Notes under the pieces: generated by a model
What the model saw: the letters and a program-made list of their open reading frames with translations, nothing else
What the model was told of the DNA's origin: nothing
The model's database searches: none
Part shown: piece by piece, positions 1 to 64,000 of the stretch
Numbering within the stretch: the stretch's first letter is position 1
Layout of the letters: each line of letters begins with the position of its first letter
NCBI GenBank assembly: GCA_022819745.1
Contig: JAJEGS010000008.1
Location: 1 to 64,000 of the forward strand
DNA length: 64,000 bases
Origin: Candidatus Latescibacterota bacterium
Lineage (GTDB): Bacteria; Latescibacterota; UBA2968; UBA8231
Direction of reading: 5' to 3'
Position numbers and translations under genes: made by a program

Positions 1-1
1 G

Positions 2-133
2 CAGATACACCACATCAGGGATCGGCTCAATCATCGACCGCGAAAGGGATTGGCATTTCAAACGCCGCATGAAATCTTAGCCCAAGAAACAAGAGGGCAA
101 CCTAAACATGGCGAAATTGCACTTACGAGTTGA
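2..133 (+). mobile_element. IS30-family transposase, C-terminal end only
   Basis: This open frame enters from the left edge and stops at TGA 131-133. Its peptide contains RLNHRPRKGLAFQTPHEIL, which matches the conserved C-terminal signature of IS30-family DDE transposases (N-x-RPRK-x-L-x-(F/Y)-x-TP-x-E). The following bases, about 111-135 (TTGCACTTACGAGTTGAATC), look like an IS30-type terminal inverted repeat; that is recognition from memory, since the other IS end lies outside the window. The stop codon overlaps the first bases of the helicase frame, so the element appears to sit inside that gene. The rest of the transposase is to the left of the window. Confidence 0.75.
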
Positions 134-2859
134 ATCCGCGAGCCTTTTGGATGGCGACCGGCAGCGGTAAAACCCTCATCATGCACCTCAATTACCGCCA
201 ATTCCTGTACTACAATAATCAGCCCCTAGACAACGTGCTGCTGATTACCCCCAACGAGGGGCTGAGCGAGCAGCATCTCGAAGAGATGACAGCCTCGGAT
301 ATCCCCTGTCGGCGCTTCGACCTCGACGAGAGCGGCCTGATGATGGACGCAAACGATGTGGTGCGGGTCATTGAGATAACCAAACTGGTTGAGCAAAAGC
401 GCGGCGGCGGTGTGAGCGTACCCGTCGAGGCATTCGAGGGCAACAACCTGATTTTCGTCGATGAAGGGCACAAAGGATCGGGAGGCGAAGCATGGCGCAG
501 CTTTCGCGACGCGCTAGGCGAGCGCGGCTTTACCTTTGAATACAGTGCCACTTTCGGCCAAGCCCTGAACGCGGCGAGTAAGAACGAGCTTACGGTGGAG
601 TACGGGAAAGCCATCGTCTTCGACTACTCGTACCGCTATTTTCACGGCGACGGGTACGGCAAGGACTTCCGCGTACTCAATCTCTTGGAGGAGACGACCG
701 AGGAGGCGACAGAGACGCTTTTGCTCGGCAATCTACTGTCGTTCTACGAACAGCAATGCGTGTTCGCCGAACACGCCCAAGCGTTGCGGCCTTATCACTT
801 GGAACGGCCGCTGTGGGTCTTTGTGGGTAGCACAGTGAACGCGGTGTATTCCAAGGATCGGCAGAAACGTAGCGACGTGCTGACGGTGGCGCGGTTCCTA
901 CATCGCGTTCTGGAGAACAAAGGTGGCTGGGTGCTGTCGGCCATTGAGCGACTCGTCAAAGGCGAGAGCGGTTTGATCGCGCCAGACGGTCAGGACGTAT
1001 TTTCGGAGAAATTCAAGTACCTGCGAGCAACCGAGCAGCCCTCCGATGAAATGTACCAAGACATCCTAGAAAAGATATTCCACGCCCCGACCGGCGGCGG
1101 ATTGCACTTGTGCGCGATCCGAGGGGCCGCTGGCGAATTGGGTCTCAAGGCGAGCGGTGCCCAATCCTACTTCGGTCTCATCTACATCGGCGACATCAGC
1201 GCATTTAAGAATATAGTGGAGTCCGACTCCGCCGGTCTCACGCTGGAAGAAGACGCCCTAGCTGGCTCCCTGTTCGATGGCATCAATGGACCTCATACCA
1301 AGATCGAGGTCCTGATTGGCGCGAAGAAGTTCATGGAGGGCTGGAACTCTTGGCGCGTCTCGAACATGGGCCTGCTGAACATCGGCCGTAGCGAGGGCTC
1401 GGAAATCATCCAGCTTTTTGGGCGCGGGGTGCGCTTGCGGGGTAAGGGAGCTAGCCTCAAGCGGAGCGCAGCGCTAGACGACGGCAGCCACCCGAATCAC
1501 ATTGGCTTGCTGGAGACTCTCAACATCTTTGCCGTGCGTGCCAACTACATGGCGCAATTCCGCAATTACTTAGAGCGGGAAGGCGTGGAGATAGAAGCAT
1601 ACCGAGAACTGCCGCTGTTCATCCGTCCCAACGAGAGCTTGCTACAAAAGGGATTGGTAATACCCAGGGTGCCGGACGAGCGCGACTTCGCCAAGGAGGA
1701 AGATATTCGCCTAGAGCCCGACCATGACGTGACGGTGCGTGTCGATATGTCCTTGAAGGTCCAAGCCTTAGAAAGCGAACCTACTGGTCTCGCCGGGGTT
1801 GGAGCCCATTCAGGCACCGAGCAGTCTATTCCTCCAAAAAGCCTACCCCTAATCGATTGGGAGCAGGCGTATCTCGACCTGCTCGAATACAAGGAACAAA
1901 AAGGCCGCGACAACTTGATCGTTCAACCGGATGTACCACGGCAGATTATCGCGGATAGCGGTCGGTATCGTCTAATTGCCGAAGAGTCGGTCGTCCGGCC
2001 ACAGTCGATTGAGGATGTGGATCGCCTACAAGAGGCCGCAACCTGTATTCTGCGGAAGTACGTGGACGCCTTCTACCGGGTACATCGGCAGCGTTGGGAA
2101 TCGCAGCATATGGTCTATAAGCCCCTTGACGAGCGCGATCCGAATTTGAGCTTTAGCCGAGAGCCGGAGGCCAAGGGCCAATATGTGGTCAGCATCCGAC
2201 AATCCGAGCACGCACTAATCAGCGAAATTGAAAAGCTGATAGATGAAGGCGAGCGGCTATACGCAGAAGAAACAGAGGAATTGCCCCGCTTTCACTTTGA
2301 CCGGCATCTCTATCAGCCCCTATTGGTTGAGAAGGGCGACGAAGTAAAGAGCACACCCCCAGCGTTGAACCAGAGCGAACAACAGTTTGTGAAGCATGTG
2401 AAAGCCTATTGGACAGCCGAATGCGACCAATCCCTCGCCGGGATAGAAGTATTCCTCCTGCGGAATCTAAGCCGTGGGGCGGGCGTTGGCTTCTTTGAGA
2501 CGAGCGGCTTCTATCCCGATTTCATCCTCTGGATCAAAAAGGAAAAAAAACAGCACATCGTCTTTGTAGAACCGCACGGAATGATCCACGCAAAAGCATA
2601 CCAGCATGACGACAAGGCGCGGCTTCACGAAAGGCTGCCGAAGTTGGCGAAGAAGATCGGCGCGAGGAGTCAGCAGCAAGACGTGACGCTGGACTCGTAC
2701 ATCGTTTCCGCAACGTCTTACCACGACCTCCATAAGCGATACGACGATGGCACTTGGGATAAGGCGCGGTTTACCAACGCGCATATTCTGTTTGCCGAGC
2801 GCGACGAGCAATATGACTACATAAAAAGGATTTTTACAGATAGCATATCCAACTTCTGA
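130..2859 (+). pseudogene. DEAD/DEAH-type helicase / restriction subunit R-like, 5' truncated
   Basis: This is an SF2 helicase of the type found in type III restriction or phage-defence enzymes. Visible motifs are Walker A ATGSGKT (residues 9-15), DEGH in place of DEAH (111-114), SAT (139-141) and motif VI QLFGRGVRLRG (about 429-439). A C-terminal region has YPDFILW (about 796) followed by FVEPHG (about 812), resembling a PD-(D/E)XK nuclease core with His in place of the usual Lys. The frame opens at a TTG only eight codons before Walker A, so the whole N-terminus normally present (Q-motif region, often 100 or more residues) is missing. An in-frame TAA lies at 103-105 and the IS30 end abuts the gene. 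Truncation by the IS is the simplest reading. The remaining 909 codons are intact, so the inactivation may be recent. Confidence 0.82.
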
Positions 2860-2874
2860 CACAGGAGATTAACT

Positions 2875-2916
2875 ATGAACAAAGGTCGAGTCGCCGGTAA
2901 AGCGGCCATTGTAACT
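2875..2916 (+). pseudogene. 5' relic of a short-chain dehydrogenase gene
   Basis: An AGGAG ribosome site precedes ATG 2875, and the first 14 codons read MNKGRVAGKAAIVT. This is the classic N-terminal strand of an SDR Rossmann fold, normally followed by G-x-x-x-G-x-G. After residue 14 the similarity ends abruptly and the frame runs antisense through the mgtE relic to TGA 2980-2982. It is a gene start left behind by a deletion or rearrangement. The identification rests on a short match. Confidence 0.5.
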
Positions 2917-2926
2917 TATCAACACT

Positions 2927-3025
2927 TTACAAGAAAAACGCCGCAATCCCAAAATAAAGCAGCAGCGACAACCCATCGTTGAGCGTCGTAATTAGCGGCC
3001 CCGAAGCCACGGCAGACGCAGACGC
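2927..3025 (-). pseudogene. 3' relic of a magnesium transporter gene (mgtE-like)
   Basis: Read on the minus strand, this stretch ends in TAA (2927-2929) and encodes AVASGPLITTLNDGLSLLLY followed by FGIAAFFL. That matches the last transmembrane helix of MgtE Mg2+ channels, whose C-terminus carries D-P-A-x-A-(S/T)-G-P-(F/L)-(V/I)-T-T. Upstream of about 3025 the similarity decays. Only about 32 codons remain. It meets the SDR relic head-on within about 10 bases, marking a rearrangement joint. Bases 3026-3127 show no recognisable gene. Confidence 0.55.
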
Positions 3026-3127
3026 ACCACGCCCACAGCCGGGCGGTCCGTGCGGTCCTCCGAAATTACCCCTCCCCAGACTATTGCCCCAGTGAGCGAG
3101 CCAGCAGCAGGACTTAGCTCTGGTGCA

Positions 3128-5794
3128 TCACTTGACGAGGACCATGGTTCGCGTTGACTGCGAGGTTTCCGTCGTCAACCGATAGAAGAATATCCCGGAA
3201 CCAGCGGACTTTCCGCGATCGTCCCGGCCGTCCCAGGGTATCCGGTGTCTGCCCGCTCGATAAACGCCCTCCATCAGGGTGGTCACCAATTGGCCGGTCA
3301 AGCTGAAGATTTCCAGCGAAAGATGCTCCGCTCGCGGTAGGTGAAAGGCGATGTGGGTTTCGCCATTGAAGGGATTGGGATAGTTCTGCAAGAGGTTGAA
3401 CGACCTCGGTGTGCCCTCGTCTGTTTCGCTCGCGACAAATGTAGGTGGAGCGAACACGCTGTTGACCCGACCCGGAGTGCCCCCCATCGGGATGGAAGCC
3501 CGCCAGTTCATGGGGTCCGCATTGTCCAGGCTGTAGTGAAGCAACTCCAGCGTAGGACCGTCGCCGTCCGCCTCCACCGGCCACGGGCTGTCGTCTTGGT
3601 AGGTGAAAGAATCGACCAGTAATCCATCGCTGTCGAAGAGGCGAACCAGCTCTCCACTGTTCCTCAAGCCGAAATCGAAGTCTCCGACACAAGAGACCCC
3701 GAGGAGGGATTCGAGAGCCGCACCATCTCGACACAACACCAAAAATCCGTGCGGCTCGATGAGCGTCCCACCGGGCAGCACAAAGGAATGGTCGTCATCG
3801 TCGTCCTGAAAGTTCCAACCGGAGAGATCGACGGAAGTATCGTTGGGATTGTACAACTCGACCCAATCTCTCGTATCCAGATCATCCGCTGAATGATAGT
3901 TGATTTCGTTGATCACAATGGCTGGTATCGGAAGATCGACAGTGCTGTAGGTCTCGTTGACGCGAGCCGTCATCACCGTCAGTGTGGGCGTCAGCAGCTT
4001 CATCGTGTCGCCCGGTGAGACATCAAAAAAAAGGTTGCCTAAGACGGGCGAGTCCGGAAACAGGTCCCCGGCGGCATCTCTGTTCGAGGAAAGGATCAGG
4101 CTGGTGCCCGCCTCGATGTTCGTCCCGGGCGGGAACATGAAGCGGTTGAAATACTCCCCGGCTTCAAAGCTGCAGTAGGAAAGGTTCAGATTTAACTCAC
4201 CGGCATTGATGATTTCGACGAAATATTCATCGCGTATCCGCTGAACGTCTCCGATCTGCAAGTGTCGATACCCCTCGATACCGGCGTGATTCACATTCAA
4301 AGCGAACGTCTTCGTGGCCCTATAATTGATGTAGTATAGCCCGTTGGAGGGATAGGCGTAGCCTCCGGCCCTGAAAGAATAGGGCACGAGGCCCGTGTAG
4401 TTTTTGGGCAGCACGAGACGATTGCCGTACACGAGATCCCCCGCCTGCAGATCATCGTGTCGGCCATCGTCGAACAGCGCGAGTTGCTTGACCGTGATCT
4501 CTTCTCCCCGTGTCTCGTAGGACGACAAATCCGTGATGTATTCGATCGCGACGGCCTGGGGGCTGCGCGAAGTGGCTCGAAACACCACACCGCGATCATC
4601 GGCATCGGGCGAGGGAAACGGATCGGAGCAGTACAAGTCCGATAGCAGATTCTTTTCGACAAAGGAGAAATCCGTCAGGAACGATCTCCTCGCCGCCAGA
4701 AAGTCTTTCAGACGCGAGATCTCATCGTCGAATTCGGCGTTGGTGCCAATCTTGGCTCCGTCCAGATAAACGTCCGACTTGATCAACTCGTACGTTGAAT
4801 CGATCTCGGCCTCCACCGCGGCGAATCCGTGCTCGATGACGAAGCGGACCTTGCTCCAGAACGACTCGCGATAGGCGTCGTATTCCATCAACCTCTGAAA
4901 TAGAAGATGGTGGTTCAGATGGGTGTGTGCGGAGACCGTTTCAAAGTAGGGCCAGTATTCTCCGCTCCAGTGATTGCCAAAAGAAGCGTCGTGATCCCAG
5001 GGTAAAATTTGCTGCAAGCGCCCGCTCGGGTCGAAATAGAGCAGCATATCCTTCGTCACGGCGTCTGTACTGGAGATCGCATAGGCGGTCGCGAAGTATT
5101 GCAGCACATTCTCCACATCCACCAGCAGAGAAATCCGCTCGGCAAAATCCTCATACGTCAGATAGAGAAGCTGATTGAATAGCCGCTGCCCATTGATATA
5201 GTCGGATTCACCTCCCACCTTCTTGTTCCACGAAGAAAGGTAGGTGTCGTAATCCAGCAATGGCGCTGTACTCCCACCGTGATCCTCGGATTTGTAGAGA
5301 CTTCCAGGCTCGTAGTCGTACCGCCGCAGAAGATCCTGATCAGGCTCCTCTACCTGGACGAAGACGCCCATGAAGTCATCGTTGACTATCAGGCTGATGT
5401 GCTCGGTATTCGGCGCTGGATGACCGATGAACTGATACAACCTCATGGCCAGCGCGTTGCGCATCAACGAGAGATCCGAGTATTCCGCCTTGAGGTTGAG
5501 CTCCCTGACTCCAACCAGATTGGATGAATCCTCAAACCAGACCTTCCAGCTTTTCTTTGGATACCCGCGGGACGCCTCCCCGCCCCGGAATCGCACCTCG
5601 CACTCGAGAACCTCTCCCGCGAAGGAAAATTGGGCGGGATAGCGGACATTGCTGTGGGGGGACTGGTAGAGGGCACTCAGGTCGTCGCGATCGACGGTCA
5701 GGTGATAGGTTGGAAGTTCGAGCCGTTGATCTTGGGCCTGGAGAGAAGGCGCGTACATGAACACCGCAACGAAAACGAGCGCCAGCTTCCTCAT
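3128..5794 (-). CDS. secreted CotH-family protein with lamin-tail domain and T9SS-type sorting tail
   Basis: ATG at 5794 is chosen over an upstream in-frame codon because it begins a clear signal peptide (MRKLALVFVAVF...LQA) and has an AAGG about 10 bases upstream; the product is 888 aa. The CotH atypical kinase domain covers about residues 40-370, with VQVEEP near 147 and the metal/nucleotide motif WDHDASFGN near 266-274. Bacillus CotH is known to phosphorylate a spore-coat partner; the substrate here is unknown. A lamin-tail-like domain starts near 626 (VINEINYHS, DWVELYNPN). The last about 85 residues begin with NYPNPFN, the hallmark of the type-A sorting domain recognised by the type IX secretion system, so the protein is probably exported and surface-anchored. 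It stands alone, convergent with the relics on its 3' side. Confidence 0.85.
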   Translation of the reverse strand: MRKLALVFVAVFMYAPSLQAQDQRLELPTYHLTVDRDDLSALYQSPHSNVRYPAQFSFAGEVLECEVRFRGGEASRGYPKKSWKVWFEDSSNLVGVRELNLKAEYSDLSLMRNALAMRLYQFIGHPAPNTEHISLIVNDDFMGVFVQVEEPDQDLLRRYDYEPGSLYKSEDHGGSTAPLLDYDTYLSSWNKKVGGESDYINGQRLFNQLLYLTYEDFAERISLLVDVENVLQYFATAYAISSTDAVTKDMLLYFDPSGRLQQILPWDHDASFGNHWSGEYWPYFETVSAHTHLNHHLLFQRLMEYDAYRESFWSKVRFVIEHGFAAVEAEIDSTYELIKSDVYLDGAKIGTNAEFDDEISRLKDFLAARRSFLTDFSFVEKNLLSDLYCSDPFPSPDADDRGVVFRATSRSPQAVAIEYITDLSSYETRGEEITVKQLALFDDGRHDDLQAGDLVYGNRLVLPKNYTGLVPYSFRAGGYAYPSNGLYYINYRATKTFALNVNHAGIEGYRHLQIGDVQRIRDEYFVEIINAGELNLNLSYCSFEAGEYFNRFMFPPGTNIEAGTSLILSSNRDAAGDLFPDSPVLGNLFFDVSPGDTMKLLTPTLTVMTARVNETYSTVDLPIPAIVINEINYHSADDLDTRDWVELYNPNDTSVDLSGWNFQDDDDDHSFVLPGGTLIEPHGFLVLCRDGAALESLLGVSCVGDFDFGLRNSGELVRLFDSDGLLVDSFTYQDDSPWPVEADGDGPTLELLHYSLDNADPMNWRASIPMGGTPGRVNSVFAPPTFVASETDEGTPRSFNLLQNYPNPFNGETHIAFHLPRAEHLSLEIFSLTGQLVTTLMEGVYRAGRHRIPWDGRDDRGKSAGSGIFFYRLTTETSQSTRTMVLVK

Positions 5795-5890
5795 GGTCAC
5801 AAAACCTTGATTCTTCAAGGAATTTATTAGAATCACGACATGATATCCTTAAAAGTGGGGTAGTGGGCATACGCCAATATCCAAAATACA

Positions 5891-5972
5891 AGATGCTTCG
5901 CTGCGCTCAGCATGACAAGGAAATCAAGCACCGCTGTCATGCTGAGCGTAGCGAAGCGGAGTCGAAGCATCT
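5891..5972. repeat. imperfect inverted repeat of a dispersed bacterial type
   Basis: The left arm AGATGCTTCG...CTCAGCATGACA (5891-5917) is the reverse complement of the right arm TGTCATGCTGAGCGTAGCGA...GAAGCATCT (5935-5972), which carries an extra segment of about 11 bases. The core resembles the palindromic 'TGTCATGCTGAGC...GAAGCATCT' sequence that I know as a high-copy intergenic repeat in several environmental phyla. It lies upstream of two divergently transcribed genes. It could act as a bidirectional terminator or be a MITE- or REP-like element. Confidence 0.7.
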
Positions 5973-5984
5973 CATCTCTATGGA

Positions 5985-6069
5985 CCTATGATTTAAATCT
6001 ATATTTCAAAATTTATATTGCGTAAAAGATAATTATCTTTTAATTTAATTAAAAATTAATTGAATAAAG
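5985..6069. promoter_or_regulatory. AT-rich upstream region of the DUF2089 gene
   Basis: About 85 bases are far richer in A+T than the surroundings and contain the palindrome AGATAATTATCT. A possible sigma-70 pair is TTGCGT then TAATTT with 17 bases between. No Shine-Dalgarno is evident in front of ATG 6070. This is the likely promoter, and possibly the operator, of the downstream regulator. Confidence 0.4.
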
Positions 6070-6405
6070 ATGAATCACATTGACCCAATACAAAACCCAC
6101 GCTTGCCCACCCATTGCCCGGCTTGTTCCGCGGCTCTGCAGGTCGCCCGCCTAGACTGTACCGAGTGCGATACAGCCGTGCTAGGCGACTTTGCCCTGCC
6201 GCCGTTAGCCCGCCTTGCCCCAGAGGATCAGACCTTTGTGCTCTGCTTCCTCCAGACCGGCGGCAATCTCAAGCACATGGCCAAACTCTACGGCGTCTCC
6301 TACCCCACGCTGCGCAACCGCCTCGATGCCCTCGTCGAGCAACTGGGGCCGTTGGAAGAGGCGGAAAGCCCAAAGGCCACCCTCGGCAAAGCCGAGCAAG
6401 AGTGA
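6070..6405 (+). CDS. DUF2089 family zinc-ribbon/HTH protein
   Basis: This 111-aa protein has a zinc ribbon formed by CPAC (16-19) and CTEC (30-33). It is followed by the family motif LPPLARL-x-P-E-D (about 42-52) and a helix-turn-helix (about 65-88, MAKLYGVSYPTLRNRLDAL). DUF2089 proteins are small putative transcription regulators that commonly precede membrane-protein genes, and that is the arrangement here: 28 bases downstream lie two membrane-protein genes on the same strand. The length is typical. It probably regulates this operon, which is inference from context. Confidence 0.85.
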   Translation: MNHIDPIQNPRLPTHCPACSAALQVARLDCTECDTAVLGDFALPPLARLAPEDQTFVLCFLQTGGNLKHMAKLYGVSYPTLRNRLDALVEQLGPLEEAESPKATLGKAEQE

Positions 6406-6433
6406 CGCGCATTTCTATAGAAAGAAGCTCGCC

Positions 6434-7483
6434 ATGGACGCTTCCCACACCCGCACGACCTCAGCCTGGCACCTGTGGCTGTTCAATCCCTTTCACTTCC
6501 TAGCCGGCGGCCAAGCCCTAGCTTGGGGCCTAGCATATATCGCTTTGACTGCTTGGCTTGGCGGCATCTTCGATTTCCGCTTCACAGGCGTGATTCTCTT
6601 CCAGCGCACGGCCCCGGCCCCGCTCTGGCACGCTATTGCCCAGGCCCTCATGGCCTGGGCCATCCCCAGTGCCCTGCTCTACATCGGCGGCCGCCTAGTC
6701 AGCCGTAGCCATGTGCGCCCCATCGACGTCTTCGGCACCCAGGCCCTAGCCCGGGCTCCCTGGCTGCTCATAGCCCTGATCGCGGTGTCGCCGCCCTTTC
6801 TCGACCTCACCACGGCTTTGATCGCCCAAGGCAGCTCAAATCTCTCCATTGTGCAGCTCGCCCTCCTCAGTTCGGTGGCCCTAGTACTGATACTGCTGCT
6901 AGTCTGGATAGTGCTCCTGATGTACCGCGCCTTTGCCGTTTCGTGCAATGTCGCCGGTGGTCGGGCCATTGCCGTATTCATCGCCGCCATTGCCCTAGGC
7001 GAAGTCGCCACCGGAGCGGCGGGACGCCTGCTGCCGGGGACCGCAGCCCCCCAGACCGTAGCCAAGTCCGAACAGCCCCTCACACCTAACCGTAAGGAGA
7101 CCGCTATGAGTCAGACCGTAGCCAGCGCACCCGTCCAGTCCGAACAACGCCATCTGGCCGCACAACTGGCCACCCAGATCCTCCAAGCCCACGAGCAGGG
7201 TCGCTTTGAAGCCTTGGGGCCAGAGGAAGCCACCGATAAATTTCGCCGGGCTTTCACCCCGGAAGTCCAGCGCCACAGCCACCAGAGCATCCGGCAACTC
7301 TTCGGCACCTTTGAGGGCCTAGATTTCGTCGAGACCCGGTCCCTAGAGAGCCAGCCGCACTTGCTGGTCCACCGCTTCAAGGGCCGGTACGGGGCCGCAT
7401 TCCCCGAAGTACGCGTCGTCCTCGACCGGGACGGCAAGCTGGCGGGCCTGTGGATCAAGCCCTATCAGGAGCAGATGCAGTGA
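6434..7483 (+). CDS. multi-pass membrane protein with C-terminal DUF3887-like domain
   Basis: ATG 6434 is preferred because an upstream extension of the frame only overlaps the DUF2089 gene out of frame. The 349-aa product has about five membrane segments (roughly 29-47, 64-86, 108-130, 138-164, 175-195), in the style of YIP1-type proteins. A soluble domain from about residue 225 (MSQTVASAPVQSEQRHLAA) looks like DUF3887, a small cystatin-like fold ending in a beta-rich FEGLDFVETR...HRFKG region. The linker at residues 215-225 is encoded by an obvious AAGGAG-6-ATG start site, so the second domain may also be made alone. The function is unknown. The gene overlaps the next one by four bases (GTGA), indicating translational coupling. 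Confidence 0.65.
   Translation: MDASHTRTTSAWHLWLFNPFHFLAGGQALAWGLAYIALTAWLGGIFDFRFTGVILFQRTAPAPLWHAIAQALMAWAIPSALLYIGGRLVSRSHVRPIDVFGTQALARAPWLLIALIAVSPPFLDLTTALIAQGSSNLSIVQLALLSSVALVLILLLVWIVLLMYRAFAVSCNVAGGRAIAVFIAAIALGEVATGAAGRLLPGTAAPQTVAKSEQPLTPNRKETAMSQTVASAPVQSEQRHLAAQLATQILQAHEQGRFEALGPEEATDKFRRAFTPEVQRHSHQSIRQLFGTFEGLDFVETRSLESQPHLLVHRFKGRYGAAFPEVRVVLDRDGKLAGLWIKPYQEQMQ
7094..7108 (+). promoter_or_regulatory. internal Shine-Dalgarno and ATG at a domain junction
   Basis: AAGGAG (7094-7099), a six-base spacer and ATG (7106-7108) lie in frame inside the 6434-7483 gene, exactly where the membrane region ends and the soluble domain begins. The quality of the site is better than that of the gene's own start at 6434. 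It predicts either a second, shorter product of 125 aa or two ancestral genes fused by loss of a stop codon. Confidence 0.6.
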
Positions 7484-7944
7484 ACACCTATCGCCACACC
7501 CAGTTCGGCAAGGTTATCGTCGTCGCCACGGTCTCCGTCATACCGCTGGCCGTCCTGCCCGTGTGGCTGGTCGGAACAACCACCATCGCTTGGCTGATTC
7601 TAGGCGGCTTGGTGGTATTCCTAGCCGTGGTCCTAGCTCTGTTCGCCAGCCTGACAGTCGAAATCGACGCCGAGCACCTTCGCATCCGCTTTGGCATCGG
7701 CCTGATCCGCAAGCGCTTTCCCCTTGATCAGATCGACACCTGCCGTCCGGTGAAAAACCCTTGGATCTATGGCTGGGGAATCCGCCTGACACCCTACGGC
7801 TGGCTCTACAATGTCTCGGGACAGGAGGCGGTGGAGTTGAAGATGAAGAGCGGCAAGACCTGTCGCATTGGCACGGACGAACCCGAGAGCCTAACCGCTG
7901 CTCTCGAAGAGGCGCTGGACAACTCAAAGCCAGCGCCGAAGTGA
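7480..7944 (+). CDS. small membrane protein with PH-like (bPH2-type) domain
   Basis: Translation probably starts at GTG 7480, overlapping the TGA of the preceding gene, and gives 154 aa. Two adjacent membrane helices (about 12-30 and 33-55) are followed by a cytoplasmic beta-rich domain with the pattern V-E-I-D-A-E-H-L-R-I-R-F-G-I-G-L, then Y-G-W-G-I-R-L-T-P-Y-G-W, ending in a helix (LTAALEEAL). That is the layout of bacterial PH-domain membrane proteins of unknown role. It is the last gene of the DUF2089 operon. Confidence 0.7.
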   Translation: MNTYRHTQFGKVIVVATVSVIPLAVLPVWLVGTTTIAWLILGGLVVFLAVVLALFASLTVEIDAEHLRIRFGIGLIRKRFPLDQIDTCRPVKNPWIYGWGIRLTPYGWLYNVSGQEAVELKMKSGKTCRIGTDEPESLTAALEEALDNSKPAPK

Positions 7945-7990
7945 TCCGTCCAGTCGGTCGTCGGAGGACGCGAGCGGAAGGGCCGGGAGG

Positions 7991-8389
7991 TCAGGATTGA
8001 GACCAGTTCTCCACCCGTAGTTTTGGTACGCGACCGAATTCGCCTTGGTCGTTCGTAACTAAGGTCGCGTTAAGACTGCGGGCATGTGCCGCGATGAAGA
8101 GATCGTTCGCGCCGATGGGTTGACCGCTCTGCCTGAGCGCGTGGCGAATCTCGCCGTAATGCGCGGCCGCATCCACGCCGAAGGGCAGAATTTCAAGATC
8201 GAGACAAAACGCCTCTAGTTCACGCGTGTTTTCCGCAACGCGTACCGAATTGGCGACCCCGTAATAAAGTTCCGCGTATGTGATTGAGGAGATGCAAATC
8301 TCGGTAGAGTGCGCTTCAAAACACACGCGCAGGGCATCATCCCGCTCGTTGATGACGTAGATGCAGATATTGGTATCTAACATGTACAT
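7991..8389 (-). CDS. vapC: VapC-type PIN-domain ribonuclease toxin
   Basis: This 132-aa PIN domain has the four acidic metal ligands in the expected places: D5 (MLDTN), E40 (TYAELYYG), D96 (ANDLFIA) and D114 (TNDQGEF). VapC toxins cleave tRNA(fMet) or other structured RNAs when freed from VapB; the target here is not known. The start ATG overlaps the stop codon of the upstream antitoxin gene (ATGA), the usual coupling of a vapBC pair. All catalytic residues are present, so it should be active. Confidence 0.92.
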   Translation of the reverse strand: MYMLDTNICIYVINERDDALRVCFEAHSTEICISSITYAELYYGVANSVRVAENTRELEAFCLDLEILPFGVDAAAHYGEIRHALRQSGQPIGANDLFIAAHARSLNATLVTNDQGEFGRVPKLRVENWSQS

Positions 8390-8631
8390 CAGCGAATGTC
8401 GTCCCGCGCATCGAGTGGCGGTTGTTGTCGTTCCGGTAAGGAGCCGCGCGAGTCAGAGTCGAAGTACGCACGCCAGTTCTTGCCACGAGGACGCAGGGTG
8501 AGTTGGTTGCCCTCCTTGATTATCTCGACTTCAGAGGTTTCAAACCGACATGGTGCTGGTAAGCGGACGGCCTGACTGCGACCGCTCCAGAACACTTTGG
8601 CAATGCCTTTGTAATCCGGTGTTTTACTCAT
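8389..8631 (-). CDS. vapB: VapB-type AbrB-fold antitoxin
   Basis: ATG 8631 is chosen because AGGAGG lies 8 bases upstream; an in-frame GTG three codons earlier overlaps that ribosome site. The 80-aa protein has the AbrB/SpoVT swapped-hairpin signature AKVFWSGRSQAVRLPAPCRF (about 11-30) and V-E-I-I-K-E-G-N-Q-L-T-L-R-P. The tail (about 50-80) would wrap the toxin. VapB neutralises VapC and represses its own promoter; an inverted repeat overlapping the predicted -10 region fits this. Confidence 0.9.
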   Translation of the reverse strand: MSKTPDYKGIAKVFWSGRSQAVRLPAPCRFETSEVEIIKEGNQLTLRPRGKNWRAYFDSDSRGSLPERQQPPLDARDDIR

Positions 8632-8656
8632 CGTTTTCACCTCCTAGGGAAAATGA

Positions 8657-8693
8657 TATATCTCACGATATACTACTTTGGTGCATCCGTCAA
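8657..8693 (-). promoter_or_regulatory. vapBC promoter with overlapping operator
   Basis: On the minus strand TTGACG (8688-8693) and TATCGT are separated by 17 bases. A perfect inverted repeat TATATC-TCAC-GATATA (8657-8672) overlaps the -10 element. This is what autorepression by a VapB dimer or VapBC complex would look like. The promoter is assigned by eye. Confidence 0.5.
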
Positions 8694-8705
8694 CGCCGAG
8701 CGGCC

Positions 8706-8734
8706 TTGTTAGGCACCGGCTTTGCCTCTATTCT
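8706..8734 (+). promoter_or_regulatory. putative promoter of the tandem PhyH genes
   Basis: TTGTTA (8706-8711) and TATTCT (8729-8734) are 17 bases apart and face the PhyH gene at 8785, about 50 bases downstream. AGGAG lies six bases before the ATG. It is back to back with the vapBC promoter. Confidence 0.4.
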
Positions 8735-8784
8735 TCAGTGTGGTGCTGTAGAGTGGGCGCGTCAACAGCTTCTAGGAGTAGAGC

Positions 8785-9561
8785 ATGACAGACGACGAAA
8801 AGTACTTCTTCGACCTCAACGGCTACCTCATCCTCAGAGATGTCGTCGATCCAGACACCATCCGCCGCTGCAATGAGGCCATCGATCACTACGACGACCA
8901 GATCGCGGTCCACGAGCGCCGCTTCGAAGGCGAGTCCAAGGCCCTGACCAGCGATGTCCGGCAACGCTGGAGTGACGAGATGGTTGCCTGGGAGCGCCCC
9001 TACTGCGAGCCCTTCCGCCAATTGATGGTACACCCCCGCCTCAAACCCTACTTGCGCGAAATAATCGGCGACTATCACATGGCCACGCGGCCGCGACTCA
9101 TTGTGATGGACAAGGGCTGCGCCGGTCACTACCTCCACGGCGGCCAACTCGATCGGCTGTCCTATTCGCTGACCTATCACTGGAAATTCGGCAAGATCTA
9201 CAACAGCTTGACTCTAGTGGAATTCCCACTGGCCGACGAAGGCCCCGGCGACGGCGGCTTAGCCGTAGTCCCCGGCGGCCATAAAGCCAACTATCCGATC
9301 CCCGAAGCGCTGCGCGATTGCGAGGCTTTCCAAGACGAAGTCGTCGAGGTCAACATGCGCGCCGGCGATGTGGTGCTCTTCGCCGAAACCACCATTCACG
9401 GCACCTTAGTCTGGCGCGCGGACCATCAGCGCCGCACCCTGCTCTATTCCTACTGCCCGCGCTACCAAACCCTCTCCCCCCCTATCTCCGAGGTGTCGTA
9501 TCCGCCCTACGTCCAAGACATGACGCCGGAGCAACAAGCCCTCCTCCGACCGCCGCACTAA
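8785..9561 (+). CDS. phytanoyl-CoA dioxygenase (PhyH) family protein
   Basis: This 258-aa protein has the double-stranded beta-helix of Fe(II)/2-oxoglutarate oxygenases of the PhyH family: N-terminal Y-F-F-D-L-N-G-Y-L, core LADEGPGDGGLAVVPGGHKA (about 152-171) and a C-terminal IHGTLVW-x-x-D-H-Q-R-R-T (about 205-219), where the distal His and the 2OG-binding Arg would lie. The usual W-H-Q-D (HxD) motif is not present; GHYLHGG (about 112-118) may supply a ligand. The substrate is unknown. The next gene is a tandem paralogue, about half identical by eye, 18 bases downstream. Confidence 0.8.
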   Translation: MTDDEKYFFDLNGYLILRDVVDPDTIRRCNEAIDHYDDQIAVHERRFEGESKALTSDVRQRWSDEMVAWERPYCEPFRQLMVHPRLKPYLREIIGDYHMATRPRLIVMDKGCAGHYLHGGQLDRLSYSLTYHWKFGKIYNSLTLVEFPLADEGPGDGGLAVVPGGHKANYPIPEALRDCEAFQDEVVEVNMRAGDVVLFAETTIHGTLVWRADHQRRTLLYSYCPRYQTLSPPISEVSYPPYVQDMTPEQQALLRPPH

Positions 9562-9579
9562 AAGAGACCCCAAAGCCCT

Positions 9580-10347
9580 ATGAACGACGACGATAAATTC
9601 TTCTTCGACCTCAAAGGCTTCGTCCACCTCAAGGGAGTGTTGAGCCAAGAGGAAGTGGACCGCTGCAACGCCGCCATCGACGCCCACGCCGACCGCTTTT
9701 TCCAAACCGAGCGCACCCTCGAAGGAGACTCCAAAGTCCTCGGCGGCGCGAACAAGCAAAAGTGGATGGAGGGCATGTTGGAATGGGAGCGCCCGCACTG
9801 CGAGCCTTTTCGCGACCTACTCGTCCACGCCAAAATCCGGCCCTATCTCAACGAACTGCTCGGCGGCTACCGTTTAGACCACGGCCCCTTGCTCATTGCC
9901 ATGGACAAAGGCAACGGCGGCCACTACCTCCACGGCGGCGGCGTTGAGCGCCAAGACTTTTCGCAGACCTACACCTTCAAATACGGCCAGATGTTCTGCG
10001 GCTTAACCGCAGTCGAATTCCAGCTAGCCGACGAAGGCCCCGGCGACGGTGGCCTAGCAGTCATACCCGGATCCCACAAAGCCAATTACCCCCTGCCCGA
10101 GAAGCTGTCCTTGTACGAAAAACACCGCGAGTACGTCAAAGAAATCCACAGCCAAGCCGGCGACGCCATTATCTTCACCGAAGCGCTAACTCACGGTACG
10201 CTGGTATGGCAGGGCGAACACCAGCGCCGCACGCTGATCTACAAGTACAGTCCATCCTTCCAAGCCCACGCGCCCGGCTACCATCAGACCCAAATCCCCG
10301 ATTACATCCTCGACATGAGCGACGAAGAACGCGCCATGCTCAGTTAG
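9580..10347 (+). CDS. phytanoyl-CoA dioxygenase (PhyH) family protein, tandem paralogue
   Basis: This 255-aa paralogue of the preceding gene shares FFFDLKG, WERPHCEPFRDLLVH, GHYLHGGG, LADEGPGDGGLAVIPGSHKA and LTHGTLVW-x-x-E-H-Q-R-R-T. Like its neighbour it lacks a clear HxD. The pair is closely spaced and presumably cotranscribed, so the two may act on related substrates or as a heteromer. The gene is convergent with the serine hydrolase gene, with a 14-base gap and no obvious terminator hairpin. Confidence 0.8.
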   Translation: MNDDDKFFFDLKGFVHLKGVLSQEEVDRCNAAIDAHADRFFQTERTLEGDSKVLGGANKQKWMEGMLEWERPHCEPFRDLLVHAKIRPYLNELLGGYRLDHGPLLIAMDKGNGGHYLHGGGVERQDFSQTYTFKYGQMFCGLTAVEFQLADEGPGDGGLAVIPGSHKANYPLPEKLSLYEKHREYVKEIHSQAGDAIIFTEALTHGTLVWQGEHQRRTLIYKYSPSFQAHAPGYHQTQIPDYILDMSDEERAMLS

Positions 10348-10361
10348 AGGCCCCAATCGCT

Positions 10362-11381
10362 TCATTCCTCTTTTCCGAGAACATCGTCGATAGCCCTTGC
10401 AATCGGCCACGCGCCCTCAGAAGTGTTCGCAAGAACCGCATAGTCCAACTGCCGCTGACCGTCGACGGCAGACTTGCAGGAGATACCGGGGTCCGCTCCC
10501 ATGATATAGTGCTGGAGCGTTCCGTCTGCGCGTCTGCGAATCCACATTCCGTGTCCGTAGTAGAGACCCGAATCGCCGCTGGCATTGGAGAAAGGCGCAC
10601 TGAAGGTCCGCACCAATTCCTCGGAGACGATCTCGCCGTTCCAAAACCCGTCCCAGAGCGCTGCGATGTCTGCCAGCGTCGAGAACAAACCGCCGTCCGA
10701 GGCACCGACGATGGGCAGGTTGTAGATGTTCGTCCGCCAGCTCTCTCCGTCTTCGATGTAGCCAAGGGCCGTGCCTTCCGGCAGTTGGTTCATAGCGAAG
10801 AATCCAGAGCGATCCATTCTCGCTGGCCCGAGGATCTCCTCGGCGACGACGTCCTGAAAACGCTTCCCTGTTACCTCTTCCACCACTACACCTAGCAGGA
10901 TGTAACCGCTGTTGCAGTACGAGAACCCTTCCCCCGGTGCAAACTTCATCTCCCGGTGTGGGAACACCGGCAGATAGTCCCTCGGCCCTCTTAGCTCGTA
11001 CCAAGGGATGCCGACGGTGAAATTGTCGAAATCCTCGATGAGCTCTTCGTCGTAATAGTCGGGAATCCCAGAGGTGTGGGTAAGCAGATGCTGAATGGTG
11101 ATGGCCTCTGAATAATCCGGCAGCTCCACTGAGATGCAGTCGCGCACTTGGGTCGTCAACGCCAGCCGTCCCGCGTCAATGAGACGACCCACCGTCAATG
11201 CCGTCAGCAGCTTCGTTCCAGAAGCAATGCCAAAGCGCGTCTCTGAAGTGTTAGTAATGGAGTTGGCGCGATCGGCAAACCCTGCAGCTCTCTCGTACCG
11301 CGGCTGGCCATGTTGCCGGACACGGACGACACCGGAGAAAGCGCACTCCTCCACGAGCTTGTCTAGGGAATCCCACTGCAT
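10362..11381 (-). CDS. CubicO/class C beta-lactamase-type serine hydrolase
   Basis: This 339-aa protein has the catalytic S54-x-x-K57 (ASGTK), the HLLTHTSGIPDYY motif (about 109-121) and a Y-C-N-S-G motif near 152, as in class C beta-lactamase-fold esterases and peptidases. No signal peptide is visible, so it is probably cytoplasmic. Such enzymes hydrolyse esters or D-amino-acid peptides; the substrate is not predictable here. It lies 35 bases downstream of the aldo/keto reductase gene on the same strand, suggesting one transcript. Confidence 0.85.
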   Translation of the reverse strand: MQWDSLDKLVEECAFSGVVRVRQHGQPRYERAAGFADRANSITNTSETRFGIASGTKLLTALTVGRLIDAGRLALTTQVRDCISVELPDYSEAITIQHLLTHTSGIPDYYDEELIEDFDNFTVGIPWYELRGPRDYLPVFPHREMKFAPGEGFSYCNSGYILLGVVVEEVTGKRFQDVVAEEILGPARMDRSGFFAMNQLPEGTALGYIEDGESWRTNIYNLPIVGASDGGLFSTLADIAALWDGFWNGEIVSEELVRTFSAPFSNASGDSGLYYGHGMWIRRRADGTLQHYIMGADPGISCKSAVDGQRQLDYAVLANTSEGAWPIARAIDDVLGKEE

Positions 11382-11416
11382 AGGCTTACGAGGCTCTGCT
11401 CCCGGGCCGGACAGAA

Positions 11417-12301
11417 CTACTCCGGCTCCTCGCCAACACTCGCCAGCTTGGCCTTTGCCTCCGCGTAGAGATCCGCGGGCAATGGACCCGCCAAGGCCGC
11501 AGCAACATTAGACTTCATGTGTTCGAGGTTCGTCGTCCCGACAATAGTCGTATGACACGCTGGATGCGCGAGGGTGAAGCGCAGGATAAACTCGTGGCGA
11601 CTCATCCCGCCGATGAGTTCGTCGAGCCCGGACCGCTCCCACTTCGACTGGCGCTCCTCATTGGCTCGGTGCCCCAAGCTAATGCCGCCGCGAATGAGAA
11701 TGCCGGCTCCGGCGTCGGCCGCTTGCTGAATAATCCTCTCGTGCTGGCGCTCAAGCGCGGAGTATGGAATCTGAAACACATCAAACGCACCCGACTCCAC
11801 GAACGCGGCCAAGTGCGGCAGCGTGGAAGACACGCCGATGAAACGGGTCTTTCCCGCCTGTCGAATATCCTCAAGCACTTCAATCAGTCCTCCCAGTTCA
11901 ACATCTTCCACAGTGGGATTGTGCATCTGTAGCAGATCCACGCAGTCGGTCTTCAGGCGGCGCAGACTCTGGTCGATGTTGGTGCGCAGACGCTCAGCCG
12001 TCCACAGGTGGCTTGGGTCCAGCCTGTTGCCCTCCTCGTCGATGTTACAGCCGCATTTGGTAGCAAGGAAAAACTCGTCGCGGCGATGGCCGAGATACTT
12101 GCCGACCCGCCCCTCGCTCGCGCCGTAATCCGGGGCCGTGTCAACTAAGTTGATCCCCGCATCGAGGGCCGCATTCAATACGCGGCCAGCCTGATCGTCG
12201 TACTCCGCCTCATCCGGCAAGCCGCGCTCAGCCGCGCCAAAGCCGAGTTGGGTGACCTCGATGCCCGTGCGGCCCAAGGTGCGTTTAGTCAAATTGTCCA
12301 T
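11417..12301 (-). CDS. aldo/keto reductase
   Basis: This 294-aa AKR-superfamily enzyme has the catalytic tetrad D54 (NLVDTAPDYG), Y59, K82 (ATKCG) and H127 (LLQMHN), and ends with the NADPH-binding pattern TIVGTTNLEHMKSNV. The gene is preceded by AGGAGG seven bases before ATG 12301. It is probably cytoplasmic and NADP(H)-dependent; the substrate is unknown. It shares its orientation with the serine hydrolase downstream and soxR upstream. Confidence 0.9.
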   Translation of the reverse strand: MDNLTKRTLGRTGIEVTQLGFGAAERGLPDEAEYDDQAGRVLNAALDAGINLVDTAPDYGASEGRVGKYLGHRRDEFFLATKCGCNIDEEGNRLDPSHLWTAERLRTNIDQSLRRLKTDCVDLLQMHNPTVEDVELGGLIEVLEDIRQAGKTRFIGVSSTLPHLAAFVESGAFDVFQIPYSALERQHERIIQQAADAGAGILIRGGISLGHRANEERQSKWERSGLDELIGGMSRHEFILRFTLAHPACHTTIVGTTNLEHMKSNVAAALAGPLPADLYAEAKAKLASVGEEPE

Positions 12302-12384
12302 AGTTCCTCCTCAAATAGGTGTTACTGATCTCTGTGTGGAGACAGCTCAAGAATAATAAGGTACCCGGCACCCGCACACTTCAC

Positions 12385-12852
12385 CTATGAGGATGGGTGC
12401 CTCGCCTCAGGTCTTCCCATCAGCAAGCTGCCATCGACGCGAGATACTATCTCGTCATTCCGGTTGAACAGCGAGCACTGCCGCAGGGACAGACAGCCAC
12501 AGCCTATGCAGCCAGTCAGGTTCTCTTTCAACCTCTCCAGCACCTCGATCCGCTCTTCGAGCTGATCCCTCCAACCCCGCGACAGGCTGGCCCAGTCCGC
12601 TTTGTTTGGCGTGCGTCCGTCGGGAAGCGCATCCAGCGCTGAGCGGATTTCCTGCAGAGATACGCCGATCGCCTGGGCGGCCCGAATGACGGCGACGCGA
12701 CGCAATACGGCCCGTCGATACCGTCGTTGGTTGCCGCTGGTCCGCTCGGATGAAATCAGTCCCTGCTCCTCATAGAAGCGCAGCGCAGAGGTCGCAACGC
12801 CGCTTCGCGCCGCTACCTCGCCGATGGTCAGAAAGTGTGAAAGTTCGGTCAT
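12385..12852 (-). CDS. soxR: SoxR, redox-sensing MerR-family regulator
   Basis: ATG 12852 has AAGGAG seven bases upstream and gives 155 aa; an in-frame extension upstream would run through the operator. The MerR winged helix (LTIGEVAARSGVATSALRFY) is followed by a dimerisation helix and then CIGCGCLSLRQC, the [2Fe-2S] ligand set at residues 115, 118, 120 and 126. E. coli SoxR uses 119, 122, 124 and 130 with identical spacing. SoxR activates its target when the cluster is oxidised by redox-cycling compounds or superoxide. The divergent Rieske gene is the obvious target. Confidence 0.93.
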   Translation of the reverse strand: MTELSHFLTIGEVAARSGVATSALRFYEEQGLISSERTSGNQRRYRRAVLRRVAVIRAAQAIGVSLQEIRSALDALPDGRTPNKADWASLSRGWRDQLEERIEVLERLKENLTGCIGCGCLSLRQCSLFNRNDEIVSRVDGSLLMGRPEARHPSS

Positions 12853-12862
12853 GAGATTCTCC

Positions 12863-12893
12863 TTGACTTCAAGTATACTTGAAGTTGTAGGTT
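12863..12893 (+). promoter_or_regulatory. SoxR operator within a MerR-type promoter
   Basis: A perfect 20-bp palindrome ACTTCAAGTATACTTGAAGT (12866-12885) contains the CAAGT-n2-ACTTG core of known SoxR boxes. It sits between TTGACT (12863-12868) and TAGGTT (12888-12893), which are 19 bases apart. That overlong spacer is diagnostic of promoters activated by DNA untwisting by MerR-family proteins. The promoter faces the Rieske gene at 12984 and also lies between soxR and its own upstream sequence, allowing autoregulation. Confidence 0.8.
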
Positions 12894-12983
12894 CAGTCCA
12901 GGGCTTATCGAAGAGCATCTATCTCATCGGCTTTCGCGACCGGGAATAACCTGCGAGACGAACGCCAAGCGAAAGGAAAAGTC

Positions 12984-14723
12984 ATGGAAAACTCAGCAAC
13001 AAAACTGCTGGACGCGGGATCTCTCGATGAAATCAAGCTCAAGGGGAGGACTGTGGTCTCGAGCGGCCCTGTGCCGATTGTCGTCTTCTACTCGGAAGGC
13101 GACCTACACGCCGTGGACAACCGATGCCCACACATGGGGTTTCCCTTGCATCGTGGAACCGTCGAGGACGGCATTCTGACCTGTCACTGGCATCACGCCC
13201 GCTTCGATCTCAAGAGTGGTTGCACCTTTGATCTGTTTGCCGACGACGCAACGGTCTATCCGGTCGAAGTCGTGGACGGTCGCGTGTACATCGATGTTTC
13301 CGCAACTCCTCGCGACCCAGTCGAGCGCGGGCTGCGCCGACTCGAAGAGGGTATGGACCAAAACATCAGGCTGGTGGTCGCCAAAGCCGTCGTCGCGCTC
13401 ATACGCGCTGGGGCGAATCCGAACGACGTCGTGCGGGTAAGCGGCCTGTACGGAGTGCGCCGTCGGCGTTCGGGTTGGTCAAACGGCATGACGATCCTCT
13501 CGGCGATGGCCAACGTCAGCGACCACCTCGAAGGTGACGAGCGCATCGCCCCATTGTACCAAGGGGTCTTACACGTGGCGTCGAACACCAGCGGTCAGCC
13601 GCCGCGCATCCCGTTGCGGCCTCTCGAAAGCAAGGCTATCCCACACGCCTCGCTGAGACGGTGGTTCCGCTACCTGATCGAAGTGCGCAACGCCGACGGA
13701 GCCGAACGCACCTTGCTAACGGCCATCGAGCGCCCTTCGAGCCAAGCCGACCTAGCCGAAATGATGGTGACGGCGGCGACCGACCACTTCTACCTCGACG
13801 GCGGCCACGTCATCGACTTCATCAACAAGGCATTCGAACTGCTCGACCGCATTGGCTGGGAGCACGCAGCAGACGTCCTGCCCTCCCTGATTCGCCAGTT
13901 GAGCGGGGCGCAGCGCAGCGAAGAGCAGAATAGCTGGCGCTCTCCCGTCGATCTCGTGACGCTGCTGAGCGAAACCTTTGACTCGCTGAATCGATTGCTA
14001 AAAGAAGGCCGGGGAAGGGAGTGGAAACGAGACAGTGGATTCGCAGAGGAGCTCCTACGGGACGATCCTCATGCGATCGTAGCGGCACTGAACGAAGCGC
14101 TGAGGCAGGGCGCGCGCCCAGTGCAGTTGGCGGAGGCAGTAGCGCTGGCAGCGGCGCTGCGCATCGCCAGGTTCCACGTGCGCAACGAATTCTCCGACTG
14201 GATCTCGGTGCTGCACACCTTTTCGTACGCCAACGCACTACATCAGATGCTGAAGAGAGCCGAGTCGCCCGAGATGCTGCGCGGCGTTTACCACGGGGCG
14301 ATGCGCGTCTATCTCGACCGTTTTCTCAATGTTCCGGCTGCCCGCTTACCTACCCCCAGCGCGGGAGAGACGGGCGATGACCATATGGAGGAATACCTGC
14401 TGCTACTCAACCGGCAGCAACAAGTCGATGAAGCCGGGCGACTCGTCAATAGTTTTCTAGCATCGGGCGGTGAACCAGCACCCCTGTTCCGCACGCTGGC
14501 GGAATCCCTGGTGAGAGAGGACGCCGAGTTCCACAGCTTTCAGATGCTCGAGGCAGCCATCCGCCAGTATGGTGAGCGCACCGACATCGGCGAGCAACGG
14601 ATTCTGATGGTGGCTGCGGCCCGTTTTCTGGCGGCCAAGGCACCAACCCAGCGCGAGCTGCTCCAAACGCTCCAGATCGCCCAGCGGCTGCACCGAGGGG
14701 AGGCTATTTACGAGGAGGGTTGA
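12984..14723 (+). CDS. Rieske [2Fe-2S] protein with large C-terminal helical domain
   Basis: This 579-aa protein starts with a Rieske domain (about 8-112) whose cluster ligands are C48-P-H50 (NRCPHMG) and C67-H-W-H70. The remaining about 460 residues are mostly helical and of no function I recognise; they are not the catalytic domain of ring-hydroxylating oxygenases. AAAGGAAAAG precedes the ATG. It is divergent from soxR and sits behind a SoxR-type promoter, so it is probably induced by redox stress, perhaps in electron transfer or detoxification (inference). It is convergent with the next gene, two bases apart. Confidence 0.85.
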   Translation: MENSATKLLDAGSLDEIKLKGRTVVSSGPVPIVVFYSEGDLHAVDNRCPHMGFPLHRGTVEDGILTCHWHHARFDLKSGCTFDLFADDATVYPVEVVDGRVYIDVSATPRDPVERGLRRLEEGMDQNIRLVVAKAVVALIRAGANPNDVVRVSGLYGVRRRRSGWSNGMTILSAMANVSDHLEGDERIAPLYQGVLHVASNTSGQPPRIPLRPLESKAIPHASLRRWFRYLIEVRNADGAERTLLTAIERPSSQADLAEMMVTAATDHFYLDGGHVIDFINKAFELLDRIGWEHAADVLPSLIRQLSGAQRSEEQNSWRSPVDLVTLLSETFDSLNRLLKEGRGREWKRDSGFAEELLRDDPHAIVAALNEALRQGARPVQLAEAVALAAALRIARFHVRNEFSDWISVLHTFSYANALHQMLKRAESPEMLRGVYHGAMRVYLDRFLNVPAARLPTPSAGETGDDHMEEYLLLLNRQQQVDEAGRLVNSFLASGGEPAPLFRTLAESLVREDAEFHSFQMLEAAIRQYGERTDIGEQRILMVAAARFLAAKAPTQRELLQTLQIAQRLHRGEAIYEEG

Positions 14724-14725
14724 TC

Positions 14726-16681
14726 TCAGACTGAATCCCGCTCCCTGACCATATCGTGCCCCTCGAATAAGTCCCGCGCCACGGTCCCTTGGGCCTGGCG
14801 CGGCGGCTCGGCTCCCAGCATCTGGCAAAAGGTGGGCACGACGTCGGCGGCGTGGATGTACCCCAACTTGTCCACCGGCCGCTCGTAGCCCTGCTTTACG
14901 CCCGGCCCGGCCAGCAACCACGACCCAAAGCTAGACGAGGCCTCACTTTGGGTCGGCAGAAATCCCCCGTGGTGCGCCCCGAACACATTGGGCGCTCCAA
15001 CGCAGCCCCCGCCGGCAATGCCGCGCCACTGGCCGTAGTACCCGCTCACGTACCCGTGGTCCCACGCAAAGACCACGTCGCCGCACTGGTCGCCCCACTG
15101 CCCGAGGATGTACGCGTCCCGCCGAGGCAGGGCTATGGCCACAGGATTGCGCCCCACCTCCTCGTCAACCCACGTGCGCAGGGCCAGCAGCAACTCGGCC
15201 TCAATGCGGTCGAATTCCGGCCCCGGCTCGGCGTTGATGAAAATGTCGAAGCCCTTGTCGTCCTTCATATAGGCCCGGGTGTGCTCCCAGTCGATGTCCT
15301 CCTCGCGCACCTGATCGCGCACCAGCGTCTCTTCCCCGCCGCTCTTGAGCGCCAGGAAGCCCTGCTCGTGCAAAAACTGCCGGATATTGGCCACCCGCAC
15401 ATCGGGCGAACACCCGTGGTCGGACACCACACCCACGTACGTATGCTCATCCGCGTCCTCCCACAGCCGACCCAAAATGCGATCCCCCACCTGATAGGCC
15501 CGCCGAAAGTAGTCCACGTACTGTTCGGCGCGCTCAGCTTCGTACCCCGGACACACCGGATCCACGTCCCCAAGGTGGATGTGGTTGAGATAGTCGTACA
15601 GATGCCAGTGACAAATAAAAAAGGAACAGCCCCGCTCGCGCAGCATGTAGCGTGCGACCTCGGCAAACCACATCCCTTGGTACTCGCATTCTTCCAAGGC
15701 CGTGTCAAAATCGGCCATTCCCGAGGTATAGGGCAACATGGAGGCGTGTTCCTGATACGGCCCAAAGCGCTCCACCAGTTCCCCGGCCAACTCGTCGGGC
15801 AGCGTGAAGCCATCGGTATAAGTCACCTGAGTGCGGTACAGCTTGAGACGGCTGCCGTCCGCTGCTAATTCCATCAGCTTGAAACGCACTGACGCCGAGC
15901 GTCTATTCCCGTCGATAGCAAAGTCCTCCACCGCCCACTCGCTCCATTCCCCCACCCCAGCAGCGGCCACGCAACTGGCCCCGTCTCGATCCCGGCACAC
16001 CAACACCCGGTCGTAACCTCTCCCCGCACCATCCACCGCCAGCAAGTAGAACGCGGTGACATCCCCGCCCAACCGAGCCACCACCTCAATGCGGCTCTCC
16101 AGCGGCGGAGCATGACTTACGGGCAAATTCTGCCACTCCTGCGCCGGTGTTAGCGACGGAATCGACTCGACGCTGCGCTGTTCCTGCCGCACCGCCGTCC
16201 CATCGTGGTCCATCTCGATGTCACCTTCTAGCGCGGCGTCCGTGGTATAAGCCTGACAGATAGCCACTTCAAAATCCGTGCTGCGGTGTCCGGGATGGCC
16301 AAAACCATCGACCACAAAGCCCGTCTCCACCCCAGAGGGATGGGCCGCCGGATAGTGTACGGCCACACTCTGCATCCCCGCCCGTTCCAAGGCGTTCCAG
16401 ATGCGCTCGGCATTGTTGGCCCGCCCGTCGAAACTGTCGATCCGCTGGCCCGGCGCGACTTCCACCCGCCAGCGCGTCACCCCGTGCGTGCCCGTGTGCG
16501 CCCCCGTCGAAAGCGTGGCCCAGTTAGTCGGGGTCCACACTGGGAAAGAGGGCAGAGTCTGGTTGACCGTCCCCTCCCGCAGCAAGCGCTCGAAGCGGGG
16601 CAAGGCCCCTTCTGCAGCGAATCGCTTCATCATCGGGACGATAAAGCCGTCCATGCCAAAGGCGTATATTTTGCGCTCCAT
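14726..16681 (-). CDS. alkaline phosphatase superfamily phosphodiesterase/pyrophosphatase-like protein
   Basis: This 651-aa protein starts with the metal-site pattern GMDG (D11) and then TPTNWATLSTGAHTGTHGV (about 50-68), which carries the nucleophile region. Later come an SDHGCSPD motif (about 425) and a GAHHGGF motif (about 573), as in type I phosphodiesterase/nucleotide pyrophosphatase enzymes. No signal peptide is visible. GAGGAGAT immediately precedes the ATG. The substrate is unknown; relatives hydrolyse phosphodiesters, phosphonates or sulfate esters. It is divergent from the membrane-protein gene at 16863. Confidence 0.82.
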   Translation of the reverse strand: MERKIYAFGMDGFIVPMMKRFAAEGALPRFERLLREGTVNQTLPSFPVWTPTNWATLSTGAHTGTHGVTRWRVEVAPGQRIDSFDGRANNAERIWNALERAGMQSVAVHYPAAHPSGVETGFVVDGFGHPGHRSTDFEVAICQAYTTDAALEGDIEMDHDGTAVRQEQRSVESIPSLTPAQEWQNLPVSHAPPLESRIEVVARLGGDVTAFYLLAVDGAGRGYDRVLVCRDRDGASCVAAAGVGEWSEWAVEDFAIDGNRRSASVRFKLMELAADGSRLKLYRTQVTYTDGFTLPDELAGELVERFGPYQEHASMLPYTSGMADFDTALEECEYQGMWFAEVARYMLRERGCSFFICHWHLYDYLNHIHLGDVDPVCPGYEAERAEQYVDYFRRAYQVGDRILGRLWEDADEHTYVGVVSDHGCSPDVRVANIRQFLHEQGFLALKSGGEETLVRDQVREEDIDWEHTRAYMKDDKGFDIFINAEPGPEFDRIEAELLLALRTWVDEEVGRNPVAIALPRRDAYILGQWGDQCGDVVFAWDHGYVSGYYGQWRGIAGGGCVGAPNVFGAHHGGFLPTQSEASSSFGSWLLAGPGVKQGYERPVDKLGYIHAADVVPTFCQMLGAEPPRQAQGTVARDLFEGHDMVRERDSV

Positions 16682-16862
16682 ATCTCCTCGTCTAGCAAAA
16701 GGTCTCAGATGTCCAGATAGTTAGCGGCATTTCCCCGCAGACGGCAACCAGACCGCCGCCATCTCTCGTCGCGGGGTCAGCCGTTTATTGACGGGTATCC
16801 GCAGATTTGGCTACGTTTGCCAATTCGCCGCGCACCGCTACTTCATCCCTTTAGACCACCCC

Positions 16863-18809
16863 ATGCCCCCAGACCCCCAGCCCTCCCCCACAATTCGCCT
16901 ACCGGCGATGCTGACTGGCCTCGGACTCTGCGCCCTGATCGCCGTCGGCCTGCCCTACGGAGAATTCGTGATCAAGGGCACCCGGCTGGGCCTGAGTTCA
17001 TCGACGCCAGCCGCCTTTTTCCTGCTCTTCTGTTTGCTCGCGCTAGTGCAACCGCTGCTGGGACTATTGCGGCGACACTGGATGTTCAACCGCGCCGAGC
17101 TGCTGCTGATTACCTCAATGATGATGCTGGCAACGGCGATCCCGTCGCGGGGCTTTACCGGTCCTGCGATCCCCGCCATTTCCAGCGTGCTCTACTACGC
17201 GACCCCAGAAAACAACTGGGCCGAGCTGCTGGTACCCCACATCCCCACTTGGCTGGTCGTCCAAGACGAAGTGGCGATCAAGCAGTTTTACGAGGGACTC
17301 CCCCGAGGCGAATCCATTCCCTATGGCGCTTGGGTCGAGCCGCTTTTTTGGTGGTTGCTCTTTATGGCTGCCTTCTACCTCGTGCTCATCTGCGCGATGG
17401 TGATTATGCGGCGGCAGTGGATGGACCACGAGCGGCTGCTCTACCCGCTAGTCCAAGTGCCGTTAGGGATGATTGAAGACGGTCCGCGACCCACGCGCAT
17501 AAAACCCTTTTTGCGCAATCCAATCATGTGGGCCGGCTTTGCCGTGCCGGCGATCCTCAATACGATCAACTCCTTTAGCCACTACTACGAATTCGCGCCG
17601 CGCGTCGATCTCAACCTGCCGCTAGCCCTGGGGCACGACGCAGTTGTCCTGCGCATCCGGCTCAACTACCTGATGATGGGCCTGGCCTATTTTATCAACA
17701 CCGGAATCTCCGGCAGCTTGTGGTTTTTCTATGTGTTGGCCAAAGCCCAAGAATGGGCCTGCTCAACCCTAGGCATCTTCACCACCGAACAGCTCGACGC
17801 CTTCAGCCACGCCGGTCCTACCACGGGCATGTTGAGCCATCAGAGCATGGGCGCGATGATTGCGCTGGTCGTCTTGGGGCTGTGGACGGCGCGTGGGCAT
17901 CTAAAGGCCGTGTGGCAACAGGCCAAAGCCGGCGGCAGCGCAGCCGGGGAGCTACTGTCCTATCGGATGGCCATGGTCGGCTTAGCGGTAGGCTCGCTCG
18001 TCATGGGCTTGTGGCTGGGGCAGACGGGGTTGCCTTGGTGGGCGGTGATGCTGTTTCTCGGCGCGGCATTCGCCATCTTCTTCGCTCTTACCCGCGTGAT
18101 CGTCGAAGCGGGTCTCTCGTCGGCCGTGGAGGGGCTGTCGGGCGCGGGCTTTGTAGTCTCGGGCGTCGGCTCGTCGGCGCTGGGAGCGACGGGGATGATG
18201 GCGCTGGGCTTTACCCTCGCTTGGGCGGGCGACCTGTTGGTCTTTATGATGGCCCCCTGCGCCAACAGCATCCGCATGTTACACGGCCTCAAGATCGGGC
18301 GGCGGCGCGTCCTAGCGATGCTAATGGCGGCGCTGGCTATTGGCCTTTTAGGCTCAATCTACGCGACCTTGAACTTGGGCTACCAGTACGGGGCGCTCAA
18401 CCTGCACCGCCAGTATTTCTCCGGACTTTTCGCTTGGGAGCCGTTTCGCTTTGCCGCCCGTTTCATCGAGACGCCGACCGGGCCGTATTGGCTGGGGTGG
18501 CTCTGGAACGGAGTGGGGGCCGCGGTGATGGCGCTCTTGCTGTGGGCGCGCCATCACTTGTTGTGGTGGCCTCTGCATCCCATCGGCTACGTGGCCAGCG
18601 GCACCTGGATCCTCGGCAACATCTGGTTCAGCATCTTTCTCGCTTGGCTGATTAAATCCGTCGTCTTGAAGTACATGGGGCCGAACGGCTACCGCTCGAC
18701 GCGCTGGTTCTTTTTGGGGGTGATACTCGGGCAATTTGCTTCGGGCGGGGCGTGGTTGGTTATAGACGGCTTCACTGGAATGACGGGCAACGTGATCCGC
18801 ATGTATTGA
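16863..18809 (+). CDS. large OPT-like/DUF6785-type multi-pass membrane protein
   Basis: From ATG 16863 the product has 648 aa with roughly a dozen hydrophobic segments. A conserved-looking cytoplasmic stretch MRRQWMDHERLLYPLVQVPL follows the fifth helix, and a GFTLAWAGDLLVFMMAPCAN helix lies in the second half. The layout resembles oligopeptide-transporter-like proteins annotated as DUF6785 in Planctomycetota and Latescibacterota; this is recognition of style, not a search. An upstream TTG extension (16788) is less likely. No Shine-Dalgarno is evident. The transported substrate is unknown. Confidence 0.65.
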   Translation: MPPDPQPSPTIRLPAMLTGLGLCALIAVGLPYGEFVIKGTRLGLSSSTPAAFFLLFCLLALVQPLLGLLRRHWMFNRAELLLITSMMMLATAIPSRGFTGPAIPAISSVLYYATPENNWAELLVPHIPTWLVVQDEVAIKQFYEGLPRGESIPYGAWVEPLFWWLLFMAAFYLVLICAMVIMRRQWMDHERLLYPLVQVPLGMIEDGPRPTRIKPFLRNPIMWAGFAVPAILNTINSFSHYYEFAPRVDLNLPLALGHDAVVLRIRLNYLMMGLAYFINTGISGSLWFFYVLAKAQEWACSTLGIFTTEQLDAFSHAGPTTGMLSHQSMGAMIALVVLGLWTARGHLKAVWQQAKAGGSAAGELLSYRMAMVGLAVGSLVMGLWLGQTGLPWWAVMLFLGAAFAIFFALTRVIVEAGLSSAVEGLSGAGFVVSGVGSSALGATGMMALGFTLAWAGDLLVFMMAPCANSIRMLHGLKIGRRRVLAMLMAALAIGLLGSIYATLNLGYQYGALNLHRQYFSGLFAWEPFRFAARFIETPTGPYWLGWLWNGVGAAVMALLLWARHHLLWWPLHPIGYVASGTWILGNIWFSIFLAWLIKSVVLKYMGPNGYRSTRWFFLGVILGQFASGGAWLVIDGFTGMTGNVIRMY

Positions 18810-18865
18810 AGGACAAATAAAGCCAACAATTACATACAGTTAGCATTAGTCCTATGGGCAAAAAC

Positions 18866-18894
18866 TTGACACTCGCCTAGCCATTGCTTAAATC
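18866..18894 (+). promoter_or_regulatory. sigma-70-like promoter of the surface-protein operon
   Basis: TTGACA (18866-18871), a 17-base spacer and TAAATC (18889-18894) precede ATG 18902. Transcription would start about 7 bases after the -10 element, that is at or next to the ATG. There is no Shine-Dalgarno, so the first gene may be read from a leaderless transcript. Confidence 0.55.
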
Positions 18895-18901
18895 AAACGC
18901 C

Positions 18902-20506
18902 ATGTTTATCGCTACTACCCGCGCTCTGTGGCGCTCGCTTGCCCTCTTGGCCCTGTTTGGCTGCGCGCCAGACGACCCAATCGTAGCCCAAGTCGGCGAT
19001 GTGGGCCTCACCAAAGCCGCGTACCTGCGCTTTGTCGAGCGCTTGCCGCCCGGCTTGCAGAGCGAATCCGCACGCGACCACCTACAGTCCCTCGTCGATC
19101 AGGAACTGCTGCTGCAAGAGGCCCGCGCTAGAGGAATTGAGCAAAGCGACGAGGTCCGCTACCAGCTAAACGCCCTCGTGCGCAAGCGGCTTTCCCAGCG
19201 CTACCAAGCCGAAGTGCTCGCGCCCCAAGTCGAGGTAACGCCCGAGGAAGTCGAGCGCACCTTCGTCGATATGGGCTTTGATCGCGAGCGGCTCTTGGCG
19301 CGAATTCTGGTGCGGCAGCGACAAGATGTGGACCGCGTATTGCAGGCCCTGCACGAGGGCGAGCCTTTCGCCGAACTAGCGCAGCGCTTTGCGGCCAACG
19401 ACCTTTTCGCCCCACAGGGCGATGGAGTCGTCGGTTGGATTGGGCGCACCCAAGCGCAGCGCTTTTCCATTCCGCCGCAGACTTTCCTCTCCCTGCCGGT
19501 CGACCAAATCGCCGAGCCATTGCGGTTAGCGGGCGGCTGGCAAATCTATCGCTTTATCGAAGACCGGTCAGCCGACAAAGCTGACTACGCGGAAGAAGCT
19601 GCCCGCGCAGCGTACCGCGAAAAGTGGGAGAGTCGCCTGCAAATCGAAGTGGAAGCCCTGAGCCGCTCCTTGGGCCTCCAGTTATACCCCGAGGGTCTGC
19701 AAGCCTTGCTAGCCGAGCCGAATCTCGCCGACTCGCTCGCCGCGCTTCCCCTCTACCGCTTTGATGGCGGAGCGATTTCCTTGGGCGAATACCTCCACGA
19801 CCTGCGCTTGGCCGGCTTCCGGGCCGCGTTGCAAGACAGCGCCCAAGTTGCCTCGTTGGCTCGCACCATGTTCTTGCCGGCCTACCTGCTATCAGCGGCA
19901 GCCCAGCAGCGCGGATGGGATCAAGAGGCCGAATTCGCCGAGTGGCGCGAGCGCAAGCGCAGAGCCCTTGTCTTACAGCAGCTCACCAAGGTAGAAACGG
20001 CGACAAAGGCCGTACCCAGCGAGGAGCAAGTCGCCGCGTACTACGAGGCCAACAAGGCGCGCTTCCGCACGGCCGAATCCGTCCACATCAACCAGCTTCT
20101 CGCACCCACCCGCGAGCAGGCCCAACAGTTGCGCGAAGCCCTCGCAAACGGCAGCACCGTCGCCGAACTGTTGGCCCGACCGGGCGTCGAGACCCACGGC
20201 GACCCGCGCGACGACGGTGCGCTGCACCTGCGCAAGGTGGTGCGGTCGCGCTACCCTCAGCTTGTAGATGCGGCCTTTGCCGCAGAGATCGGCGAATGGG
20301 GTGGGCCAGTAGAGGTGCTAGACCAATTCGCCGTGTTCCGGGTACTCCACAAGGAGGGCGGCGACATCCAACCCTTCGCTCAAGCGCGAACGCGAGCGCG
20401 GGCCATCTTGGCAGCAAGGCGTCAGAACGAGCTCATGGACGCGCTCATCCAACGCCTGCGCACCGAGCGCGCAAGCCAAGTCGCCTTATTTGCCGAGCAC
20501 CTGTAA
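18902..20506 (+). CDS. PpiC/SurA-type peptidyl-prolyl isomerase lipoprotein
   Basis: From ATG 18902 the 534-aa product has a lipoprotein signal ending in LALFGC (C21). It then has a SurA-like N-terminal helical region (about 35-110), a parvulin domain (about 125-220, ARILVRQRQDVDRVLQALHEG, ending GWIG) and a second, more diverged parvulin-like region (about 375-490). Such lipoproteins sit in the periplasm on a membrane and chaperone outer-membrane or secreted proteins. Its position as the first gene of a 16-kb operon of very large exported proteins suggests it is their dedicated foldase. Its stop codon is part of the next gene's ribosome site. Confidence 0.85.
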   Translation: MFIATTRALWRSLALLALFGCAPDDPIVAQVGDVGLTKAAYLRFVERLPPGLQSESARDHLQSLVDQELLLQEARARGIEQSDEVRYQLNALVRKRLSQRYQAEVLAPQVEVTPEEVERTFVDMGFDRERLLARILVRQRQDVDRVLQALHEGEPFAELAQRFAANDLFAPQGDGVVGWIGRTQAQRFSIPPQTFLSLPVDQIAEPLRLAGGWQIYRFIEDRSADKADYAEEAARAAYREKWESRLQIEVEALSRSLGLQLYPEGLQALLAEPNLADSLAALPLYRFDGGAISLGEYLHDLRLAGFRAALQDSAQVASLARTMFLPAYLLSAAAQQRGWDQEAEFAEWRERKRRALVLQQLTKVETATKAVPSEEQVAAYYEANKARFRTAESVHINQLLAPTREQAQQLREALANGSTVAELLARPGVETHGDPRDDGALHLRKVVRSRYPQLVDAAFAAEIGEWGGPVEVLDQFAVFRVLHKEGGDIQPFAQARTRARAILAARRQNELMDALIQRLRTERASQVALFAEHL

Positions 20507-20518
20507 GGAGGTGCCATC

Positions 20519-23500
20519 GTGTTAAAAGTAAAATGGAGTGCCATCGCGTACTGCCTGTTGTGGGCATGGCTGCCAGCCAGCGCCCAGCAAGGGTACGACA
20601 TCGTTGACGACCGCATTGTCGTCTCCGGGCGCAGCCACTGGGAGTACTGGAAAAAACCCGAACACCTGACCACCATCGACAACTCGGGCGCGGTGCGTCC
20701 GCGGCACCTGCGCTCGATCTACAATGTCCTCTCCGATCCCAGCATCGCCCGTCCGGTCGTAATCACCAACAAAGACCCGCGCATTCTCAATGTGGATAGC
20801 ACCCTGAAGGTAGATGTGCTCGGCCGACCGGTCCAAGACACCCAGAAAAATTTTGTGTACGACTACTTGGTGCGAGCCGGAGCCAGCCGCGCAGGCTCCA
20901 ATATCGAGATGGCGGCCCATATCATCGACGGCGATCCGACCACCTTCTGGGAACCCGATCCAGACGACCCGATCGAGCAGTGGTGGGTCGAGGTCGATCT
21001 GGGCCGTGCTGTACCTGTGGAGGGGATCTTCGTGCACTTCGTCGAAGAGGGGCTGGGCGATCCTTTCTTCAAGTATCTCCTCCTGTTGGCACCCAATCAG
21101 ACGCTATCGCTTACCGACGACGGCAGGATTAGTTTCGAACTGTTCGTCCCCCACGAAGGGCCTAATACCCAGCAGCGCACCTTCTTCTTTCAAAGTGCCG
21201 CCGCAACTGGGGGAGCCACCCTTGCGACCCCGGTCAATCCCGGCCTCGTAGATCCTACCGGTGGGATTAGCGCTGTAAAGAAACTGCGACAAAACAGCGC
21301 CGATCCAGCTTGGACGGGCAAGCTCATCGAAACCATTCGCATTGTGATCACCGATACGCGCGGGGGGCGGGCCGAGCAAATCGACCAAACCGCCTGGGAG
21401 GCTCTGCCGGCGCATGAACGCGGCGACATCGTTTACTTCGTGCGCGACTTTGCCGGCCGCGAAGAGCCGGTGGAGGCCGAAACCTATGAGTCTTTGGAGG
21501 AAGAGCGCCGTGGGCGGCGGGAATTCTACCGCCGGGAGTTGCCGCGCTTGGCCGAGGTCGAAGCTTGGGGGTGGGGAGACAACATCAGCCTCGGCCTAGT
21601 CGAAGGGGGCGGCACTTTGGATCTGACCTCGGCTGGCAAAACGCCGGGACCGGCCTTCGACGGGGATATCGGCAGCAGTTATCAGCAACCCACCCGAGAC
21701 CCCCTCAACCCGGGTGCCAATGTGCTGACCATCGACATCGGCGGCACGGTGTGGCTGGACCAAGTCCGTTTCGCCGGCAGCAATATCCGCGGCTATCAGA
21801 TGCGGACGTCCACTGGGGAGCGCGATGCCCAAGGCAAGCTGCGCTGGCGTGCAATCACCCCGCCGGAGCGGGTAAAAAACGTCGATAACGGATTCTTTGG
21901 CTACCTCAACGACGTGCAGGATCCCGTGCGCAAGGTGCGCTTTCTCGATTTATTGACCTTTGCCAACTTTATCGGCGACGACCAAAACCGCAGAGACCGC
22001 TTCTGGTCTCGCTTCAACGAACTCATGCTGTTTGCCGAAGGTGTGCCCGCAGAAGTCGAGATAGAGTCCGCTCTGATTGAGCTGCCTGGGCTGGTGACCT
22101 TGGGCAGTATCCACTGGGAGGCCGACACGCCGCCGGGCACCAAGGTCGAGATTCGCACCCGCACTGGCGACCAACTCATCCAGCGGATCCGCTTCTTCGA
22201 CAGCAATGGCATCGAAAAGACCGCGGCCGAGCACAAGAAGCTGCTTGCCTTTCTCAAGGGGCCGATCGACACATCCTTTGCCATCGGCCCGGGCTGGAGT
22301 GCTTGGAGCCAGCAATACCAGCAGCCCGGCGACCCAGTAACGTCGCCCAGCCTGCGCAAGTTCATGCAAATTCAGGCTCGCCTGCTCAGCGAGGATCGCC
22401 AGGTCGCACCCGCGCTAGAGCGCATCTCCGTAGAGCTGCACACCCCGGTCGCCCTCGGACTGCGAGCTGAAGTCTGGCCGCCCGAGGCCCAAGTGGGTGT
22501 TTTGGATACCTTCGAAGTCTTCGTCCAACCCCAGTTCCTAGAGCAGCCCACCTCGGTCCGCAGCCTCGGGTTCGACGAGCTGCTTATCAGCACCGATCCA
22601 GGCCTCGACATGCAGCTCATTGATGTGGCAATCGGCACCGAAGAGGAGTTGGCGTCTGGCGCGCCGCAATCGCTCTTGGATCTAGCAAGCACCGACGGCC
22701 AAATGCTGCAAGGCGACTCGCTCCTAGTGCGCCTCCCGGAGGTCGCCCGCAGCGACACCGACGAACTGCCGCAGCTATATTTCCGCACAACGGCCGATGG
22801 CGAGGAAGTGCCCACCAGCATCGACGGTCAGCTTTTGACAGCAACCTCGCACGCCCTGCTCCCAGACGCGGTGCGCGGCGCGGTGCGCTACTTCCGCCTT
22901 GCCGGAGAAGAGCTAGTGGAAGTCGATCGCGCGGCCTACGACGAGCTACCGCCCGAGTCCCAAGGACCCGTGCGCTACTTCCGCAAGGTAGTAGGAGTGG
23001 GCAACCAGACGCTTTTCGACGAGGTCGGCGACACGCTTAGCGCGGCCCAGTACAACCGGCTAGGCCTTGCCAGAGGATGGGTCGTCGGTCATGGCCGACT
23101 CGTGCGCCTGCGCTTTGCGTCCAAGGTATTTCTCCACGGCACCAAGCTGAAGGTGGCCGTGCGCAACCAAGCAGCCAGCACACCCTATCAGCCCGCCGAC
23201 GCGGCCGACGCTACCGCGCTGCGACCATCGCAAACCCTGTCGATCGCCGCGCTCGGTGCCACGCAGATCGTCGCCGACATATCGGTCGCGCCCAACCCAT
23301 TCACGCCCAATGGCGACCTCGTAAACGACGTCGCCCAAATCGAATTCTCGCTGTTCAAAGTCTATGCCGAGCGGCCGGCCGCCGTCCGTATATGGGCACT
23401 CGACGGTCGGCCCATGCGCCTGCTAGAAGGCACGGCCCAAGGCGGGCACCAGCGCTTTACTTGGGACGGAAAAGACGACCAAGGTCGCGTCGTGCCACCC

Positions 23501-23590
23501 GGGCTCTACATCTGCCAGATCGACGTAGACACCGACGTCGAAGACAGCGCCGGACAACGGCAATCTCACCTTATCGCGGTAGCCTATTAG
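20519..23590 (+). CDS. secreted discoidin-like protein with T9SS-type C-terminal domain (family A, copy 1)
   Basis: The GTG at 20519 has AGGAGG eight bases upstream. The 1023-aa product has a signal peptide (cut after ASA, about residue 22). Two discoidin-like jelly-roll regions occur near 120-190 (HIIDGDPTTFWEP, VDLGRAVPVEGIFVHF) and 375-450 (LTIDIGGTVWLDQVRFAG). A family-specific module follows (FMQIQARLLSEDRQVAPALE). The C-terminus from about 927 (NPFTPNGDLVNDV ... WDGKDDQGRVVPPGLY ... AVAY) is the FlgD-like/gliding-motility type domain used for T9SS export. Two further copies of this family follow in the same operon. Ligand and function are unknown. Confidence 0.75.
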   Translation: MLKVKWSAIAYCLLWAWLPASAQQGYDIVDDRIVVSGRSHWEYWKKPEHLTTIDNSGAVRPRHLRSIYNVLSDPSIARPVVITNKDPRILNVDSTLKVDVLGRPVQDTQKNFVYDYLVRAGASRAGSNIEMAAHIIDGDPTTFWEPDPDDPIEQWWVEVDLGRAVPVEGIFVHFVEEGLGDPFFKYLLLLAPNQTLSLTDDGRISFELFVPHEGPNTQQRTFFFQSAAATGGATLATPVNPGLVDPTGGISAVKKLRQNSADPAWTGKLIETIRIVITDTRGGRAEQIDQTAWEALPAHERGDIVYFVRDFAGREEPVEAETYESLEEERRGRREFYRRELPRLAEVEAWGWGDNISLGLVEGGGTLDLTSAGKTPGPAFDGDIGSSYQQPTRDPLNPGANVLTIDIGGTVWLDQVRFAGSNIRGYQMRTSTGERDAQGKLRWRAITPPERVKNVDNGFFGYLNDVQDPVRKVRFLDLLTFANFIGDDQNRRDRFWSRFNELMLFAEGVPAEVEIESALIELPGLVTLGSIHWEADTPPGTKVEIRTRTGDQLIQRIRFFDSNGIEKTAAEHKKLLAFLKGPIDTSFAIGPGWSAWSQQYQQPGDPVTSPSLRKFMQIQARLLSEDRQVAPALERISVELHTPVALGLRAEVWPPEAQVGVLDTFEVFVQPQFLEQPTSVRSLGFDELLISTDPGLDMQLIDVAIGTEEELASGAPQSLLDLASTDGQMLQGDSLLVRLPEVARSDTDELPQLYFRTTADGEEVPTSIDGQLLTATSHALLPDAVRGAVRYFRLAGEELVEVDRAAYDELPPESQGPVRYFRKVVGVGNQTLFDEVGDTLSAAQYNRLGLARGWVVGHGRLVRLRFASKVFLHGTKLKVAVRNQAASTPYQPADAADATALRPSQTLSIAALGATQIVADISVAPNPFTPNGDLVNDVAQIEFSLFKVYAERPAAVRIWALDGRPMRLLEGTAQGGHQRFTWDGKDDQGRVVPPGLYICQIDVDTDVEDSAGQRQSHLIAVAY

Positions 23591-23607
23591 GGGCGAAAAG
23601 AGACGCC

Positions 23608-26274
23608 ATGCACACTGTTATCATTAGAATAAGCCTCGTTTTGCTACTCGTCGTCATCGCAGCCCAAGCGGCAGTCGGCCAAGTCGATTACAGTTCTCGC
23701 CTCGGGCTGCAACAGGGCGACGAGACCTCCTTTGCGCCTCAAGGGCCGGACGTCATGCTCGGCGTCCTCGACCCAGCAGTGCGCCGCTGGTATGTGCCAC
23801 AGGAACTCTACAAAGAGTACCACTGGCGCCAGTGGCAGTACACCAACTACGCCCGCAACCCCTACCAGCGCTACGTCGATATCAGCCTCGAAGGCGACTA
23901 CTTTTACGACCTGTACGGCAATTTCCTCACCCGTGGCTGGTTGATATTCAACAACTCCCAGAGCAAGCCCCAACAGTTCGGCAACTCGCTGCTCAAATCC
24001 AGCCGCTTCCAACAGTGGTTTTCCGACGTGGTCATCGCCTCAGACGCCAAGGGCCAATACTTCTATACCTTGACGACCAGCGCGCAGATGCGCTCGGTCA
24101 TCTCGCCGATGGTCTTTTCCAAGCCGCGCATGGACGGCGTGCAGTTCGACCTCGCCACCGACCGCTACGAAGGGACGCTCATCTACTCGCGCTTGAGCAA
24201 TCCAGGCGGCTCTACTACCGAAGACCAAGAAGTCCTCCGCACCAACAACACCACGCTGTTCGGCGGGCGCTTCGCCTACCAACTCAGCGACGCCTTGCAA
24301 TTGGGCCTGCACGCGGTCAACGCCCACCAGTCGAACACGCTTTCGGACCGCCTAGTGGGCAACCCGTTTTCCGGTGCCTTGACCGTGGCCCAAAACAAGA
24401 CCGTATCGCTGATTCAGATCGTCCTGCGCGACGATTCCCCGGGCGACGGAACGGGCGGAGCCGCCTTCTTCCAAGCCGGCTCGGACGTGCTAATCACCTA
24501 CGAGGACGGCACCGTCGATGCCGGCAAAGACATCCAATTTGAGCCGGTCATCGAAGGTGGCTTTGTCCAGCAGGGCTACATCGCCGCCAATGGCCCGGAG
24601 GAGATCCGCCTAAGCTACAACTTCGACAGCCCGGCCTTTGTCGATCGGGCCTCGTTTCCCAAAGAGGACATCGTCAAAGTCGAGTTCCGGCTCGTGCTGG
24701 GCAACGACTATCAGGTCTGGATGACCTCCGACCGCCAAGTCAACCGCGACGGGGAGGCCGTGCTACTGCTCGTGGCCCAAGCCGACGGCAACGTGCAAGA
24801 CATCACCAATTTGCAGACCGTCCGCTTCGAGTACGGCCTGCCCACGGCGACCCATATCTTCGGCGGCAACATCGAACTGCGCGACTACCAAGGCTTCGAC
24901 CTGTACGCCGAATACGACCTGAGCGTGAGCTACCGCAAGTACCCCAACGTCCTGCGCGACGAGCACCACACTGCATCCGGCATCGGCGGGAGCCGACGGG
25001 CACCGGCTTGGATGGTGAACGCATCCAAAAAGGCCGCTCCCTTCTTTGTCTTTGGCGAGGCGTACAGCATGGATCCGCTCTACAATACGCGGACTTTCGT
25101 CACCACGGGCACGGGCGAAATCGAATACGACAGCGAGCGCGAAGGCATCGTCGAGTTCGTCGAAGACAACGACGACCAAGACCGCTTCCCCGACACCGTG
25201 CGCTTCGACTGGCTCCAGGGCGATTCTCAAGTATTTCCGGGCTGGGACCAAAACAACGACTTCGTGCCCGACATCAACCAAAACGACAACTTCGTGCGCT
25301 CCAACGCCGTACCCGACTACGAAGAGCCTTTCCTCCGCTTCCATTCCGACCGCCCGGAATTTCTCTTCGGGATGGACATGAACAACAACTTCTGGATCGA
25401 CCAATACGAAAACGACGAAGAGCCAGATTACCCCTACCGCCGCGACCATCGCGGGTACAATGTGTACGGCGGAGCGGACCTGACGCCGCGACTTAAAGTG
25501 ATGGTAGGCGCACTGCGCGAGCAACTCATCTCGTCGAACCAGCAAAACAAGAGCACCTACGCCCTCGTGACGTACGACAACAACTCCCCGCGCTTTGGGC
25601 GCTTGCGCTTCTTTGAAATGAGCAAGTTGGTAGAGGACGACATTCCCAATCCCCTCTTGCAGTGGGCACCGGACAATACCCTGCGCGGCGGCGAGTTGAC
25701 CAAGGTCGAAGACCCCCTGTTAGCCCGCGATACATGGATCAACCAACTCTTTATAGGGCACAACTTGCAATCGGCTTCCTACAAAGTGCAGACCAAACTC
25801 AACTACGTGCGCTTCCGCCAGCTAATGAGCGAGGCCCGCCGGCAGGCCCTAGAGCTAGACGAGCAGGACTTCTTCTTTGGAATCATCAATAAGGCCAGCT
25901 ACCGCTATACCTTGGGCCAGCTCAGCTTGGAGCCGCGCTGGAAGAGCGAGTTCCGCAAGCAGTCGCGCAGTCTCTTTGCCCTAGAGCATTCCACCAGCCT
26001 CTACGAACTTTTTTCGGCCGTCGTCGAAACTCGCCTCCTGCGAGCCACCCAACTCCAAGCGGGCGTCGAGTACCTGATTTTTAACGACTTCAACGTCGAT
26101 GCCAACGACTTCAACTCCATTACCGGCGCGTTTCAGTTTACCAATCAGTCTCAGTACTTGGGTTACAGCCTCCACGCCCTAGCCGGGCTGCGCATCGAGC
26201 GCCAGGACTTTAAAGAGACCAAAGCGCGGTACACAAGTCAGACTTTTATAACGATCTACGCAGGATTGGAATAG
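23608..26274 (+). CDS. large envelope protein with acidic Asp/Asn-rich block (family B, copy 1)
   Basis: ATG 23608 begins a signal peptide (VLLLVVIAAQAAVGQ); the frame upstream lies within the preceding gene. The 888-aa product is rich in alternating polar/hydrophobic strands and has an N-terminal block DPAVRRWYVPQEL shared with the second B protein. Residues about 515-611 are extremely rich in Asp and Asn (DNDDQDRFPD, FPGWDQNNDFVPDINQND, MDMNNNFWIDQYEND), resembling calcium-binding thrombospondin type 3 repeats. The C-terminal third looks like beta strands and ends FITIYAGLE. An outer-membrane barrel or cell-surface protein is plausible, but I know no named family. Confidence 0.6.
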   Translation: MHTVIIRISLVLLLVVIAAQAAVGQVDYSSRLGLQQGDETSFAPQGPDVMLGVLDPAVRRWYVPQELYKEYHWRQWQYTNYARNPYQRYVDISLEGDYFYDLYGNFLTRGWLIFNNSQSKPQQFGNSLLKSSRFQQWFSDVVIASDAKGQYFYTLTTSAQMRSVISPMVFSKPRMDGVQFDLATDRYEGTLIYSRLSNPGGSTTEDQEVLRTNNTTLFGGRFAYQLSDALQLGLHAVNAHQSNTLSDRLVGNPFSGALTVAQNKTVSLIQIVLRDDSPGDGTGGAAFFQAGSDVLITYEDGTVDAGKDIQFEPVIEGGFVQQGYIAANGPEEIRLSYNFDSPAFVDRASFPKEDIVKVEFRLVLGNDYQVWMTSDRQVNRDGEAVLLLVAQADGNVQDITNLQTVRFEYGLPTATHIFGGNIELRDYQGFDLYAEYDLSVSYRKYPNVLRDEHHTASGIGGSRRAPAWMVNASKKAAPFFVFGEAYSMDPLYNTRTFVTTGTGEIEYDSEREGIVEFVEDNDDQDRFPDTVRFDWLQGDSQVFPGWDQNNDFVPDINQNDNFVRSNAVPDYEEPFLRFHSDRPEFLFGMDMNNNFWIDQYENDEEPDYPYRRDHRGYNVYGGADLTPRLKVMVGALREQLISSNQQNKSTYALVTYDNNSPRFGRLRFFEMSKLVEDDIPNPLLQWAPDNTLRGGELTKVEDPLLARDTWINQLFIGHNLQSASYKVQTKLNYVRFRQLMSEARRQALELDEQDFFFGIINKASYRYTLGQLSLEPRWKSEFRKQSRSLFALEHSTSLYELFSAVVETRLLRATQLQAGVEYLIFNDFNVDANDFNSITGAFQFTNQSQYLGYSLHALAGLRIERQDFKETKARYTSQTFITIYAGLE

Positions 26275-26277
26275 CGC

Positions 26278-28221
26278 GTGATTTGGCGCAACGACAACTT
26301 CGCCGTAGCCGTCATCGGCATTGCGCTCATGGCCCTTTGGCCGCGCCTGACCTATTTGGATGAGGTCGAGCATAGCCCCTTCTTGGAGGTGCCGACGGCG
26401 GCGAGTTGGCCCTACGTCGAGGCCGCTAGGGGAGAGGGGGACACAGCGGTTGCCAGCCCCTTGTACCCGCTCTTTTTGCGCGGCTTCGTCGCCGTTGGCC
26501 TGGCACCTCGCTACGTCCAAGTCCTGCTAGGCGTGGCCAGTTGTGCGCTATTGGCCCTAATCGGTCGCGCGATCTGGGGACCGGCCACGGGACTCATCGC
26601 CGCTTTGTGCGCAGCCCTATACGGGCCAGCCATCTATTTCACCGGCTCCTTGCTGCCCCCAGTCCTCGCGGTATTTCTGGTGCTCTCGCTGCTGGCGGCA
26701 CTGTTGTGGGCCGACCAGCAGAGCGATGGGAACGCGTTTTTAGGCGTCGGGATTTTGCTAGCGCTTTGCTTGCTGGCCGCGCCGCAAGTCGTGCTTTTCG
26801 CGCCGGCCGTGCTGTGGTGGCTGTGGGCAGGAGGAAAGCAGCGGGTGGGTTGGGCCTGTGTGCTGGGGACGGCTTGTGCTCTCGTGCTGTGGTATTTTTT
26901 AGGGGCAGCTATAAATGCCGGCGGCTCGCCCGACCTCCTCGTGCGCGGTGGGGAGCATTTGCCCGCGCTGGATATGTACCACGCGCGCGGCGATTCAGCC
27001 GTCCTAGCGGTCCTGTTGTGGAAATGGGGTCTCGCGTTTCCCTTCGGCTTGGTCTTGCCGCTCGCGCTGCTAGGCGTGGGTCTTGCCTTGGCGGCGCGGG
27101 AGCGCGGCGTTTCGCTCGCCCTGCTGTTCGTCGCAACCGTCGTAATGGGAACCGCGCTCTACGGTGCCCATGCCGAGACGCGCATGGTGCTGGTACCCGT
27201 GCTCTTGCTCTTTGCGGTGAGCGGGGTCGGGCAACTGGTGCAGTTGTCTTGGGCGTGGAGGGGGGGCGCTGTGGTGGGATTGGTGCTAGTCGCGGGATTG
27301 GTCAACGCCAGTACACCAGCCATGGACCGCGCGGCGCAAGCCTCGCAGCAGCGCTATTTAGGCCACGCCTATGTGGAGTTGGGCATGACGGCTACGGCTG
27401 TCGCCGCATACGAACAGGCCTTAGCCGCAGGCAGTTCCGATAAGGACGTGTATTGGGCCTTGGCGGTGCTCTACGACGCCAGCGGCAAACCCGAGCGAGC
27501 ACTCGGCATCAGCCAGGCATTCGTCGCGCGCTGGCCTGCAGACGTGCGCGGACAGCGGGCACTCGGCGACCGCTACATGGCGGTGGGCCGTCCCCAACAA
27601 GCGCGCACAATCTATCAACAACTCGTCGCAAGTAGCGGACAGGAAGCCCTACTCGGACGCTTGGGGGATGCGCAACTGACGAGCGGTGCGCTCGACGAGG
27701 CCGTGCAATCCTACGAGCGGCTGCTAACGTTGAGCCCGGATAGCAGCCGGGTGCGCTACCAATTGGCGCGCGCCTACGCTGCTAGCGGGCGGATGGAAGA
27801 CTCCGAACGATCCTATCGCCAGCTCCTAGACAGCCCGACCTACGGCGTGCAGGCGCGAGTAGAAGCGGCCGCACTCTTGCGCCACAACGGCCAGCTATCA
27901 GCCGCCGAGGGGCTGCTCTCGCAAGTCCTAGCGCTAGCGCCAGATCATCGCGAGGGGCTGCTCCGGCTCGGCGAAGTCCTCTTAGAGCAAAGACGGCCCG
28001 GCGAGGCGCTGACTCATTGGCTGCATCTCGCCGAACTAGAGCCGCACAACTGGCGGCTCCAAGGCCACTTGAGCAAGGCGTACAGTCAATTGGGGCGGGG
28101 CGCAGAAGCGCGGGACGCAGAAACGCGCTATCAGCGGGCAAGGCAGCGCGCCCAACTCCAGCAGCGAATCGAAGCGGAGCAGAAGGCATTGGCAAAAAAA
28201 ATTCTCGGGGAAAACTTATGA
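26278..28221 (+). CDS. multi-pass membrane protein with C-terminal TPR repeats
   Basis: The GTG at 26278 is three bases after the preceding stop. Of 647 aa, the first about 330 contain some nine to ten hydrophobic segments with a short periplasmic loop after the first one, like the membrane core of ArnT/PMT-type (GT39/GT83) glycosyltransferases. I see no firm catalytic D-E pair. Residues about 340-620 are TPR repeats (YLGHAYVELGMTATAVAAYE, LAVLYDASGKPERAL, LARAYAASGRMEDSERSY, RLGEVLLEQRRPGEALTHW). It may glycosylate or scaffold the A and B proteins (inference). The stop overlaps the next start (ATGA). Confidence 0.7.
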   Translation: MIWRNDNFAVAVIGIALMALWPRLTYLDEVEHSPFLEVPTAASWPYVEAARGEGDTAVASPLYPLFLRGFVAVGLAPRYVQVLLGVASCALLALIGRAIWGPATGLIAALCAALYGPAIYFTGSLLPPVLAVFLVLSLLAALLWADQQSDGNAFLGVGILLALCLLAAPQVVLFAPAVLWWLWAGGKQRVGWACVLGTACALVLWYFLGAAINAGGSPDLLVRGGEHLPALDMYHARGDSAVLAVLLWKWGLAFPFGLVLPLALLGVGLALAARERGVSLALLFVATVVMGTALYGAHAETRMVLVPVLLLFAVSGVGQLVQLSWAWRGGAVVGLVLVAGLVNASTPAMDRAAQASQQRYLGHAYVELGMTATAVAAYEQALAAGSSDKDVYWALAVLYDASGKPERALGISQAFVARWPADVRGQRALGDRYMAVGRPQQARTIYQQLVASSGQEALLGRLGDAQLTSGALDEAVQSYERLLTLSPDSSRVRYQLARAYAASGRMEDSERSYRQLLDSPTYGVQARVEAAALLRHNGQLSAAEGLLSQVLALAPDHREGLLRLGEVLLEQRRPGEALTHWLHLAELEPHNWRLQGHLSKAYSQLGRGAEARDAETRYQRARQRAQLQQRIEAEQKALAKKILGENL

Positions 28222-30284
28222 AGCGCTTGCTTCTCATAGGTGCATTAGTGCTTTTGCACGGCAGCGATTTGCAGGGACGTCAAGTATTGCTCGTCGGCCA
28301 AGACGGCCAGATTAGCTGGGAGGGGGACGTAGAAGCCGGGATTGCGGTGCAAACCATTGAGCCGGAGTACCGCTCCACGTTGGATCCCAACATCACCGAA
28401 ATCGGCGTCGCGCCGGTCAATCTCGTCGATTTTTCCAGCGCGGACTTTCCCAGCAGCATCCTGCCCCGCCGCGTACAGGAGGGCCAAAACCTCGCCGCTG
28501 AAATCGCCGAGCGCGGCGGCAGCATCCGCGCTCCGACCGTTTTTGACCTCGCCGAGTCCCAGTTGCAAAACATCCTCGATCAGATCGTGTCGCCCGATCC
28601 CAGTGGCGGGGCCTTCGAGCGCAAGGGACGGGACGTGTTGGGCACCTTGCTCGTGCTCGATTTGGGTGCGCGCTTTGGCGTCAACCAAATTCGCTTCTTC
28701 CCGCGCAATACGGTCTTTCCGTCGCCATCGACGCCCTTTCAAGAGGACTTTCTCAAAAACTTCGAACTCCAAGTCAACGACGGCCAAGTGCTGACCGAGG
28801 CCGGTAACCCCATCTGGGAGACCTTTACGGCACGTACCAACAACACCGATCCGGTCGCCACCATCGAGATCGACCCGCCGCGCTTTTTGCGCTTCATCCG
28901 CCTGCGCGCCACCTCATCCATCCCCTTTGAGGTGGAGAAATTCCAGGTTTTCGGCGAGGGCTTCTTCCCCACCGTGCAGTACGTTTCGCCGCTCATCGAC
29001 ATGGGCACGCCAGCCAATTGGGGACGCTTGCGCTGGCTGGAGGAGACCGTTGGGCAGGCGAACGCCGTGCAGATGAACATCCGCACCCGCAGCGGCAACG
29101 ACACGTCGCCCTTCGCCTATACGCGCAAGCGAGTGGGGCGTCAAGACGCCGAAGAAATCGCGTTCTCCGTCGATAATCCCGACCAGCCGCTCCTGCGCGA
29201 CGAGTACCTCGACCTGCCGGCCAAGGGAGGCCCCGCCGATGTGTGGGAACGCGGCCCCGTGCGCGACGACTTGGCCAATTGGAGTCCGTGGACCTCGCCC
29301 TACGATCCGGTCGCCGGCACCAGCAGCGAGGGCGCATTGGTCCTCTCGCCCGGGCCGCGCCGCTACTTCCAATTCCGAGTTGACTTTCAGTCCGATGATC
29401 TAGAATCGGCAAAAATCCTGCGGCAGTTTTCCTTTGATTTCACAACGCCGCCATTGGCCGATGTCCTCGTCGGCGAAATTTTTCCGCGCGAGGTGCCCGC
29501 AGCCGCCGACATTCCCTTTGTCTATGCCGTGCGCGCCGAGATGGAGAGCGGAGATTTGCAGGGATTCGACGGGTTCGAGCTGGTCACCGGCAGCCGCATA
29601 GACCGCATTGAGCGCATTGAAATCATCGACGCGCAGGGCGAGTTCCTCCTAGCGCACGATTTTGCGGTGCAAGACGCTGTCGCCGACGAGGGCGACGTGG
29701 CCATCACCGCGCTCTCGGAGCGCAACTTTGCGGTGCGCTTTCCGCGAGTAGCCGCGCACAACACCGTGTTGAAGATCCACTTTGTCAGCCGTATCCTCTC
29801 GTATAGCACGGCCTTTGAGGGCCGGGGCTTGCTGCTGGAAGAAGATGCCTTTCAAAGCGTCCAAGCCGGCGACGCTACCGCGCTAGACGAAGGCGACATC
29901 TCGTTCAAATCGGACACTACCGTCTTGAGCCCGGCTGTCAACAGCGGCAGCCTAGTGGGCAACTTTGACCTCGCCGCGGCCGTTATCACGCCCAATGGCG
30001 ATGGAATCAACGATGTCTTGGATATGGAGTGCGAGGTCCTTGCAGTCGATGGCGGGCAGATTGTGGTCAATATATACGACCTAGGAGGACGCTGGGTGCG
30101 TCGCCTCTTCGACATCGAGGGTCAAAGCGGCGTTTACAGTTCGGAAGACCTGCCCCAACTTCGGTGGGACGGGACCGACGATCAGGGTGAGAGCGTGGCC
30201 CCTGGCCTCTATCTAGTCCAACTCAACGTCAAGGGCGATGCGCGCGCTAGCGCCAGCACGCGCACCGTCGGCGTAGCGTACTAG
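28218..30284 (+). CDS. secreted discoidin-like protein with T9SS-type C-terminal domain (family A, copy 2)
   Basis: The ATG at 28218 overlaps the upstream TGA and starts a signal peptide (MKRLLLIGALVLLHGSDLQG). The 688-aa product has a discoidin-like region near 145-240 (LVLDLGARFGVNQIRFFP, FLRFIRLRATSS). The family-A module SPGPRRYFQFRVDFQSDDLE lies near 378-397. The C-terminal domain starts at about 590 (ITPNGDGINDV) with Y-D-L-G-G-R-W-V-R and WDGTDDQGESVAPGLY, ending GVAY. It lacks the first 250 or so residues of copy 1. It is probably exported and anchored by the same route. Confidence 0.75.
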   Translation: MKRLLLIGALVLLHGSDLQGRQVLLVGQDGQISWEGDVEAGIAVQTIEPEYRSTLDPNITEIGVAPVNLVDFSSADFPSSILPRRVQEGQNLAAEIAERGGSIRAPTVFDLAESQLQNILDQIVSPDPSGGAFERKGRDVLGTLLVLDLGARFGVNQIRFFPRNTVFPSPSTPFQEDFLKNFELQVNDGQVLTEAGNPIWETFTARTNNTDPVATIEIDPPRFLRFIRLRATSSIPFEVEKFQVFGEGFFPTVQYVSPLIDMGTPANWGRLRWLEETVGQANAVQMNIRTRSGNDTSPFAYTRKRVGRQDAEEIAFSVDNPDQPLLRDEYLDLPAKGGPADVWERGPVRDDLANWSPWTSPYDPVAGTSSEGALVLSPGPRRYFQFRVDFQSDDLESAKILRQFSFDFTTPPLADVLVGEIFPREVPAAADIPFVYAVRAEMESGDLQGFDGFELVTGSRIDRIERIEIIDAQGEFLLAHDFAVQDAVADEGDVAITALSERNFAVRFPRVAAHNTVLKIHFVSRILSYSTAFEGRGLLLEEDAFQSVQAGDATALDEGDISFKSDTTVLSPAVNSGSLVGNFDLAAAVITPNGDGINDVLDMECEVLAVDGGQIVVNIYDLGGRWVRRLFDIEGQSGVYSSEDLPQLRWDGTDDQGESVAPGLYLVQLNVKGDARASASTRTVGVAY

Positions 30285-30363
30285 GATTTATGGGGTTTGT
30301 GTGATGTATGTGATTCCACCCCACCACCAACCGCGTTGGAGGGTTAAAAAAGGAATGAGAGTC

Positions 30364-32385
30364 ATGCTAGGGCGAAATTTATTGTGGAGTTTAAGTATCG
30401 CGGCTTGGTGTACCAGCGCGGCGTGGGGGCGGGCCGAGTTTCACATCGGCGGGCCGACAGGTGTTTCTTGGCAGGGGCTGATCACCGATGAGCAGACTGA
30501 ATACTCCATCGTCGATGACCAAGGCATAGCCTTGGGTACGCTGCCCATTGCCATCGGCGTAGAGGAAGCGGGCGTCGATACCATGATCGCCTACGACGAC
30601 AACGCTATCCGGCCAATATGGGTCGATCCGTCGGTCAACCTCGCGCTAGACGTGAACTTGACCCCGCGCGGCGGCAACCTCTACACCAGCGTCTCCACCG
30701 GCTATACCCGCGAGGCCGCTAAAGAAGTGCAGGTGATGATCGACGGCGACCCGGAAACGGCGACCTTGCGCCAAGTCGATATCTCGCCGCGTTTGGCCGG
30801 TCTCAATATCGGCTACGTGAAAAACACAGTCGTCAACTTAGGGGCCGAGATGCCGGTCAACCGCATCCGCTTCTATCCGCGCCCGGGCTTTGAGGAAAAC
30901 TACTTGGCTTGGTACGAAATCGGCGTAGCCGACAACACTGCGCCTTTTATGGCCTCGCCCCAAGAGCGTGCACCGGGCAAGCGCTGGTACCATGACATCA
31001 GCCGCTCGCTCACCTCGACCAACGACCCGGAACTAGACATCCTAGAGCGCAACGTTGAAAACCTCGACCAAGTCGTGGATTTGCGCTTTCCCACGCGCGA
31101 CTTGCGCTGGGTCGCCATTCGCCCGATCAACCCCGAGCGCACTTGGGAGATCGCCGAAATGGAGGTGTACGGCGAAGGTTTCGTCACCAAGACCTCCTAT
31201 CGCACCGGTGTGCTGGACTTCGGTCGCCCGGTGGCTTGGAGCAAAATCCGCTGGCGGGGCGAGGTGCCCGAGGGTACTCGCCTCGTGTTGCGCACGCGCA
31301 CCGGCTCCACGCCACAGCCCAATTTATTTTGGAAAATCGGCAGCACTGGCAGCTTTGAGCGGGTGTCCAAAGACGATTACACCACGACCTACCAAGTAGG
31401 TCGGTTCAGCCATATCCAAGCGACGTACGATGTAGAAAACTGGAGCTTCTGGTCAACACCCTATGACTTTGCGGCCGGGCTACGCGACCCAGAGGTAACG
31501 AGCTGGGAGGACGGAACGCCCCTTCTCTCGCCCGGACCCAGCCAGTACTTGCAGCTAGAAGTGGTCATGTTTTCCGACGGGGACAAAGCACCGCGCATCG
31601 ACGAGCTGTCTCTGCTGTTTGCCGAAGATCCAGCGGCCCAAAGCGTGATCGCCGAGATCTGGCCGGTTGAGACCGAAAACTTCGAGCCGCAGACCTTCAC
31701 CTATGTAGTGCGGCCCATGCTTGAAGACGGCGACCGGGGCTTCGACCGGCTGGAAATCTTCACCCAAGTCCCGGCCGCAGCCGTCCATTCGGTCGCGGTC
31801 GATGGCCGGGAAATCATCGACGACTTCCCACCCCAATTAGAGGAAGACCGGATCGTCATTAGCTTTGAGCCGTTTGTTGCGCCGCGCGACAACGAGCGCC
31901 GCATCGAGGTCGTCTTCGACGCCAAAGTGCTGCGCTTTGGCGCGGAATTCACCGGTTGGGTGTACGACAGCGCCGAGCCCGAGCTCAAGCAGCAAGTCCG
32001 GCCCGGCAACGCAACCTTCCGCTTTGCCGGCGACGCCCTATCCGTGCGCACCCCCGTCGGCGGCGAACTGGTGCGAAAAGTCACCGCGCATCCCGCGACG
32101 TTGACGCCCAATGGCGACGGGATCAATGATCAGACCATGATCTCGTACGATCTGCGCAACATCGGCGTGCCGCGCCAGATCGCTCTGCGGATTTTCGACC
32201 TGTCCGGCCGACTGGTGCGCGAGGTGATCTCCACGCCCGCCGTCAGCGGCAGCTTTGCGGCGGTTTGGGATGGCCGTCGCACCGAGGGAGATTTAGTCGC
32301 CCCAGGCGTGTATCTCTACCAAGTCGATCTAACCACCGACAAGGGCCTCTCTGCAGCCGCAGGGACCGTAGCTGTGGCCTACTGA
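30364..32385 (+). CDS. secreted discoidin-like protein with T9SS-type C-terminal domain (family A, copy 3)
   Basis: ATG 30364 is favoured because AGGA lies nine bases upstream; ATG 30355 is too close to it. The 673-aa product has a signal peptide (NLLWSLSIAAWCTSAAWG). A discoidin-like region near 120-270 carries MIDGDPETATL, VVNLGAEMPVNRIRFYP and LRWVAIRPIN. The family module SPGPSQYLQLEVVMFSDGDK and an IFDLSGRLVREV strand follow. The tail starts at about 579 (LTPNGDGINDQ) and ends AVAY. The order of modules is the same as in copy 2, which it most resembles. The 79-base gap before it is the longest in the operon and may hold an internal promoter, but I could not identify one. Confidence 0.75.
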   Translation: MLGRNLLWSLSIAAWCTSAAWGRAEFHIGGPTGVSWQGLITDEQTEYSIVDDQGIALGTLPIAIGVEEAGVDTMIAYDDNAIRPIWVDPSVNLALDVNLTPRGGNLYTSVSTGYTREAAKEVQVMIDGDPETATLRQVDISPRLAGLNIGYVKNTVVNLGAEMPVNRIRFYPRPGFEENYLAWYEIGVADNTAPFMASPQERAPGKRWYHDISRSLTSTNDPELDILERNVENLDQVVDLRFPTRDLRWVAIRPINPERTWEIAEMEVYGEGFVTKTSYRTGVLDFGRPVAWSKIRWRGEVPEGTRLVLRTRTGSTPQPNLFWKIGSTGSFERVSKDDYTTTYQVGRFSHIQATYDVENWSFWSTPYDFAAGLRDPEVTSWEDGTPLLSPGPSQYLQLEVVMFSDGDKAPRIDELSLLFAEDPAAQSVIAEIWPVETENFEPQTFTYVVRPMLEDGDRGFDRLEIFTQVPAAAVHSVAVDGREIIDDFPPQLEEDRIVISFEPFVAPRDNERRIEVVFDAKVLRFGAEFTGWVYDSAEPELKQQVRPGNATFRFAGDALSVRTPVGGELVRKVTAHPATLTPNGDGINDQTMISYDLRNIGVPRQIALRIFDLSGRLVREVISTPAVSGSFAAVWDGRRTEGDLVAPGVYLYQVDLTTDKGLSAAAGTVAVAY

Positions 32386-32393
32386 GCGAGCAA

Positions 32394-35006
32394 ATGGCAG
32401 AAACTGCGAAACGCATCTGCAAGGCCGCCCTATTTTTGTGGGCTATTAGCGGCGGCTCGGCCGCAGCCCAAATCGGGCTGCAATCGCTGGCCTCCCCAGG
32501 CGCGGAAGCCCTCGACCCGGCGGTGCGCCGCTGGTACGTGCCCCAAGAGTTGGTCGCCGAACACCACTGGCGGCAGTGGAACACCACCAACTACGCGCGC
32601 GCGCCCTATCAGCGGTATGTCAGTACCAACATCGAGGGAGATTACTTCTACGACGCCTTTGGCAACTTCCTCAATCAGGGCTGGCTGATATACAACGTAT
32701 CTCAATCTAATCCCGAGGAATTCGGCACCGTACTGTTTGAAGCCCAGCGCTTCCGCAATTGGTTTTCCGAGGTCGCCGTGGCCTCCGAGCAAAAAGGGCA
32801 ATACGCATACGCGCTGACCATCAGCAGCGATCTGCGCACCACTCTGACGCCCATGGTGCTGTCCAAACCGCGCCTCGATGGCGTGCAGTTCGACTTCGCC
32901 ATGGACAAGTACCGGGGCACGTTCCTCTACGCGCAGGCCAGTGCCCCGCGCGGCATCACCAATCAAGAGCTGCGCCGCACCAATTCCACTACCTTGATCG
33001 GGGGACGCTTTGAAGTGCAAATCGGCGATTTCGTCGAGCTCGGCGTCCACAGCGCCAACGCCCACCAAGCCAATTCGCTTTCGGAAGAAGCCCTGTTGAG
33101 CAATTGGGTAACCGGATCGCTGACCCAAGGCCAGAACCGGACCATCTCCCGCATCGAAATCGCCCTGCGGGACGACTCGCCAGACGACGGCGTGGGCGGT
33201 GCGGCGTATTTTCCGGCTGGCTCGGACATCTTCATCACCTATCGGGATGGCCGCGTGGATTCGGGCCGCGAGATCCGCTTTGAACCCGTAGTAGAGGGCG
33301 GTGCGCCCCGCCCGGGCTATATCGAGGCCAACGGCAACGATGAAATCCGCCTGCTCTACGACTTCGACAGCGCCAGCTTCATCAACCGAGCCGCGGCCGA
33401 CAAAACCGAAATCGTCAAAGTGGAATTCCGGCTAGTGGTAGCCAACGACTATCAGGTCTGGATGACCTCGGACCAGCAGACCAGCGGTGGCGAGCCCGTG
33501 TTCCTGCTGATGACGCAAGCGCCGAGCAACATCAAGGACTTGTCCAATTTGCGCGTCATCAGCTTTGAGGCCGGGTTGCCGACGGCGACCCACATTCTCG
33601 GCGGTACGGTGACGGCCACCGACGTGATGGGCTTCGACCTGTACGGCGAGTACGATCTCAACTGGAACTACCGCAAATATCCCAACATCCTCGTCGAAGA
33701 ACACCAGACTTCGGCCGGCATTGTCGGCGCGCGCAGCGCACCAGCCTATATGCTCAATCTGTCGCGTCAGTGGTCCCGCTTCTTTATCTACAGCGAAGCC
33801 TATCAGATGCACCCGCGCTACAACACCCAGACTTTCGTCACCCGCGACGACGGCAGCATCGACTACCAAAACGATCGCAGCCTCATGGATCTGGTGGAAG
33901 ACAACGACGATCAAGACCGAGTGCCAGACAGCTTCCGCGCCGACTGGGCCTTCCCCGACCGCCAAGTCTTTCCGGGCTGGGATCAAAACAGCGACTTCGT
34001 GCCCGACATCAACCAAAACGACAGCCGAGTGCGCACCAACTCGATCCCGGACTACGAAGAGCCTTTCCTGCGCTTTGCGGTAGATCGGCCCGAATTTCTC
34101 TTCGGCGTTGACATGAACAACAACTTCTGGACCGACCAATATGAAAACGACCAAGAGCCAGACTATCCCTACAAGCGCGACCACCAAGGCTACAACGCGT
34201 ACGTCGGCACCTACTTGGCTCCGCAGTTAAAGATCATCGCCGGCCTCCTGCGCGAGGACCGCATCTCTTCCAACCAGAAAAACCACAGCGCGTACGCACT
34301 CTTGCGGTTCGACCGGAGCTGGGCGCGCTACGGCAATGTGCGCCTTTTCGGCATGACCAAGCGCGTGGAAGACGACATTGCCGACCCGCTCTTGCAATGG
34401 GCACCCGACAACACGCTGCGCCTCGGCACGCTGACCGAGATCGACGATCCGCTGCTGGCCCGCGACACTTGGATCAATCAGCTCTTCCTCGGCCACAATG
34501 TGCGCGCCTTTTCGCTGAATCTACAAAACAAGGTCAACTGGGTGGTCTTTCACCAACTCATGGACGCCGAGCGCCGACAACGCTGGGGCTTGGCCGAGAC
34601 GGATTTCTTCTTCGGGATGATCAACAAGGCCCACTACCGCCATGCGCTCGGTCCCCTCTATCTAGAGCCGCGCTGGAAGAGCGAGTTTATCAAGCAGAGC
34701 CGCGATTTGTTCACGGACGAGCGCCGGACGACCCTAGTCGAACTCTTCTCGCTGTTGGTGGGCACCGATGTCCTAGAGATCACCAAGCTACAAGCGGGTC
34801 TAGAGTATCTGATCTTCGACGATTTCAACACGGATGCCAACGATTTTACGGCGCTGACTTGGGGCGTTCAGTTCAAAAACGAATCGGCCTATCAAGGCTA
34901 CAAGCTCCAGACCGTGCTCGGGCTGGTGCTAGAGCGCAAGAATTTCAAGGACGCCCCATCGCGCACCGAGACCCAATCTTTCATCGCCATTTACGCGGGG
35001 ATTTAA
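32394..35006 (+). CDS. large envelope protein with acidic Asp/Asn-rich block (family B, copy 2)
   Basis: From ATG 32394 the 870-aa product has a signal peptide (ALFLWAISGGSAAAQ) and is a close paralogue of the protein at 23608. They share DPAVRRWYVPQEL, W-R-Q-W, EGDYFYDxFGNFL, PMVLSKPRLDGVQFD, NDYQVWMTSDxQ, GLPTATHI and the acidic block (about 497-593: DNDDQDRVPD, FPGWDQNSDFVPDINQND, DMNNNFWTDQYENDQEPDYP). It ends SFIAIYAGI. It is the last gene of the operon, and its final 17 codons are duplicated at 36150-36200. Function is unknown; a surface or barrel role is inferred. Confidence 0.6.
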   Translation: MAETAKRICKAALFLWAISGGSAAAQIGLQSLASPGAEALDPAVRRWYVPQELVAEHHWRQWNTTNYARAPYQRYVSTNIEGDYFYDAFGNFLNQGWLIYNVSQSNPEEFGTVLFEAQRFRNWFSEVAVASEQKGQYAYALTISSDLRTTLTPMVLSKPRLDGVQFDFAMDKYRGTFLYAQASAPRGITNQELRRTNSTTLIGGRFEVQIGDFVELGVHSANAHQANSLSEEALLSNWVTGSLTQGQNRTISRIEIALRDDSPDDGVGGAAYFPAGSDIFITYRDGRVDSGREIRFEPVVEGGAPRPGYIEANGNDEIRLLYDFDSASFINRAAADKTEIVKVEFRLVVANDYQVWMTSDQQTSGGEPVFLLMTQAPSNIKDLSNLRVISFEAGLPTATHILGGTVTATDVMGFDLYGEYDLNWNYRKYPNILVEEHQTSAGIVGARSAPAYMLNLSRQWSRFFIYSEAYQMHPRYNTQTFVTRDDGSIDYQNDRSLMDLVEDNDDQDRVPDSFRADWAFPDRQVFPGWDQNSDFVPDINQNDSRVRTNSIPDYEEPFLRFAVDRPEFLFGVDMNNNFWTDQYENDQEPDYPYKRDHQGYNAYVGTYLAPQLKIIAGLLREDRISSNQKNHSAYALLRFDRSWARYGNVRLFGMTKRVEDDIADPLLQWAPDNTLRLGTLTEIDDPLLARDTWINQLFLGHNVRAFSLNLQNKVNWVVFHQLMDAERRQRWGLAETDFFFGMINKAHYRHALGPLYLEPRWKSEFIKQSRDLFTDERRTTLVELFSLLVGTDVLEITKLQAGLEYLIFDDFNTDANDFTALTWGVQFKNESAYQGYKLQTVLGLVLERKNFKDAPSRTETQSFIAIYAGI

Positions 35007-35009
35007 GCC

Positions 35010-35039
35010 TTGACATATGCTTTTGCGGGCTTGTACATT
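35010..35039 (+). promoter_or_regulatory. promoter of the first small secreted protein
   Basis: TTGACA (35010-35015) and TACATT (35034-35039) are separated by 18 bases and begin right after the TAA of the preceding gene. The duplicated copy at 36204-36233 has the same elements with the same spacing, which supports the call. Confidence 0.65.
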
Positions 35040-35128
35040 GAGCAGTCCACGTTGCGGAACCGAGAAAACAGACGAGTTACCGCACCTTTTCTCTTTTTTA
35101 ACCCTAATCTCATGGAGGTAGCTTTACC

Positions 35129-36022
35129 ATGAAAAAGTTCCTCACCACTGCCTTAGCCTCGCTGGGCCTTGTGGTTGCCGCCCAAGCCCATGACCCGCCG
35201 GGCGGGCTGTTGGTTGCCGTGAATTTCCCCGATGCCAACGTGCCCGTCATTGACGGCAACGCCGGCGAGTGGGCTCCCGTACCCCTCGACCAGTACGGGA
35301 TTTTCAGCGAGACCTTGTATTCGATCCACGGCTTTGCCGGCGAAAACGTCGAGCAAGGCGGGCTGGACGCCAGTTCGATGCAGATCCGCCACATCGTCGG
35401 CTGGAACGACGCGACCAACAACGTGTACATCACCAGCCGCGTCTTTGACGACATTCACATCACTCAGCGTCAAGACCCGGGCAAATTCTTCTGGGATGAC
35501 AGCGTCGAATACGAGCTCAACGCTGCCCACCAAGCCCGCGACGACCTGAATCCCGGCGACGATGCGACCAGCTTCAGCTACAAGTTCGCCTTCCCGGTCT
35601 ATCAGGAGACCTTTGAGTGGTATCGCCCGATCCTCAACCTGCCGTGGATGACCAGCGGCTCGCAGTGGATCGAGATCGCTCACAGCTTCACGGGCGACGA
35701 GTTCGGCGAGAGCACGTACGACTACGAGCTTCGCATCCTGCCGATCGAGCGGATGCCGCGCTCGGATGAGGCCACCGAGGACCAAGTTGAGGTCCACGAC
35801 CTGACCGAGGGTGGGGTCATTCACATCACCCTCACGGTCAACGACGTCGATGGCGGCGAAGGCGATGGCGACAACCGCATCGGCATGTGGAGCACCAATC
35901 CCACTTCGTGCTGCCACGCTGCCCAAGACTTGCTCTTGACCCCGATGGATCCCAATATCGACTGGGGCGCGGCGACATCCGTTGACGCCAGTAGCTGGGG
36001 CCGGATCAAGTCCCAGTTCTAG
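35129..36022 (+). CDS. small secreted CBM9-like/DOMON-type protein, copy 1
   Basis: ATG 35129 has GGAGGT nine bases upstream and starts a signal peptide (MKKFLTTALASLGLVVAAQA). The 297-aa product begins DANVPVIDGNAGEW, the usual opening of CBM9-like sugar-binding sandwiches (V-x-I-D-G-x-x-x-E-W), and later has FFWDDSVEYELNA and YKFAFPVYQETFEW. Its own promoter and the strong ribosome site suggest abundant expression. I infer a periplasmic or surface ligand-binding protein; the ligand is unknown. A tandem paralogue follows. Confidence 0.7.
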   Translation: MKKFLTTALASLGLVVAAQAHDPPGGLLVAVNFPDANVPVIDGNAGEWAPVPLDQYGIFSETLYSIHGFAGENVEQGGLDASSMQIRHIVGWNDATNNVYITSRVFDDIHITQRQDPGKFFWDDSVEYELNAAHQARDDLNPGDDATSFSYKFAFPVYQETFEWYRPILNLPWMTSGSQWIEIAHSFTGDEFGESTYDYELRILPIERMPRSDEATEDQVEVHDLTEGGVIHITLTVNDVDGGEGDGDNRIGMWSTNPTSCCHAAQDLLLTPMDPNIDWGAATSVDASSWGRIKSQF

Positions 36023-36051
36023 GCAATTTCATCTCAATCGCAGTACCATTT

Positions 36052-36092
36052 CGGGCAGGTCTCGCCTCAGTGCGGGGCCTGCCCGAATTTTT
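36052..36092 (+). terminator. rho-independent terminator
   Basis: CGGGCAGG (36052-36059) pairs with CCTGCCCG (36078-36085) and is followed by AATTTTT (36086-36092), 29 bases after the stop of the secreted-protein gene. Confidence 0.7.
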
Positions 36093-36102
36093 AGGAAGCT
36101 AT

Positions 36103-36147
36103 ATGCTCACCCAAGAACAGGTCGATTTCTACTACGAACGTAGCTAG
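36103..36147 (+). pseudogene. 5' stub of a duplicated PhyH gene
   Basis: AGGA, ATG 36103 and 14 codons (MLTQEQVDFYYERS, then TAG) match the start MLSQKQIDFYREHG of the intact PhyH gene at 37300. The match ends at the duplication joint. Confidence 0.85.
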
Positions 36148-36149
36148 TG

Positions 36150-36200
36150 TCCTCGCGCACTAAGCCCCAATTTTTCATCGCTATGTACGCGGGGATTTAA
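36150..36200 (+). pseudogene. 3' stub of a duplicated family B gene
   Basis: The last 17 codons read SSRTKPQFFIAMYAGI then TAA, matching PSRTETQSFIAIYAGI at the end of the intact gene at 32394. It is the other side of the duplication joint. Confidence 0.85.
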
Positions 36201-36203
36201 GCC

Positions 36204-36233
36204 TTGACAGGCACTTTTTTCGGTGCATATATT
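36204..36233 (+). promoter_or_regulatory. promoter of the second small secreted protein
   Basis: TTGACA (36204-36209) and TATATT (36228-36233) are separated by 18 bases. The -10 is closer to consensus than in the first copy, so this copy may be the stronger one. Confidence 0.7.
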
Positions 36234-36324
36234 GACTCTTTCCATTTCGCTGCGGAGCCTAGAAGTCGCCGGGTTGCCGCAGCTTTTCTCTTCTTTAACC
36301 CCATCTCTTGGAGGTAGCTTTACC

Positions 36325-37218
36325 ATGAAAAAGTTCCTCACCACTGCCTTTGCCTCGTTGGGCCTTGTGGTTGCCGCCCAAGCCCACGAGCCGCCGGGCG
36401 AGCTGTTGGTCGCCGTGAATTTTCCCGACGCCAACGTGCCCGTCATCGACGGCAACCCTAGCGAGTGGGCACCTGTGCCCTTGGATCAGTACGGGATTTT
36501 CAGCGAATCCCTGTTTTCGCTCGAAGGCTTTGCCGGCGATAACGTTGCTCGCGGTGCCCTTGACGCTAGTTCGCTGCAGGTCCGCCACATCGTCGGTTGG
36601 AACGATGGGACCAACAACCTCTATGCCACCACCCGCATTTTCGACGACAGACACGTCACCCAGCGTCAGGACCCGGGCAGATTCTACTGGGATGACAGCG
36701 TCGAATACGAAGTCAACGCCCAGCATCAGGCCTCCGAGGACCAGAACCAAGGCGACGATGCCACCAACTTTAGCTATAAGTTCGCCTTCCCGGTCTATCA
36801 GGAGACCTTTGAGTGGTATCGCCCCAACCGCAACCTGCCCTGGCTGACCAGCGGTTCTCAGTGGATCGAGATCGCCCACACCTTCTCGGGCGACGAGTTC
36901 GGCGAGAGCACGTACGACTACGAGATCCGCATCCTGCCGATCGAGCGGATGCCGAAATCGGAGGAGGCCACTGAAGATCAAGTCGAAATTCACGACCTGA
37001 CCGAGGGCAGCGTCGTTCACTTCACTCTGACGATCAACGAAGTCGATGGCGGCGAAGGCGAAGGCGACAACCGCATCGGCCAGTGGAGCACCCAGTCGAT
37101 TGGGTGCTGCCGCGCACTCAACGACCTGTTGCTAACCCCGGCTGATCCCAACATCGACTGGGGCGCGGCGACATCCGTTGACGCCAGTAGCTGGGGCCGG
37201 ATCAAGTCCCAGTTCTAA
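36325..37218 (+). CDS. small secreted CBM9-like/DOMON-type protein, copy 2
   Basis: ATG 36325 has GGAGGT nine bases upstream and an almost unchanged signal peptide (MKKFLTTAFASLGLVVAAQA). The 297-aa product is about three-quarters identical by eye to copy 1, with the same opening VPVIDGNPSEW and the same end AATSVDASSWGRIKSQF. Both copies keep a full frame and both promoters, so both are probably functional. The differences concentrate in the middle (for example NVARGALDASSLQVRH against NVEQGGLDASSMQIRH), which may reflect different ligands or drift. Confidence 0.7.
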   Translation: MKKFLTTAFASLGLVVAAQAHEPPGELLVAVNFPDANVPVIDGNPSEWAPVPLDQYGIFSESLFSLEGFAGDNVARGALDASSLQVRHIVGWNDGTNNLYATTRIFDDRHVTQRQDPGRFYWDDSVEYEVNAQHQASEDQNQGDDATNFSYKFAFPVYQETFEWYRPNRNLPWLTSGSQWIEIAHTFSGDEFGESTYDYEIRILPIERMPKSEEATEDQVEIHDLTEGSVVHFTLTINEVDGGEGEGDNRIGQWSTQSIGCCRALNDLLLTPADPNIDWGAATSVDASSWGRIKSQF

Positions 37219-37247
37219 AATTCTCTTTTTTTTAGTTGTCGCAATTC

Positions 37248-37278
37248 GGGCAGGCTTCGCTACGTGCGGGGCCTGCCC
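37248..37278 (+). terminator. weak terminator-like hairpin without a T tract
   Basis: GGGCAGGC (37248-37255) pairs with GCCTGCCC (37271-37278) but is followed by AAATGC, not the T run seen in the other copy of this hairpin. It may act as an attenuator, letting transcription continue into the PhyH gene 22 bases downstream. Confidence 0.4.
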
Positions 37279-37299
37279 AAATGCTACTTAGGAGATTGT

Positions 37300-38166
37300 A
37301 TGCTCAGCCAAAAACAGATCGATTTCTACCGCGAACATGGCTATCTCGTCGTCGAAGATGTGTTGCGACCCGACGAGTTGGAGGAGGCCCACGCTATTGT
37401 CGATGACTTCGTCGAGCAGTCGCGGCACGTCTCCGAACAGAGCGGGCACTTCGACCTAGAGCCGGGGCACACCCCCGAAAACCCCAAGGTGCGCCGCCTG
37501 AGCGCGCCGGCGAGTTATCACCCCTTCTTCGGCGGCTTGATGCGCGACAGCCGCATCCTAGACCTTCTAACGCCCCTGATCGGCCCAGCCATCCGCGCCC
37601 AAGGCGACAAGCTCAACATGAAACCAGCCGACGGCGGCAGCCCAGTCGAGTGGCACCAAGATTTTGCCCATTATCCTCACACTAACGACGATTTGTGCGC
37701 CGTGGGCATCGCCCTAGACGACGCCACAAAAGAAAACGGCTGCATGATGGTAGTGCCCGGCTCTCACCTAGGACCGATCCTCGATCACCACCAGGACGGC
37801 TACTTCATCGGGGCCATCAGCCCCGACCGCGATCATATCGACCTCACGTCGGCCGTGCCCCTAGAGATGAAGGCCGGTTCGCTTTCCATCCACCACGCTC
37901 GCACCTTGCACGGCTCGGCGCTCAACCGCTCGGGCATGTCCCGGCGACTCTTGCTGTACCAGTACGCGGCTGTGGACGCCTGGCCTCTCGGCGGAGTGGG
38001 CAACTGGGATTCTTTTAACGCCAACATTCTGAGCGGCGAACCCACCTACGATTTTCGCCTCGTGTCGATGACGGCTCGCACGCGCATGCCAGCCGGGGCG
38101 CGCAGCGGCGGCGGCATTTACGAGTTGCAAAAGCCGCTGCAAGAAAAAGTATTCGCCGCCGGCTAG
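37300..38166 (+). CDS. phytanoyl-CoA dioxygenase (PhyH) family protein
   Basis: ATG 37300 has AGGAG six bases upstream; the product is 288 aa. It carries the canonical iron-binding W-H-Q-D motif (VEWHQDFAHYPH, about 120-131), the strand ENGCMMVVPGSH (about 148-159) and a distal His in HHARTLHGSALN (about 206-217), followed by an Arg that should bind 2-oxoglutarate (S-R-R-L-L). It is therefore a likely active Fe(II)/2OG oxygenase; the substrate is unknown. The sugar importer genes start nine bases downstream, hinting that it acts on an imported compound. Confidence 0.88.
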   Translation: MLSQKQIDFYREHGYLVVEDVLRPDELEEAHAIVDDFVEQSRHVSEQSGHFDLEPGHTPENPKVRRLSAPASYHPFFGGLMRDSRILDLLTPLIGPAIRAQGDKLNMKPADGGSPVEWHQDFAHYPHTNDDLCAVGIALDDATKENGCMMVVPGSHLGPILDHHQDGYFIGAISPDRDHIDLTSAVPLEMKAGSLSIHHARTLHGSALNRSGMSRRLLLYQYAAVDAWPLGGVGNWDSFNANILSGEPTYDFRLVSMTARTRMPAGARSGGGIYELQKPLQEKVFAAG

Positions 38167-38175
38167 ACCGCTACC

Positions 38176-39468
38176 TTGCCCCCATTTGTTCGCTTAGGGA
38201 TCGTCGCGGCACTAGCTGCCGGGACACTCTGGGGCGTCCTCTCCATTCACTGGTACCCGGCCGAAGAGGTGCTGACCATGTGGGTATATGGCTCGCCTCA
38301 GGAGGCCGAGCTGTACCGCAAGGTCGCCGCCGAGTACCGCCAGCAGCATCCGGAAGTTCGCTTGCGCTTAGAGGTAGTGCCCGGTCGCAGCGTCGTGCAA
38401 AAGCTGCTGACGGGCATGGACGCTGGGCACGCCCCCGACATTTGCGTTCTGCACTGGCGGCAGATGCCGCAAGTAGCTAGCACCGGGCAGCTTTTGCCGC
38501 TCGACGATTTGGTGCGGCGCGACCAGATCGCCACCGGCGATTACTATCCGGTGGGTCTGCAAGCGTACACCTACCACGGCACCCTCTACGGCATTCCCGT
38601 CAAAGGCAGCACCATCACCTGCTTTTACAACAAAGATCTCTTCGACCACTACGGCATCAGCTATCCCACCGACGACTGGACGCTCGACGATCTCCTTGCC
38701 AAGGCCAAGGCCCTGACGATCGACGAGGATCAAGATGGCCTGCCCGACATCTACGGCTGCACTCCGTACGACATCGCCAGCTACGTGTGGAGCATGGGCG
38801 GAGACTTCCTCCGGCAGGAAAACGGGCGCTACGTCTCAAACCTCGACGACCCGCGCGTGGCCCAAGCAGTGCAGTTCTACGTCGATCTCTATTTCAAGCA
38901 CAAGGTAAGCCCACCCCGACCCGGCGTGCGCAGCGACAACGCCATGAGCACCTTCACCTTTGAGGCCGGGCGCATCGCCATCGGCATCATGGGGCCGTGG
39001 ATGCTGCCGACCTTTCAACTCTTGGACCGCTTCGAATGGGACGCGGCGCTCTTTCCCCAAGGACCGGCCGGCCGGCAGACGCGCTATGCCAGCGTCGGTT
39101 TTACAATCTGGAAGGGCACGCGTGAGCCAGAAGTCGCCTGGGATGTACTCAAGCACATGGTCTCGGCCGAAGCGACGACCAAGATGGCCAAGTTGGGTAG
39201 CGACCTGCCGCCGCAGCGCTCGGTGGCCCGCAACACCTACCCGCGGGCCACGACGCCCTACGAGGAGGAGGTCTTCGTGCGCTCAATGGACTACAACGTC
39301 CGGCTCTTCCCCCAAGAGTTGTGGTGGGAGGACCTCTACCGCCGGATGCTCGACGAACTCGACGCAGCCCTCACTGGCCGCGAGAGCGTGGCCGAAGCCC
39401 TCGCCGAAGCCCACCAAGTGACCAACGCCTATCTACAGCGTATGTACGCCGAGGAAAGCGCATTGTGA
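38176..39468 (+). CDS. ABC transporter substrate-binding protein (sugar type, family 1)
   Basis: The only start near the signal region is TTG 38176, without a clear Shine-Dalgarno. The 430-aa protein has an N-terminal membrane segment (LGIVAALAAGTLWGVLSIHW) and no lipobox, so it is probably membrane-anchored. The body is a MalE/UgpB-like binding protein: LTMWVYGSPQEAELY, APDICVLHW, GIPVKGSTITCFYNKDLF and GRIAIGIMGPWMLP. A DEDQDGLPD loop (about 177-185) resembles a calcium site found in some of these proteins. It delivers an unknown carbohydrate or glycoside to the permeases encoded next. Confidence 0.88.
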   Translation: MPPFVRLGIVAALAAGTLWGVLSIHWYPAEEVLTMWVYGSPQEAELYRKVAAEYRQQHPEVRLRLEVVPGRSVVQKLLTGMDAGHAPDICVLHWRQMPQVASTGQLLPLDDLVRRDQIATGDYYPVGLQAYTYHGTLYGIPVKGSTITCFYNKDLFDHYGISYPTDDWTLDDLLAKAKALTIDEDQDGLPDIYGCTPYDIASYVWSMGGDFLRQENGRYVSNLDDPRVAQAVQFYVDLYFKHKVSPPRPGVRSDNAMSTFTFEAGRIAIGIMGPWMLPTFQLLDRFEWDAALFPQGPAGRQTRYASVGFTIWKGTREPEVAWDVLKHMVSAEATTKMAKLGSDLPPQRSVARNTYPRATTPYEEEVFVRSMDYNVRLFPQELWWEDLYRRMLDELDAALTGRESVAEALAEAHQVTNAYLQRMYAEESAL

Positions 39469-40409
39469 GAAACCAAAACAAAGCCGCGTTCTTCTTTCTG
39501 CTGCCCAATTTCGTCGGCTTTCTCATCTTCGCGCTTGGCCCGGTTGTAGTGGCTGCGGGCATGGGCTTCTACCGCTATCAGCTCGCCTCGGGCGCACCCG
39601 TCTTCATTGGACTGGATAATTTTGCCGATCTAGTGCTTTTCACAAAGGTCGATGGCGAGTGGGTGGCGCGCGACCCGTACTTCTGGAAGTACCTCGGCAA
39701 CACGCTCTTTTTAATGCTCAACATCCCGCTCGCCATGATCGGCTCTTTGCTCTTGGCCGTGCTGTTAAACAAAGAACTGCCCGGCCGCATCTTCTTCCGC
39801 ACCCTGTTTTTTATTCCCCACCTGTGTACGGGCATCGCCATCTACATGGTCTGGAAGATGCTCCTGACCTACGAGCCAAACGTCGGCATCATCAACGGGC
39901 TTTTGTGGCAGGTCTTTGGGGTGCTGGGCATCGCGCCCGAGCGGGCCGCCGCACTCCTGCCGGGGTGGCTAATCGACGCTTCTTGGGCCAAGCCCGCGCT
40001 GATCATCATGTTCATCTGGGCCAGCGTCGGCGGCTACAACATGGTTCTCTACTTAGCCGGCTTGCAAAACATCCCACTCGAACTCTACGAGGCCGCTGAA
40101 ATGGACGGCGCTGGCTGGTGGTCCCAGCTCGTCCACATCACCGTGCCCCAGCTAGCGCCCACGACGTTTTTCATCCTCGTCACCAGTATAATCGGCGGCC
40201 TACAAGGCGGCTTTGAAGCTGCTTATGTAATGACCGGGGGCGGCCCCGAGGGCTCGACGACCACCATGAGCTACTACATCTACACTCAGGCGTACGAGCA
40301 GCTAGAAGTAGGGTACGCCGCGGCGATCTCAATGGTGCTCTTTGCGCTGATTTTCGCAGCGACCTTGCTCAACTGGCGCTACGGCGGCAAGCGGCTGGAG
40401 GCTGTCTAA
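39465..40409 (+). CDS. ABC sugar transporter permease, MalF type
   Basis: The GTG at 39465 overlaps the preceding TGA. The 314-aa product has six membrane helices and the permease EAA loop (YEAAEMDGAGWWSQLVHITV-P, about 206-226), which docks the ATPase. It is typical of MalF/UgpA/LacF proteins in carbohydrate uptake class 1 systems and pairs with the next gene's product in the inner membrane. The stop is immediately followed by the next start. Confidence 0.9.
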   Translation: MRNQNKAAFFFLLPNFVGFLIFALGPVVVAAGMGFYRYQLASGAPVFIGLDNFADLVLFTKVDGEWVARDPYFWKYLGNTLFLMLNIPLAMIGSLLLAVLLNKELPGRIFFRTLFFIPHLCTGIAIYMVWKMLLTYEPNVGIINGLLWQVFGVLGIAPERAAALLPGWLIDASWAKPALIIMFIWASVGGYNMVLYLAGLQNIPLELYEAAEMDGAGWWSQLVHITVPQLAPTTFFILVTSIIGGLQGGFEAAYVMTGGGPEGSTTTMSYYIYTQAYEQLEVGYAAAISMVLFALIFAATLLNWRYGGKRLEAV

Positions 40410-41312
40410 ATGGCGCGCTGGCGTCAGTACCAATCAACGGTCCTGATCTATGCGATCTTGCTCCTCGTGCTCAGCGGCATGGTGGTGCCGCTGGTGTGGA
40501 CCCTGCTCACCTCCTTCAAGTACAACGTCGATGTGACGCTCGGGTGGATTCCGCCGCGCTGGACAACGGACAACTACACCGGCGTGTTCAGCGCCTTTTC
40601 CTTCCTCCGCTACTACGCCAATTCGCTGTTCATCGCCACCGCAGTTACCGTGGTCCAAGTCGCCACTAGCGCACTGGCGGCGTACGCCTTTGCCCGCTTG
40701 CAGTTCCGGGGCCGCGACGTGCTCTTCCTCGGCTACTTATCGACGATGATGATTCCGGCCGACGTGCTGATGATCCCGCAGTTCGTGCTGATGAAAAAAA
40801 TTCCCGAATGGCTGAACGCAGTATTAGCAACGGATTTCTTCAGCGGTTTCCTCTACTTAGAGAGTCACTACATCGGCCATCCAGTGGGGCTGGACAGCTT
40901 TTTCGCCCTCATTGCGCCGGGGTGTTTCAGTGCCTATGGAACATTCATGCTGCGGCAGTTTTTGCTGGGCATTTCGCGCGAGATCGAAGAGGCGGCGCTC
41001 ATCGACGGATGCTCGGCATGGGGCGTATTCTGGCACGTGGTGGTGCCGCTGGCCAAACCGGCGTTGGGTGCGCTGGCGATCTTTACTTTTCTCGGTCGTT
41101 GGCGGGCTTTTCTCTGGCCGCTGATTATGACGGATTCGGATTCCATGATGGTGCTGCCGGTAGGACTGGCCAAGCTGTCGGACCTGTACGTCAACGACTA
41201 CGGGCTGATTTGCGCGGGGTCGGTGTTGATGCTCGTGCCAATGATCGCGGTTTTCGTCTTTTTTCAGCGCTGGTTTATCAGCGGGATTCAGCTAGGGGCG
41301 GTGAAGGGGTAA
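40410..41312 (+). CDS. ABC sugar transporter permease, MalG type
   Basis: ATG 40410 directly abuts the TAA of the partner gene. The 300-aa protein has six helices and the EAA loop EIEEAALIDGCSAWGVFWHV (about 191-210) of MalG/UgpE proteins. No ATPase gene follows, which is common for this class because one MsmK/UgpC-type ATPase can serve many importers. An insertion (ATDFFSGFLYLESHYIGHP, about 141-159) before the EAA region is a little longer than usual. Confidence 0.9.
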   Translation: MARWRQYQSTVLIYAILLLVLSGMVVPLVWTLLTSFKYNVDVTLGWIPPRWTTDNYTGVFSAFSFLRYYANSLFIATAVTVVQVATSALAAYAFARLQFRGRDVLFLGYLSTMMIPADVLMIPQFVLMKKIPEWLNAVLATDFFSGFLYLESHYIGHPVGLDSFFALIAPGCFSAYGTFMLRQFLLGISREIEEAALIDGCSAWGVFWHVVVPLAKPALGALAIFTFLGRWRAFLWPLIMTDSDSMMVLPVGLAKLSDLYVNDYGLICAGSVLMLVPMIAVFVFFQRWFISGIQLGAVKG

Positions 41313-41437
41313 CTCTGGAGCGACTTGGAGCACGTAAGGTGTCATTTGGACAGATTCACGATACTATCCGAGATTTACTGACAGTCTCTAAAACGCCGTA
41401 AGCGTAAGTCGGACCGTTAGCTAGGAGTAAAAAACAG

Positions 41438-41755
41438 ATGACCCAACTTCTGCAAAAGGCTTTCGAGAGAGCCGCCAAACTGCCGCAAGAGGAACAGGAC
41501 AAATTTGCGCGTTTCCTCCTAGCCGAGCTTGAATCGGAGCGGCAATGGACTGAGCTATTTAGCCGTTCCGAATCAGAGGATTTGCTGGAGGGGCTGGCCG
41601 ATGAGGCCCTAGCAGCTCACCGAGCAGGACGAACTCAGCCTCTCGATCCGGCTTCTCAAGCGAATATAGGAGCAGTCAATCCACCCACCGCTGCGTCGCC
41701 AAGTATTCGTCAAGTTTCTTCTGCGCTTCCAAGTACTTCAGCTCCAATTTTCTAG
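41438..41755 (+). CDS. orphan antitoxin-like protein with read-through tail
   Basis: AGGAG lies ten bases before ATG 41438. The first about 70 residues (MTQLLQKAFERAAKLPQEEQ, FARFLLAELESERQW, LADEALAAHRAGRTQPLDP) are typical of small antitoxins encoded upstream of ParE/RelE- or PIN-type toxins. Those proteins usually stop right after the R-A-G-R-T-x-P-L-D-P motif. Here the frame continues about 35 codons antisense into the neighbouring gene and no toxin gene follows. The toxin and the antitoxin's own stop appear to have been lost. Confidence 0.6.
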   Translation: MTQLLQKAFERAAKLPQEEQDKFARFLLAELESERQWTELFSRSESEDLLEGLADEALAAHRAGRTQPLDPASQANIGAVNPPTAASPSIRQVSSALPSTSAPIF

Positions 41756-42194
41756 TCGCACCGTCAGGCGCATTCGAGAGCTTCATGTTTTCAACTTGCA
41801 GTCTCAAGATCTCCGTTCGACTAACCAATCCGTAGCCAGCTATACTCTGCATGAGATTTGGGAAACTTATGTTTTGCGTATCCCAGTCCAGACAACGGTA
41901 CTCGGCAAGTTTTTCTGAAGGGATTGCGAAAACCACTGTTGTGTCCTGCGGTAGGTCGCTCGTATAAATGAAGCCCTGATAGCGCACCTTTTCTACGTTG
42001 CAGTGTTCGGCCAGCAAACGGGTAACTTTCTGCAACTCCCCGAGAAGGCTTCTGGTACTCTCAACAGACTCGGCGAATTTTTCGTAACTGAACTGCTCTG
42101 CCCTTACGCGATGACGATCGATATTTCCAGTCTGAGCTTGCGTATGGAGCGCCCAATAAAAGGACAGAAAGAAGACAAAAGCGACGAGTTTCAT
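41676..42194 (-). CDS. small secreted protein of unknown function
   Basis: ATG 42194 overlaps the stop of the upstream PhyH gene (ATGA) and has GGAG 7 bases upstream. The 172-aa product has a signal peptide (MKLVAFVFFLSFYWALHTQA), then helical stretches. The C-terminal half (SRTEILRLQVENMKLSN, RKLELKYLEAQKKLDEYL) looks able to form a coiled coil. I recognise no family. Tight coupling to the PhyH gene suggests a shared process. Its 3' end overlaps the tail of the convergent antitoxin-like gene. Confidence 0.6.
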   Translation of the reverse strand: MKLVAFVFFLSFYWALHTQAQTGNIDRHRVRAEQFSYEKFAESVESTRSLLGELQKVTRLLAEHCNVEKVRYQGFIYTSDLPQDTTVVFAIPSEKLAEYRCLDWDTQNISFPNLMQSIAGYGLVSRTEILRLQVENMKLSNAPDGATRKLELKYLEAQKKLDEYLATQRWVD

Positions 42195-43045
42195 GGATGT
42201 GCTCCTCTCCCACAGTTTTCGTCGGGAACGGGCAGGACGTCTCGTGCAACCTCCCGAACTTTCCCGGGAAACGTTCGTCCTCTCACCCACATAATCGGCT
42301 GACCTTTGCCAGCTTTTTCTGGATCAAACCATTCTGCTTGTGCACTTAAGTAATGCGACACATAGCTGCGTCTAAATCGCTGGCTGTAGTTATTGGTGCT
42401 TTTGTGCAACAGGTGAGAGTGAAACCAGATAACCGCACCGGGTGGAATTTCCACGGCAATGCCGTCCTCGTCGCGGGCATTGCGGGCCAGTTTGAATTCT
42501 GTCTGCTGCGATCCTTCAATATCGTCGTGTGCGGCAATGGCCTGTTTATGACTGCCCGGAATCACGTATAGGCACCCGTTTTCGCGGTCTGCGGGATCAA
42601 TTGCCGTCCAAGTGCCGACGGTCGTTGCGGTTTTGAACCGTTTGCCAAAGTAAAACTTGTCTTGGTGCCACGGGAATCCCAAGCCGATTTTGGGCGCTTT
42701 CCAAATGAAGAGATTGTTGATGCCCAGAATGTCTGAGCCAAGAATATCGAGGAGCGGATCGGTCAGGCGCGGATCCCGCACGCGGGCGAGGAACTCCGGG
42801 ATGAAGCAACTGGGGTGATGGATCTTGTGCATACCGTAGATCCCAGATCGCGCGTCTTTGCCGTCGCGGACCAAGGCATTGCGGTCGATGTGGGCCATGG
42901 GCATTCTGCGCTTCCCCGCGACAATGTCTTCGGCCACTTGCCGCAAGTGATCGTTTTCTTCGTATGAAAAGACGTTCTCGCGCACAAAATATCCATCGCG
43001 CTCCCAGCGCTGGATTTCGTCGGGAGTCATTCGGAAGGCATTCAC
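42191..43045 (-). CDS. phytanoyl-CoA dioxygenase (PhyH) family protein
   Basis: A GTG at 43045 with AGGAG about ten bases upstream is the likely start, giving 284 aa; ATG 43030 is an alternative. It has the canonical PWHQDKFYF (about 125-133, ligands H and D), ENGCLYVIPGSHKQA and a distal His in WFHSHLLHKSTNNYS, followed by R-F-R-R-S-Y-V-S-H-Y carrying the 2OG-binding Arg. It is therefore a likely active Fe(II)/2OG oxygenase of the group that hydroxylates small metabolites; the substrate is unknown. It forms an operon with the small secreted protein. Confidence 0.88.
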   Translation of the reverse strand: MNAFRMTPDEIQRWERDGYFVRENVFSYEENDHLRQVAEDIVAGKRRMPMAHIDRNALVRDGKDARSGIYGMHKIHHPSCFIPEFLARVRDPRLTDPLLDILGSDILGINNLFIWKAPKIGLGFPWHQDKFYFGKRFKTATTVGTWTAIDPADRENGCLYVIPGSHKQAIAAHDDIEGSQQTEFKLARNARDEDGIAVEIPPGAVIWFHSHLLHKSTNNYSQRFRRSYVSHYLSAQAEWFDPEKAGKGQPIMWVRGRTFPGKVREVARDVLPVPDENCGRGAHP

Positions 43046-43132
43046 TTGGATAGGTCTCCTAATAGTCTTATTTTAACACGGTTTGTACACATTATAGTCT
43101 AAGTAGGGTCTTAACGGTCCACCAAACAGCGC
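43046..43132. promoter_or_regulatory. divergent promoter region
   Basis: These 87 AT-enriched bases separate the PhyH gene and the ABC exporter genes. TATAAT on the minus strand (43092-43097) overlaps TATAGT on the plus strand, so two opposing -10 elements may compete. No clear -35 partner is convincing. Confidence 0.35.
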
Positions 43133-44878
43133 ATGAGCCTCAATCCCTTCAAACCGTTCGCCTCGTACCTCCGTCCCTACCGCTGGGCCTTGGCTATCGG
43201 CCTAATCTTTTTGCTGGGCGAACAACTCGTTTCCGTCTCCATCCCCCTCGTCCTCGAACGCGCCATTGACCAATCCCGGGCCAGCCTAGATCAAGCCGCA
43301 CCGGACCTGACTTTCCTAACGCGCTACGCCGCCCTCATCGTCGGCTTGGGCTTAGCGCAGTGGTGCATGGCCTTTGGCATGCGCTGGCACTTGGCCGCCA
43401 CCTCGTACCGCGTCGAGCGCGACATCCGCCAGCGCTATTTCGCCCACCTGCTCACCTTGCCTATCGGCTATTTCCAACAGGCCCGCACCGGCGATTTAAT
43501 GGCGCGAGCGACCAACGACGTCGAAGCCGTCCAGCGCTACCTCAGCCACGGCTTCCGCATGTTCCTAAGCGCCATCCTCGGCTTCAGCTTCAGCATGGTA
43601 GCCATGTGTCTGTACGACTGGGAACTAACCCTGTACGCGCTGTTGCCCATGCCCATTATGACCGTGATCCTGCGCTTCGTGGGCAGCAGAGTGCGTCGGC
43701 GCTATCGCATGGTGCAAGAGCAATTTGCCGCCATTAGCACCTGCTTGCAGGAAAACCTCTCAGGCATGCGCGTGGTCAAGGCATTTGCCCGCCGCCGCGG
43801 CGAGATCGACCACTTCACCCAGCTCAACGACGAGTACGTCGAGCGCAACCGCAGCCTGATCTACCTCTACAGCACGTTTTTCCCCTTCACCTTCCTCATC
43901 AGCGGCCTGTCCATGGTGCTCATCTTGTGGCTGGGCGGCATTCGCGTCGTCGAGGGGACGCTCACCCTAGGGGCCTTTGTCGCCTTCAACGCCTACTTGA
44001 TCCGCATGAGCCGCCCGATGATGATGATGGGCCGCATCGTCGATGAATACCAGCGCGCCATGGCTTCCATGCTGCGCATTGAGTCCGTGCTTAAAGAACA
44101 ACCCCAGCCCGACCAGTACCAAGACGACGGCTTGGCGATCAAAGGCGAAATCGAATTCCGCCGTGCCTCCTTTGCGTACAATGGCCAAACCGTGCTGCGC
44201 GATATAGATGTTCACATTCCGGCCGGTAGCACCCTAGCCATCGTCGGCCGGGTCGGGTCGGGCAAGAGCACGCTGGCCCGGCTCATCCCCCGCCTCATCC
44301 AAGCCGGTGAGGGCCAAATTCTCATCGACGGCAAGCCCATTGAACAAATGCCACTGCGCGCCTTCCGAAATGCCATCGGCTACGTGCCGCAGGACACCTT
44401 CCTATTCTCCGAGAGCATCCGCGACAACATCGCCCTCGACTCGGCTGCTGCGGACGAGGTCGAACGCGCCATCGAGGTGGCCCAACTAGCCACGGACCTC
44501 AAGACCTTTCCCCAAGGGCTGGAAACCATCGTCGGCGAGCGCGGCGTCACCCTGTCGGGCGGGCAAAAGCAGCGCACGGCCTTGGCCCGTTCAGTGGTGC
44601 GGCAACCGAAAATCCTCATCCTCGACGACGCCTTGGCCAGCGTTGATACCCGCACCGAGGAGCAAATCCTCACGCGCCTGCGCGACATCATGGCCGAGCG
44701 CACCACCATCCTCATCGCCCATCGCATCTCCACCGTCATGGCCGCGGACCACATCATCGTGCTCGACGAAGGGCGCATTATCGAAGAAGGCACCCACGAC
44801 GAACTGCTCGCGCGCGATGGCCTATACGCCGACATGTACCGCCGCCAACACCTCACCGAGGAATTGAGCGACCTCTAA
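43133..44878 (+). CDS. heterodimeric ABC exporter subunit, degenerate ATP site
   Basis: This 581-aa half-transporter has six N-terminal helices (about 15-300) and a C-terminal ATPase. Walker A is GRVGSGKS (about 370-377), the signature is LSGGQKQR (about 473) and Walker B is ILILDDALASVD (about 493). The residue after the Walker B Asp is Asp, not the catalytic Glu, as in the degenerate site of exporters such as TM287/288 and BmrC/BmrD. It is probably a drug or lipid exporter in the inner membrane. It has no obvious Shine-Dalgarno; its stop overlaps the next start (TAATG). Confidence 0.9.
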   Translation: MSLNPFKPFASYLRPYRWALAIGLIFLLGEQLVSVSIPLVLERAIDQSRASLDQAAPDLTFLTRYAALIVGLGLAQWCMAFGMRWHLAATSYRVERDIRQRYFAHLLTLPIGYFQQARTGDLMARATNDVEAVQRYLSHGFRMFLSAILGFSFSMVAMCLYDWELTLYALLPMPIMTVILRFVGSRVRRRYRMVQEQFAAISTCLQENLSGMRVVKAFARRRGEIDHFTQLNDEYVERNRSLIYLYSTFFPFTFLISGLSMVLILWLGGIRVVEGTLTLGAFVAFNAYLIRMSRPMMMMGRIVDEYQRAMASMLRIESVLKEQPQPDQYQDDGLAIKGEIEFRRASFAYNGQTVLRDIDVHIPAGSTLAIVGRVGSGKSTLARLIPRLIQAGEGQILIDGKPIEQMPLRAFRNAIGYVPQDTFLFSESIRDNIALDSAAADEVERAIEVAQLATDLKTFPQGLETIVGERGVTLSGGQKQRTALARSVVRQPKILILDDALASVDTRTEEQILTRLRDIMAERTTILIAHRISTVMAADHIIVLDEGRIIEEGTHDELLARDGLYADMYRRQHLTEELSDL

Positions 44879-46656
44879 TGCCGCCGACCATCCGCGACGA
44901 GCAAGAAATCGACAAAAAATCCATCGACCTCCGCCTAATGGCTAGGCTGTTGGGTTTCCTGCGGCCCTATTGGCCTTGGGCGGCCTCGACGTTGTTGCTC
45001 ATTCTGGTGGCCTCATTAGCCCGCCAAGCCGGTCCCGTGCTGACCAAAATAGCTGTTGACGAACACATCGTACCCGGCGACTTGGACGGCCTAGGCACCC
45101 TCGTCCTGCTCTTCGCCGCGCTGCTGGTCGCTCAATTCGCCATTGGCTACGCCCAGAGCTGGATCACCAGCATGGTCGGCCAGTGGACCATGCGCGACGT
45201 GCGCTTGAACATTTTCACCTGCCTACAGCGCCTGCCGCTCAAATTCTTCGACCGCACGCCCATCGGCCGGCTGATGGCGCGCAATACCAGCGATGTCGAT
45301 GCGCTCAACGAATTCTTCACCTACGGTGCCGTCTCCCTAGTGACCGAAGCCGTCACCATCGCCTCTATTCTGTTTTACATCTTCTTCTATCTCGATGTCG
45401 AGCTGGGCCTGATCACCTGCGCCTTTTTGCCCGTGGCCTTTGCCGCCACCCTGTGGCTGCAAAACCGCACCTTCCAGGCCTTCCGCCAAGCCCGCACCCG
45501 CTTTGCCCGCTTCAGCGCCGATTTGCAAGAAACTTTGTCGGGTATAGAGGTAGTAAAACTGTTCAACTGCGAGCCGCGCAGCACCCGCCGCTTTAATGAA
45601 GGCACTGACGAATACCTCGACGCCCGCTTGGTGCGCACTCTGTACCACTCGGCTTACTTCCCCTTTATGGAATTGTGCGGTGCCGCCCTGATGGCGCTGG
45701 TGCTGTGGTACGGCGTCGGCCAAGTGCTGCGCGAGGAAATCGCCTGGGGCGTTCTGGTGGCCATGCTGCAATACGTGCCCCGCTTCTTCATGCCCATCCG
45801 CAACCTCGCCGAGGAATACGCCACCGTGCAAGTAGCCATGGCTTCCTCCGAGCGCATCTTTGAATTGATTGACGCCGAGCCAGAGCCGGTCGGCGGTTCC
45901 GTGAGCCATGAGCGCGTCGCCGGTGCCATCGAATTCCGCCACGTGTGGTTTGCTTATGAAGAGGAAGAGTGGGTCCTGCGCGACGTCTCTTTCTGCGCCG
46001 AACCGGGCCAGAGCTTGGCACTAGTCGGAGCCACCGGCTCGGGCAAAACGACCATCATCAGCTTGCTGTGCCGCTTTTACGAGATTCAACGCGGGCAGAT
46101 CTTGGTCGATGGCATCGACATCCGCGAGTGTAATGTGGAAGCACTGCGGCGGCGCTTTGGCTTGGTGCAGCAGGACGTCTTTCTCTTCGCCGGCGACATT
46201 GCCAGCAACATCCGCCTCGGCGCTCCCGAGCTGTCGGACGAGGCCATCGCGCAGGTGGCCCGCTACGTCAACGCCGACCGCTTTATCGACCGCCTACCCG
46301 ACACCTACCAGCACGACGTGCAAGAGCGCGGCGCATCCCTGTCTGCAGGTCAGCGCCAGCTTTTGTCCCTCGCCCGCGCCCTAGCCGCCGATCCAGACAT
46401 TCTAGTGCTAGACGAAGCCACCGCCCACATCGACACCGAGACCGAAGGCTGGATCCAAGAGGCCGTGGAAAAACTGATGCGCGACCGCACCTCCATCGTC
46501 ATTGCCCACCGCCTCTCCACCATCCGCAGCGCCGACAAAATCCTCGTGCTGCACCGAGGCCAGTTGCGCGAAGAAGGCCGTCACGAAGAACTCCTAGCCC
46601 AAGACGGCATCTACGCCCGCCTGCATCAATTGCAATACAACGAAGCGCTCACCTAG
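44878..46656 (+). CDS. heterodimeric ABC exporter subunit, catalytic ATP site
   Basis: This 592-aa partner has six helices and an ATPase with Walker A GATGSGKT (about 384-391), Walker B ILVLDEATAHID (about 507) carrying the catalytic Glu, and a signature LSAGQRQL in which the second Gly is Ala. In the heterodimer the good Walker motifs here would pair with LSGGQ of the first subunit, and the degenerate ones with LSAGQ. That is exactly the asymmetry known for BmrCD/TM287-288-type exporters. The two genes are translationally coupled. Confidence 0.9.
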   Translation: MPPTIRDEQEIDKKSIDLRLMARLLGFLRPYWPWAASTLLLILVASLARQAGPVLTKIAVDEHIVPGDLDGLGTLVLLFAALLVAQFAIGYAQSWITSMVGQWTMRDVRLNIFTCLQRLPLKFFDRTPIGRLMARNTSDVDALNEFFTYGAVSLVTEAVTIASILFYIFFYLDVELGLITCAFLPVAFAATLWLQNRTFQAFRQARTRFARFSADLQETLSGIEVVKLFNCEPRSTRRFNEGTDEYLDARLVRTLYHSAYFPFMELCGAALMALVLWYGVGQVLREEIAWGVLVAMLQYVPRFFMPIRNLAEEYATVQVAMASSERIFELIDAEPEPVGGSVSHERVAGAIEFRHVWFAYEEEEWVLRDVSFCAEPGQSLALVGATGSGKTTIISLLCRFYEIQRGQILVDGIDIRECNVEALRRRFGLVQQDVFLFAGDIASNIRLGAPELSDEAIAQVARYVNADRFIDRLPDTYQHDVQERGASLSAGQRQLLSLARALAADPDILVLDEATAHIDTETEGWIQEAVEKLMRDRTSIVIAHRLSTIRSADKILVLHRGQLREEGRHEELLAQDGIYARLHQLQYNEALT

Positions 46657-46682
46657 CCTACCCTCTCAACGAAGAAAAACCT

Positions 46683-47192
46683 ATGGCCACCTACTACCCT
46701 TCCATCACCGATGACCAAGCCGCACTGATCCGCAACGCGCCGCTGTTCTTCGTCGCCTCCACCGACCCCGCGCTCGCACCCGGTCCCGAAGGCATTGGCC
46801 CGATCAACCTCTCGCCCAAAGGTGGCGTGCCGCTGCACGTGATTGATCCCAACCGCGTCGCCTTCCTCGACTACTTGGGCAGTGGCAACGAAACAGCGCG
46901 TCATGCGATAGCCGGTGGCCCGATTACCGTTATGGTCTGCTCTTTTGAAGGAGAAGACGCCGGCATCATTCGCCTCTACGGCAAAGCCACAGCTACCCCG
47001 CTCGAAGAATCACCCCACGCCGCATTGCTCCTGCAAACAGAGTCCGAACACCTGCGCACCAAACGCCAAGTAATCGAAGTCGAAGTCGAACTGACCGGCA
47101 CTAGCTGCGGCTACGGCGTCCCAGTAATGGAATTAGTGCGCGAGCGCCGCGTCGAAGACCGAGGCCGCCGCTACAAGGATCGAAAAAAATAA
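46683..47192 (+). CDS. pyridoxamine 5'-phosphate oxidase-fold protein
   Basis: This 169-aa protein of the PNPOx-like flavin-binding split barrel has FFVASTDP (about 22-29), INLSPKGGVPLHVIDPNRVA (about 42-61), FLDYLGSGNETARHA (about 62-76) and IIRLYGKATAT. It binds FMN or F420 in most relatives; the substrate cannot be predicted. It lies 26 bases after the exporter genes, possibly in the same operon. Its TAA is part of a short repeated sequence. Confidence 0.85.
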   Translation: MATYYPSITDDQAALIRNAPLFFVASTDPALAPGPEGIGPINLSPKGGVPLHVIDPNRVAFLDYLGSGNETARHAIAGGPITVMVCSFEGEDAGIIRLYGKATATPLEESPHAALLLQTESEHLRTKRQVIEVEVELTGTSCGYGVPVMELVRERRVEDRGRRYKDRKK

Positions 47193-47218
47193 GACGACGC
47201 GGTTAGAAAAGTCCTAGG
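47183..47218. repeat. short dispersed sequence, copy 1
   Basis: An A-run followed by TAAGACGACGCGGTTAGAAA and AGTCCTAGG closely matches 53899-53933. It spans the stop codons of both convergent flanking genes. Confidence 0.6.
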
Positions 47219-47741
47219 AGGAGAGCATTTCGGCTATTTCATCAAGATACTCTTTAAGAGACAATCCGTGGCTTCTTGCCAAAATAGCTAGCGTATCAAT
47301 CTTTGTCCGCTCCCCCTTTTCAATCCTTCGCACATGGCGTTCAGAAAGCCCTCGTATCTCGGTTTGCTTAAGCCCGTACTGCTTGCGCAATGCGGCAACG
47401 GCCTCTCCGAAGCGGAGGTCGTACATCAGTCTATCCCGATCCTTTTTCTCACGCCATGCTTCGTCTTTTAGGTAGCGAATAGCATCTAGGTCAATGTGTA
47501 CATCAACATCAGGCCAATGTATATAACTGCCTTCACTGGAAATAGTAAATGAAGAACGCTGTTGGGATGGAATGCGCTCCAGGGCGAGCATTTCGGCAAA
47601 ACCCACTCTGAATAGGGTGTTATCACACGCCACGATAAAGAGTTCCTCATCTACGACTTGTGCATCGGCAATGAGTTGATCGGGACATCCAAGACTCCAA
47701 GCCGTTAGCACGCGCCTTGGTACGTCCTTAGTCGAATGCAC
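47214..47741 (-). CDS. DUF2442-like domain fused to an XRE-type HTH
   Basis: This 175-aa protein has an N-terminal DUF2442-like part (about 28-98: QVVDEELFIVACDNTLFRV, IHWPDVDVHIDLDAIRYL). The C-terminal helix-turn-helix (about 112-170: AVAALRKQYGLKQTEIRGLS, VRRIEKGERTKIDTLAILA) is of the Cro/CI type. DUF2442 proteins often pair with toxin-like DUF4160 partners; here it is fused to a DNA-binding domain and stands alone, so an antitoxin or regulator role is inferred. It runs in the same direction as the SDR gene upstream (6-base gap). Confidence 0.75.
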   Translation of the reverse strand: MHSTKDVPRRVLTAWSLGCPDQLIADAQVVDEELFIVACDNTLFRVGFAEMLALERIPSQQRSSFTISSEGSYIHWPDVDVHIDLDAIRYLKDEAWREKKDRDRLMYDLRFGEAVAALRKQYGLKQTEIRGLSERHVRRIEKGERTKIDTLAILARSHGLSLKEYLDEIAEMLSS

Positions 47742-47747
47742 GAGAAT

Positions 47748-48548
47748 TCAGTCCAGAACCATGCCACCGCTGACGTTTATCGTCTGGCCAGTGACGTTGC
47801 GCGCTTCGTCGGAGGCGAGGAAGGCGACCATGTTGCCGATGTCCTCAGGCGTCTGCTCGCGCTGCATTGGCGTCGAGTTGGCGATGAACAGGTCGAACAC
47901 CTCGCGGGCGCTTTTGCCGGCATAGGTGGGATCTACCTCGGCGATCTTCGGCGCCAGCGTGTGCCAGAAGTTGGTCCACACGAACCCAGGGCATACGGCG
48001 TTGACGGTGATGTTGTGCGGCCCCAAGTCCTTGGCGGTCAGCCGCGTCAGGCTGAGCATCGCGTTCTTGGCGGCCGCGTAGGTCGGCAAGAAGGTCGGGT
48101 CGCGTTTGGCCGCGGCGGAAGAGATGTTGATGATCTTGCCGTAGCGGCGCTCGATCATGTGCGGGGCGATCGCCTTGCAGAGGAAGAAGGGAGCCTTGAC
48201 ATGTATGTCGTAGTTGCTGTCCCACTCCTCTCCAGTGAAGTTGGTGAACGGAGCGCCGACGATGGTGCCGAAGTGGCCGGCGTTGTTGACGAGGATGTCG
48301 ATGGCACCGAAGCGCTTGATCGCCTGCGCGACGAGATCCTGGCAGGCGGATTCATCCGTTATGTCTGCGGTGATGGCGACCGCGGTGGCTCCTTCGCTGG
48401 CGAGCTGGTCGGCAGTGGCCTGCGCCCTGTCGCCGTCGATGTCGGTCGCCACAATGGCCGCCCCTTCGCGCGTCAGGCATTTCGATATGCCGAGGCCCAT
48501 GCCGCCTCCGGCACCGGTGACGATGGCTGTCCTGTCTTTGAGTCGCAT
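47748..48548 (-). CDS. short-chain dehydrogenase/reductase (FabG-like)
   Basis: This 266-aa classical SDR has the cofactor motif TGAGGGMG (about 11-18), D-I-D-G after strand 2 (favouring NAD), NNAG (about 89-92), catalytic Ser in ISSAAAK, YAAAK (about 158-162) and PGFVWTNF. The end ASDEARNVTGQTINVSGGMV is typical. AAGGGAG lies before the ATG. A longer-than-usual loop after the PG motif (about 195-225) could shape a substrate pocket. The substrate is unknown. Confidence 0.92.
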   Translation of the reverse strand: MRLKDRTAIVTGAGGGMGLGISKCLTREGAAIVATDIDGDRAQATADQLASEGATAVAITADITDESACQDLVAQAIKRFGAIDILVNNAGHFGTIVGAPFTNFTGEEWDSNYDIHVKAPFFLCKAIAPHMIERRYGKIINISSAAAKRDPTFLPTYAAAKNAMLSLTRLTAKDLGPHNITVNAVCPGFVWTNFWHTLAPKIAEVDPTYAGKSAREVFDLFIANSTPMQREQTPEDIGNMVAFLASDEARNVTGQTINVSGGMVLD

Positions 48549-48580
48549 GCTGGTCTCCCTTGGTTTTTTTAGAACGTATC

Positions 48581-48598
48581 GAAAAAATAAACCGCGCC
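48581..48598. repeat. short dispersed sequence, partial copy
   Basis: GAAAAAATAAACCGCGCC matches the first half of the repeat at 53899-53933 and lies upstream of the SDR gene. Confidence 0.4.
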
Positions 48599-48653
48599 GT
48601 GTACCCGACCCTCGGGTGCGCCTGAGAGTTGATGTCCCTACTGAAGGCGGCGG

Positions 48654-49634
48654 TCAGTCGTCCAAGACGCGATCCTGGCCGGCCGAGGCCTCGTCGAGAC
48701 GGGCCCGGTCCTCCGGCGTGATCGACCAGCCCACCGCGCCGACGTTCTCCTCCATGTGAGCCACCGTATCGCCGCCGGTGATAGCCGCCGTCACCTCGGG
48801 GTGAGAGAGCACCCAGTTGATCGCCGTCTGCGCCACGGTGCGGCCGTGGGCGTCCGCGATCTGCCGCAAAATCTCCAAGGTTCGGCACCCCGCCTCGTTG
48901 AGGTCCTGCTCTATGTCGCCGACGCGCTGGGAGGCGTACAGGGTGCCGTCCGGCGGCGGCTCTCCGGGGGTATACACGCCAGAGAGCAGACCCACGCCCA
49001 AGGGGCTGTAGGTCATAACCCCGAAGCCTTGGTCGCGCTGCGCCGGCCACATCTCGCGCTCCAGTTCCCGGTTGAGGAGGTTGTAGGGGTTCTGGATACA
49101 GAGCAGGGGATCGAGCCCGAGGCGGTCCTGCGTCCACAGCGCCTTGAGCACCTGCCAGGCTTGGAAGTTGGAGACGCCCACGTAGCGCGTCTTGCCAGCG
49201 CACACCACGTCGTCCAAGGCGCGCAGCGTCTCCTCAAGGGGAGTCTCGTCGTCGTACATGTGCAGGATATAGACGTCGATGTGATCCGTCTCAAGGCGGG
49301 CCAAGGTGCGGTCGATCTCCCGCATGATGTGATAGCGCGACAGACCGGCGTCGTTGGGCCCGTCGCCGACGCGGCTAGCCACCTTCGAGGTGACCACGAG
49401 GTCGTCGCGATGCCGCCTAAGGACGCGCGCTAGGACCTGCTCCGACGTACCGCGAGTCTCGTACACATCCCCGAACCCGTAGATGTTGGCGCAGTCGATG
49501 AAGTTGATCCCCAACTCGACGGCCCGCTCGATGGCGCGCTCGGCCTCGTCGGCGTCCTCTTGGCCGCGCAGGCCCAAGCCGTAGGCCAGACGCGACACCT
49601 TCAGGCCAGAACGGCCGAACTTGACGTATTCCAT
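48654..49634 (-). CDS. aldo/keto reductase
   Basis: This 326-aa AKR has the tetrad D47 (NFIDCANIYG), Y52, K84 (VTSKVA) and H125 (YILHMY), plus G-V-S-N-F and a late EENVGAV cofactor region. AGGAGGAG precedes ATG 49634. It resembles the YajO/Gfo-like AKRs that act on sugars and aldehydes with NADP(H). It is about 100 bases upstream of the SDR gene on the same strand, and the two may act on one substrate. Confidence 0.9.
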   Translation of the reverse strand: MEYVKFGRSGLKVSRLAYGLGLRGQEDADEAERAIERAVELGINFIDCANIYGFGDVYETRGTSEQVLARVLRRHRDDLVVTSKVASRVGDGPNDAGLSRYHIMREIDRTLARLETDHIDVYILHMYDDETPLEETLRALDDVVCAGKTRYVGVSNFQAWQVLKALWTQDRLGLDPLLCIQNPYNLLNRELEREMWPAQRDQGFGVMTYSPLGVGLLSGVYTPGEPPPDGTLYASQRVGDIEQDLNEAGCRTLEILRQIADAHGRTVAQTAINWVLSHPEVTAAITGGDTVAHMEENVGAVGWSITPEDRARLDEASAGQDRVLDD

Positions 49635-49738
49635 GCTCTCCTCCTATAACTATCCCCGAAGTCGAGTTTCCTGACGCATTCACCTACTCTCACTTGGAAC
49701 GAGGGATCGAGCCTTCGCTCCAGCCGGGCGGAAATTTC

Positions 49739-50884
49739 TCAAGAAATGGAGCCTCCGGCAAAAGGATCGTCAACCTTCTTGGGAAGCCGCAACTTCTGAC
49801 GAATCTCCGCCACAATGGGGGCCACACTGTAGAACCGTCCACGCCGTTCGCCCTCGGGAACTAGAAGTTCTATATCCACCAGTACCTTCAAATCGCGGCT
49901 AGCGAGATTCTTGGACACATCCGCGCTTACCCGGTAGGACGAGTTGCGCACCCTAGTACCAAAGGCAGCCTGAATGAGGGCCAAGGCCATACGGTCGGGT
50001 AATCCTCTGGCAACTACCAGATCCGAGAGCTCTACATAAAGCCTTTCCAATTCTCGCATCCGATGGAGCAGTGTTTGCGCTTGTACATAGTGACCAGTTA
50101 AGCAGAAGCGAATCCACGGCTTAGCGTCGCGCGCTGGTTGCCATGTACCCCCCCCGACCTCCGACAATACGTCGTAATATTTTTGTTGATTGTGGCCGAT
50201 GTACTCTTCAATTGAAGAGAATGTTGGCGCGACGATCCCGTCACTGGCCAATACCGCAGTGTGGATACATCTGGCAGTCCGCCCGTTACCATCCGTAAAT
50301 GGATGCAGCATCGCCAAGTTCAGGTGTGTCATGGCAGCGCACAGGAAGACCGAATCGACCTGCTCGTTGTTTACGTAGTCTAGAAGCTCGTGGATGAGGG
50401 GCTCCAATTGGTCGCGATCCACTCCCTCGTGGACCAATTCACCGGTTCTGGTGTTTCGTACACCGACCCATCCGGGGCGGTACTGACCCGGATTTGCTTG
50501 CAAATCTGACTGACAGATCATGAAATGGACGGCCAAGAGTACGTCCTCGGTGATCATGAAGGATGGACTCTGACGGCGCTGGAGGATGTAGTCCATTGCT
50601 TCGCGGTAGCCGACGACAGCCTGCCACGTGTCACGGTCCGTGTTGGCGGGGTCTTCACGATCAATCGCGGCAATGGCGTCATCATCGGACACATTGATGC
50701 CTTCTATGCTATTGGATCCGGCAAGGGCCCGGGCCCGGGTCATACGGGCTAACAAGCCCGTCCAGCGGCGCGGCTCCGTAGCAACGTAGCGACGCAGATC
50801 GACTCTTAGGCGAGCCGTAGCTTCTTCTACCCGCTTCTCTTCATCGTCTAGAGTAGGATACGTGAACAACATGATCATAACCAA
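49739..50884 (-). CDS. Fic-domain protein (AMPylase family, class II)
   Basis: This 381-aa protein has the complete Fic motif HPFTDGNGRTAR (194-205) with the catalytic His. An N-terminal inhibitory helix motif S57-x-x-x-E61-G (GSNSIEGI) marks class II, where the inhibitor is in the same chain. The C-terminal winged-helix-like region (about 290-360) is usual for this group. Fic enzymes transfer AMP to target proteins; the target is unknown. No Shine-Dalgarno is clear, and several ATG codons are possible starts. It is flanked upstream by an AT-rich inverted repeat. Confidence 0.9.
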   Translation of the reverse strand: MVMIMLFTYPTLDDEEKRVEEATARLRVDLRRYVATEPRRWTGLLARMTRARALAGSNSIEGINVSDDDAIAAIDREDPANTDRDTWQAVVGYREAMDYILQRRQSPSFMITEDVLLAVHFMICQSDLQANPGQYRPGWVGVRNTRTGELVHEGVDRDQLEPLIHELLDYVNNEQVDSVFLCAAMTHLNLAMLHPFTDGNGRTARCIHTAVLASDGIVAPTFSSIEEYIGHNQQKYYDVLSEVGGGTWQPARDAKPWIRFCLTGHYVQAQTLLHRMRELERLYVELSDLVVARGLPDRMALALIQAAFGTRVRNSSYRVSADVSKNLASRDLKVLVDIELLVPEGERRGRFYSVAPIVAEIRQKLRLPKKVDDPFAGGSIS

Positions 50885-50888
50885 TTTG

Positions 50889-50931
50889 CAACTGACTTTA
50901 TATCGTTAATTAAATGACTATAAGTCAGTTG
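50889..50931. promoter_or_regulatory. inverted repeat upstream of the Fic gene
   Basis: CAACTGACTT (50889-50898) and AAGTCAGTTG (50922-50931) are perfect inverted arms around a 23-base AT-rich centre, starting four bases upstream of the Fic start. It could be an operator, for example for autoregulation through the winged-helix part of Fic. Bases 50932-51064 contain nothing I recognise. Confidence 0.5.
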
Positions 50932-51064
50932 TCAACTATATATGTTGCATGAAGTCGATCATGACGACAGGCATCCCAGTAAGGTATAGTTGCGGGCACG
51001 TATCCGGTCCGTATTAGTGTCCAACCCGCTCCTCCGTCCGGAATTGGATACTTCCCACGCCAAG

Positions 51065-52528
51065 TTAGAGGCGCCTTCCTCCGGCGAATCCATTGAATTC
51101 GTCCAGGAACCACTCGGCTTGCTTTGTCATAAAGACGCCGATCTCTTCCCCCTTGAAGGCGAAAGATACCCTGAGTCCTCCCAAGTAAATATCCGTGATA
51201 TAGACTTCCATGTTGAGCGTCTGCTCGTCGATCCACGCGGCCGAGGCTAGGCAATCGTATTCAATGCCCGGGATCGAGCCGATCTGTTCGCCGAAGTAAT
51301 TGCGTTGAGGGAACTTGCCAGACAGCACGCGCCCGATACCGAACCGCAGCACATTGTCGCCCTGACCGTTGGTGTACTCCCAGGTGCCCTCATCTTCCTT
51401 GAAGGACAGGCGCATCCGCGTAATCCCCATCGGGTTGTCTTCCAAAGCATACCAAGCTCCATTGACTTCCAAAGCCGCCCTTGCGTCGGGCTCCCCAAGA
51501 ATCGGCAGAACGGCCAGCCGCTCGATCTTATCGGCGAGTTCCGCGTGGGCATCGCGTTCTTCGGCAAGCGGTGCGTCTGCTAGGTGGGGGTAGAGTTCCT
51601 CGCGCATCACGGCCGGAATGGCGCTGCCGGTCGGTGCGCCCTGTGTGTCGGCGATGCACGTGAACAGAAACTCTTGGTCGGGAAAACAGATGGCGTACTG
51701 ACTGCCCATCCCGCGGAAGGAGAAGCCGTTCTCTTTTTCTCGCCAGATCTGATATCCATACCCGCAGTTCCCCCGGATGGCGTTGTCGATCTGGCAGGAG
51801 GTCGCGGCGCGTACGTACGCCTCCGGGAGGACCCGTTCATCGCCCCACATGCCACCGTTCATGCAGGCGAGTGCGACTCTGGCTATATCGCGTAGCGTAC
51901 AGATGACCCCCGATCCGCCCCACGACACGCCCTCGGGCGTGCGGATGCACCATGCGTCAGCGGAGAATCCGATCCGGTCCAGAAATCGCGGTCGCATGTA
52001 ATCCAAAAAGGGCAGGCCAGCAAGCCGTTCGACCGTGGCCGTGAGCACCACGGTTGCCGCGGTGTCGTACGCAAAGATCGTTCCGGGAGGATGCGAGGGG
52101 GTCCGGTTGAAGAAGGTCCAGACCCAGTCTGGATCGCTGCGCGTATAAGAGGTTGTCGAATGGGGGGTCGCCATCGTCAGGAGATCCCGGACGGTCGAGG
52201 CGGCAAGCCACGGATGAAGTTCTTCCGGCAGTTTGTCCGGGAAGTATTCGGCGACCCGATCGTCGAGGGTGAGCCGGCCTTCGTCGATCATCATCCCGAC
52301 CGCCAACGCGACCAAGCTCTTGCTGACCGAATAGATCCGGTGTGTGCGTTCCGCCGTCCACGGGGCCCAGTATCCCTCCGCCGCGATTCTGTTGTGACGC
52401 ACCAGCAGGAACCCGTGCATGCAGATTCGCTCGGCGTCAATCCGCTGCAGGAAATTCAGGATCGCCCGCGAAGGTATTCCCTCGCTTTCAGGTGAGGACG
52501 CCGTTGTAAATACTTTTTCACTTCCCAT
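51065..52528 (-). CDS. beta-lactamase-fold serine hydrolase (CubicO / 6-aminohexanoate-dimer hydrolase type)
   Basis: ATG 52528 has AAGGAG five bases upstream and gives 487 aa. The catalytic S67-x-x-K70 (YSVSKSLVAL) is clear. The second motif reads Y-D-T where Y-x-N is usual. The protein also has SWGGSGVICTLRDIARVALA and a beta-rich C-terminal extension from about 345 (lipocalin-like, ALEVNGAWYALEDNP), which is longer than in minimal family members. No signal peptide is visible. Amidase or esterase activity is likely; the substrate is unknown. Confidence 0.85.
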   Translation of the reverse strand: MGSEKVFTTASSPESEGIPSRAILNFLQRIDAERICMHGFLLVRHNRIAAEGYWAPWTAERTHRIYSVSKSLVALAVGMMIDEGRLTLDDRVAEYFPDKLPEELHPWLAASTVRDLLTMATPHSTTSYTRSDPDWVWTFFNRTPSHPPGTIFAYDTAATVVLTATVERLAGLPFLDYMRPRFLDRIGFSADAWCIRTPEGVSWGGSGVICTLRDIARVALACMNGGMWGDERVLPEAYVRAATSCQIDNAIRGNCGYGYQIWREKENGFSFRGMGSQYAICFPDQEFLFTCIADTQGAPTGSAIPAVMREELYPHLADAPLAEERDAHAELADKIERLAVLPILGEPDARAALEVNGAWYALEDNPMGITRMRLSFKEDEGTWEYTNGQGDNVLRFGIGRVLSGKFPQRNYFGEQIGSIPGIEYDCLASAAWIDEQTLNMEVYITDIYLGGLRVSFAFKGEEIGVFMTKQAEWFLDEFNGFAGGRRL

Positions 52529-52753
52529 AGCTGCTCCTTGAGCTTTGGCGCTTACGGTTACTCGGTGCGCGGCCTGATCGCTGGTGAGACGTATAGAAAA
52601 CATAAAGGGGCTTTTTTGGATTCTCTGTCAAGGTGCTGAGCCTACTAGGTCAGGCGGCAAACTGGACGCTCCCCCTCCATGCGTGGGCGCAACGGGCTTA
52701 TATTAGGATGCTCAGGGCAGGTTGATATCAGGGCGGAAACCTAGGAGTCGTTC

Positions 52754-53860
52754 TTGAAGACAGGTAGTCTGGACATTCGATGTGTGCGCAGGTTATTGCC
52801 GATTGTGCTGCTTGGGCTGCTGGCGGGATGCGACCAGGCCGGCGATCCGGTGGAGCCCGTTGCCGACGCGATCGCTATAGAGGCCAAGCTCGACGACCTC
52901 TTCGCGCCTCCGACCGCAGCCGAGGTGGAGGCCATCCGCGCCGACTGGGCCCGGCGCGACATTTCCGTAGCCGAGGCGACCATCGAACTCACCGAATCGT
53001 ATCCGCTAAGCGAAACCCCAGCAACCCTGCGCATCGTGTCCCACAGGGTGGGGGAGGTACTCCACTACGGAGCGATCATCGCCCCCGACTCCGCGGCTCC
53101 GGGCAGCTTGCCCATCCTGATGTACTTGCACGGGGGCGACAGCGGAGTCGAGGTGGATGAAATCGGCATCGTGCTCTTCGCCCTCGGCGAACTGCGCGAT
53201 AGTTTCGTCTATGTGATCCCGTCCTTTCGCGGCGAACCGCTCGAGTACGAGAACCGGGAGTGGGTTTCGACGGGGCCCGGCGGTCACTGGGACTACGACG
53301 TGGACGACGCCCTAGCGCTCCTCAACGTTGCATTGGAGTTGACGCCGCAGGCGAGAATCGAAGGCCTGAGCATCGCCGGCGGCAGCCGAGGAGCAGGCGT
53401 CGCTCTGCTGGCCGGGATCCGCGACGAGCGCATCGAGAACATTGTGGCCTTGTTCGGGCCCACCGACTTCTTCGACGACTGGGTCCGGGAGATTGCGCGG
53501 GAGGCGGCCATGGGCTCTCCGCGCGACCTGCCCGGGGTCTCCCACATCGATACCACCTTCATCCAGCCCTACATGAGAGGTGAAGTCGATCTTGCAGAAG
53601 TTCGCCTCGAACTGGTGCGCCGCTCCTCGGTTCTATTCGCCGAAGACCTGCCCGCGGTCCAACTCCACCACGGCGACGGCGACGAAACCGTCTCCGTCAG
53701 CCAAGCCCATTCCCTGATCCGGACCATGGAAGCGCTGGGACGAAAGCCCCCCGAATTCGAGGCGTTCATCTACGAGGGAGGCGGACACGCGGGCCTCGCG
53801 CTGAGAGGTGTTATCCCGCGCGCGGTGGATTTTCTCCGGCGGGCTCTGGGAGAGGGATGA
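52754..53860 (+). CDS. alpha/beta-hydrolase lipoprotein (prolyl-oligopeptidase-like)
   Basis: The TTG at 52754 is supported by AGGAG 7 bases upstream. The 368-aa product has a lipoprotein signal ending LLAGC (C26) and an alpha/beta-hydrolase domain: oxyanion-loop YLHGGDSG (about 132-139), nucleophile elbow GGSRGA (about 211-216, Ser in the middle), acid in HHGDGDETV (about 306-314) and His in GGGHAG (about 344-349). It should be an esterase or peptidase tethered to a membrane. It is convergent with the beta-helix gene. Confidence 0.85.
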   Translation: MKTGSLDIRCVRRLLPIVLLGLLAGCDQAGDPVEPVADAIAIEAKLDDLFAPPTAAEVEAIRADWARRDISVAEATIELTESYPLSETPATLRIVSHRVGEVLHYGAIIAPDSAAPGSLPILMYLHGGDSGVEVDEIGIVLFALGELRDSFVYVIPSFRGEPLEYENREWVSTGPGGHWDYDVDDALALLNVALELTPQARIEGLSIAGGSRGAGVALLAGIRDERIENIVALFGPTDFFDDWVREIAREAAMGSPRDLPGVSHIDTTFIQPYMRGEVDLAEVRLELVRRSSVLFAEDLPAVQLHHGDGDETVSVSQAHSLIRTMEALGRKPPEFEAFIYEGGGHAGLALRGVIPRAVDFLRRALGEG

Positions 53861-53898
53861 GTCCGGGCGGCAGGAACACAGGGCCTTCAAAGGAACGC

Positions 53899-53933
53899 AA
53901 AAAATAAACCGACGCGACTGGAAAAGTCCTAGG
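53899..53933. repeat. short dispersed sequence, copy 2
   Basis: AAAAAATAAACCGACGCGAC then TGGAAAAGTCCTAGG is the best copy of a sequence also found at 47183 and, in part, at 48581. GACT-GGAAA-AGTC could form a short hairpin. It lies between two convergent genes. Confidence 0.6.
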
Positions 53934-53962
53934 TAAGGGTTTCATTACCTCGAAAGTCCCGG

Positions 53963-56203
53963 CTACCGCACCCGATTGTCCAGCAGCGGCACGAGACAGT
54001 GCTCGGTCTGGTTCCGGCGCAGCAGCACGTTCCGGCATCCCGCGTCCACGAGGATCCCAAGATCGGCGTTCTCAACCGCGTTGCCCTCGACCACCACGTT
54101 CTCCGTTGCCCCATCGCTGTCCGCACCCACGCCCACTTCAATCTGCGCATTGTTGTGGAGGTGATTGTTGCGCAAAACAGAGCCAAAGTGCAGGCTCGGC
54201 AGGGTGCCTTCCACGCTCAGGCGCGCCGGATAGACCAAGGGGTCGTCGTAGCGGTAGCAGTTGCCCTCGCGGATCTCGTTGCCGAGGAACTGGAGATAGA
54301 GGTTGGGCTGGACCCCTCCGGTGTAGGAGAAACCGTACGCGCGGAACCCATCGGCGCGCCAACTGCGGTTATTGGCCACGATGTGTTCGGTGGCCGTGCC
54401 GTAGAACTGGATGGCGATGCCGGCGTCGCGAGTCTCGTTGTCGTAGAAGATGTAGCGCCGGTGCGTCATAGTAACCGTGACCCGCGAGGTCTCGTCTAGC
54501 GAAACGTCGAATGGCCGGTCGAGCTGCACCCGCCTCCCGTCCCACGACTTCACGAACCGGTACTGGCCGCGCCCGCGTCCGGCGATGACGGCGACGAGGG
54601 TATTGGTCCAATGCCGATGCTGCCACTTCGGGTCGTCCGCCAGCAAAATCCAGTCTCCCTCGACCGCGACCACCGGGCCGAAATACGCCCCGCCGCCGGC
54701 GTCGGAAGTAAACGCCTCCCGGTCCCAGCCGTTCATGTTCTCATAGCTGTTGTGGGCGGTGTAGATGTTGCGGGAGACTCCCCGGGTAAAGCACGCGTAT
54801 CCCCCACCGGTGGACATTAGGTCAGCACCGACGATGCGGTTGTGCTCAAAGACGATGTTCTCACAGCCGTTGAAGTTCATCCAACCCGAGCGCCCATTGT
54901 AGAAGATGTTGTTCTCCACTACAGCCCCGACCACGTAGTGGAGGTAGATGGAGCGTTCGGACCCGTACACGTCGCAGTCCGTTATGCGGATGTTGGGGCC
55001 GCTCAGGCGGATGGTGTCGCGCGGCCCAGGGGTGCGGGCGCGCTCCTCCTGCTTATCCAGAGACAGGTGCCCCCTGAACGAGTCGGCCCGCACGCGCACC
55101 CGAGTAAGGCGCACGTGGCCAGCGGTCTCCGGATTCTCTATGGGAGCAGCCGGGGCATGGACGGCCGCCGCGGTGTTGTTGGAGATGACGTGGTAATGGT
55201 GGTTGCAATAGAAGGTAAGGTCCTCAATGGCAAAGTGGTGAGAGCCTTCGATCCAAGCGTCGGGCGGATCGTCGGTATCCGCCATGCAAAGGGCAGTCAG
55301 CTCGCGCCCGGCACCGCGGAGCGTGACGTGCGGCGGAATTACCAGCTTCTCGCTGACGACAAAGCGTCCCCGCGGTACCAGCACGACAGCCCCGCCGCGC
55401 TCACCTGCCTCCTTCAGCGCCGACTGGATCGCATCGGTGTCGTCCTGCTCATCGTCCCCCTTCGCCCCAAAATCAGCCACATCTATCAGAGGTTGGTTTT
55501 CCTCCTCTCGGTGCAGGACCGCGATGTCGAGTGGTTCGCTCCAAGCGTGCTGTCCGCCGTACCCATTGTGCACAAACAGCTCATAGCGGCCTGGGGGCAA
55601 CTCTTCCGGCACCGTCACCGCGAGCGAGAAAGGCTCTGCTTTCTCTGGTTGCAGTAGCATCACGCGCCCGTCCTCGGAGCGGAGGGCCACAGTCGGCCCT
55701 TTCTCCCCTATCTTCAGGCAGCGTCCAAGGATGCGCAGCCTACCGCCAGCATAGACGGCACCGTCCTCCATGCGCCATTTGCCAAAAGGGGTATTGGTAG
55801 CAACGACGTCGCCGAGCGTCCACCAAGGCGTAGGTGCGTTAAGACGTCCGAAGCTCGCAGCAGCATCCGAATGCACAGCGTAGTAATACACACCGGGAGC
55901 ACCGTGCTCGGGCAGCTCGAACATCAGGGCAGTCTCGCTCGTCTGGAGTGGCGTCACCGGCTCGGGCATCTTATCCCCAAGAGGCTGCCACGGCTGCCCG
56001 GAAGGCTCGCCGTGATCTCCGTCCGCAAGGCGTCCCACCGCAATTTCCACGGCGTCGGGCTGCGGGAAAAAGCCGCACATCATCACGATCTCTCCGGGCT
56101 GAACCGGTGCCGAGACCCAATAGACTACGTTTTCTTCAGCAAGCGCTGCGGAAGTGGCGAGGGCCGAAGCGACAACGGCCGACTGGAGCTGCGAGGGTGT
56201 CAT
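53963..56203 (-). CDS. secreted right-handed beta-helix protein (pectate-lyase superfamily)
   Basis: ATG 56203 is preceded by AAAGGAGG and begins a signal peptide (TPSQLQSAVVASALATSAALA); the product is 746 aa. An N-terminal beta-sandwich (about 22-235) leads to the pectate-lyase-superfamily opening VADFGAKGDDEQDDTDAIQS (about 250-269). A parallel beta-helix follows with repeated N-N-x-F-x-N-type turns (AVVENNIFYNG, VVEGNAVENADLGILVDAG). No catalytic Asp pair of GH28 enzymes is obvious, so it may be a lyase, an epimerase or a binding protein. It probably acts on an extracellular polysaccharide. Confidence 0.78.
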   Translation of the reverse strand: MTPSQLQSAVVASALATSAALAEENVVYWVSAPVQPGEIVMMCGFFPQPDAVEIAVGRLADGDHGEPSGQPWQPLGDKMPEPVTPLQTSETALMFELPEHGAPGVYYYAVHSDAAASFGRLNAPTPWWTLGDVVATNTPFGKWRMEDGAVYAGGRLRILGRCLKIGEKGPTVALRSEDGRVMLLQPEKAEPFSLAVTVPEELPPGRYELFVHNGYGGQHAWSEPLDIAVLHREEENQPLIDVADFGAKGDDEQDDTDAIQSALKEAGERGGAVVLVPRGRFVVSEKLVIPPHVTLRGAGRELTALCMADTDDPPDAWIEGSHHFAIEDLTFYCNHHYHVISNNTAAAVHAPAAPIENPETAGHVRLTRVRVRADSFRGHLSLDKQEERARTPGPRDTIRLSGPNIRITDCDVYGSERSIYLHYVVGAVVENNIFYNGRSGWMNFNGCENIVFEHNRIVGADLMSTGGGYACFTRGVSRNIYTAHNSYENMNGWDREAFTSDAGGGAYFGPVVAVEGDWILLADDPKWQHRHWTNTLVAVIAGRGRGQYRFVKSWDGRRVQLDRPFDVSLDETSRVTVTMTHRRYIFYDNETRDAGIAIQFYGTATEHIVANNRSWRADGFRAYGFSYTGGVQPNLYLQFLGNEIREGNCYRYDDPLVYPARLSVEGTLPSLHFGSVLRNNHLHNNAQIEVGVGADSDGATENVVVEGNAVENADLGILVDAGCRNVLLRRNQTEHCLVPLLDNRVR

Positions 56204-56286
56204 TGCGGCCCTCCTTTCATCAATTACTCGGAGCCATCGACCCTCCAACTTATAGAATTAGACTGTATGACGGTAGATTCCGCGTG

Positions 56287-58722
56287 CTACTCATAGCGCA
56301 GCGCCTTGACGGGATTCTCACGTGCGGCGCGGACGCCGATATACGCCACCGTGCTCAGTGCAATCGCAAAAGCGATCATCCCGCAAAGGAGATAGGTCGT
56401 CAGCCCCAACCCGAACTGATAGGCGTATCGCGACAACCATTGGCCTACCAAGAAGTGGGCTAGCGGAAACGCCAACAGGCAAGCCAAGGCAACCATTTTC
56501 GCTAGGTCGCGCGACAAGAGAGTGAGGATCTCTGCCACCGTAGCGCCGAGCACTTTGCGGACGCCGATCTCCTTGGTGCGCCGCTGTAGGACGATAGTCG
56601 CGTGGCCAAACAAGCCCATGCAGGCGATGAGAATCGCGACGACGGATGCAAAGGTAACGGTGCGGCTGCTCTCCTTGTCATTCTCGTACTGGCGAGCAAA
56701 AGTCTGGTCGAGGAACTCGTACTCAAAGGGTTGTTCAGGTGCCACCTTTTCCCAGATCTGCTCCAAGCCCGCGAGCGAGTCGTCAACCTTATACGTATTC
56801 AGTCGCACCAGTGCCCGCTTGAAGGACGCTTCCGGCCCATAGTGGAACAGGGCGGGTTTGATCGACTCTCTGAAAGAGCGGAAGTGGAAGTCCGGTGCGA
56901 TGCCGATGATAGTGGGCGTCTTGCTCACCCCGTAGTGCCCGTATTCCGGCAGGAATTCCCCAACGGCATTTTCCCCCCAGCCGAAAGCGTCTGCGAGACT
57001 CTGGTTGACGACGACACTTTCCGTCCGATCTGCCAGCCGTCCAGCCTCAAAAGAGCGACCGGATGCGAGGTCAATGCCGAGTGTCGTAAAGAAATCGGGG
57101 TCAACGGCAAAATGATGTACTGTAATGCGTTCCCCGTCCGGCCGCCTGAGGTAATTGGTGCTGGAGCTAGTCGGAAACTCGCGCTGCAACAGGGCCACGT
57201 TGACAACGCCCGGCTGGGACAGAGTTGCCTCCTTGAAGCGTTCGCCGAGCCGCGTCGGGTCCGCACCGCGCAGCTTGACAACGACGACCTGCTCCGCCGC
57301 GTAGCCAAGGTCGCGCGACTGGATGTAAGCCAACTGTTGACGAATCGCGATGGTGCAGAAAATCAGGAAAACCGCCATGCCGTACTGCAAGGTCAAGAGT
57401 GCGCTCGTCGCCCTTCTGCTGCGCCACGGCGACACCTCACGCACGACAGACGCAGGCTGCATCCGCGCCACGATTAGGGCTGGATAGCTTCCCGCGGCGA
57501 TGCCGATCAGCACCACCAATAAGACGCTTCCGCCGACGATAATTGGCAGACCTAGATCGCCGAGCGACAGCCCGGCCCAGTGGTCAAGTCCATAATGAGG
57601 GTTAAAGGCGGACAGCCCCAACTGCACGAGGACCAGTCCGGCGATCAAAGAGAAAAAGGCCAGCAGCACGCCCTCTCCCAAAAATTGCAGAGCGATTTGT
57701 GCCTTGTTAGCGCCGAGCGCCTTGCGGACTCCCACTTCCGTACTCCGGCCGATAGAACCCGCTACGGCGAGGGTGGTGAAGTTGATACAGGCGACGATCA
57801 TAATGACCCCAATCAGGGCGACGAGGGCGAGGATCGGCTCGGTGCCCTCGGAGTGTTCGTAGGCGTTCATGACCTGCGTGTCGAGATAGATGTCCCTCGC
57901 GTCCTGAAGTTGGAGTTGGAAAGCGTTCGGATCGTCCTGCCAGCGAACGCCTTTATTGCGTTCCCAGACCGGAGCGATGAACTCGCGGGAGAACTCCGGG
58001 AGCTTCGCTTCAAGCGCCTTCCGCTCGGCAAGGGGCTGAAGCGTGACGTATGTGGACGTCGGAGAGTCCCAGTACATGTTCATGCCATACTTCGTCCGGT
58101 TCTCAAAGCGGATCGCCGCGTCAAAATCCAAGCTCCGCTTTTTCGGCAGATCGGCGAAGACGCCGGCAACCGTGTATGCTTCGGGCCCCTCGTTGCCGTG
58201 CAAGACGATCTGCCGACCCACGAGTTCTGGGTAGTCCCTGAATTCATCTCCGAACATGCGCTCGGCCAGTCGCTTGGAAATGACGACTTGGTCGAGGCCA
58301 TCTAGCGCCGTGGCCGGATTGCCGGCCGCGAAGGGATAGTGGAACATCTGCAGGAACGGGGGATCGACCTTGACCACCTCGTGTTCGAGATGGCGCTCGC
58401 CGACCGTCATCAGGATACTCGTCTTGATGACGCGCGTGGTGCTGGCGATTTCGGGGAACGTTTCCGCGAGTGCCGCGGCGAGATCCTCGCGCTGGTACGC
58501 AATGTGATAAACGTGACCCGAGGCTTGAATCTCGCGCGTCACCACGCGGAAGAGGCGGTCATCCTCGCGGAGGTTCCAATCCGCGGTCAGCATGCCGTGT
58601 ACGCCAAGGCCAAGGATGGCGCTGACTGCGATGGCGACGGACAATCCCACGATGTTAATACTCGTCACCACTTTGTCGCGCAGCAGGTTCCGCAGTGCGA
58701 TTACGACGTAATTGCGCAGCAT
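56287..58722 (-). CDS. MacB-like/FtsX-type ABC transporter permease
   Basis: This 811-aa protein has an N-terminal helix, a periplasmic MacB-type core (about 45-270), an FtsX block of three helices (about 285-425), a second periplasmic region and a final FtsX block with the conserved RRTKEIGVRKVLGATVAEIL (about 714-733), ending N-P-V-K-A-L-R-Y-E. GAAGGAGG lies before the ATG. Such permeases are usually mechanotransmission transporters working with a separate ATPase, which is not present here. It lies 50 bases downstream of the sigma factor gene and is probably under its control. Confidence 0.88.
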   Translation of the reverse strand: MLRNYVVIALRNLLRDKVVTSINIVGLSVAIAVSAILGLGVHGMLTADWNLREDDRLFRVVTREIQASGHVYHIAYQREDLAAALAETFPEIASTTRVIKTSILMTVGERHLEHEVVKVDPPFLQMFHYPFAAGNPATALDGLDQVVISKRLAERMFGDEFRDYPELVGRQIVLHGNEGPEAYTVAGVFADLPKKRSLDFDAAIRFENRTKYGMNMYWDSPTSTYVTLQPLAERKALEAKLPEFSREFIAPVWERNKGVRWQDDPNAFQLQLQDARDIYLDTQVMNAYEHSEGTEPILALVALIGVIMIVACINFTTLAVAGSIGRSTEVGVRKALGANKAQIALQFLGEGVLLAFFSLIAGLVLVQLGLSAFNPHYGLDHWAGLSLGDLGLPIIVGGSVLLVVLIGIAAGSYPALIVARMQPASVVREVSPWRSRRATSALLTLQYGMAVFLIFCTIAIRQQLAYIQSRDLGYAAEQVVVVKLRGADPTRLGERFKEATLSQPGVVNVALLQREFPTSSSTNYLRRPDGERITVHHFAVDPDFFTTLGIDLASGRSFEAGRLADRTESVVVNQSLADAFGWGENAVGEFLPEYGHYGVSKTPTIIGIAPDFHFRSFRESIKPALFHYGPEASFKRALVRLNTYKVDDSLAGLEQIWEKVAPEQPFEYEFLDQTFARQYENDKESSRTVTFASVVAILIACMGLFGHATIVLQRRTKEIGVRKVLGATVAEILTLLSRDLAKMVALACLLAFPLAHFLVGQWLSRYAYQFGLGLTTYLLCGMIAFAIALSTVAYIGVRAARENPVKALRYE

Positions 58723-58772
58723 CTTGAACCTCCTTCAGCAAAAGAGTGGTGCAACCGCTTCTAACCTGCTCC

Positions 58773-60632
58773 CTATTCCGCCTTCTCAATAATGACCGCA
58801 CCCACCTCGCTTTTGAGCATAAAATCTGCCGCGAGAATCTCCGCGCGGCTAGGCGCGTTCGACAGCAGCAGCATCTCAAAGCTGCTGGCTACGATGAGTG
58901 GCTTGTTCTCATCCCTACCCGCAAAAGCATGGATCTGGCCGCACAGCGTGAACGCAGACAGACGCACCTTGTCCAGCAAAATCTCGTCGAGCAGGGCCTC
59001 TTTGAGCGAGAGGTGAATGTCGCCCGCGCATGATTCCAATTCGATGCGGCTGTCTGCGGCGAGTTGATCCTGATGTAACTGCGTTTGGCCAAAGCGGTTG
59101 TAGATCCGCACCCGGCCCCCCAGCCGCGCGGCCTTGAGCTGCACATTGCTCACGTCAATATCCACGCCGCCGCGAATATCCTCTAGCTGACAATCTTCGG
59201 CCTCTAGGCGGCGAGCCTTGTAGTCGTCCATCCTCATGCCGAGGTATCGGTAGTAGTGCTGGCAGACTTTGCCGCGGATATTGCGCGCGGTCTCCAGCGC
59301 ACTGTCGAAGAGTTCCACATCGCCCTCAATGTCGGCCACCTCCCCGCAGGTCGATTCGATAAAACTGATTGAGCCCTGCAAATCGTAGGCGCGAACCTGC
59401 TTCCCTTTGATGACGGTCACGCGCTTGCCCTTGGGCACTAGCAACACCAAGCTAGCGGAGCCCACCGGTCCGTGGACACTTTCGGAGGTCCATCTGTTGG
59501 GGCGAAAGACCGCTTGAACTTCCGCCGTAAGAGCCGCAGAGGGTAGGATTATGTCTTCGAGCTTTTTGCGATAGATCGTTATCCGCGTGGCCCGTCCCAA
59601 CCCTGTGTGCACAGCAGCCGGCATACTGTCGGCATATACCTGCATCTGGGAAAAGACATCCGTCGTCGTAACGCCGTTTGTCACGCCCCACGGATAGGTG
59701 CCTGCCTCCACGCAGGCTCGCCAAGCTCGCCACAATTGTCCGCTGCCCTGCGACACAGCCTTGACTTGGCCGTTCCGCTCGTGGGTTCTCATAAACACCT
59801 CGCCCTCGTGCGGCCCGCTGGCAAGAAAATTGTCCACCTGATCGGCCTCGATCTCGATCCCTTCGACGCTCTCGCGGGCCTTTTCCGGCGTCAGCCCGAT
59901 TGCGCTGAGCGTCCCTTCGAGCACGGCGTCTTCGCCCTCGGCTTGGCGGATTTCGAGATCCGTGTCGAGGGCACAGTAGAAGACGATGTGTTCGGTGTCC
60001 TCTAGCGGAATCGTCTCTCGCACCTGTTGGGTGGCGATCTGGCACACCACCTCTTGGACCGGTTTGGTCACGTCGATTGTTTTCATGGCAATCTCCTCGT
60101 GGTCGGGTTCGTCCAATAGCTTGTGCAGGCGGATGCGCCCTTGTTGCAGTCGGCCGCACACCGTACTCAGGGGGACTTCCATCAACTCGGCAATTTCTCG
60201 GTAGGAGAGCCCACTCAGGTAGTACATCATCAAGGCCGAGCGGTAGTGGTCGGGTAGCTGGTCGATGGCCTCCTGCAAATCCAGCCGCCGCATCTGGTCC
60301 GCGTGCTCTACCACCGCCGCATTCTCCAGAGCCGTCTCCGCCGCATCCAACGGCTGTGTCCGCTTGCGGTCGCGCAGCCAGTCTTTGCAGCGATTGGCGA
60401 CGATGTGCATCAACCATCTCCCGAAGTGCCCCCTATCGCGCAGTTGCCCCAAGCGGCAATACGCCGCAACAAAGGCGTCCTGCACGATGTCCTGAGCATC
60501 GACTCGCGAGCGCACGTAGCGCAGGGCCGTGGCAAAGGCCGCATTCTGGTAGTGCCGGACGAGCGGCTCAAAGGCTTGCGCGTTGCCCGCTAGGCAGCGC
60601 TCGACGAAGTTTTCGGAATGGAATTCTTCCAT
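58773..60632 (-). CDS. ECF-type sigma factor fused to a beta-rich C-terminal domain
   Basis: The 619-aa frame begins with a complete ECF sigma factor: region 2 at about 17-88 (FEPLVRHYQNAAFATALRYV, DIVQDAFVAAY, RWLMHIVANRCKDW) and region 4 at about 119-175 (AIDQLPDHYRSALMMYYLSG, SYREIAELMEVPLSTVCGRL). It would normally end near residue 180. Instead it continues for 437 residues of beta-rich sequence like an adhesin-type DUF4097 solenoid (VRAYDLQGSISFIEST, GGVDIDVSNVQLKAARLGG), with no membrane segment. The junction at residue 183 is an ATG preceded by GAGGAG, so the second domain may also be translated separately. It could be an on-board anti-sigma or sensor domain (inference). The permease gene follows. 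Confidence 0.82.
   Translation of the reverse strand: MEEFHSENFVERCLAGNAQAFEPLVRHYQNAAFATALRYVRSRVDAQDIVQDAFVAAYCRLGQLRDRGHFGRWLMHIVANRCKDWLRDRKRTQPLDAAETALENAAVVEHADQMRRLDLQEAIDQLPDHYRSALMMYYLSGLSYREIAELMEVPLSTVCGRLQQGRIRLHKLLDEPDHEEIAMKTIDVTKPVQEVVCQIATQQVRETIPLEDTEHIVFYCALDTDLEIRQAEGEDAVLEGTLSAIGLTPEKARESVEGIEIEADQVDNFLASGPHEGEVFMRTHERNGQVKAVSQGSGQLWRAWRACVEAGTYPWGVTNGVTTTDVFSQMQVYADSMPAAVHTGLGRATRITIYRKKLEDIILPSAALTAEVQAVFRPNRWTSESVHGPVGSASLVLLVPKGKRVTVIKGKQVRAYDLQGSISFIESTCGEVADIEGDVELFDSALETARNIRGKVCQHYYRYLGMRMDDYKARRLEAEDCQLEDIRGGVDIDVSNVQLKAARLGGRVRIYNRFGQTQLHQDQLAADSRIELESCAGDIHLSLKEALLDEILLDKVRLSAFTLCGQIHAFAGRDENKPLIVASSFEMLLLSNAPSRAEILAADFMLKSEVGAVIIEKAE
60084..60098 (-). promoter_or_regulatory. 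internal Shine-Dalgarno and ATG at the sigma/beta-domain junction
   Basis: On the minus strand GAGGAG (60093-60098), six spacer bases (ATTGCC) and ATG (60084-60086) lie in frame at residue 183 of the sigma fusion. A 437-aa protein starting MKTIDVTKPVQEVVCQ would result. The spacing is the same as at the junction at 7094-7108. Confidence 0.6.
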
Positions 60633-60822
60633 AGGTATTCAAATGCGGGACCGATGACGCATCTCAACCCGTCTGCAAGTAAAGACGGACAGCGAAGGGA
60701 AAATTAAAAAGGTCCATACATTTTTTTGTAAGAGCCTAGTTGCATTTGAGCCACTCACAGGGCAGCGCTTCTACTGGATCAATCCGACTCGTCCTGACGG
60801 CGTGGTAGCAAGCGGCGTGCAT

Positions 60823-60970
60823 TTACTCGTATCGCAACGCATCCGCCGGATTGGTCCGCGCCGCCAGCCACGTCTGGCTGCTGACAGCGGCCAGCGCAAC
60901 GGCGAGCACACCCACGCCCGCCAACCCAAGCCAAGCCGATATCGACGTGCTTCTCGCCAAACTTCAAATG
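60823..60970 (-). pseudogene. C-terminal relic of an FtsX-type permease gene
   Basis: Read on the minus strand, this matches the last about 45 codons of the intact permease at 61833: H-V-D-I-G-L-A-W at the right end and NPADALRYE then TAA (60823-60825) at the left. It is separated by the DUF3800 fragment from the piece at 61685-61720, suggesting one permease gene was interrupted. Bases 60633-60822 show no feature I can support. Confidence 0.75.
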
Positions 60971-61636
60971 AAGTACGACGACCGGCGAGCCGAAGTTGAA
61001 AAGCTTCGCAATGCGGAGCTGCTGCGCCTACAGCGAACATCGGCGGCACGGTATCGACAGGTAAAGAAGAACTACAGCAAAACTAGGCCATACATACACC
61101 TGACCGAGAATGAGCGAAAAAAATTCATCGCCAAAGTGGCCGAAACGCTATCTCAATGGGGCTTTGCGCGCCTGTTCGCCGAATGCGTTGACAAGGTCCA
61201 CTTCGATCCGCGGCGACATTTCCCGTACAACATTGGTGAAATGGCGTTCGATCAGGTTGTATCGCGGTTTGAACAGTACTTGCAGGTCACCGGCACGAAT
61301 CAACAGAACTACGGATTGTTGATACACGACAACAACCAGACGGTAGCCAAGCGCCACACCGATCTCATGCGTGGATTCCACCACAGGGGGACGCGTTGGA
61401 CTGCTGTAGAGCATATCATCGAAACACCCCTGTTCGTCGATAGCCAGCTCACAAGTATGGTGCAGCTAGCCGACATATGCTCATATGCGCTTCGGCGATA
61501 CTTAGAGAATGGCGAGCAAGACCTATTCCAATTGGTGTTCAAGCGGGCTGACCGCAAGGACGGTGCAGTGGTGGGAGTCCGTCACTTTACTGATTATAGT
61601 TGCGACTGCCACATCTGCACTTCCCATACTAAATAG
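60971..61636 (+). pseudogene. DUF3800-type protein, 5' truncated
   Basis: The plus-strand frame from about 60971 encodes KYDDRRAEVEKLRNAELLRL through to DFTDYSC-like sequence and stops at 61634-61636. FDQVVSRFEQYL, GLLIHDNNQTVAKRHTDLMR, HIIETPLFVDSQLTSMVQLA and DICSYALRRYLENG are the C-terminal half of DUF3800 proteins (RNase-H-like fold, often in defence or mobile islands). The N-terminal part with the first D-E-S-G motif is absent; the frame upstream is only antisense permease relic. It is probably non-functional. Confidence 0.7.
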
Positions 61637-61684
61637 GGTTCCTCAGAGGATAGGGACCAAGCCCAGCAATGACAGGCACTTCTG

Positions 61685-61720
61685 TGTCAACTCCTCGTCA
61701 TTCTCGTACTGACGGGCAAA
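61685..61720 (-). pseudogene. internal relic of an FtsX-type permease gene
   Basis: The minus strand encodes FARQYENDEE, nearly identical to FARQYENDKE inside the intact permease at 56287 (about 56672-56701). It sits on the upstream side of the DUF3800 fragment, with the matching C-terminal relic on the downstream side. Confidence 0.6.
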
Positions 61721-61832
61721 TTAGGGCCTCCTATCCCTGCTTACCGGACCCAAAGGACGATCACATTGACGTTAGGCATCTGCGCCGAACCAGGTAGATC
61801 GCGTCCATGGTGTGCCTGCGCTCCCTCTCCTT

Positions 61833-63998
61833 CTACTCGTATCTCAACGCATCCGCCGGATTGGTCCGCGCCGCCAGCCACGTCTGGCTGCTGACGGTAG
61901 CCAGCGCAACCGCGAGAACGCCCACGCCCGCCAGCACAAACCAACCCAAGCCGATGTCAATGCGATAGGCATAAAACGCGAGCCAGCGATTCAACACGAA
62001 ATAAGCCACAGGCCAAGCAATCACATTGGCCGCCACCACCAGCCAGCCGAATTCGCGCGACATCAACAGCAGCACGCTGCCGGTCGTAGCGCCCAATACC
62101 TTGCGGATGCCAATTTCCTTGGTGCGCCGCACTGCCGCTAGGGCAACCAAGCCAAAAAGCCCCATGCAGGAGATCGCAATGGCAACGGCACTCATCCACC
62201 CCATGACAAGGCCGACGCGCCGCTCCACCTCGTATCTCGCTGCAAAGGCTTCGTCGAGGAAGCGCACGCGCCATAATTCGTATTGCGGTAAAACCCGCTT
62301 CCACAGCGTCTTTACCTCCTCGACCGCCGCGGGCAGATCGGCGCGGTCGAGCCGAAACAGGGTGTGAATGAACCGATCTTCCCCCAAGTTGGAGTTGGGC
62401 ATACGCGTCGTCAGAAAAGCCGGCCCTATGGTATGGCGCATATCCGTAAAGTGAAAATCCTCGACTATGCCGATCACCGTCCGCGGCTCGCCATCATCTT
62501 GGGAAAGCGTCAAGGTGCGGCCGATCAGATCTTCGGGGTCGAAGAAGCGTGCGGCGGACTCATTGAGCAAGATGCCGTGCGGCCGATTGGGATCGAAATC
62601 CTGCCCGAAGAGGACCTCGATACCCATGATACTCAGGAAGTTTGGACTTACATGGAAGGGCTTGACGTGGAGCACGTCCTCACCCGACTGGATTGGTATG
62701 GGACCCCAGCCGCCAAAGCCGGGTGCGGCCGAGGCACCCGTGACTCCTTGTATAAGTCCCGGTCGGGACTTGATCTCGTTGTCGAGATGCTCAATCTGCA
62801 AAACATTGAGATCGCCTTTGTGGAGGACTAGCACGACCTGATCGCCGTCGAAACCCAAATCCTTAGTCCGCATAAAATCGAGCTGTCGCGCCATAGTGAT
62901 CGTCACGACAACGAGAACGGCCGACAGCGCAAACTGCACGACAATCAGACCGCGACCGAGCCAACCGCGACCCGGCTGAGGCGTCTTCTGGGATAGTGCC
63001 CGGACGGGATGGAGCCGCGCAACCACTTGAGACGGATACAAGCCCGACAGTACGCCGACTACCAAGGCAAGAATTAAGGCACCTATCCCCGTTTCGACCG
63101 ACAGCCAGTCGATCTCTAGCTGCTGATGCACGACCGCGTTAAACGTCGGCAGCAGGACTTCGGCGAGGCCCATGCCAACGACGATGGCGATGAGGCTCAC
63201 CACGATTGCCTCGGCGAGGAACTGGTTGGAAAGCTGGTATCGGGTGGCACCGACCGCCTTGCGCACCCCCACTTCCAAGGTCCGCGTCATGGCACGGCTC
63301 ATGGCGAGATTGACGAAGTTGATCGCGGCGATCAGCAGCACGAGGACAGCCAGTCCCGCCAGCAGATAGATATGCTCGACCGTGCCATAACCAAAGGCGG
63401 CGGGTCCTATTATCCTAGGTCCTAAGTGAGCGCCCGCAAAAGGTTGCAACTTCAATCGGTCCCGCGAGATCAGAGGCTCCAGCCGCGTTTCCACTTCAGC
63501 AGGCGCTACGCCCTCTTCGAGTTCAACAAAAAGTCCGCCGAGGCCCTTGAAGTCCAGCGCCTCGGCCGTTACCGCAGGCACGAGTACGTCTAGACTCAGA
63601 ATAGAAGACCCCGGCAGGGGTGCCAGCACCCCCGCAATGGTGCGCTCCACCTCGATGGGCGTTTCCTTCGGTGGCGATGTCGAGTAGTCCCGCTCGACGG
63701 CGTGCAACCGGATGTGCTGGCCCAGCATGGCGTGGGCTGGCACATCGGCACCGAAATACTTCTGCGCCGTCTCATGGGCGAGAACAACGCTCTGAGGATC
63801 GTCGAGAGCCGTCGTCGCATCGCCCGCCGCCAGCGGCAAGGTGAACATAGTGAGGAAAGCCGGCTCCACAGCGAGGAAGGACTCGTCAAAGGTCGCATTG
63901 CCGTACGAGATTTTGCCGTATCCCGCCATCATGGAAACCGATTCGCGGATGCCGGGGACTTTAGTGCCCACTTCCTCGCGCAGACTGTAACCTCTCAT
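61833..63998 (-). CDS. MacB-like/FtsX-type ABC transporter permease, partial (runs off the right edge)
   Basis: At least 721 aa are present; the first membrane helix and start lie beyond base 64000. Visible parts are a MacB-type periplasmic core, an FtsX helix block containing VLLIAAINFVNLAMSRAMTR, T-L-E-V-G-V-R-K-A-V-G-A-T and LSNQFLAEAIVVSLIAIVVG, a second periplasmic core, and the final block RRTKEIGIRKVLGATTGSVL ending NPADALRYE. It is a paralogue of the protein at 56287 and shares its C-terminus with the relic at 60823. The ATPase partner is not in the window. Confidence 0.88.
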   Translation of the reverse strand: MRGYSLREEVGTKVPGIRESVSMMAGYGKISYGNATFDESFLAVEPAFLTMFTLPLAAGDATTALDDPQSVVLAHETAQKYFGADVPAHAMLGQHIRLHAVERDYSTSPPKETPIEVERTIAGVLAPLPGSSILSLDVLVPAVTAEALDFKGLGGLFVELEEGVAPAEVETRLEPLISRDRLKLQPFAGAHLGPRIIGPAAFGYGTVEHIYLLAGLAVLVLLIAAINFVNLAMSRAMTRTLEVGVRKAVGATRYQLSNQFLAEAIVVSLIAIVVGMGLAEVLLPTFNAVVHQQLEIDWLSVETGIGALILALVVGVLSGLYPSQVVARLHPVRALSQKTPQPGRGWLGRGLIVVQFALSAVLVVVTITMARQLDFMRTKDLGFDGDQVVLVLHKGDLNVLQIEHLDNEIKSRPGLIQGVTGASAAPGFGGWGPIPIQSGEDVLHVKPFHVSPNFLSIMGIEVLFGQDFDPNRPHGILLNESAARFFDPEDLIGRTLTLSQDDGEPRTVIGIVEDFHFTDMRHTIGPAFLTTRMPNSNLGEDRFIHTLFRLDRADLPAAVEEVKTLWKRVLPQYELWRVRFLDEAFAARYEVERRVGLVMGWMSAVAIAISCMGLFGLVALAAVRRTKEIGIRKVLGATTGSVLLLMSREFGWLVVAANVIAWPVAYFVLNRWLAFYAYRIDIGLGWFVLAGVGVLAVALATVSSQTWLAARTNPADALRYE

Positions 63999-64000
63999 CG

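Follow-up and report, generated by a model that had tools for sequence, protein, structure and literature searches.

In SusC/SusD systems, a large outer-membrane barrel is combined with a surface partner, and the pair occurs in dozens of co-diverging loci, some of them beside transporters and enzymes. TMTC-type proteins, which are known as O-mannosyltransferases, consist of a multi-pass GT-C domain followed by TPRs. In the PorP/SprF arrangement, secreted proteins with CHU_C-like tails lie beside an outer-membrane barrel; one paper describes a TPR domain in PorE and the finding of PorP and SprF bound to type B cargo (PMC9143113), and another describes two type B CTD substrates of Flavobacterium johnsoniae that rely on their cognate barrel (PMC12618676). 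For Latescibacteria, non-specific porins and TonB-dependent import of B12 and iron are mentioned in a 2015 paper (PMC4454575), and a term search of the main text of a 2023 paper on sponge Latescibacterota found no mention of outer membrane, secretion or TonB (PMC12993501). No publication on T9SS, discoidin or outer-membrane paralogue expansion in Latescibacterota or Latescibacter, nor on DUF6785, was found in a literature search outside of which most subscription journals lay.

Here we analysed an operon of seven genes in a DNA stretch of 64,000 nucleotides (the window) from a Latescibacterota bacterium. It is like SusC/SusD loci in that a predicted barrel (family B) is paired with a surface partner (family A) and the pair has been multiplied into co-diverging loci, some of which are near transporters or enzymes. 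The differences are that no TonB plug is matched by B and no sequence relation was detected, that the partner is a discoidin/Ig protein with a T9SS-type tail, and that 25 of the 31 clusters in a related chromosome carry a PpiC foldase. None of the 28 TonB plug matches was located within 10 kb of a B gene, and SusD_RagB (PF07980, the one SusD family searched) was detected in neither of two genomes, with a Bacteroides control being positive. The likeness to PorP/SprF consists of proteins with CHU_C-like tails beside an outer-membrane barrel and of a TPR-containing partner, a place taken there by PorE. In contrast to PorP/SprF, B is about 870–890 amino acids long with 22–24 predicted strands and two large insertions, and the body of A co-varies with B more than its tail does; B1 and B2 do not match PF11751 (PorP_SprF).

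Genes of the operon

The features found in and around the operon are listed in Table 1. All seven genes are co-directional between 18902 and 35006, in the order PpiC, A1, B1, TPR, A2, A3 and B2, and their coordinates and families confirm an earlier note on this DNA, in which a seven-gene operon of paralogous surface proteins with its own foldase was described. The gaps reported there (12, 17, 3, −4, 79 and 8 nt) agree with ours provided that A3 starts at ATG 30364, and the gap before A3 becomes 16 rather than 79 nt if the in-frame GTG at 30301 is used. The single promoter proposed there was not borne out: TTGACA does sit at 18866, yet the consensus promoter scan lists no site at this place, and the number of promoter-like sites across the region (6) does not stand out from chance (4.3 ± 1.8 expected). 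A promoter-like site, TTGACA-18-TACATT, is present at 35010 ahead of the first CBM9-like gene, which may have its own promoter. Both the CBM9-like genes downstream and the roughly 30 cassette copies in one related genome had been missed in the earlier note.

Table 1. Features of the operon and its neighbours, in window coordinates
Feature	Coordinates	Strand	Evidence
DUF6785/DUF6784 polytopic membrane protein, upstream neighbour	16788..18809	+	Pfam PF20581 1.6e-115, PF20580 7.2e-29; 8 hydrophobic segments
PpiC-type peptidyl-prolyl isomerase, probable lipoprotein	18902..20506 (ORF from 18884)	+	PF13145 79.6 bits, PF00639 29.9 bits
A1 surface protein, discoidin-like with C-terminal FlgD_ig/CHU_C-like domain	20519..23590	+	PF00754 8.9e-6 and PF13860 2.1e-4, both below cut-off; A-family membership
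B1 large predicted outer-membrane barrel, unnamed family	23608..26274	+	No Pfam/NCBIfam match; 47-member family in OX638377.1
GT-C (PMT_2-like) membrane domain with TPR repeats, candidate catalytic motif degenerate	26278..28221	+	TPR_19 2.1e-24; PMT_2 0.0027, below cut-off
A2 surface protein, galactose-binding/Ig-like domains with FlgD_ig/T9SS-type tail	28218..30284	+	AF2 mean pLDDT 89.4; Foldseek CBM32, SUN2
A3 surface protein, T9SS type B-like tail	30364..32385 (alternative start GTG 30301)	+	PF13585 34.3 bits against cut-off 27
B2 large predicted outer-membrane barrel, 60% identical to B1	32394..35006	+	AF2 mean pLDDT 74.8
Asp-rich loop of B2 (residues 501–596), putative Ca2+-binding	33894..34181	+	24 D+E against 9 K+R; low model confidence
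CBM9-like secreted protein, first of two paralogues	35129..36022	+	No own Pfam match; 3 of 6 scanned relatives match CBM9_1, all below cut-off
CBM9-like secreted protein, second paralogue	36307..37218	+	phmmer family; no own Pfam match

In the PpiC protein, rotamase families are matched at two places, and a lipobox-like LFGC was read by eye. In the earlier note, A1 was described as discoidin with a T9SS-type tail. All three tails match CHU_C/FlgD_ig, although A3 alone exceeds the PF13585 cut-off, with A1 and A2 below it. Discoidin is matched weakly by sequence (0.044 for A2 and A3, and below cut-off for A1). The confident AF2 model of A2 is predicted to hold a part like the galactose-binding domains of CBM32 and SUN; in Foldseek, individual domains of it resemble CBM32 (TM by target 0.72), SUN2 and neuropilin, and its whole-chain rows are poor, the first being C5a peptidase with a TM of about 0.1. 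By sequence, the tail of the A profile is closer to FlgD (4.5e-5) and C5a peptidase than to PorU, which it matches weakly (0.015). Of 89 A proteins, comprising the three of the window and 86 from OX638377.1, 67 have TPNGD close to the C terminus, a count that omits weak family matches (below 40 or 50 bits).

Candidates for the T9SS core genes named in the earlier note are found in close relatives: SprA is above cut-off in three of three genomes, and PorU reaches 630 bits in two of two, with PorV adjacent at 233–238 bits. From these profile matches, the A proteins would be secreted by the T9SS.

Iteration of the cassette and co-inheritance of A and B

B2 is 93–97% identical over its full length to eight related records, including the finished chromosomes OX638377.1 and OY282352.1. 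In OX638377.1 (complete, 6.27 Mb), 47 B genes were found by a B2 search with split matches merged, and these form 31 clusters when separated at gaps of more than 10 kb and 30 clusters at gaps of more than 20 kb. For the 31 clusters, whose loci are cited below by L numbers, regions of 20 kb were taken, and ORFs were called and compared with the window's genes. This calling favours the longest ORFs at the risk of dropping true genes, as in L115, where both B genes were lost and were recovered by direct frame search. Both B and A are present in all 31 regions, PpiC in 25, TPR-matching proteins in 19 (many of them weak), CBM9-like proteins in 18 and DUF6785 in 14; since the regions were chosen by B, these counts are descriptions and not tests. 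The assignment of all these TPR matches to the operon's TPR protein was rejected, since most score low and are probably generic TPRs. The coding sequence of the A and B families in the 31 regions amounts to 325 kb, about 5% of the chromosome. Both families recur as paralogues, as had been noted from the window.

The PpiC-A-B-TPR neighbourhood that the earlier note proposed to search for is found in this exact order in five of the 31 clusters (L054, L066, L076, L078 and L079), among which L076 is the orthologue of the window operon; L074 has the same order with an extra ORF between, and the remaining clusters contain the same families in other orders. An A-B-TPR-A order is also seen in two genomes of another family, G008 and G007 (L110, L111). 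When the whole chromosome was searched with Rotamase_2, 55 domain matches came out, grouped in 32 places. Of these places, 26 have a B gene no more than 10 kb away, where 5000 circular shifts gave 4.1 on average (some B gene ends used in the distance counts being approximations from split matches), so that the foldases are strongly tied to the B clusters. Among 117 neighbour proteins of at least 200 amino acids, 114 were scanned, leaving out three at region edges, and 14 FG-GAP/UnbV_ASPIC, five PhyH, four sugar-type SBP and two sulfatase proteins were found; no glycoside hydrolase is among the families listed (25 of 93). ABC sugar systems adjoin some cassette copies, and DUF6785 recurs beside the cassette.

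Going by the A matches listed, an A lies no farther than 6 kb from 45 of the 47 B genes, and the other two, both in L069, have a weak A relative of 56 bits in their region; the two families therefore do not occur only apart. When A matches less than 400 bases apart were merged, which may fuse neighbouring genes, the listed matches gave 127 A places, of which 77 are within 10 kb of a B gene (a zone covering 12.3% of the chromosome) and 50 are farther away. Arrays of A without B exist, such as the six consecutive A genes of L105. Almost every B gene has an A neighbour, whereas many A genes lie at a distance from B, which speaks against a strict A/B pair.

Identities among B proteins are correlated with those among the neighbouring A proteins (Mantel r = 0.89, 31 loci), CBM9-like proteins (0.85, 14 loci) and PpiC proteins (0.64, 24 loci); each test used 2000 permutations, and the observed r was reached by 0 to 2 of them. 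When 82 A proteins were cut into slices of 110 residues, r was 0.47 for the tail and 0.85, 0.82 and 0.69 for the next three slices. The body of A co-varies with B more strongly than the tail does, and the weaker signal of the tail is partly because the tail is more conserved (median identity 0.36). The median paralogue identity is 0.40 for B and 0.28 for A, with weak family matches (below 40 or 50 bits) omitted.

In the B tree, B1 and B2 of the window belong to a clade of 12 (support 100/100) together with L054, L058, L066, L074, L078, L079 and L076, of which L054, L079 and L076 have two B genes each. A second group is composed of seven loci (L059, L061, L065, L068, L070, L073 and L077) with two B genes each, and its two subtrees show largely the same splits, the placement of L061 and L065 being different. 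Such near-matching splits are as expected if the B pair was copied within the cassette, and the tree indicates that the cassettes were multiplied by block duplication from a putative ancestor with tandem B genes. Because block duplication alone also yields co-divergence, the correlations demonstrate co-inheritance and do not prove A-B contact. The co-inheritance of A and B is well supported, and their biochemical role is inferred.

Gene four, previously called a membrane-TPR protein, does contain a membrane domain and TPRs, and the description can be refined to a fusion with a GT-C (PMT-like) domain whose candidate catalytic motif has been lost here. PMT_2 reaches 18.4 bits in the window copy against a cut-off of 26.1, and exceeds the cut-off in two of five relatives scanned (L058 and L110). 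A first-loop motif of the VDAxTY type, which we take to be the catalytic site of the GT-C domain, is kept in 8 of 12 aligned sequences and replaced in the window, L076 and L079, and the L054 copy has lost the whole membrane domain and has a lipoprotein-like start. Eight OX638377.1 proteins scoring more than 130 bits to gene four keep the membrane part. Within the window's B clade, the motif or domain has been lost exactly in the copies with two B genes; in the other two-B group, L061 and L070 have retained the motif. Since the glycosyltransferase motif or domain has been lost in one clade while the TPRs have been kept, a structural role as a TPR scaffold is pointed to. The domain order is that of the TMTC-type proteins; the protein differs from these in being bacterial, in the loss of the candidate catalytic motif in the operon and in that of the membrane domain in L054. 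An active O-mannosyltransferase in this operon was considered and rejected, since other residues have taken the place of the acidic motif.

B was found in 39 of the 64 genomes of the phylum searched, namely in all 25 of its own family and in 14 from families f5 to f9, and was not found in families f2, f3, f4 and f10; the number of B genes per genome is a lower bound, about 14 candidates having been scored in each. In six of the 25 genomes without B (G019, G022, G026, G036, G041 and G042), the listed matches to the A profile cover only the tail (positions about 570–690), and in the distant B-positive G008, of another family, A is matched over profile positions 72–690 (4.4e-140). In G012, whose B relatives are divergent (2.0e-42), most of the listed A matches likewise fall in the tail. 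The A profile thus misses divergent A bodies and the co-occurrence test is one-sided, so the missing A bodies in genomes without B may partly be divergence. A profile of eight divergent B proteins found relatives in two proteins named Ignavibacteriales.

In one alternative, B would be the functional equivalent of PorP/SprF, a shuttle and anchor that takes over the neighbouring A proteins with their type B tails as they leave the SprA translocon and keeps them at the cell surface without any passage of nutrients, A being adhesins whose expansion diversifies adhesion. We regard it as possible, though doubtful. Type B CTD cargo in F. johnsoniae is often linked to PorP/SprF-like barrels, according to PMC12618676, and the tail of A3 is above the CHU_C cut-off; PorP_SprF itself was found in neither of two genomes, in a search to which the control genome was silent too, so that another barrel could fill this role. 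However, the F. johnsoniae study places recognition in the CTD, and here the tail is the part that tracks B least, partly through its conservation. Many proteins with such tails are encoded in genomes that lack B, A genes are also located at a distance from B, and the size of B greatly exceeds that of the 14-stranded PorP.

The B barrel and its possible function

By sequence, neither B protein reaches the cut-off of a characterised family. B1 has no Pfam match, B2 has one unrelated match below cut-off, neither has an NCBIfam match above cut-off, and no sequence relative was found in the PDB at E-values up to 10. The AF2 model of B2 has low confidence at residues 19–95 and in parts of 504–573, and therefore its pore and plug are uncertain. 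It contains, by our own count, 22 strands of at least nine residues outside the inserted domain, or 24 with two shorter ones. From the alternation of tight and long turns in the model, a confidently modelled beta domain (about residues 245–390) and the Asp-rich loop probably face the outside. This loop is the most conserved B segment compared, with a median paralogue identity of 0.63 against 0.32 for residues 597–870.

The structural matches of B are a mixture of large barrels (SlpA, MtrB, FimD, XusA, LptD and SprA), none of which shows homology, and VIA-align likewise gave mixed barrels with no clearly best family. Deinococcus SlpA and MtrB are large barrels matched weakly (TM 0.24–0.26 by query), with no sequence relation found. 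An usher-like role for B, as a pore through which the Ig-like A proteins would be exported with PpiC as their chaperone, is very improbable in our judgement: neither B1 nor B2 matches the Usher family in Pfam, and the A tails are of T9SS type with the T9SS core in relatives. The plug of ushers is periplasmic, whereas the B insertion is extracellular in our reading of the turn lengths.

The first three Foldseek rows of the B2 model are the S-layer-associated SlpA barrel of Deinococcus, with 1.5e-8 at best. They are in line with a surface coat or adhesin repertoire, in which A on B scaffolds would form a variable layer for contact with hosts or particles and the expansion would be driven by recognition diversity and not by feeding. 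The greater conservation of B and the greater variability of A agree with such a layer, and several related records may be sponge MAGs, as judged from their labels. The TM-scores to SlpA are low (at best 0.24), DUF6785 lies beside the cassette and ABC sugar systems lie beside some copies, and these facts make a coat unlikely.

The explanation that we place first, while giving it somewhat less than an even chance as a whole, is that of a capture-and-channel module, SusCD-like in logic without SusC, SusD or TonB. The operon would be one copy of an iterated envelope module, in which the T9SS would deliver A to the surface and the A body would dock on its own B barrel, for capture and channelling or for anchoring. 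The ligand captured by the A/B complex would be a specific one, most likely a glycan or glycoconjugate; sugar binding is favoured by the CBM32-like part of A. The ligand might then pass through the plug-less B barrel towards the inner-membrane transporters (DUF6785, ABC) that are often beside the cassette, and the TPR protein would scaffold the assembly, its glycosyltransferase part being dispensable. Contact between A and B, the ligand and the transport are put forward as putative steps. The enzymes in the neighbourhood are of mixed kinds and a plug-less barrel may be an anchor only, both of which stand against capture. Since B is outside PF11751 and no part of A co-varies with B less than the tail, we give capture and channelling a small lead over pure anchoring, neither being proved. 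The earlier interpretation of the operon gains support from the recurrence of the neighbourhoods, the T9SS core in relatives and the position of B outside characterised families; the display of A on B, or its anchoring there, is the putative part of it.

A broader and more speculative proposal can be made, which we consider doubtful: a third logic of selective outer-membrane uptake in Gram-negative bacteria, in which T9SS-delivered, lectin-like proteins sit on giant barrels that lack a plug and are gated on the outside by bound calcium, independently of TonB and SusD. The module would be present some thirty-fold in one genome, mostly with a foldase, and would extend over much of Latescibacterota, B relatives being found in Ignavibacteriales too.

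This two-family system takes about one-twentieth of one chromosome, and its barrel has no name in Pfam or NCBIfam. The approximately 30 paralogous clusters are a ready data set for the co-evolution of cargo, barrel and foldase. If A and B form surface complexes, an uncultured phylum would have its own counterpart of SusCD built on the T9SS. The cassette suggests a previously unrecognised way in which these bacteria build their surface and perhaps capture food.

Proteins around the B clusters

On the complete chromosome of a close relative (OX638377.1), the clusters of B genes, which encode large predicted outer-membrane barrels, contain between them 12 proteins of about 240-450 aa that form one recurring group (three examples are in the table), and none of the four scanned members of this group had a Pfam match over the cut-off. 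FG-GAP/UnbV_ASPIC proteins are a companion found repeatedly in the 20-kb regions round these clusters (L049-L079; 14 of 114 scanned neighbour proteins). A further region of this chromosome, L105, carries a tandem run of six A-family surface protein genes, in which those for long products (778-801 aa) alternate with those for short ones (669-680 aa), and no B gene was called within this region.

B relatives with 54-97% identity are present in five database records (L009, L015, L016, L026 and L027), whose Gemmatimonadetes/Gemmatimonadota or Woeseia titles probably represent misassigned bins.

Genes downstream of the cassette

Coordinates of features
Feature	Sequence	Position
Recurring-group protein	L049	17029-17838
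Recurring-group protein	L052	17784-18503
Recurring-group protein	L056	6112-6894
A-gene run region (L105)	OX638377.1	1378000-1397999
Terminator-like hairpin	window	36050-36087
Promoter-like TTGACA-18-TATATT	window	36204
PhyH dioxygenase, solute-binding protein, two ABC permeases	window	37264-41312

The dioxygenase, solute-binding protein and permease genes follow the cassette co-directionally. A strong hairpin resembling a terminator, with 16 pairs and TTTTT directly behind them, lies 3' of the first CBM9-like gene, and beyond it is a promoter-like site, of a kind whose number is not above chance. These predicted signals suggest that each of the window's two CBM9-like genes is a unit of its own.
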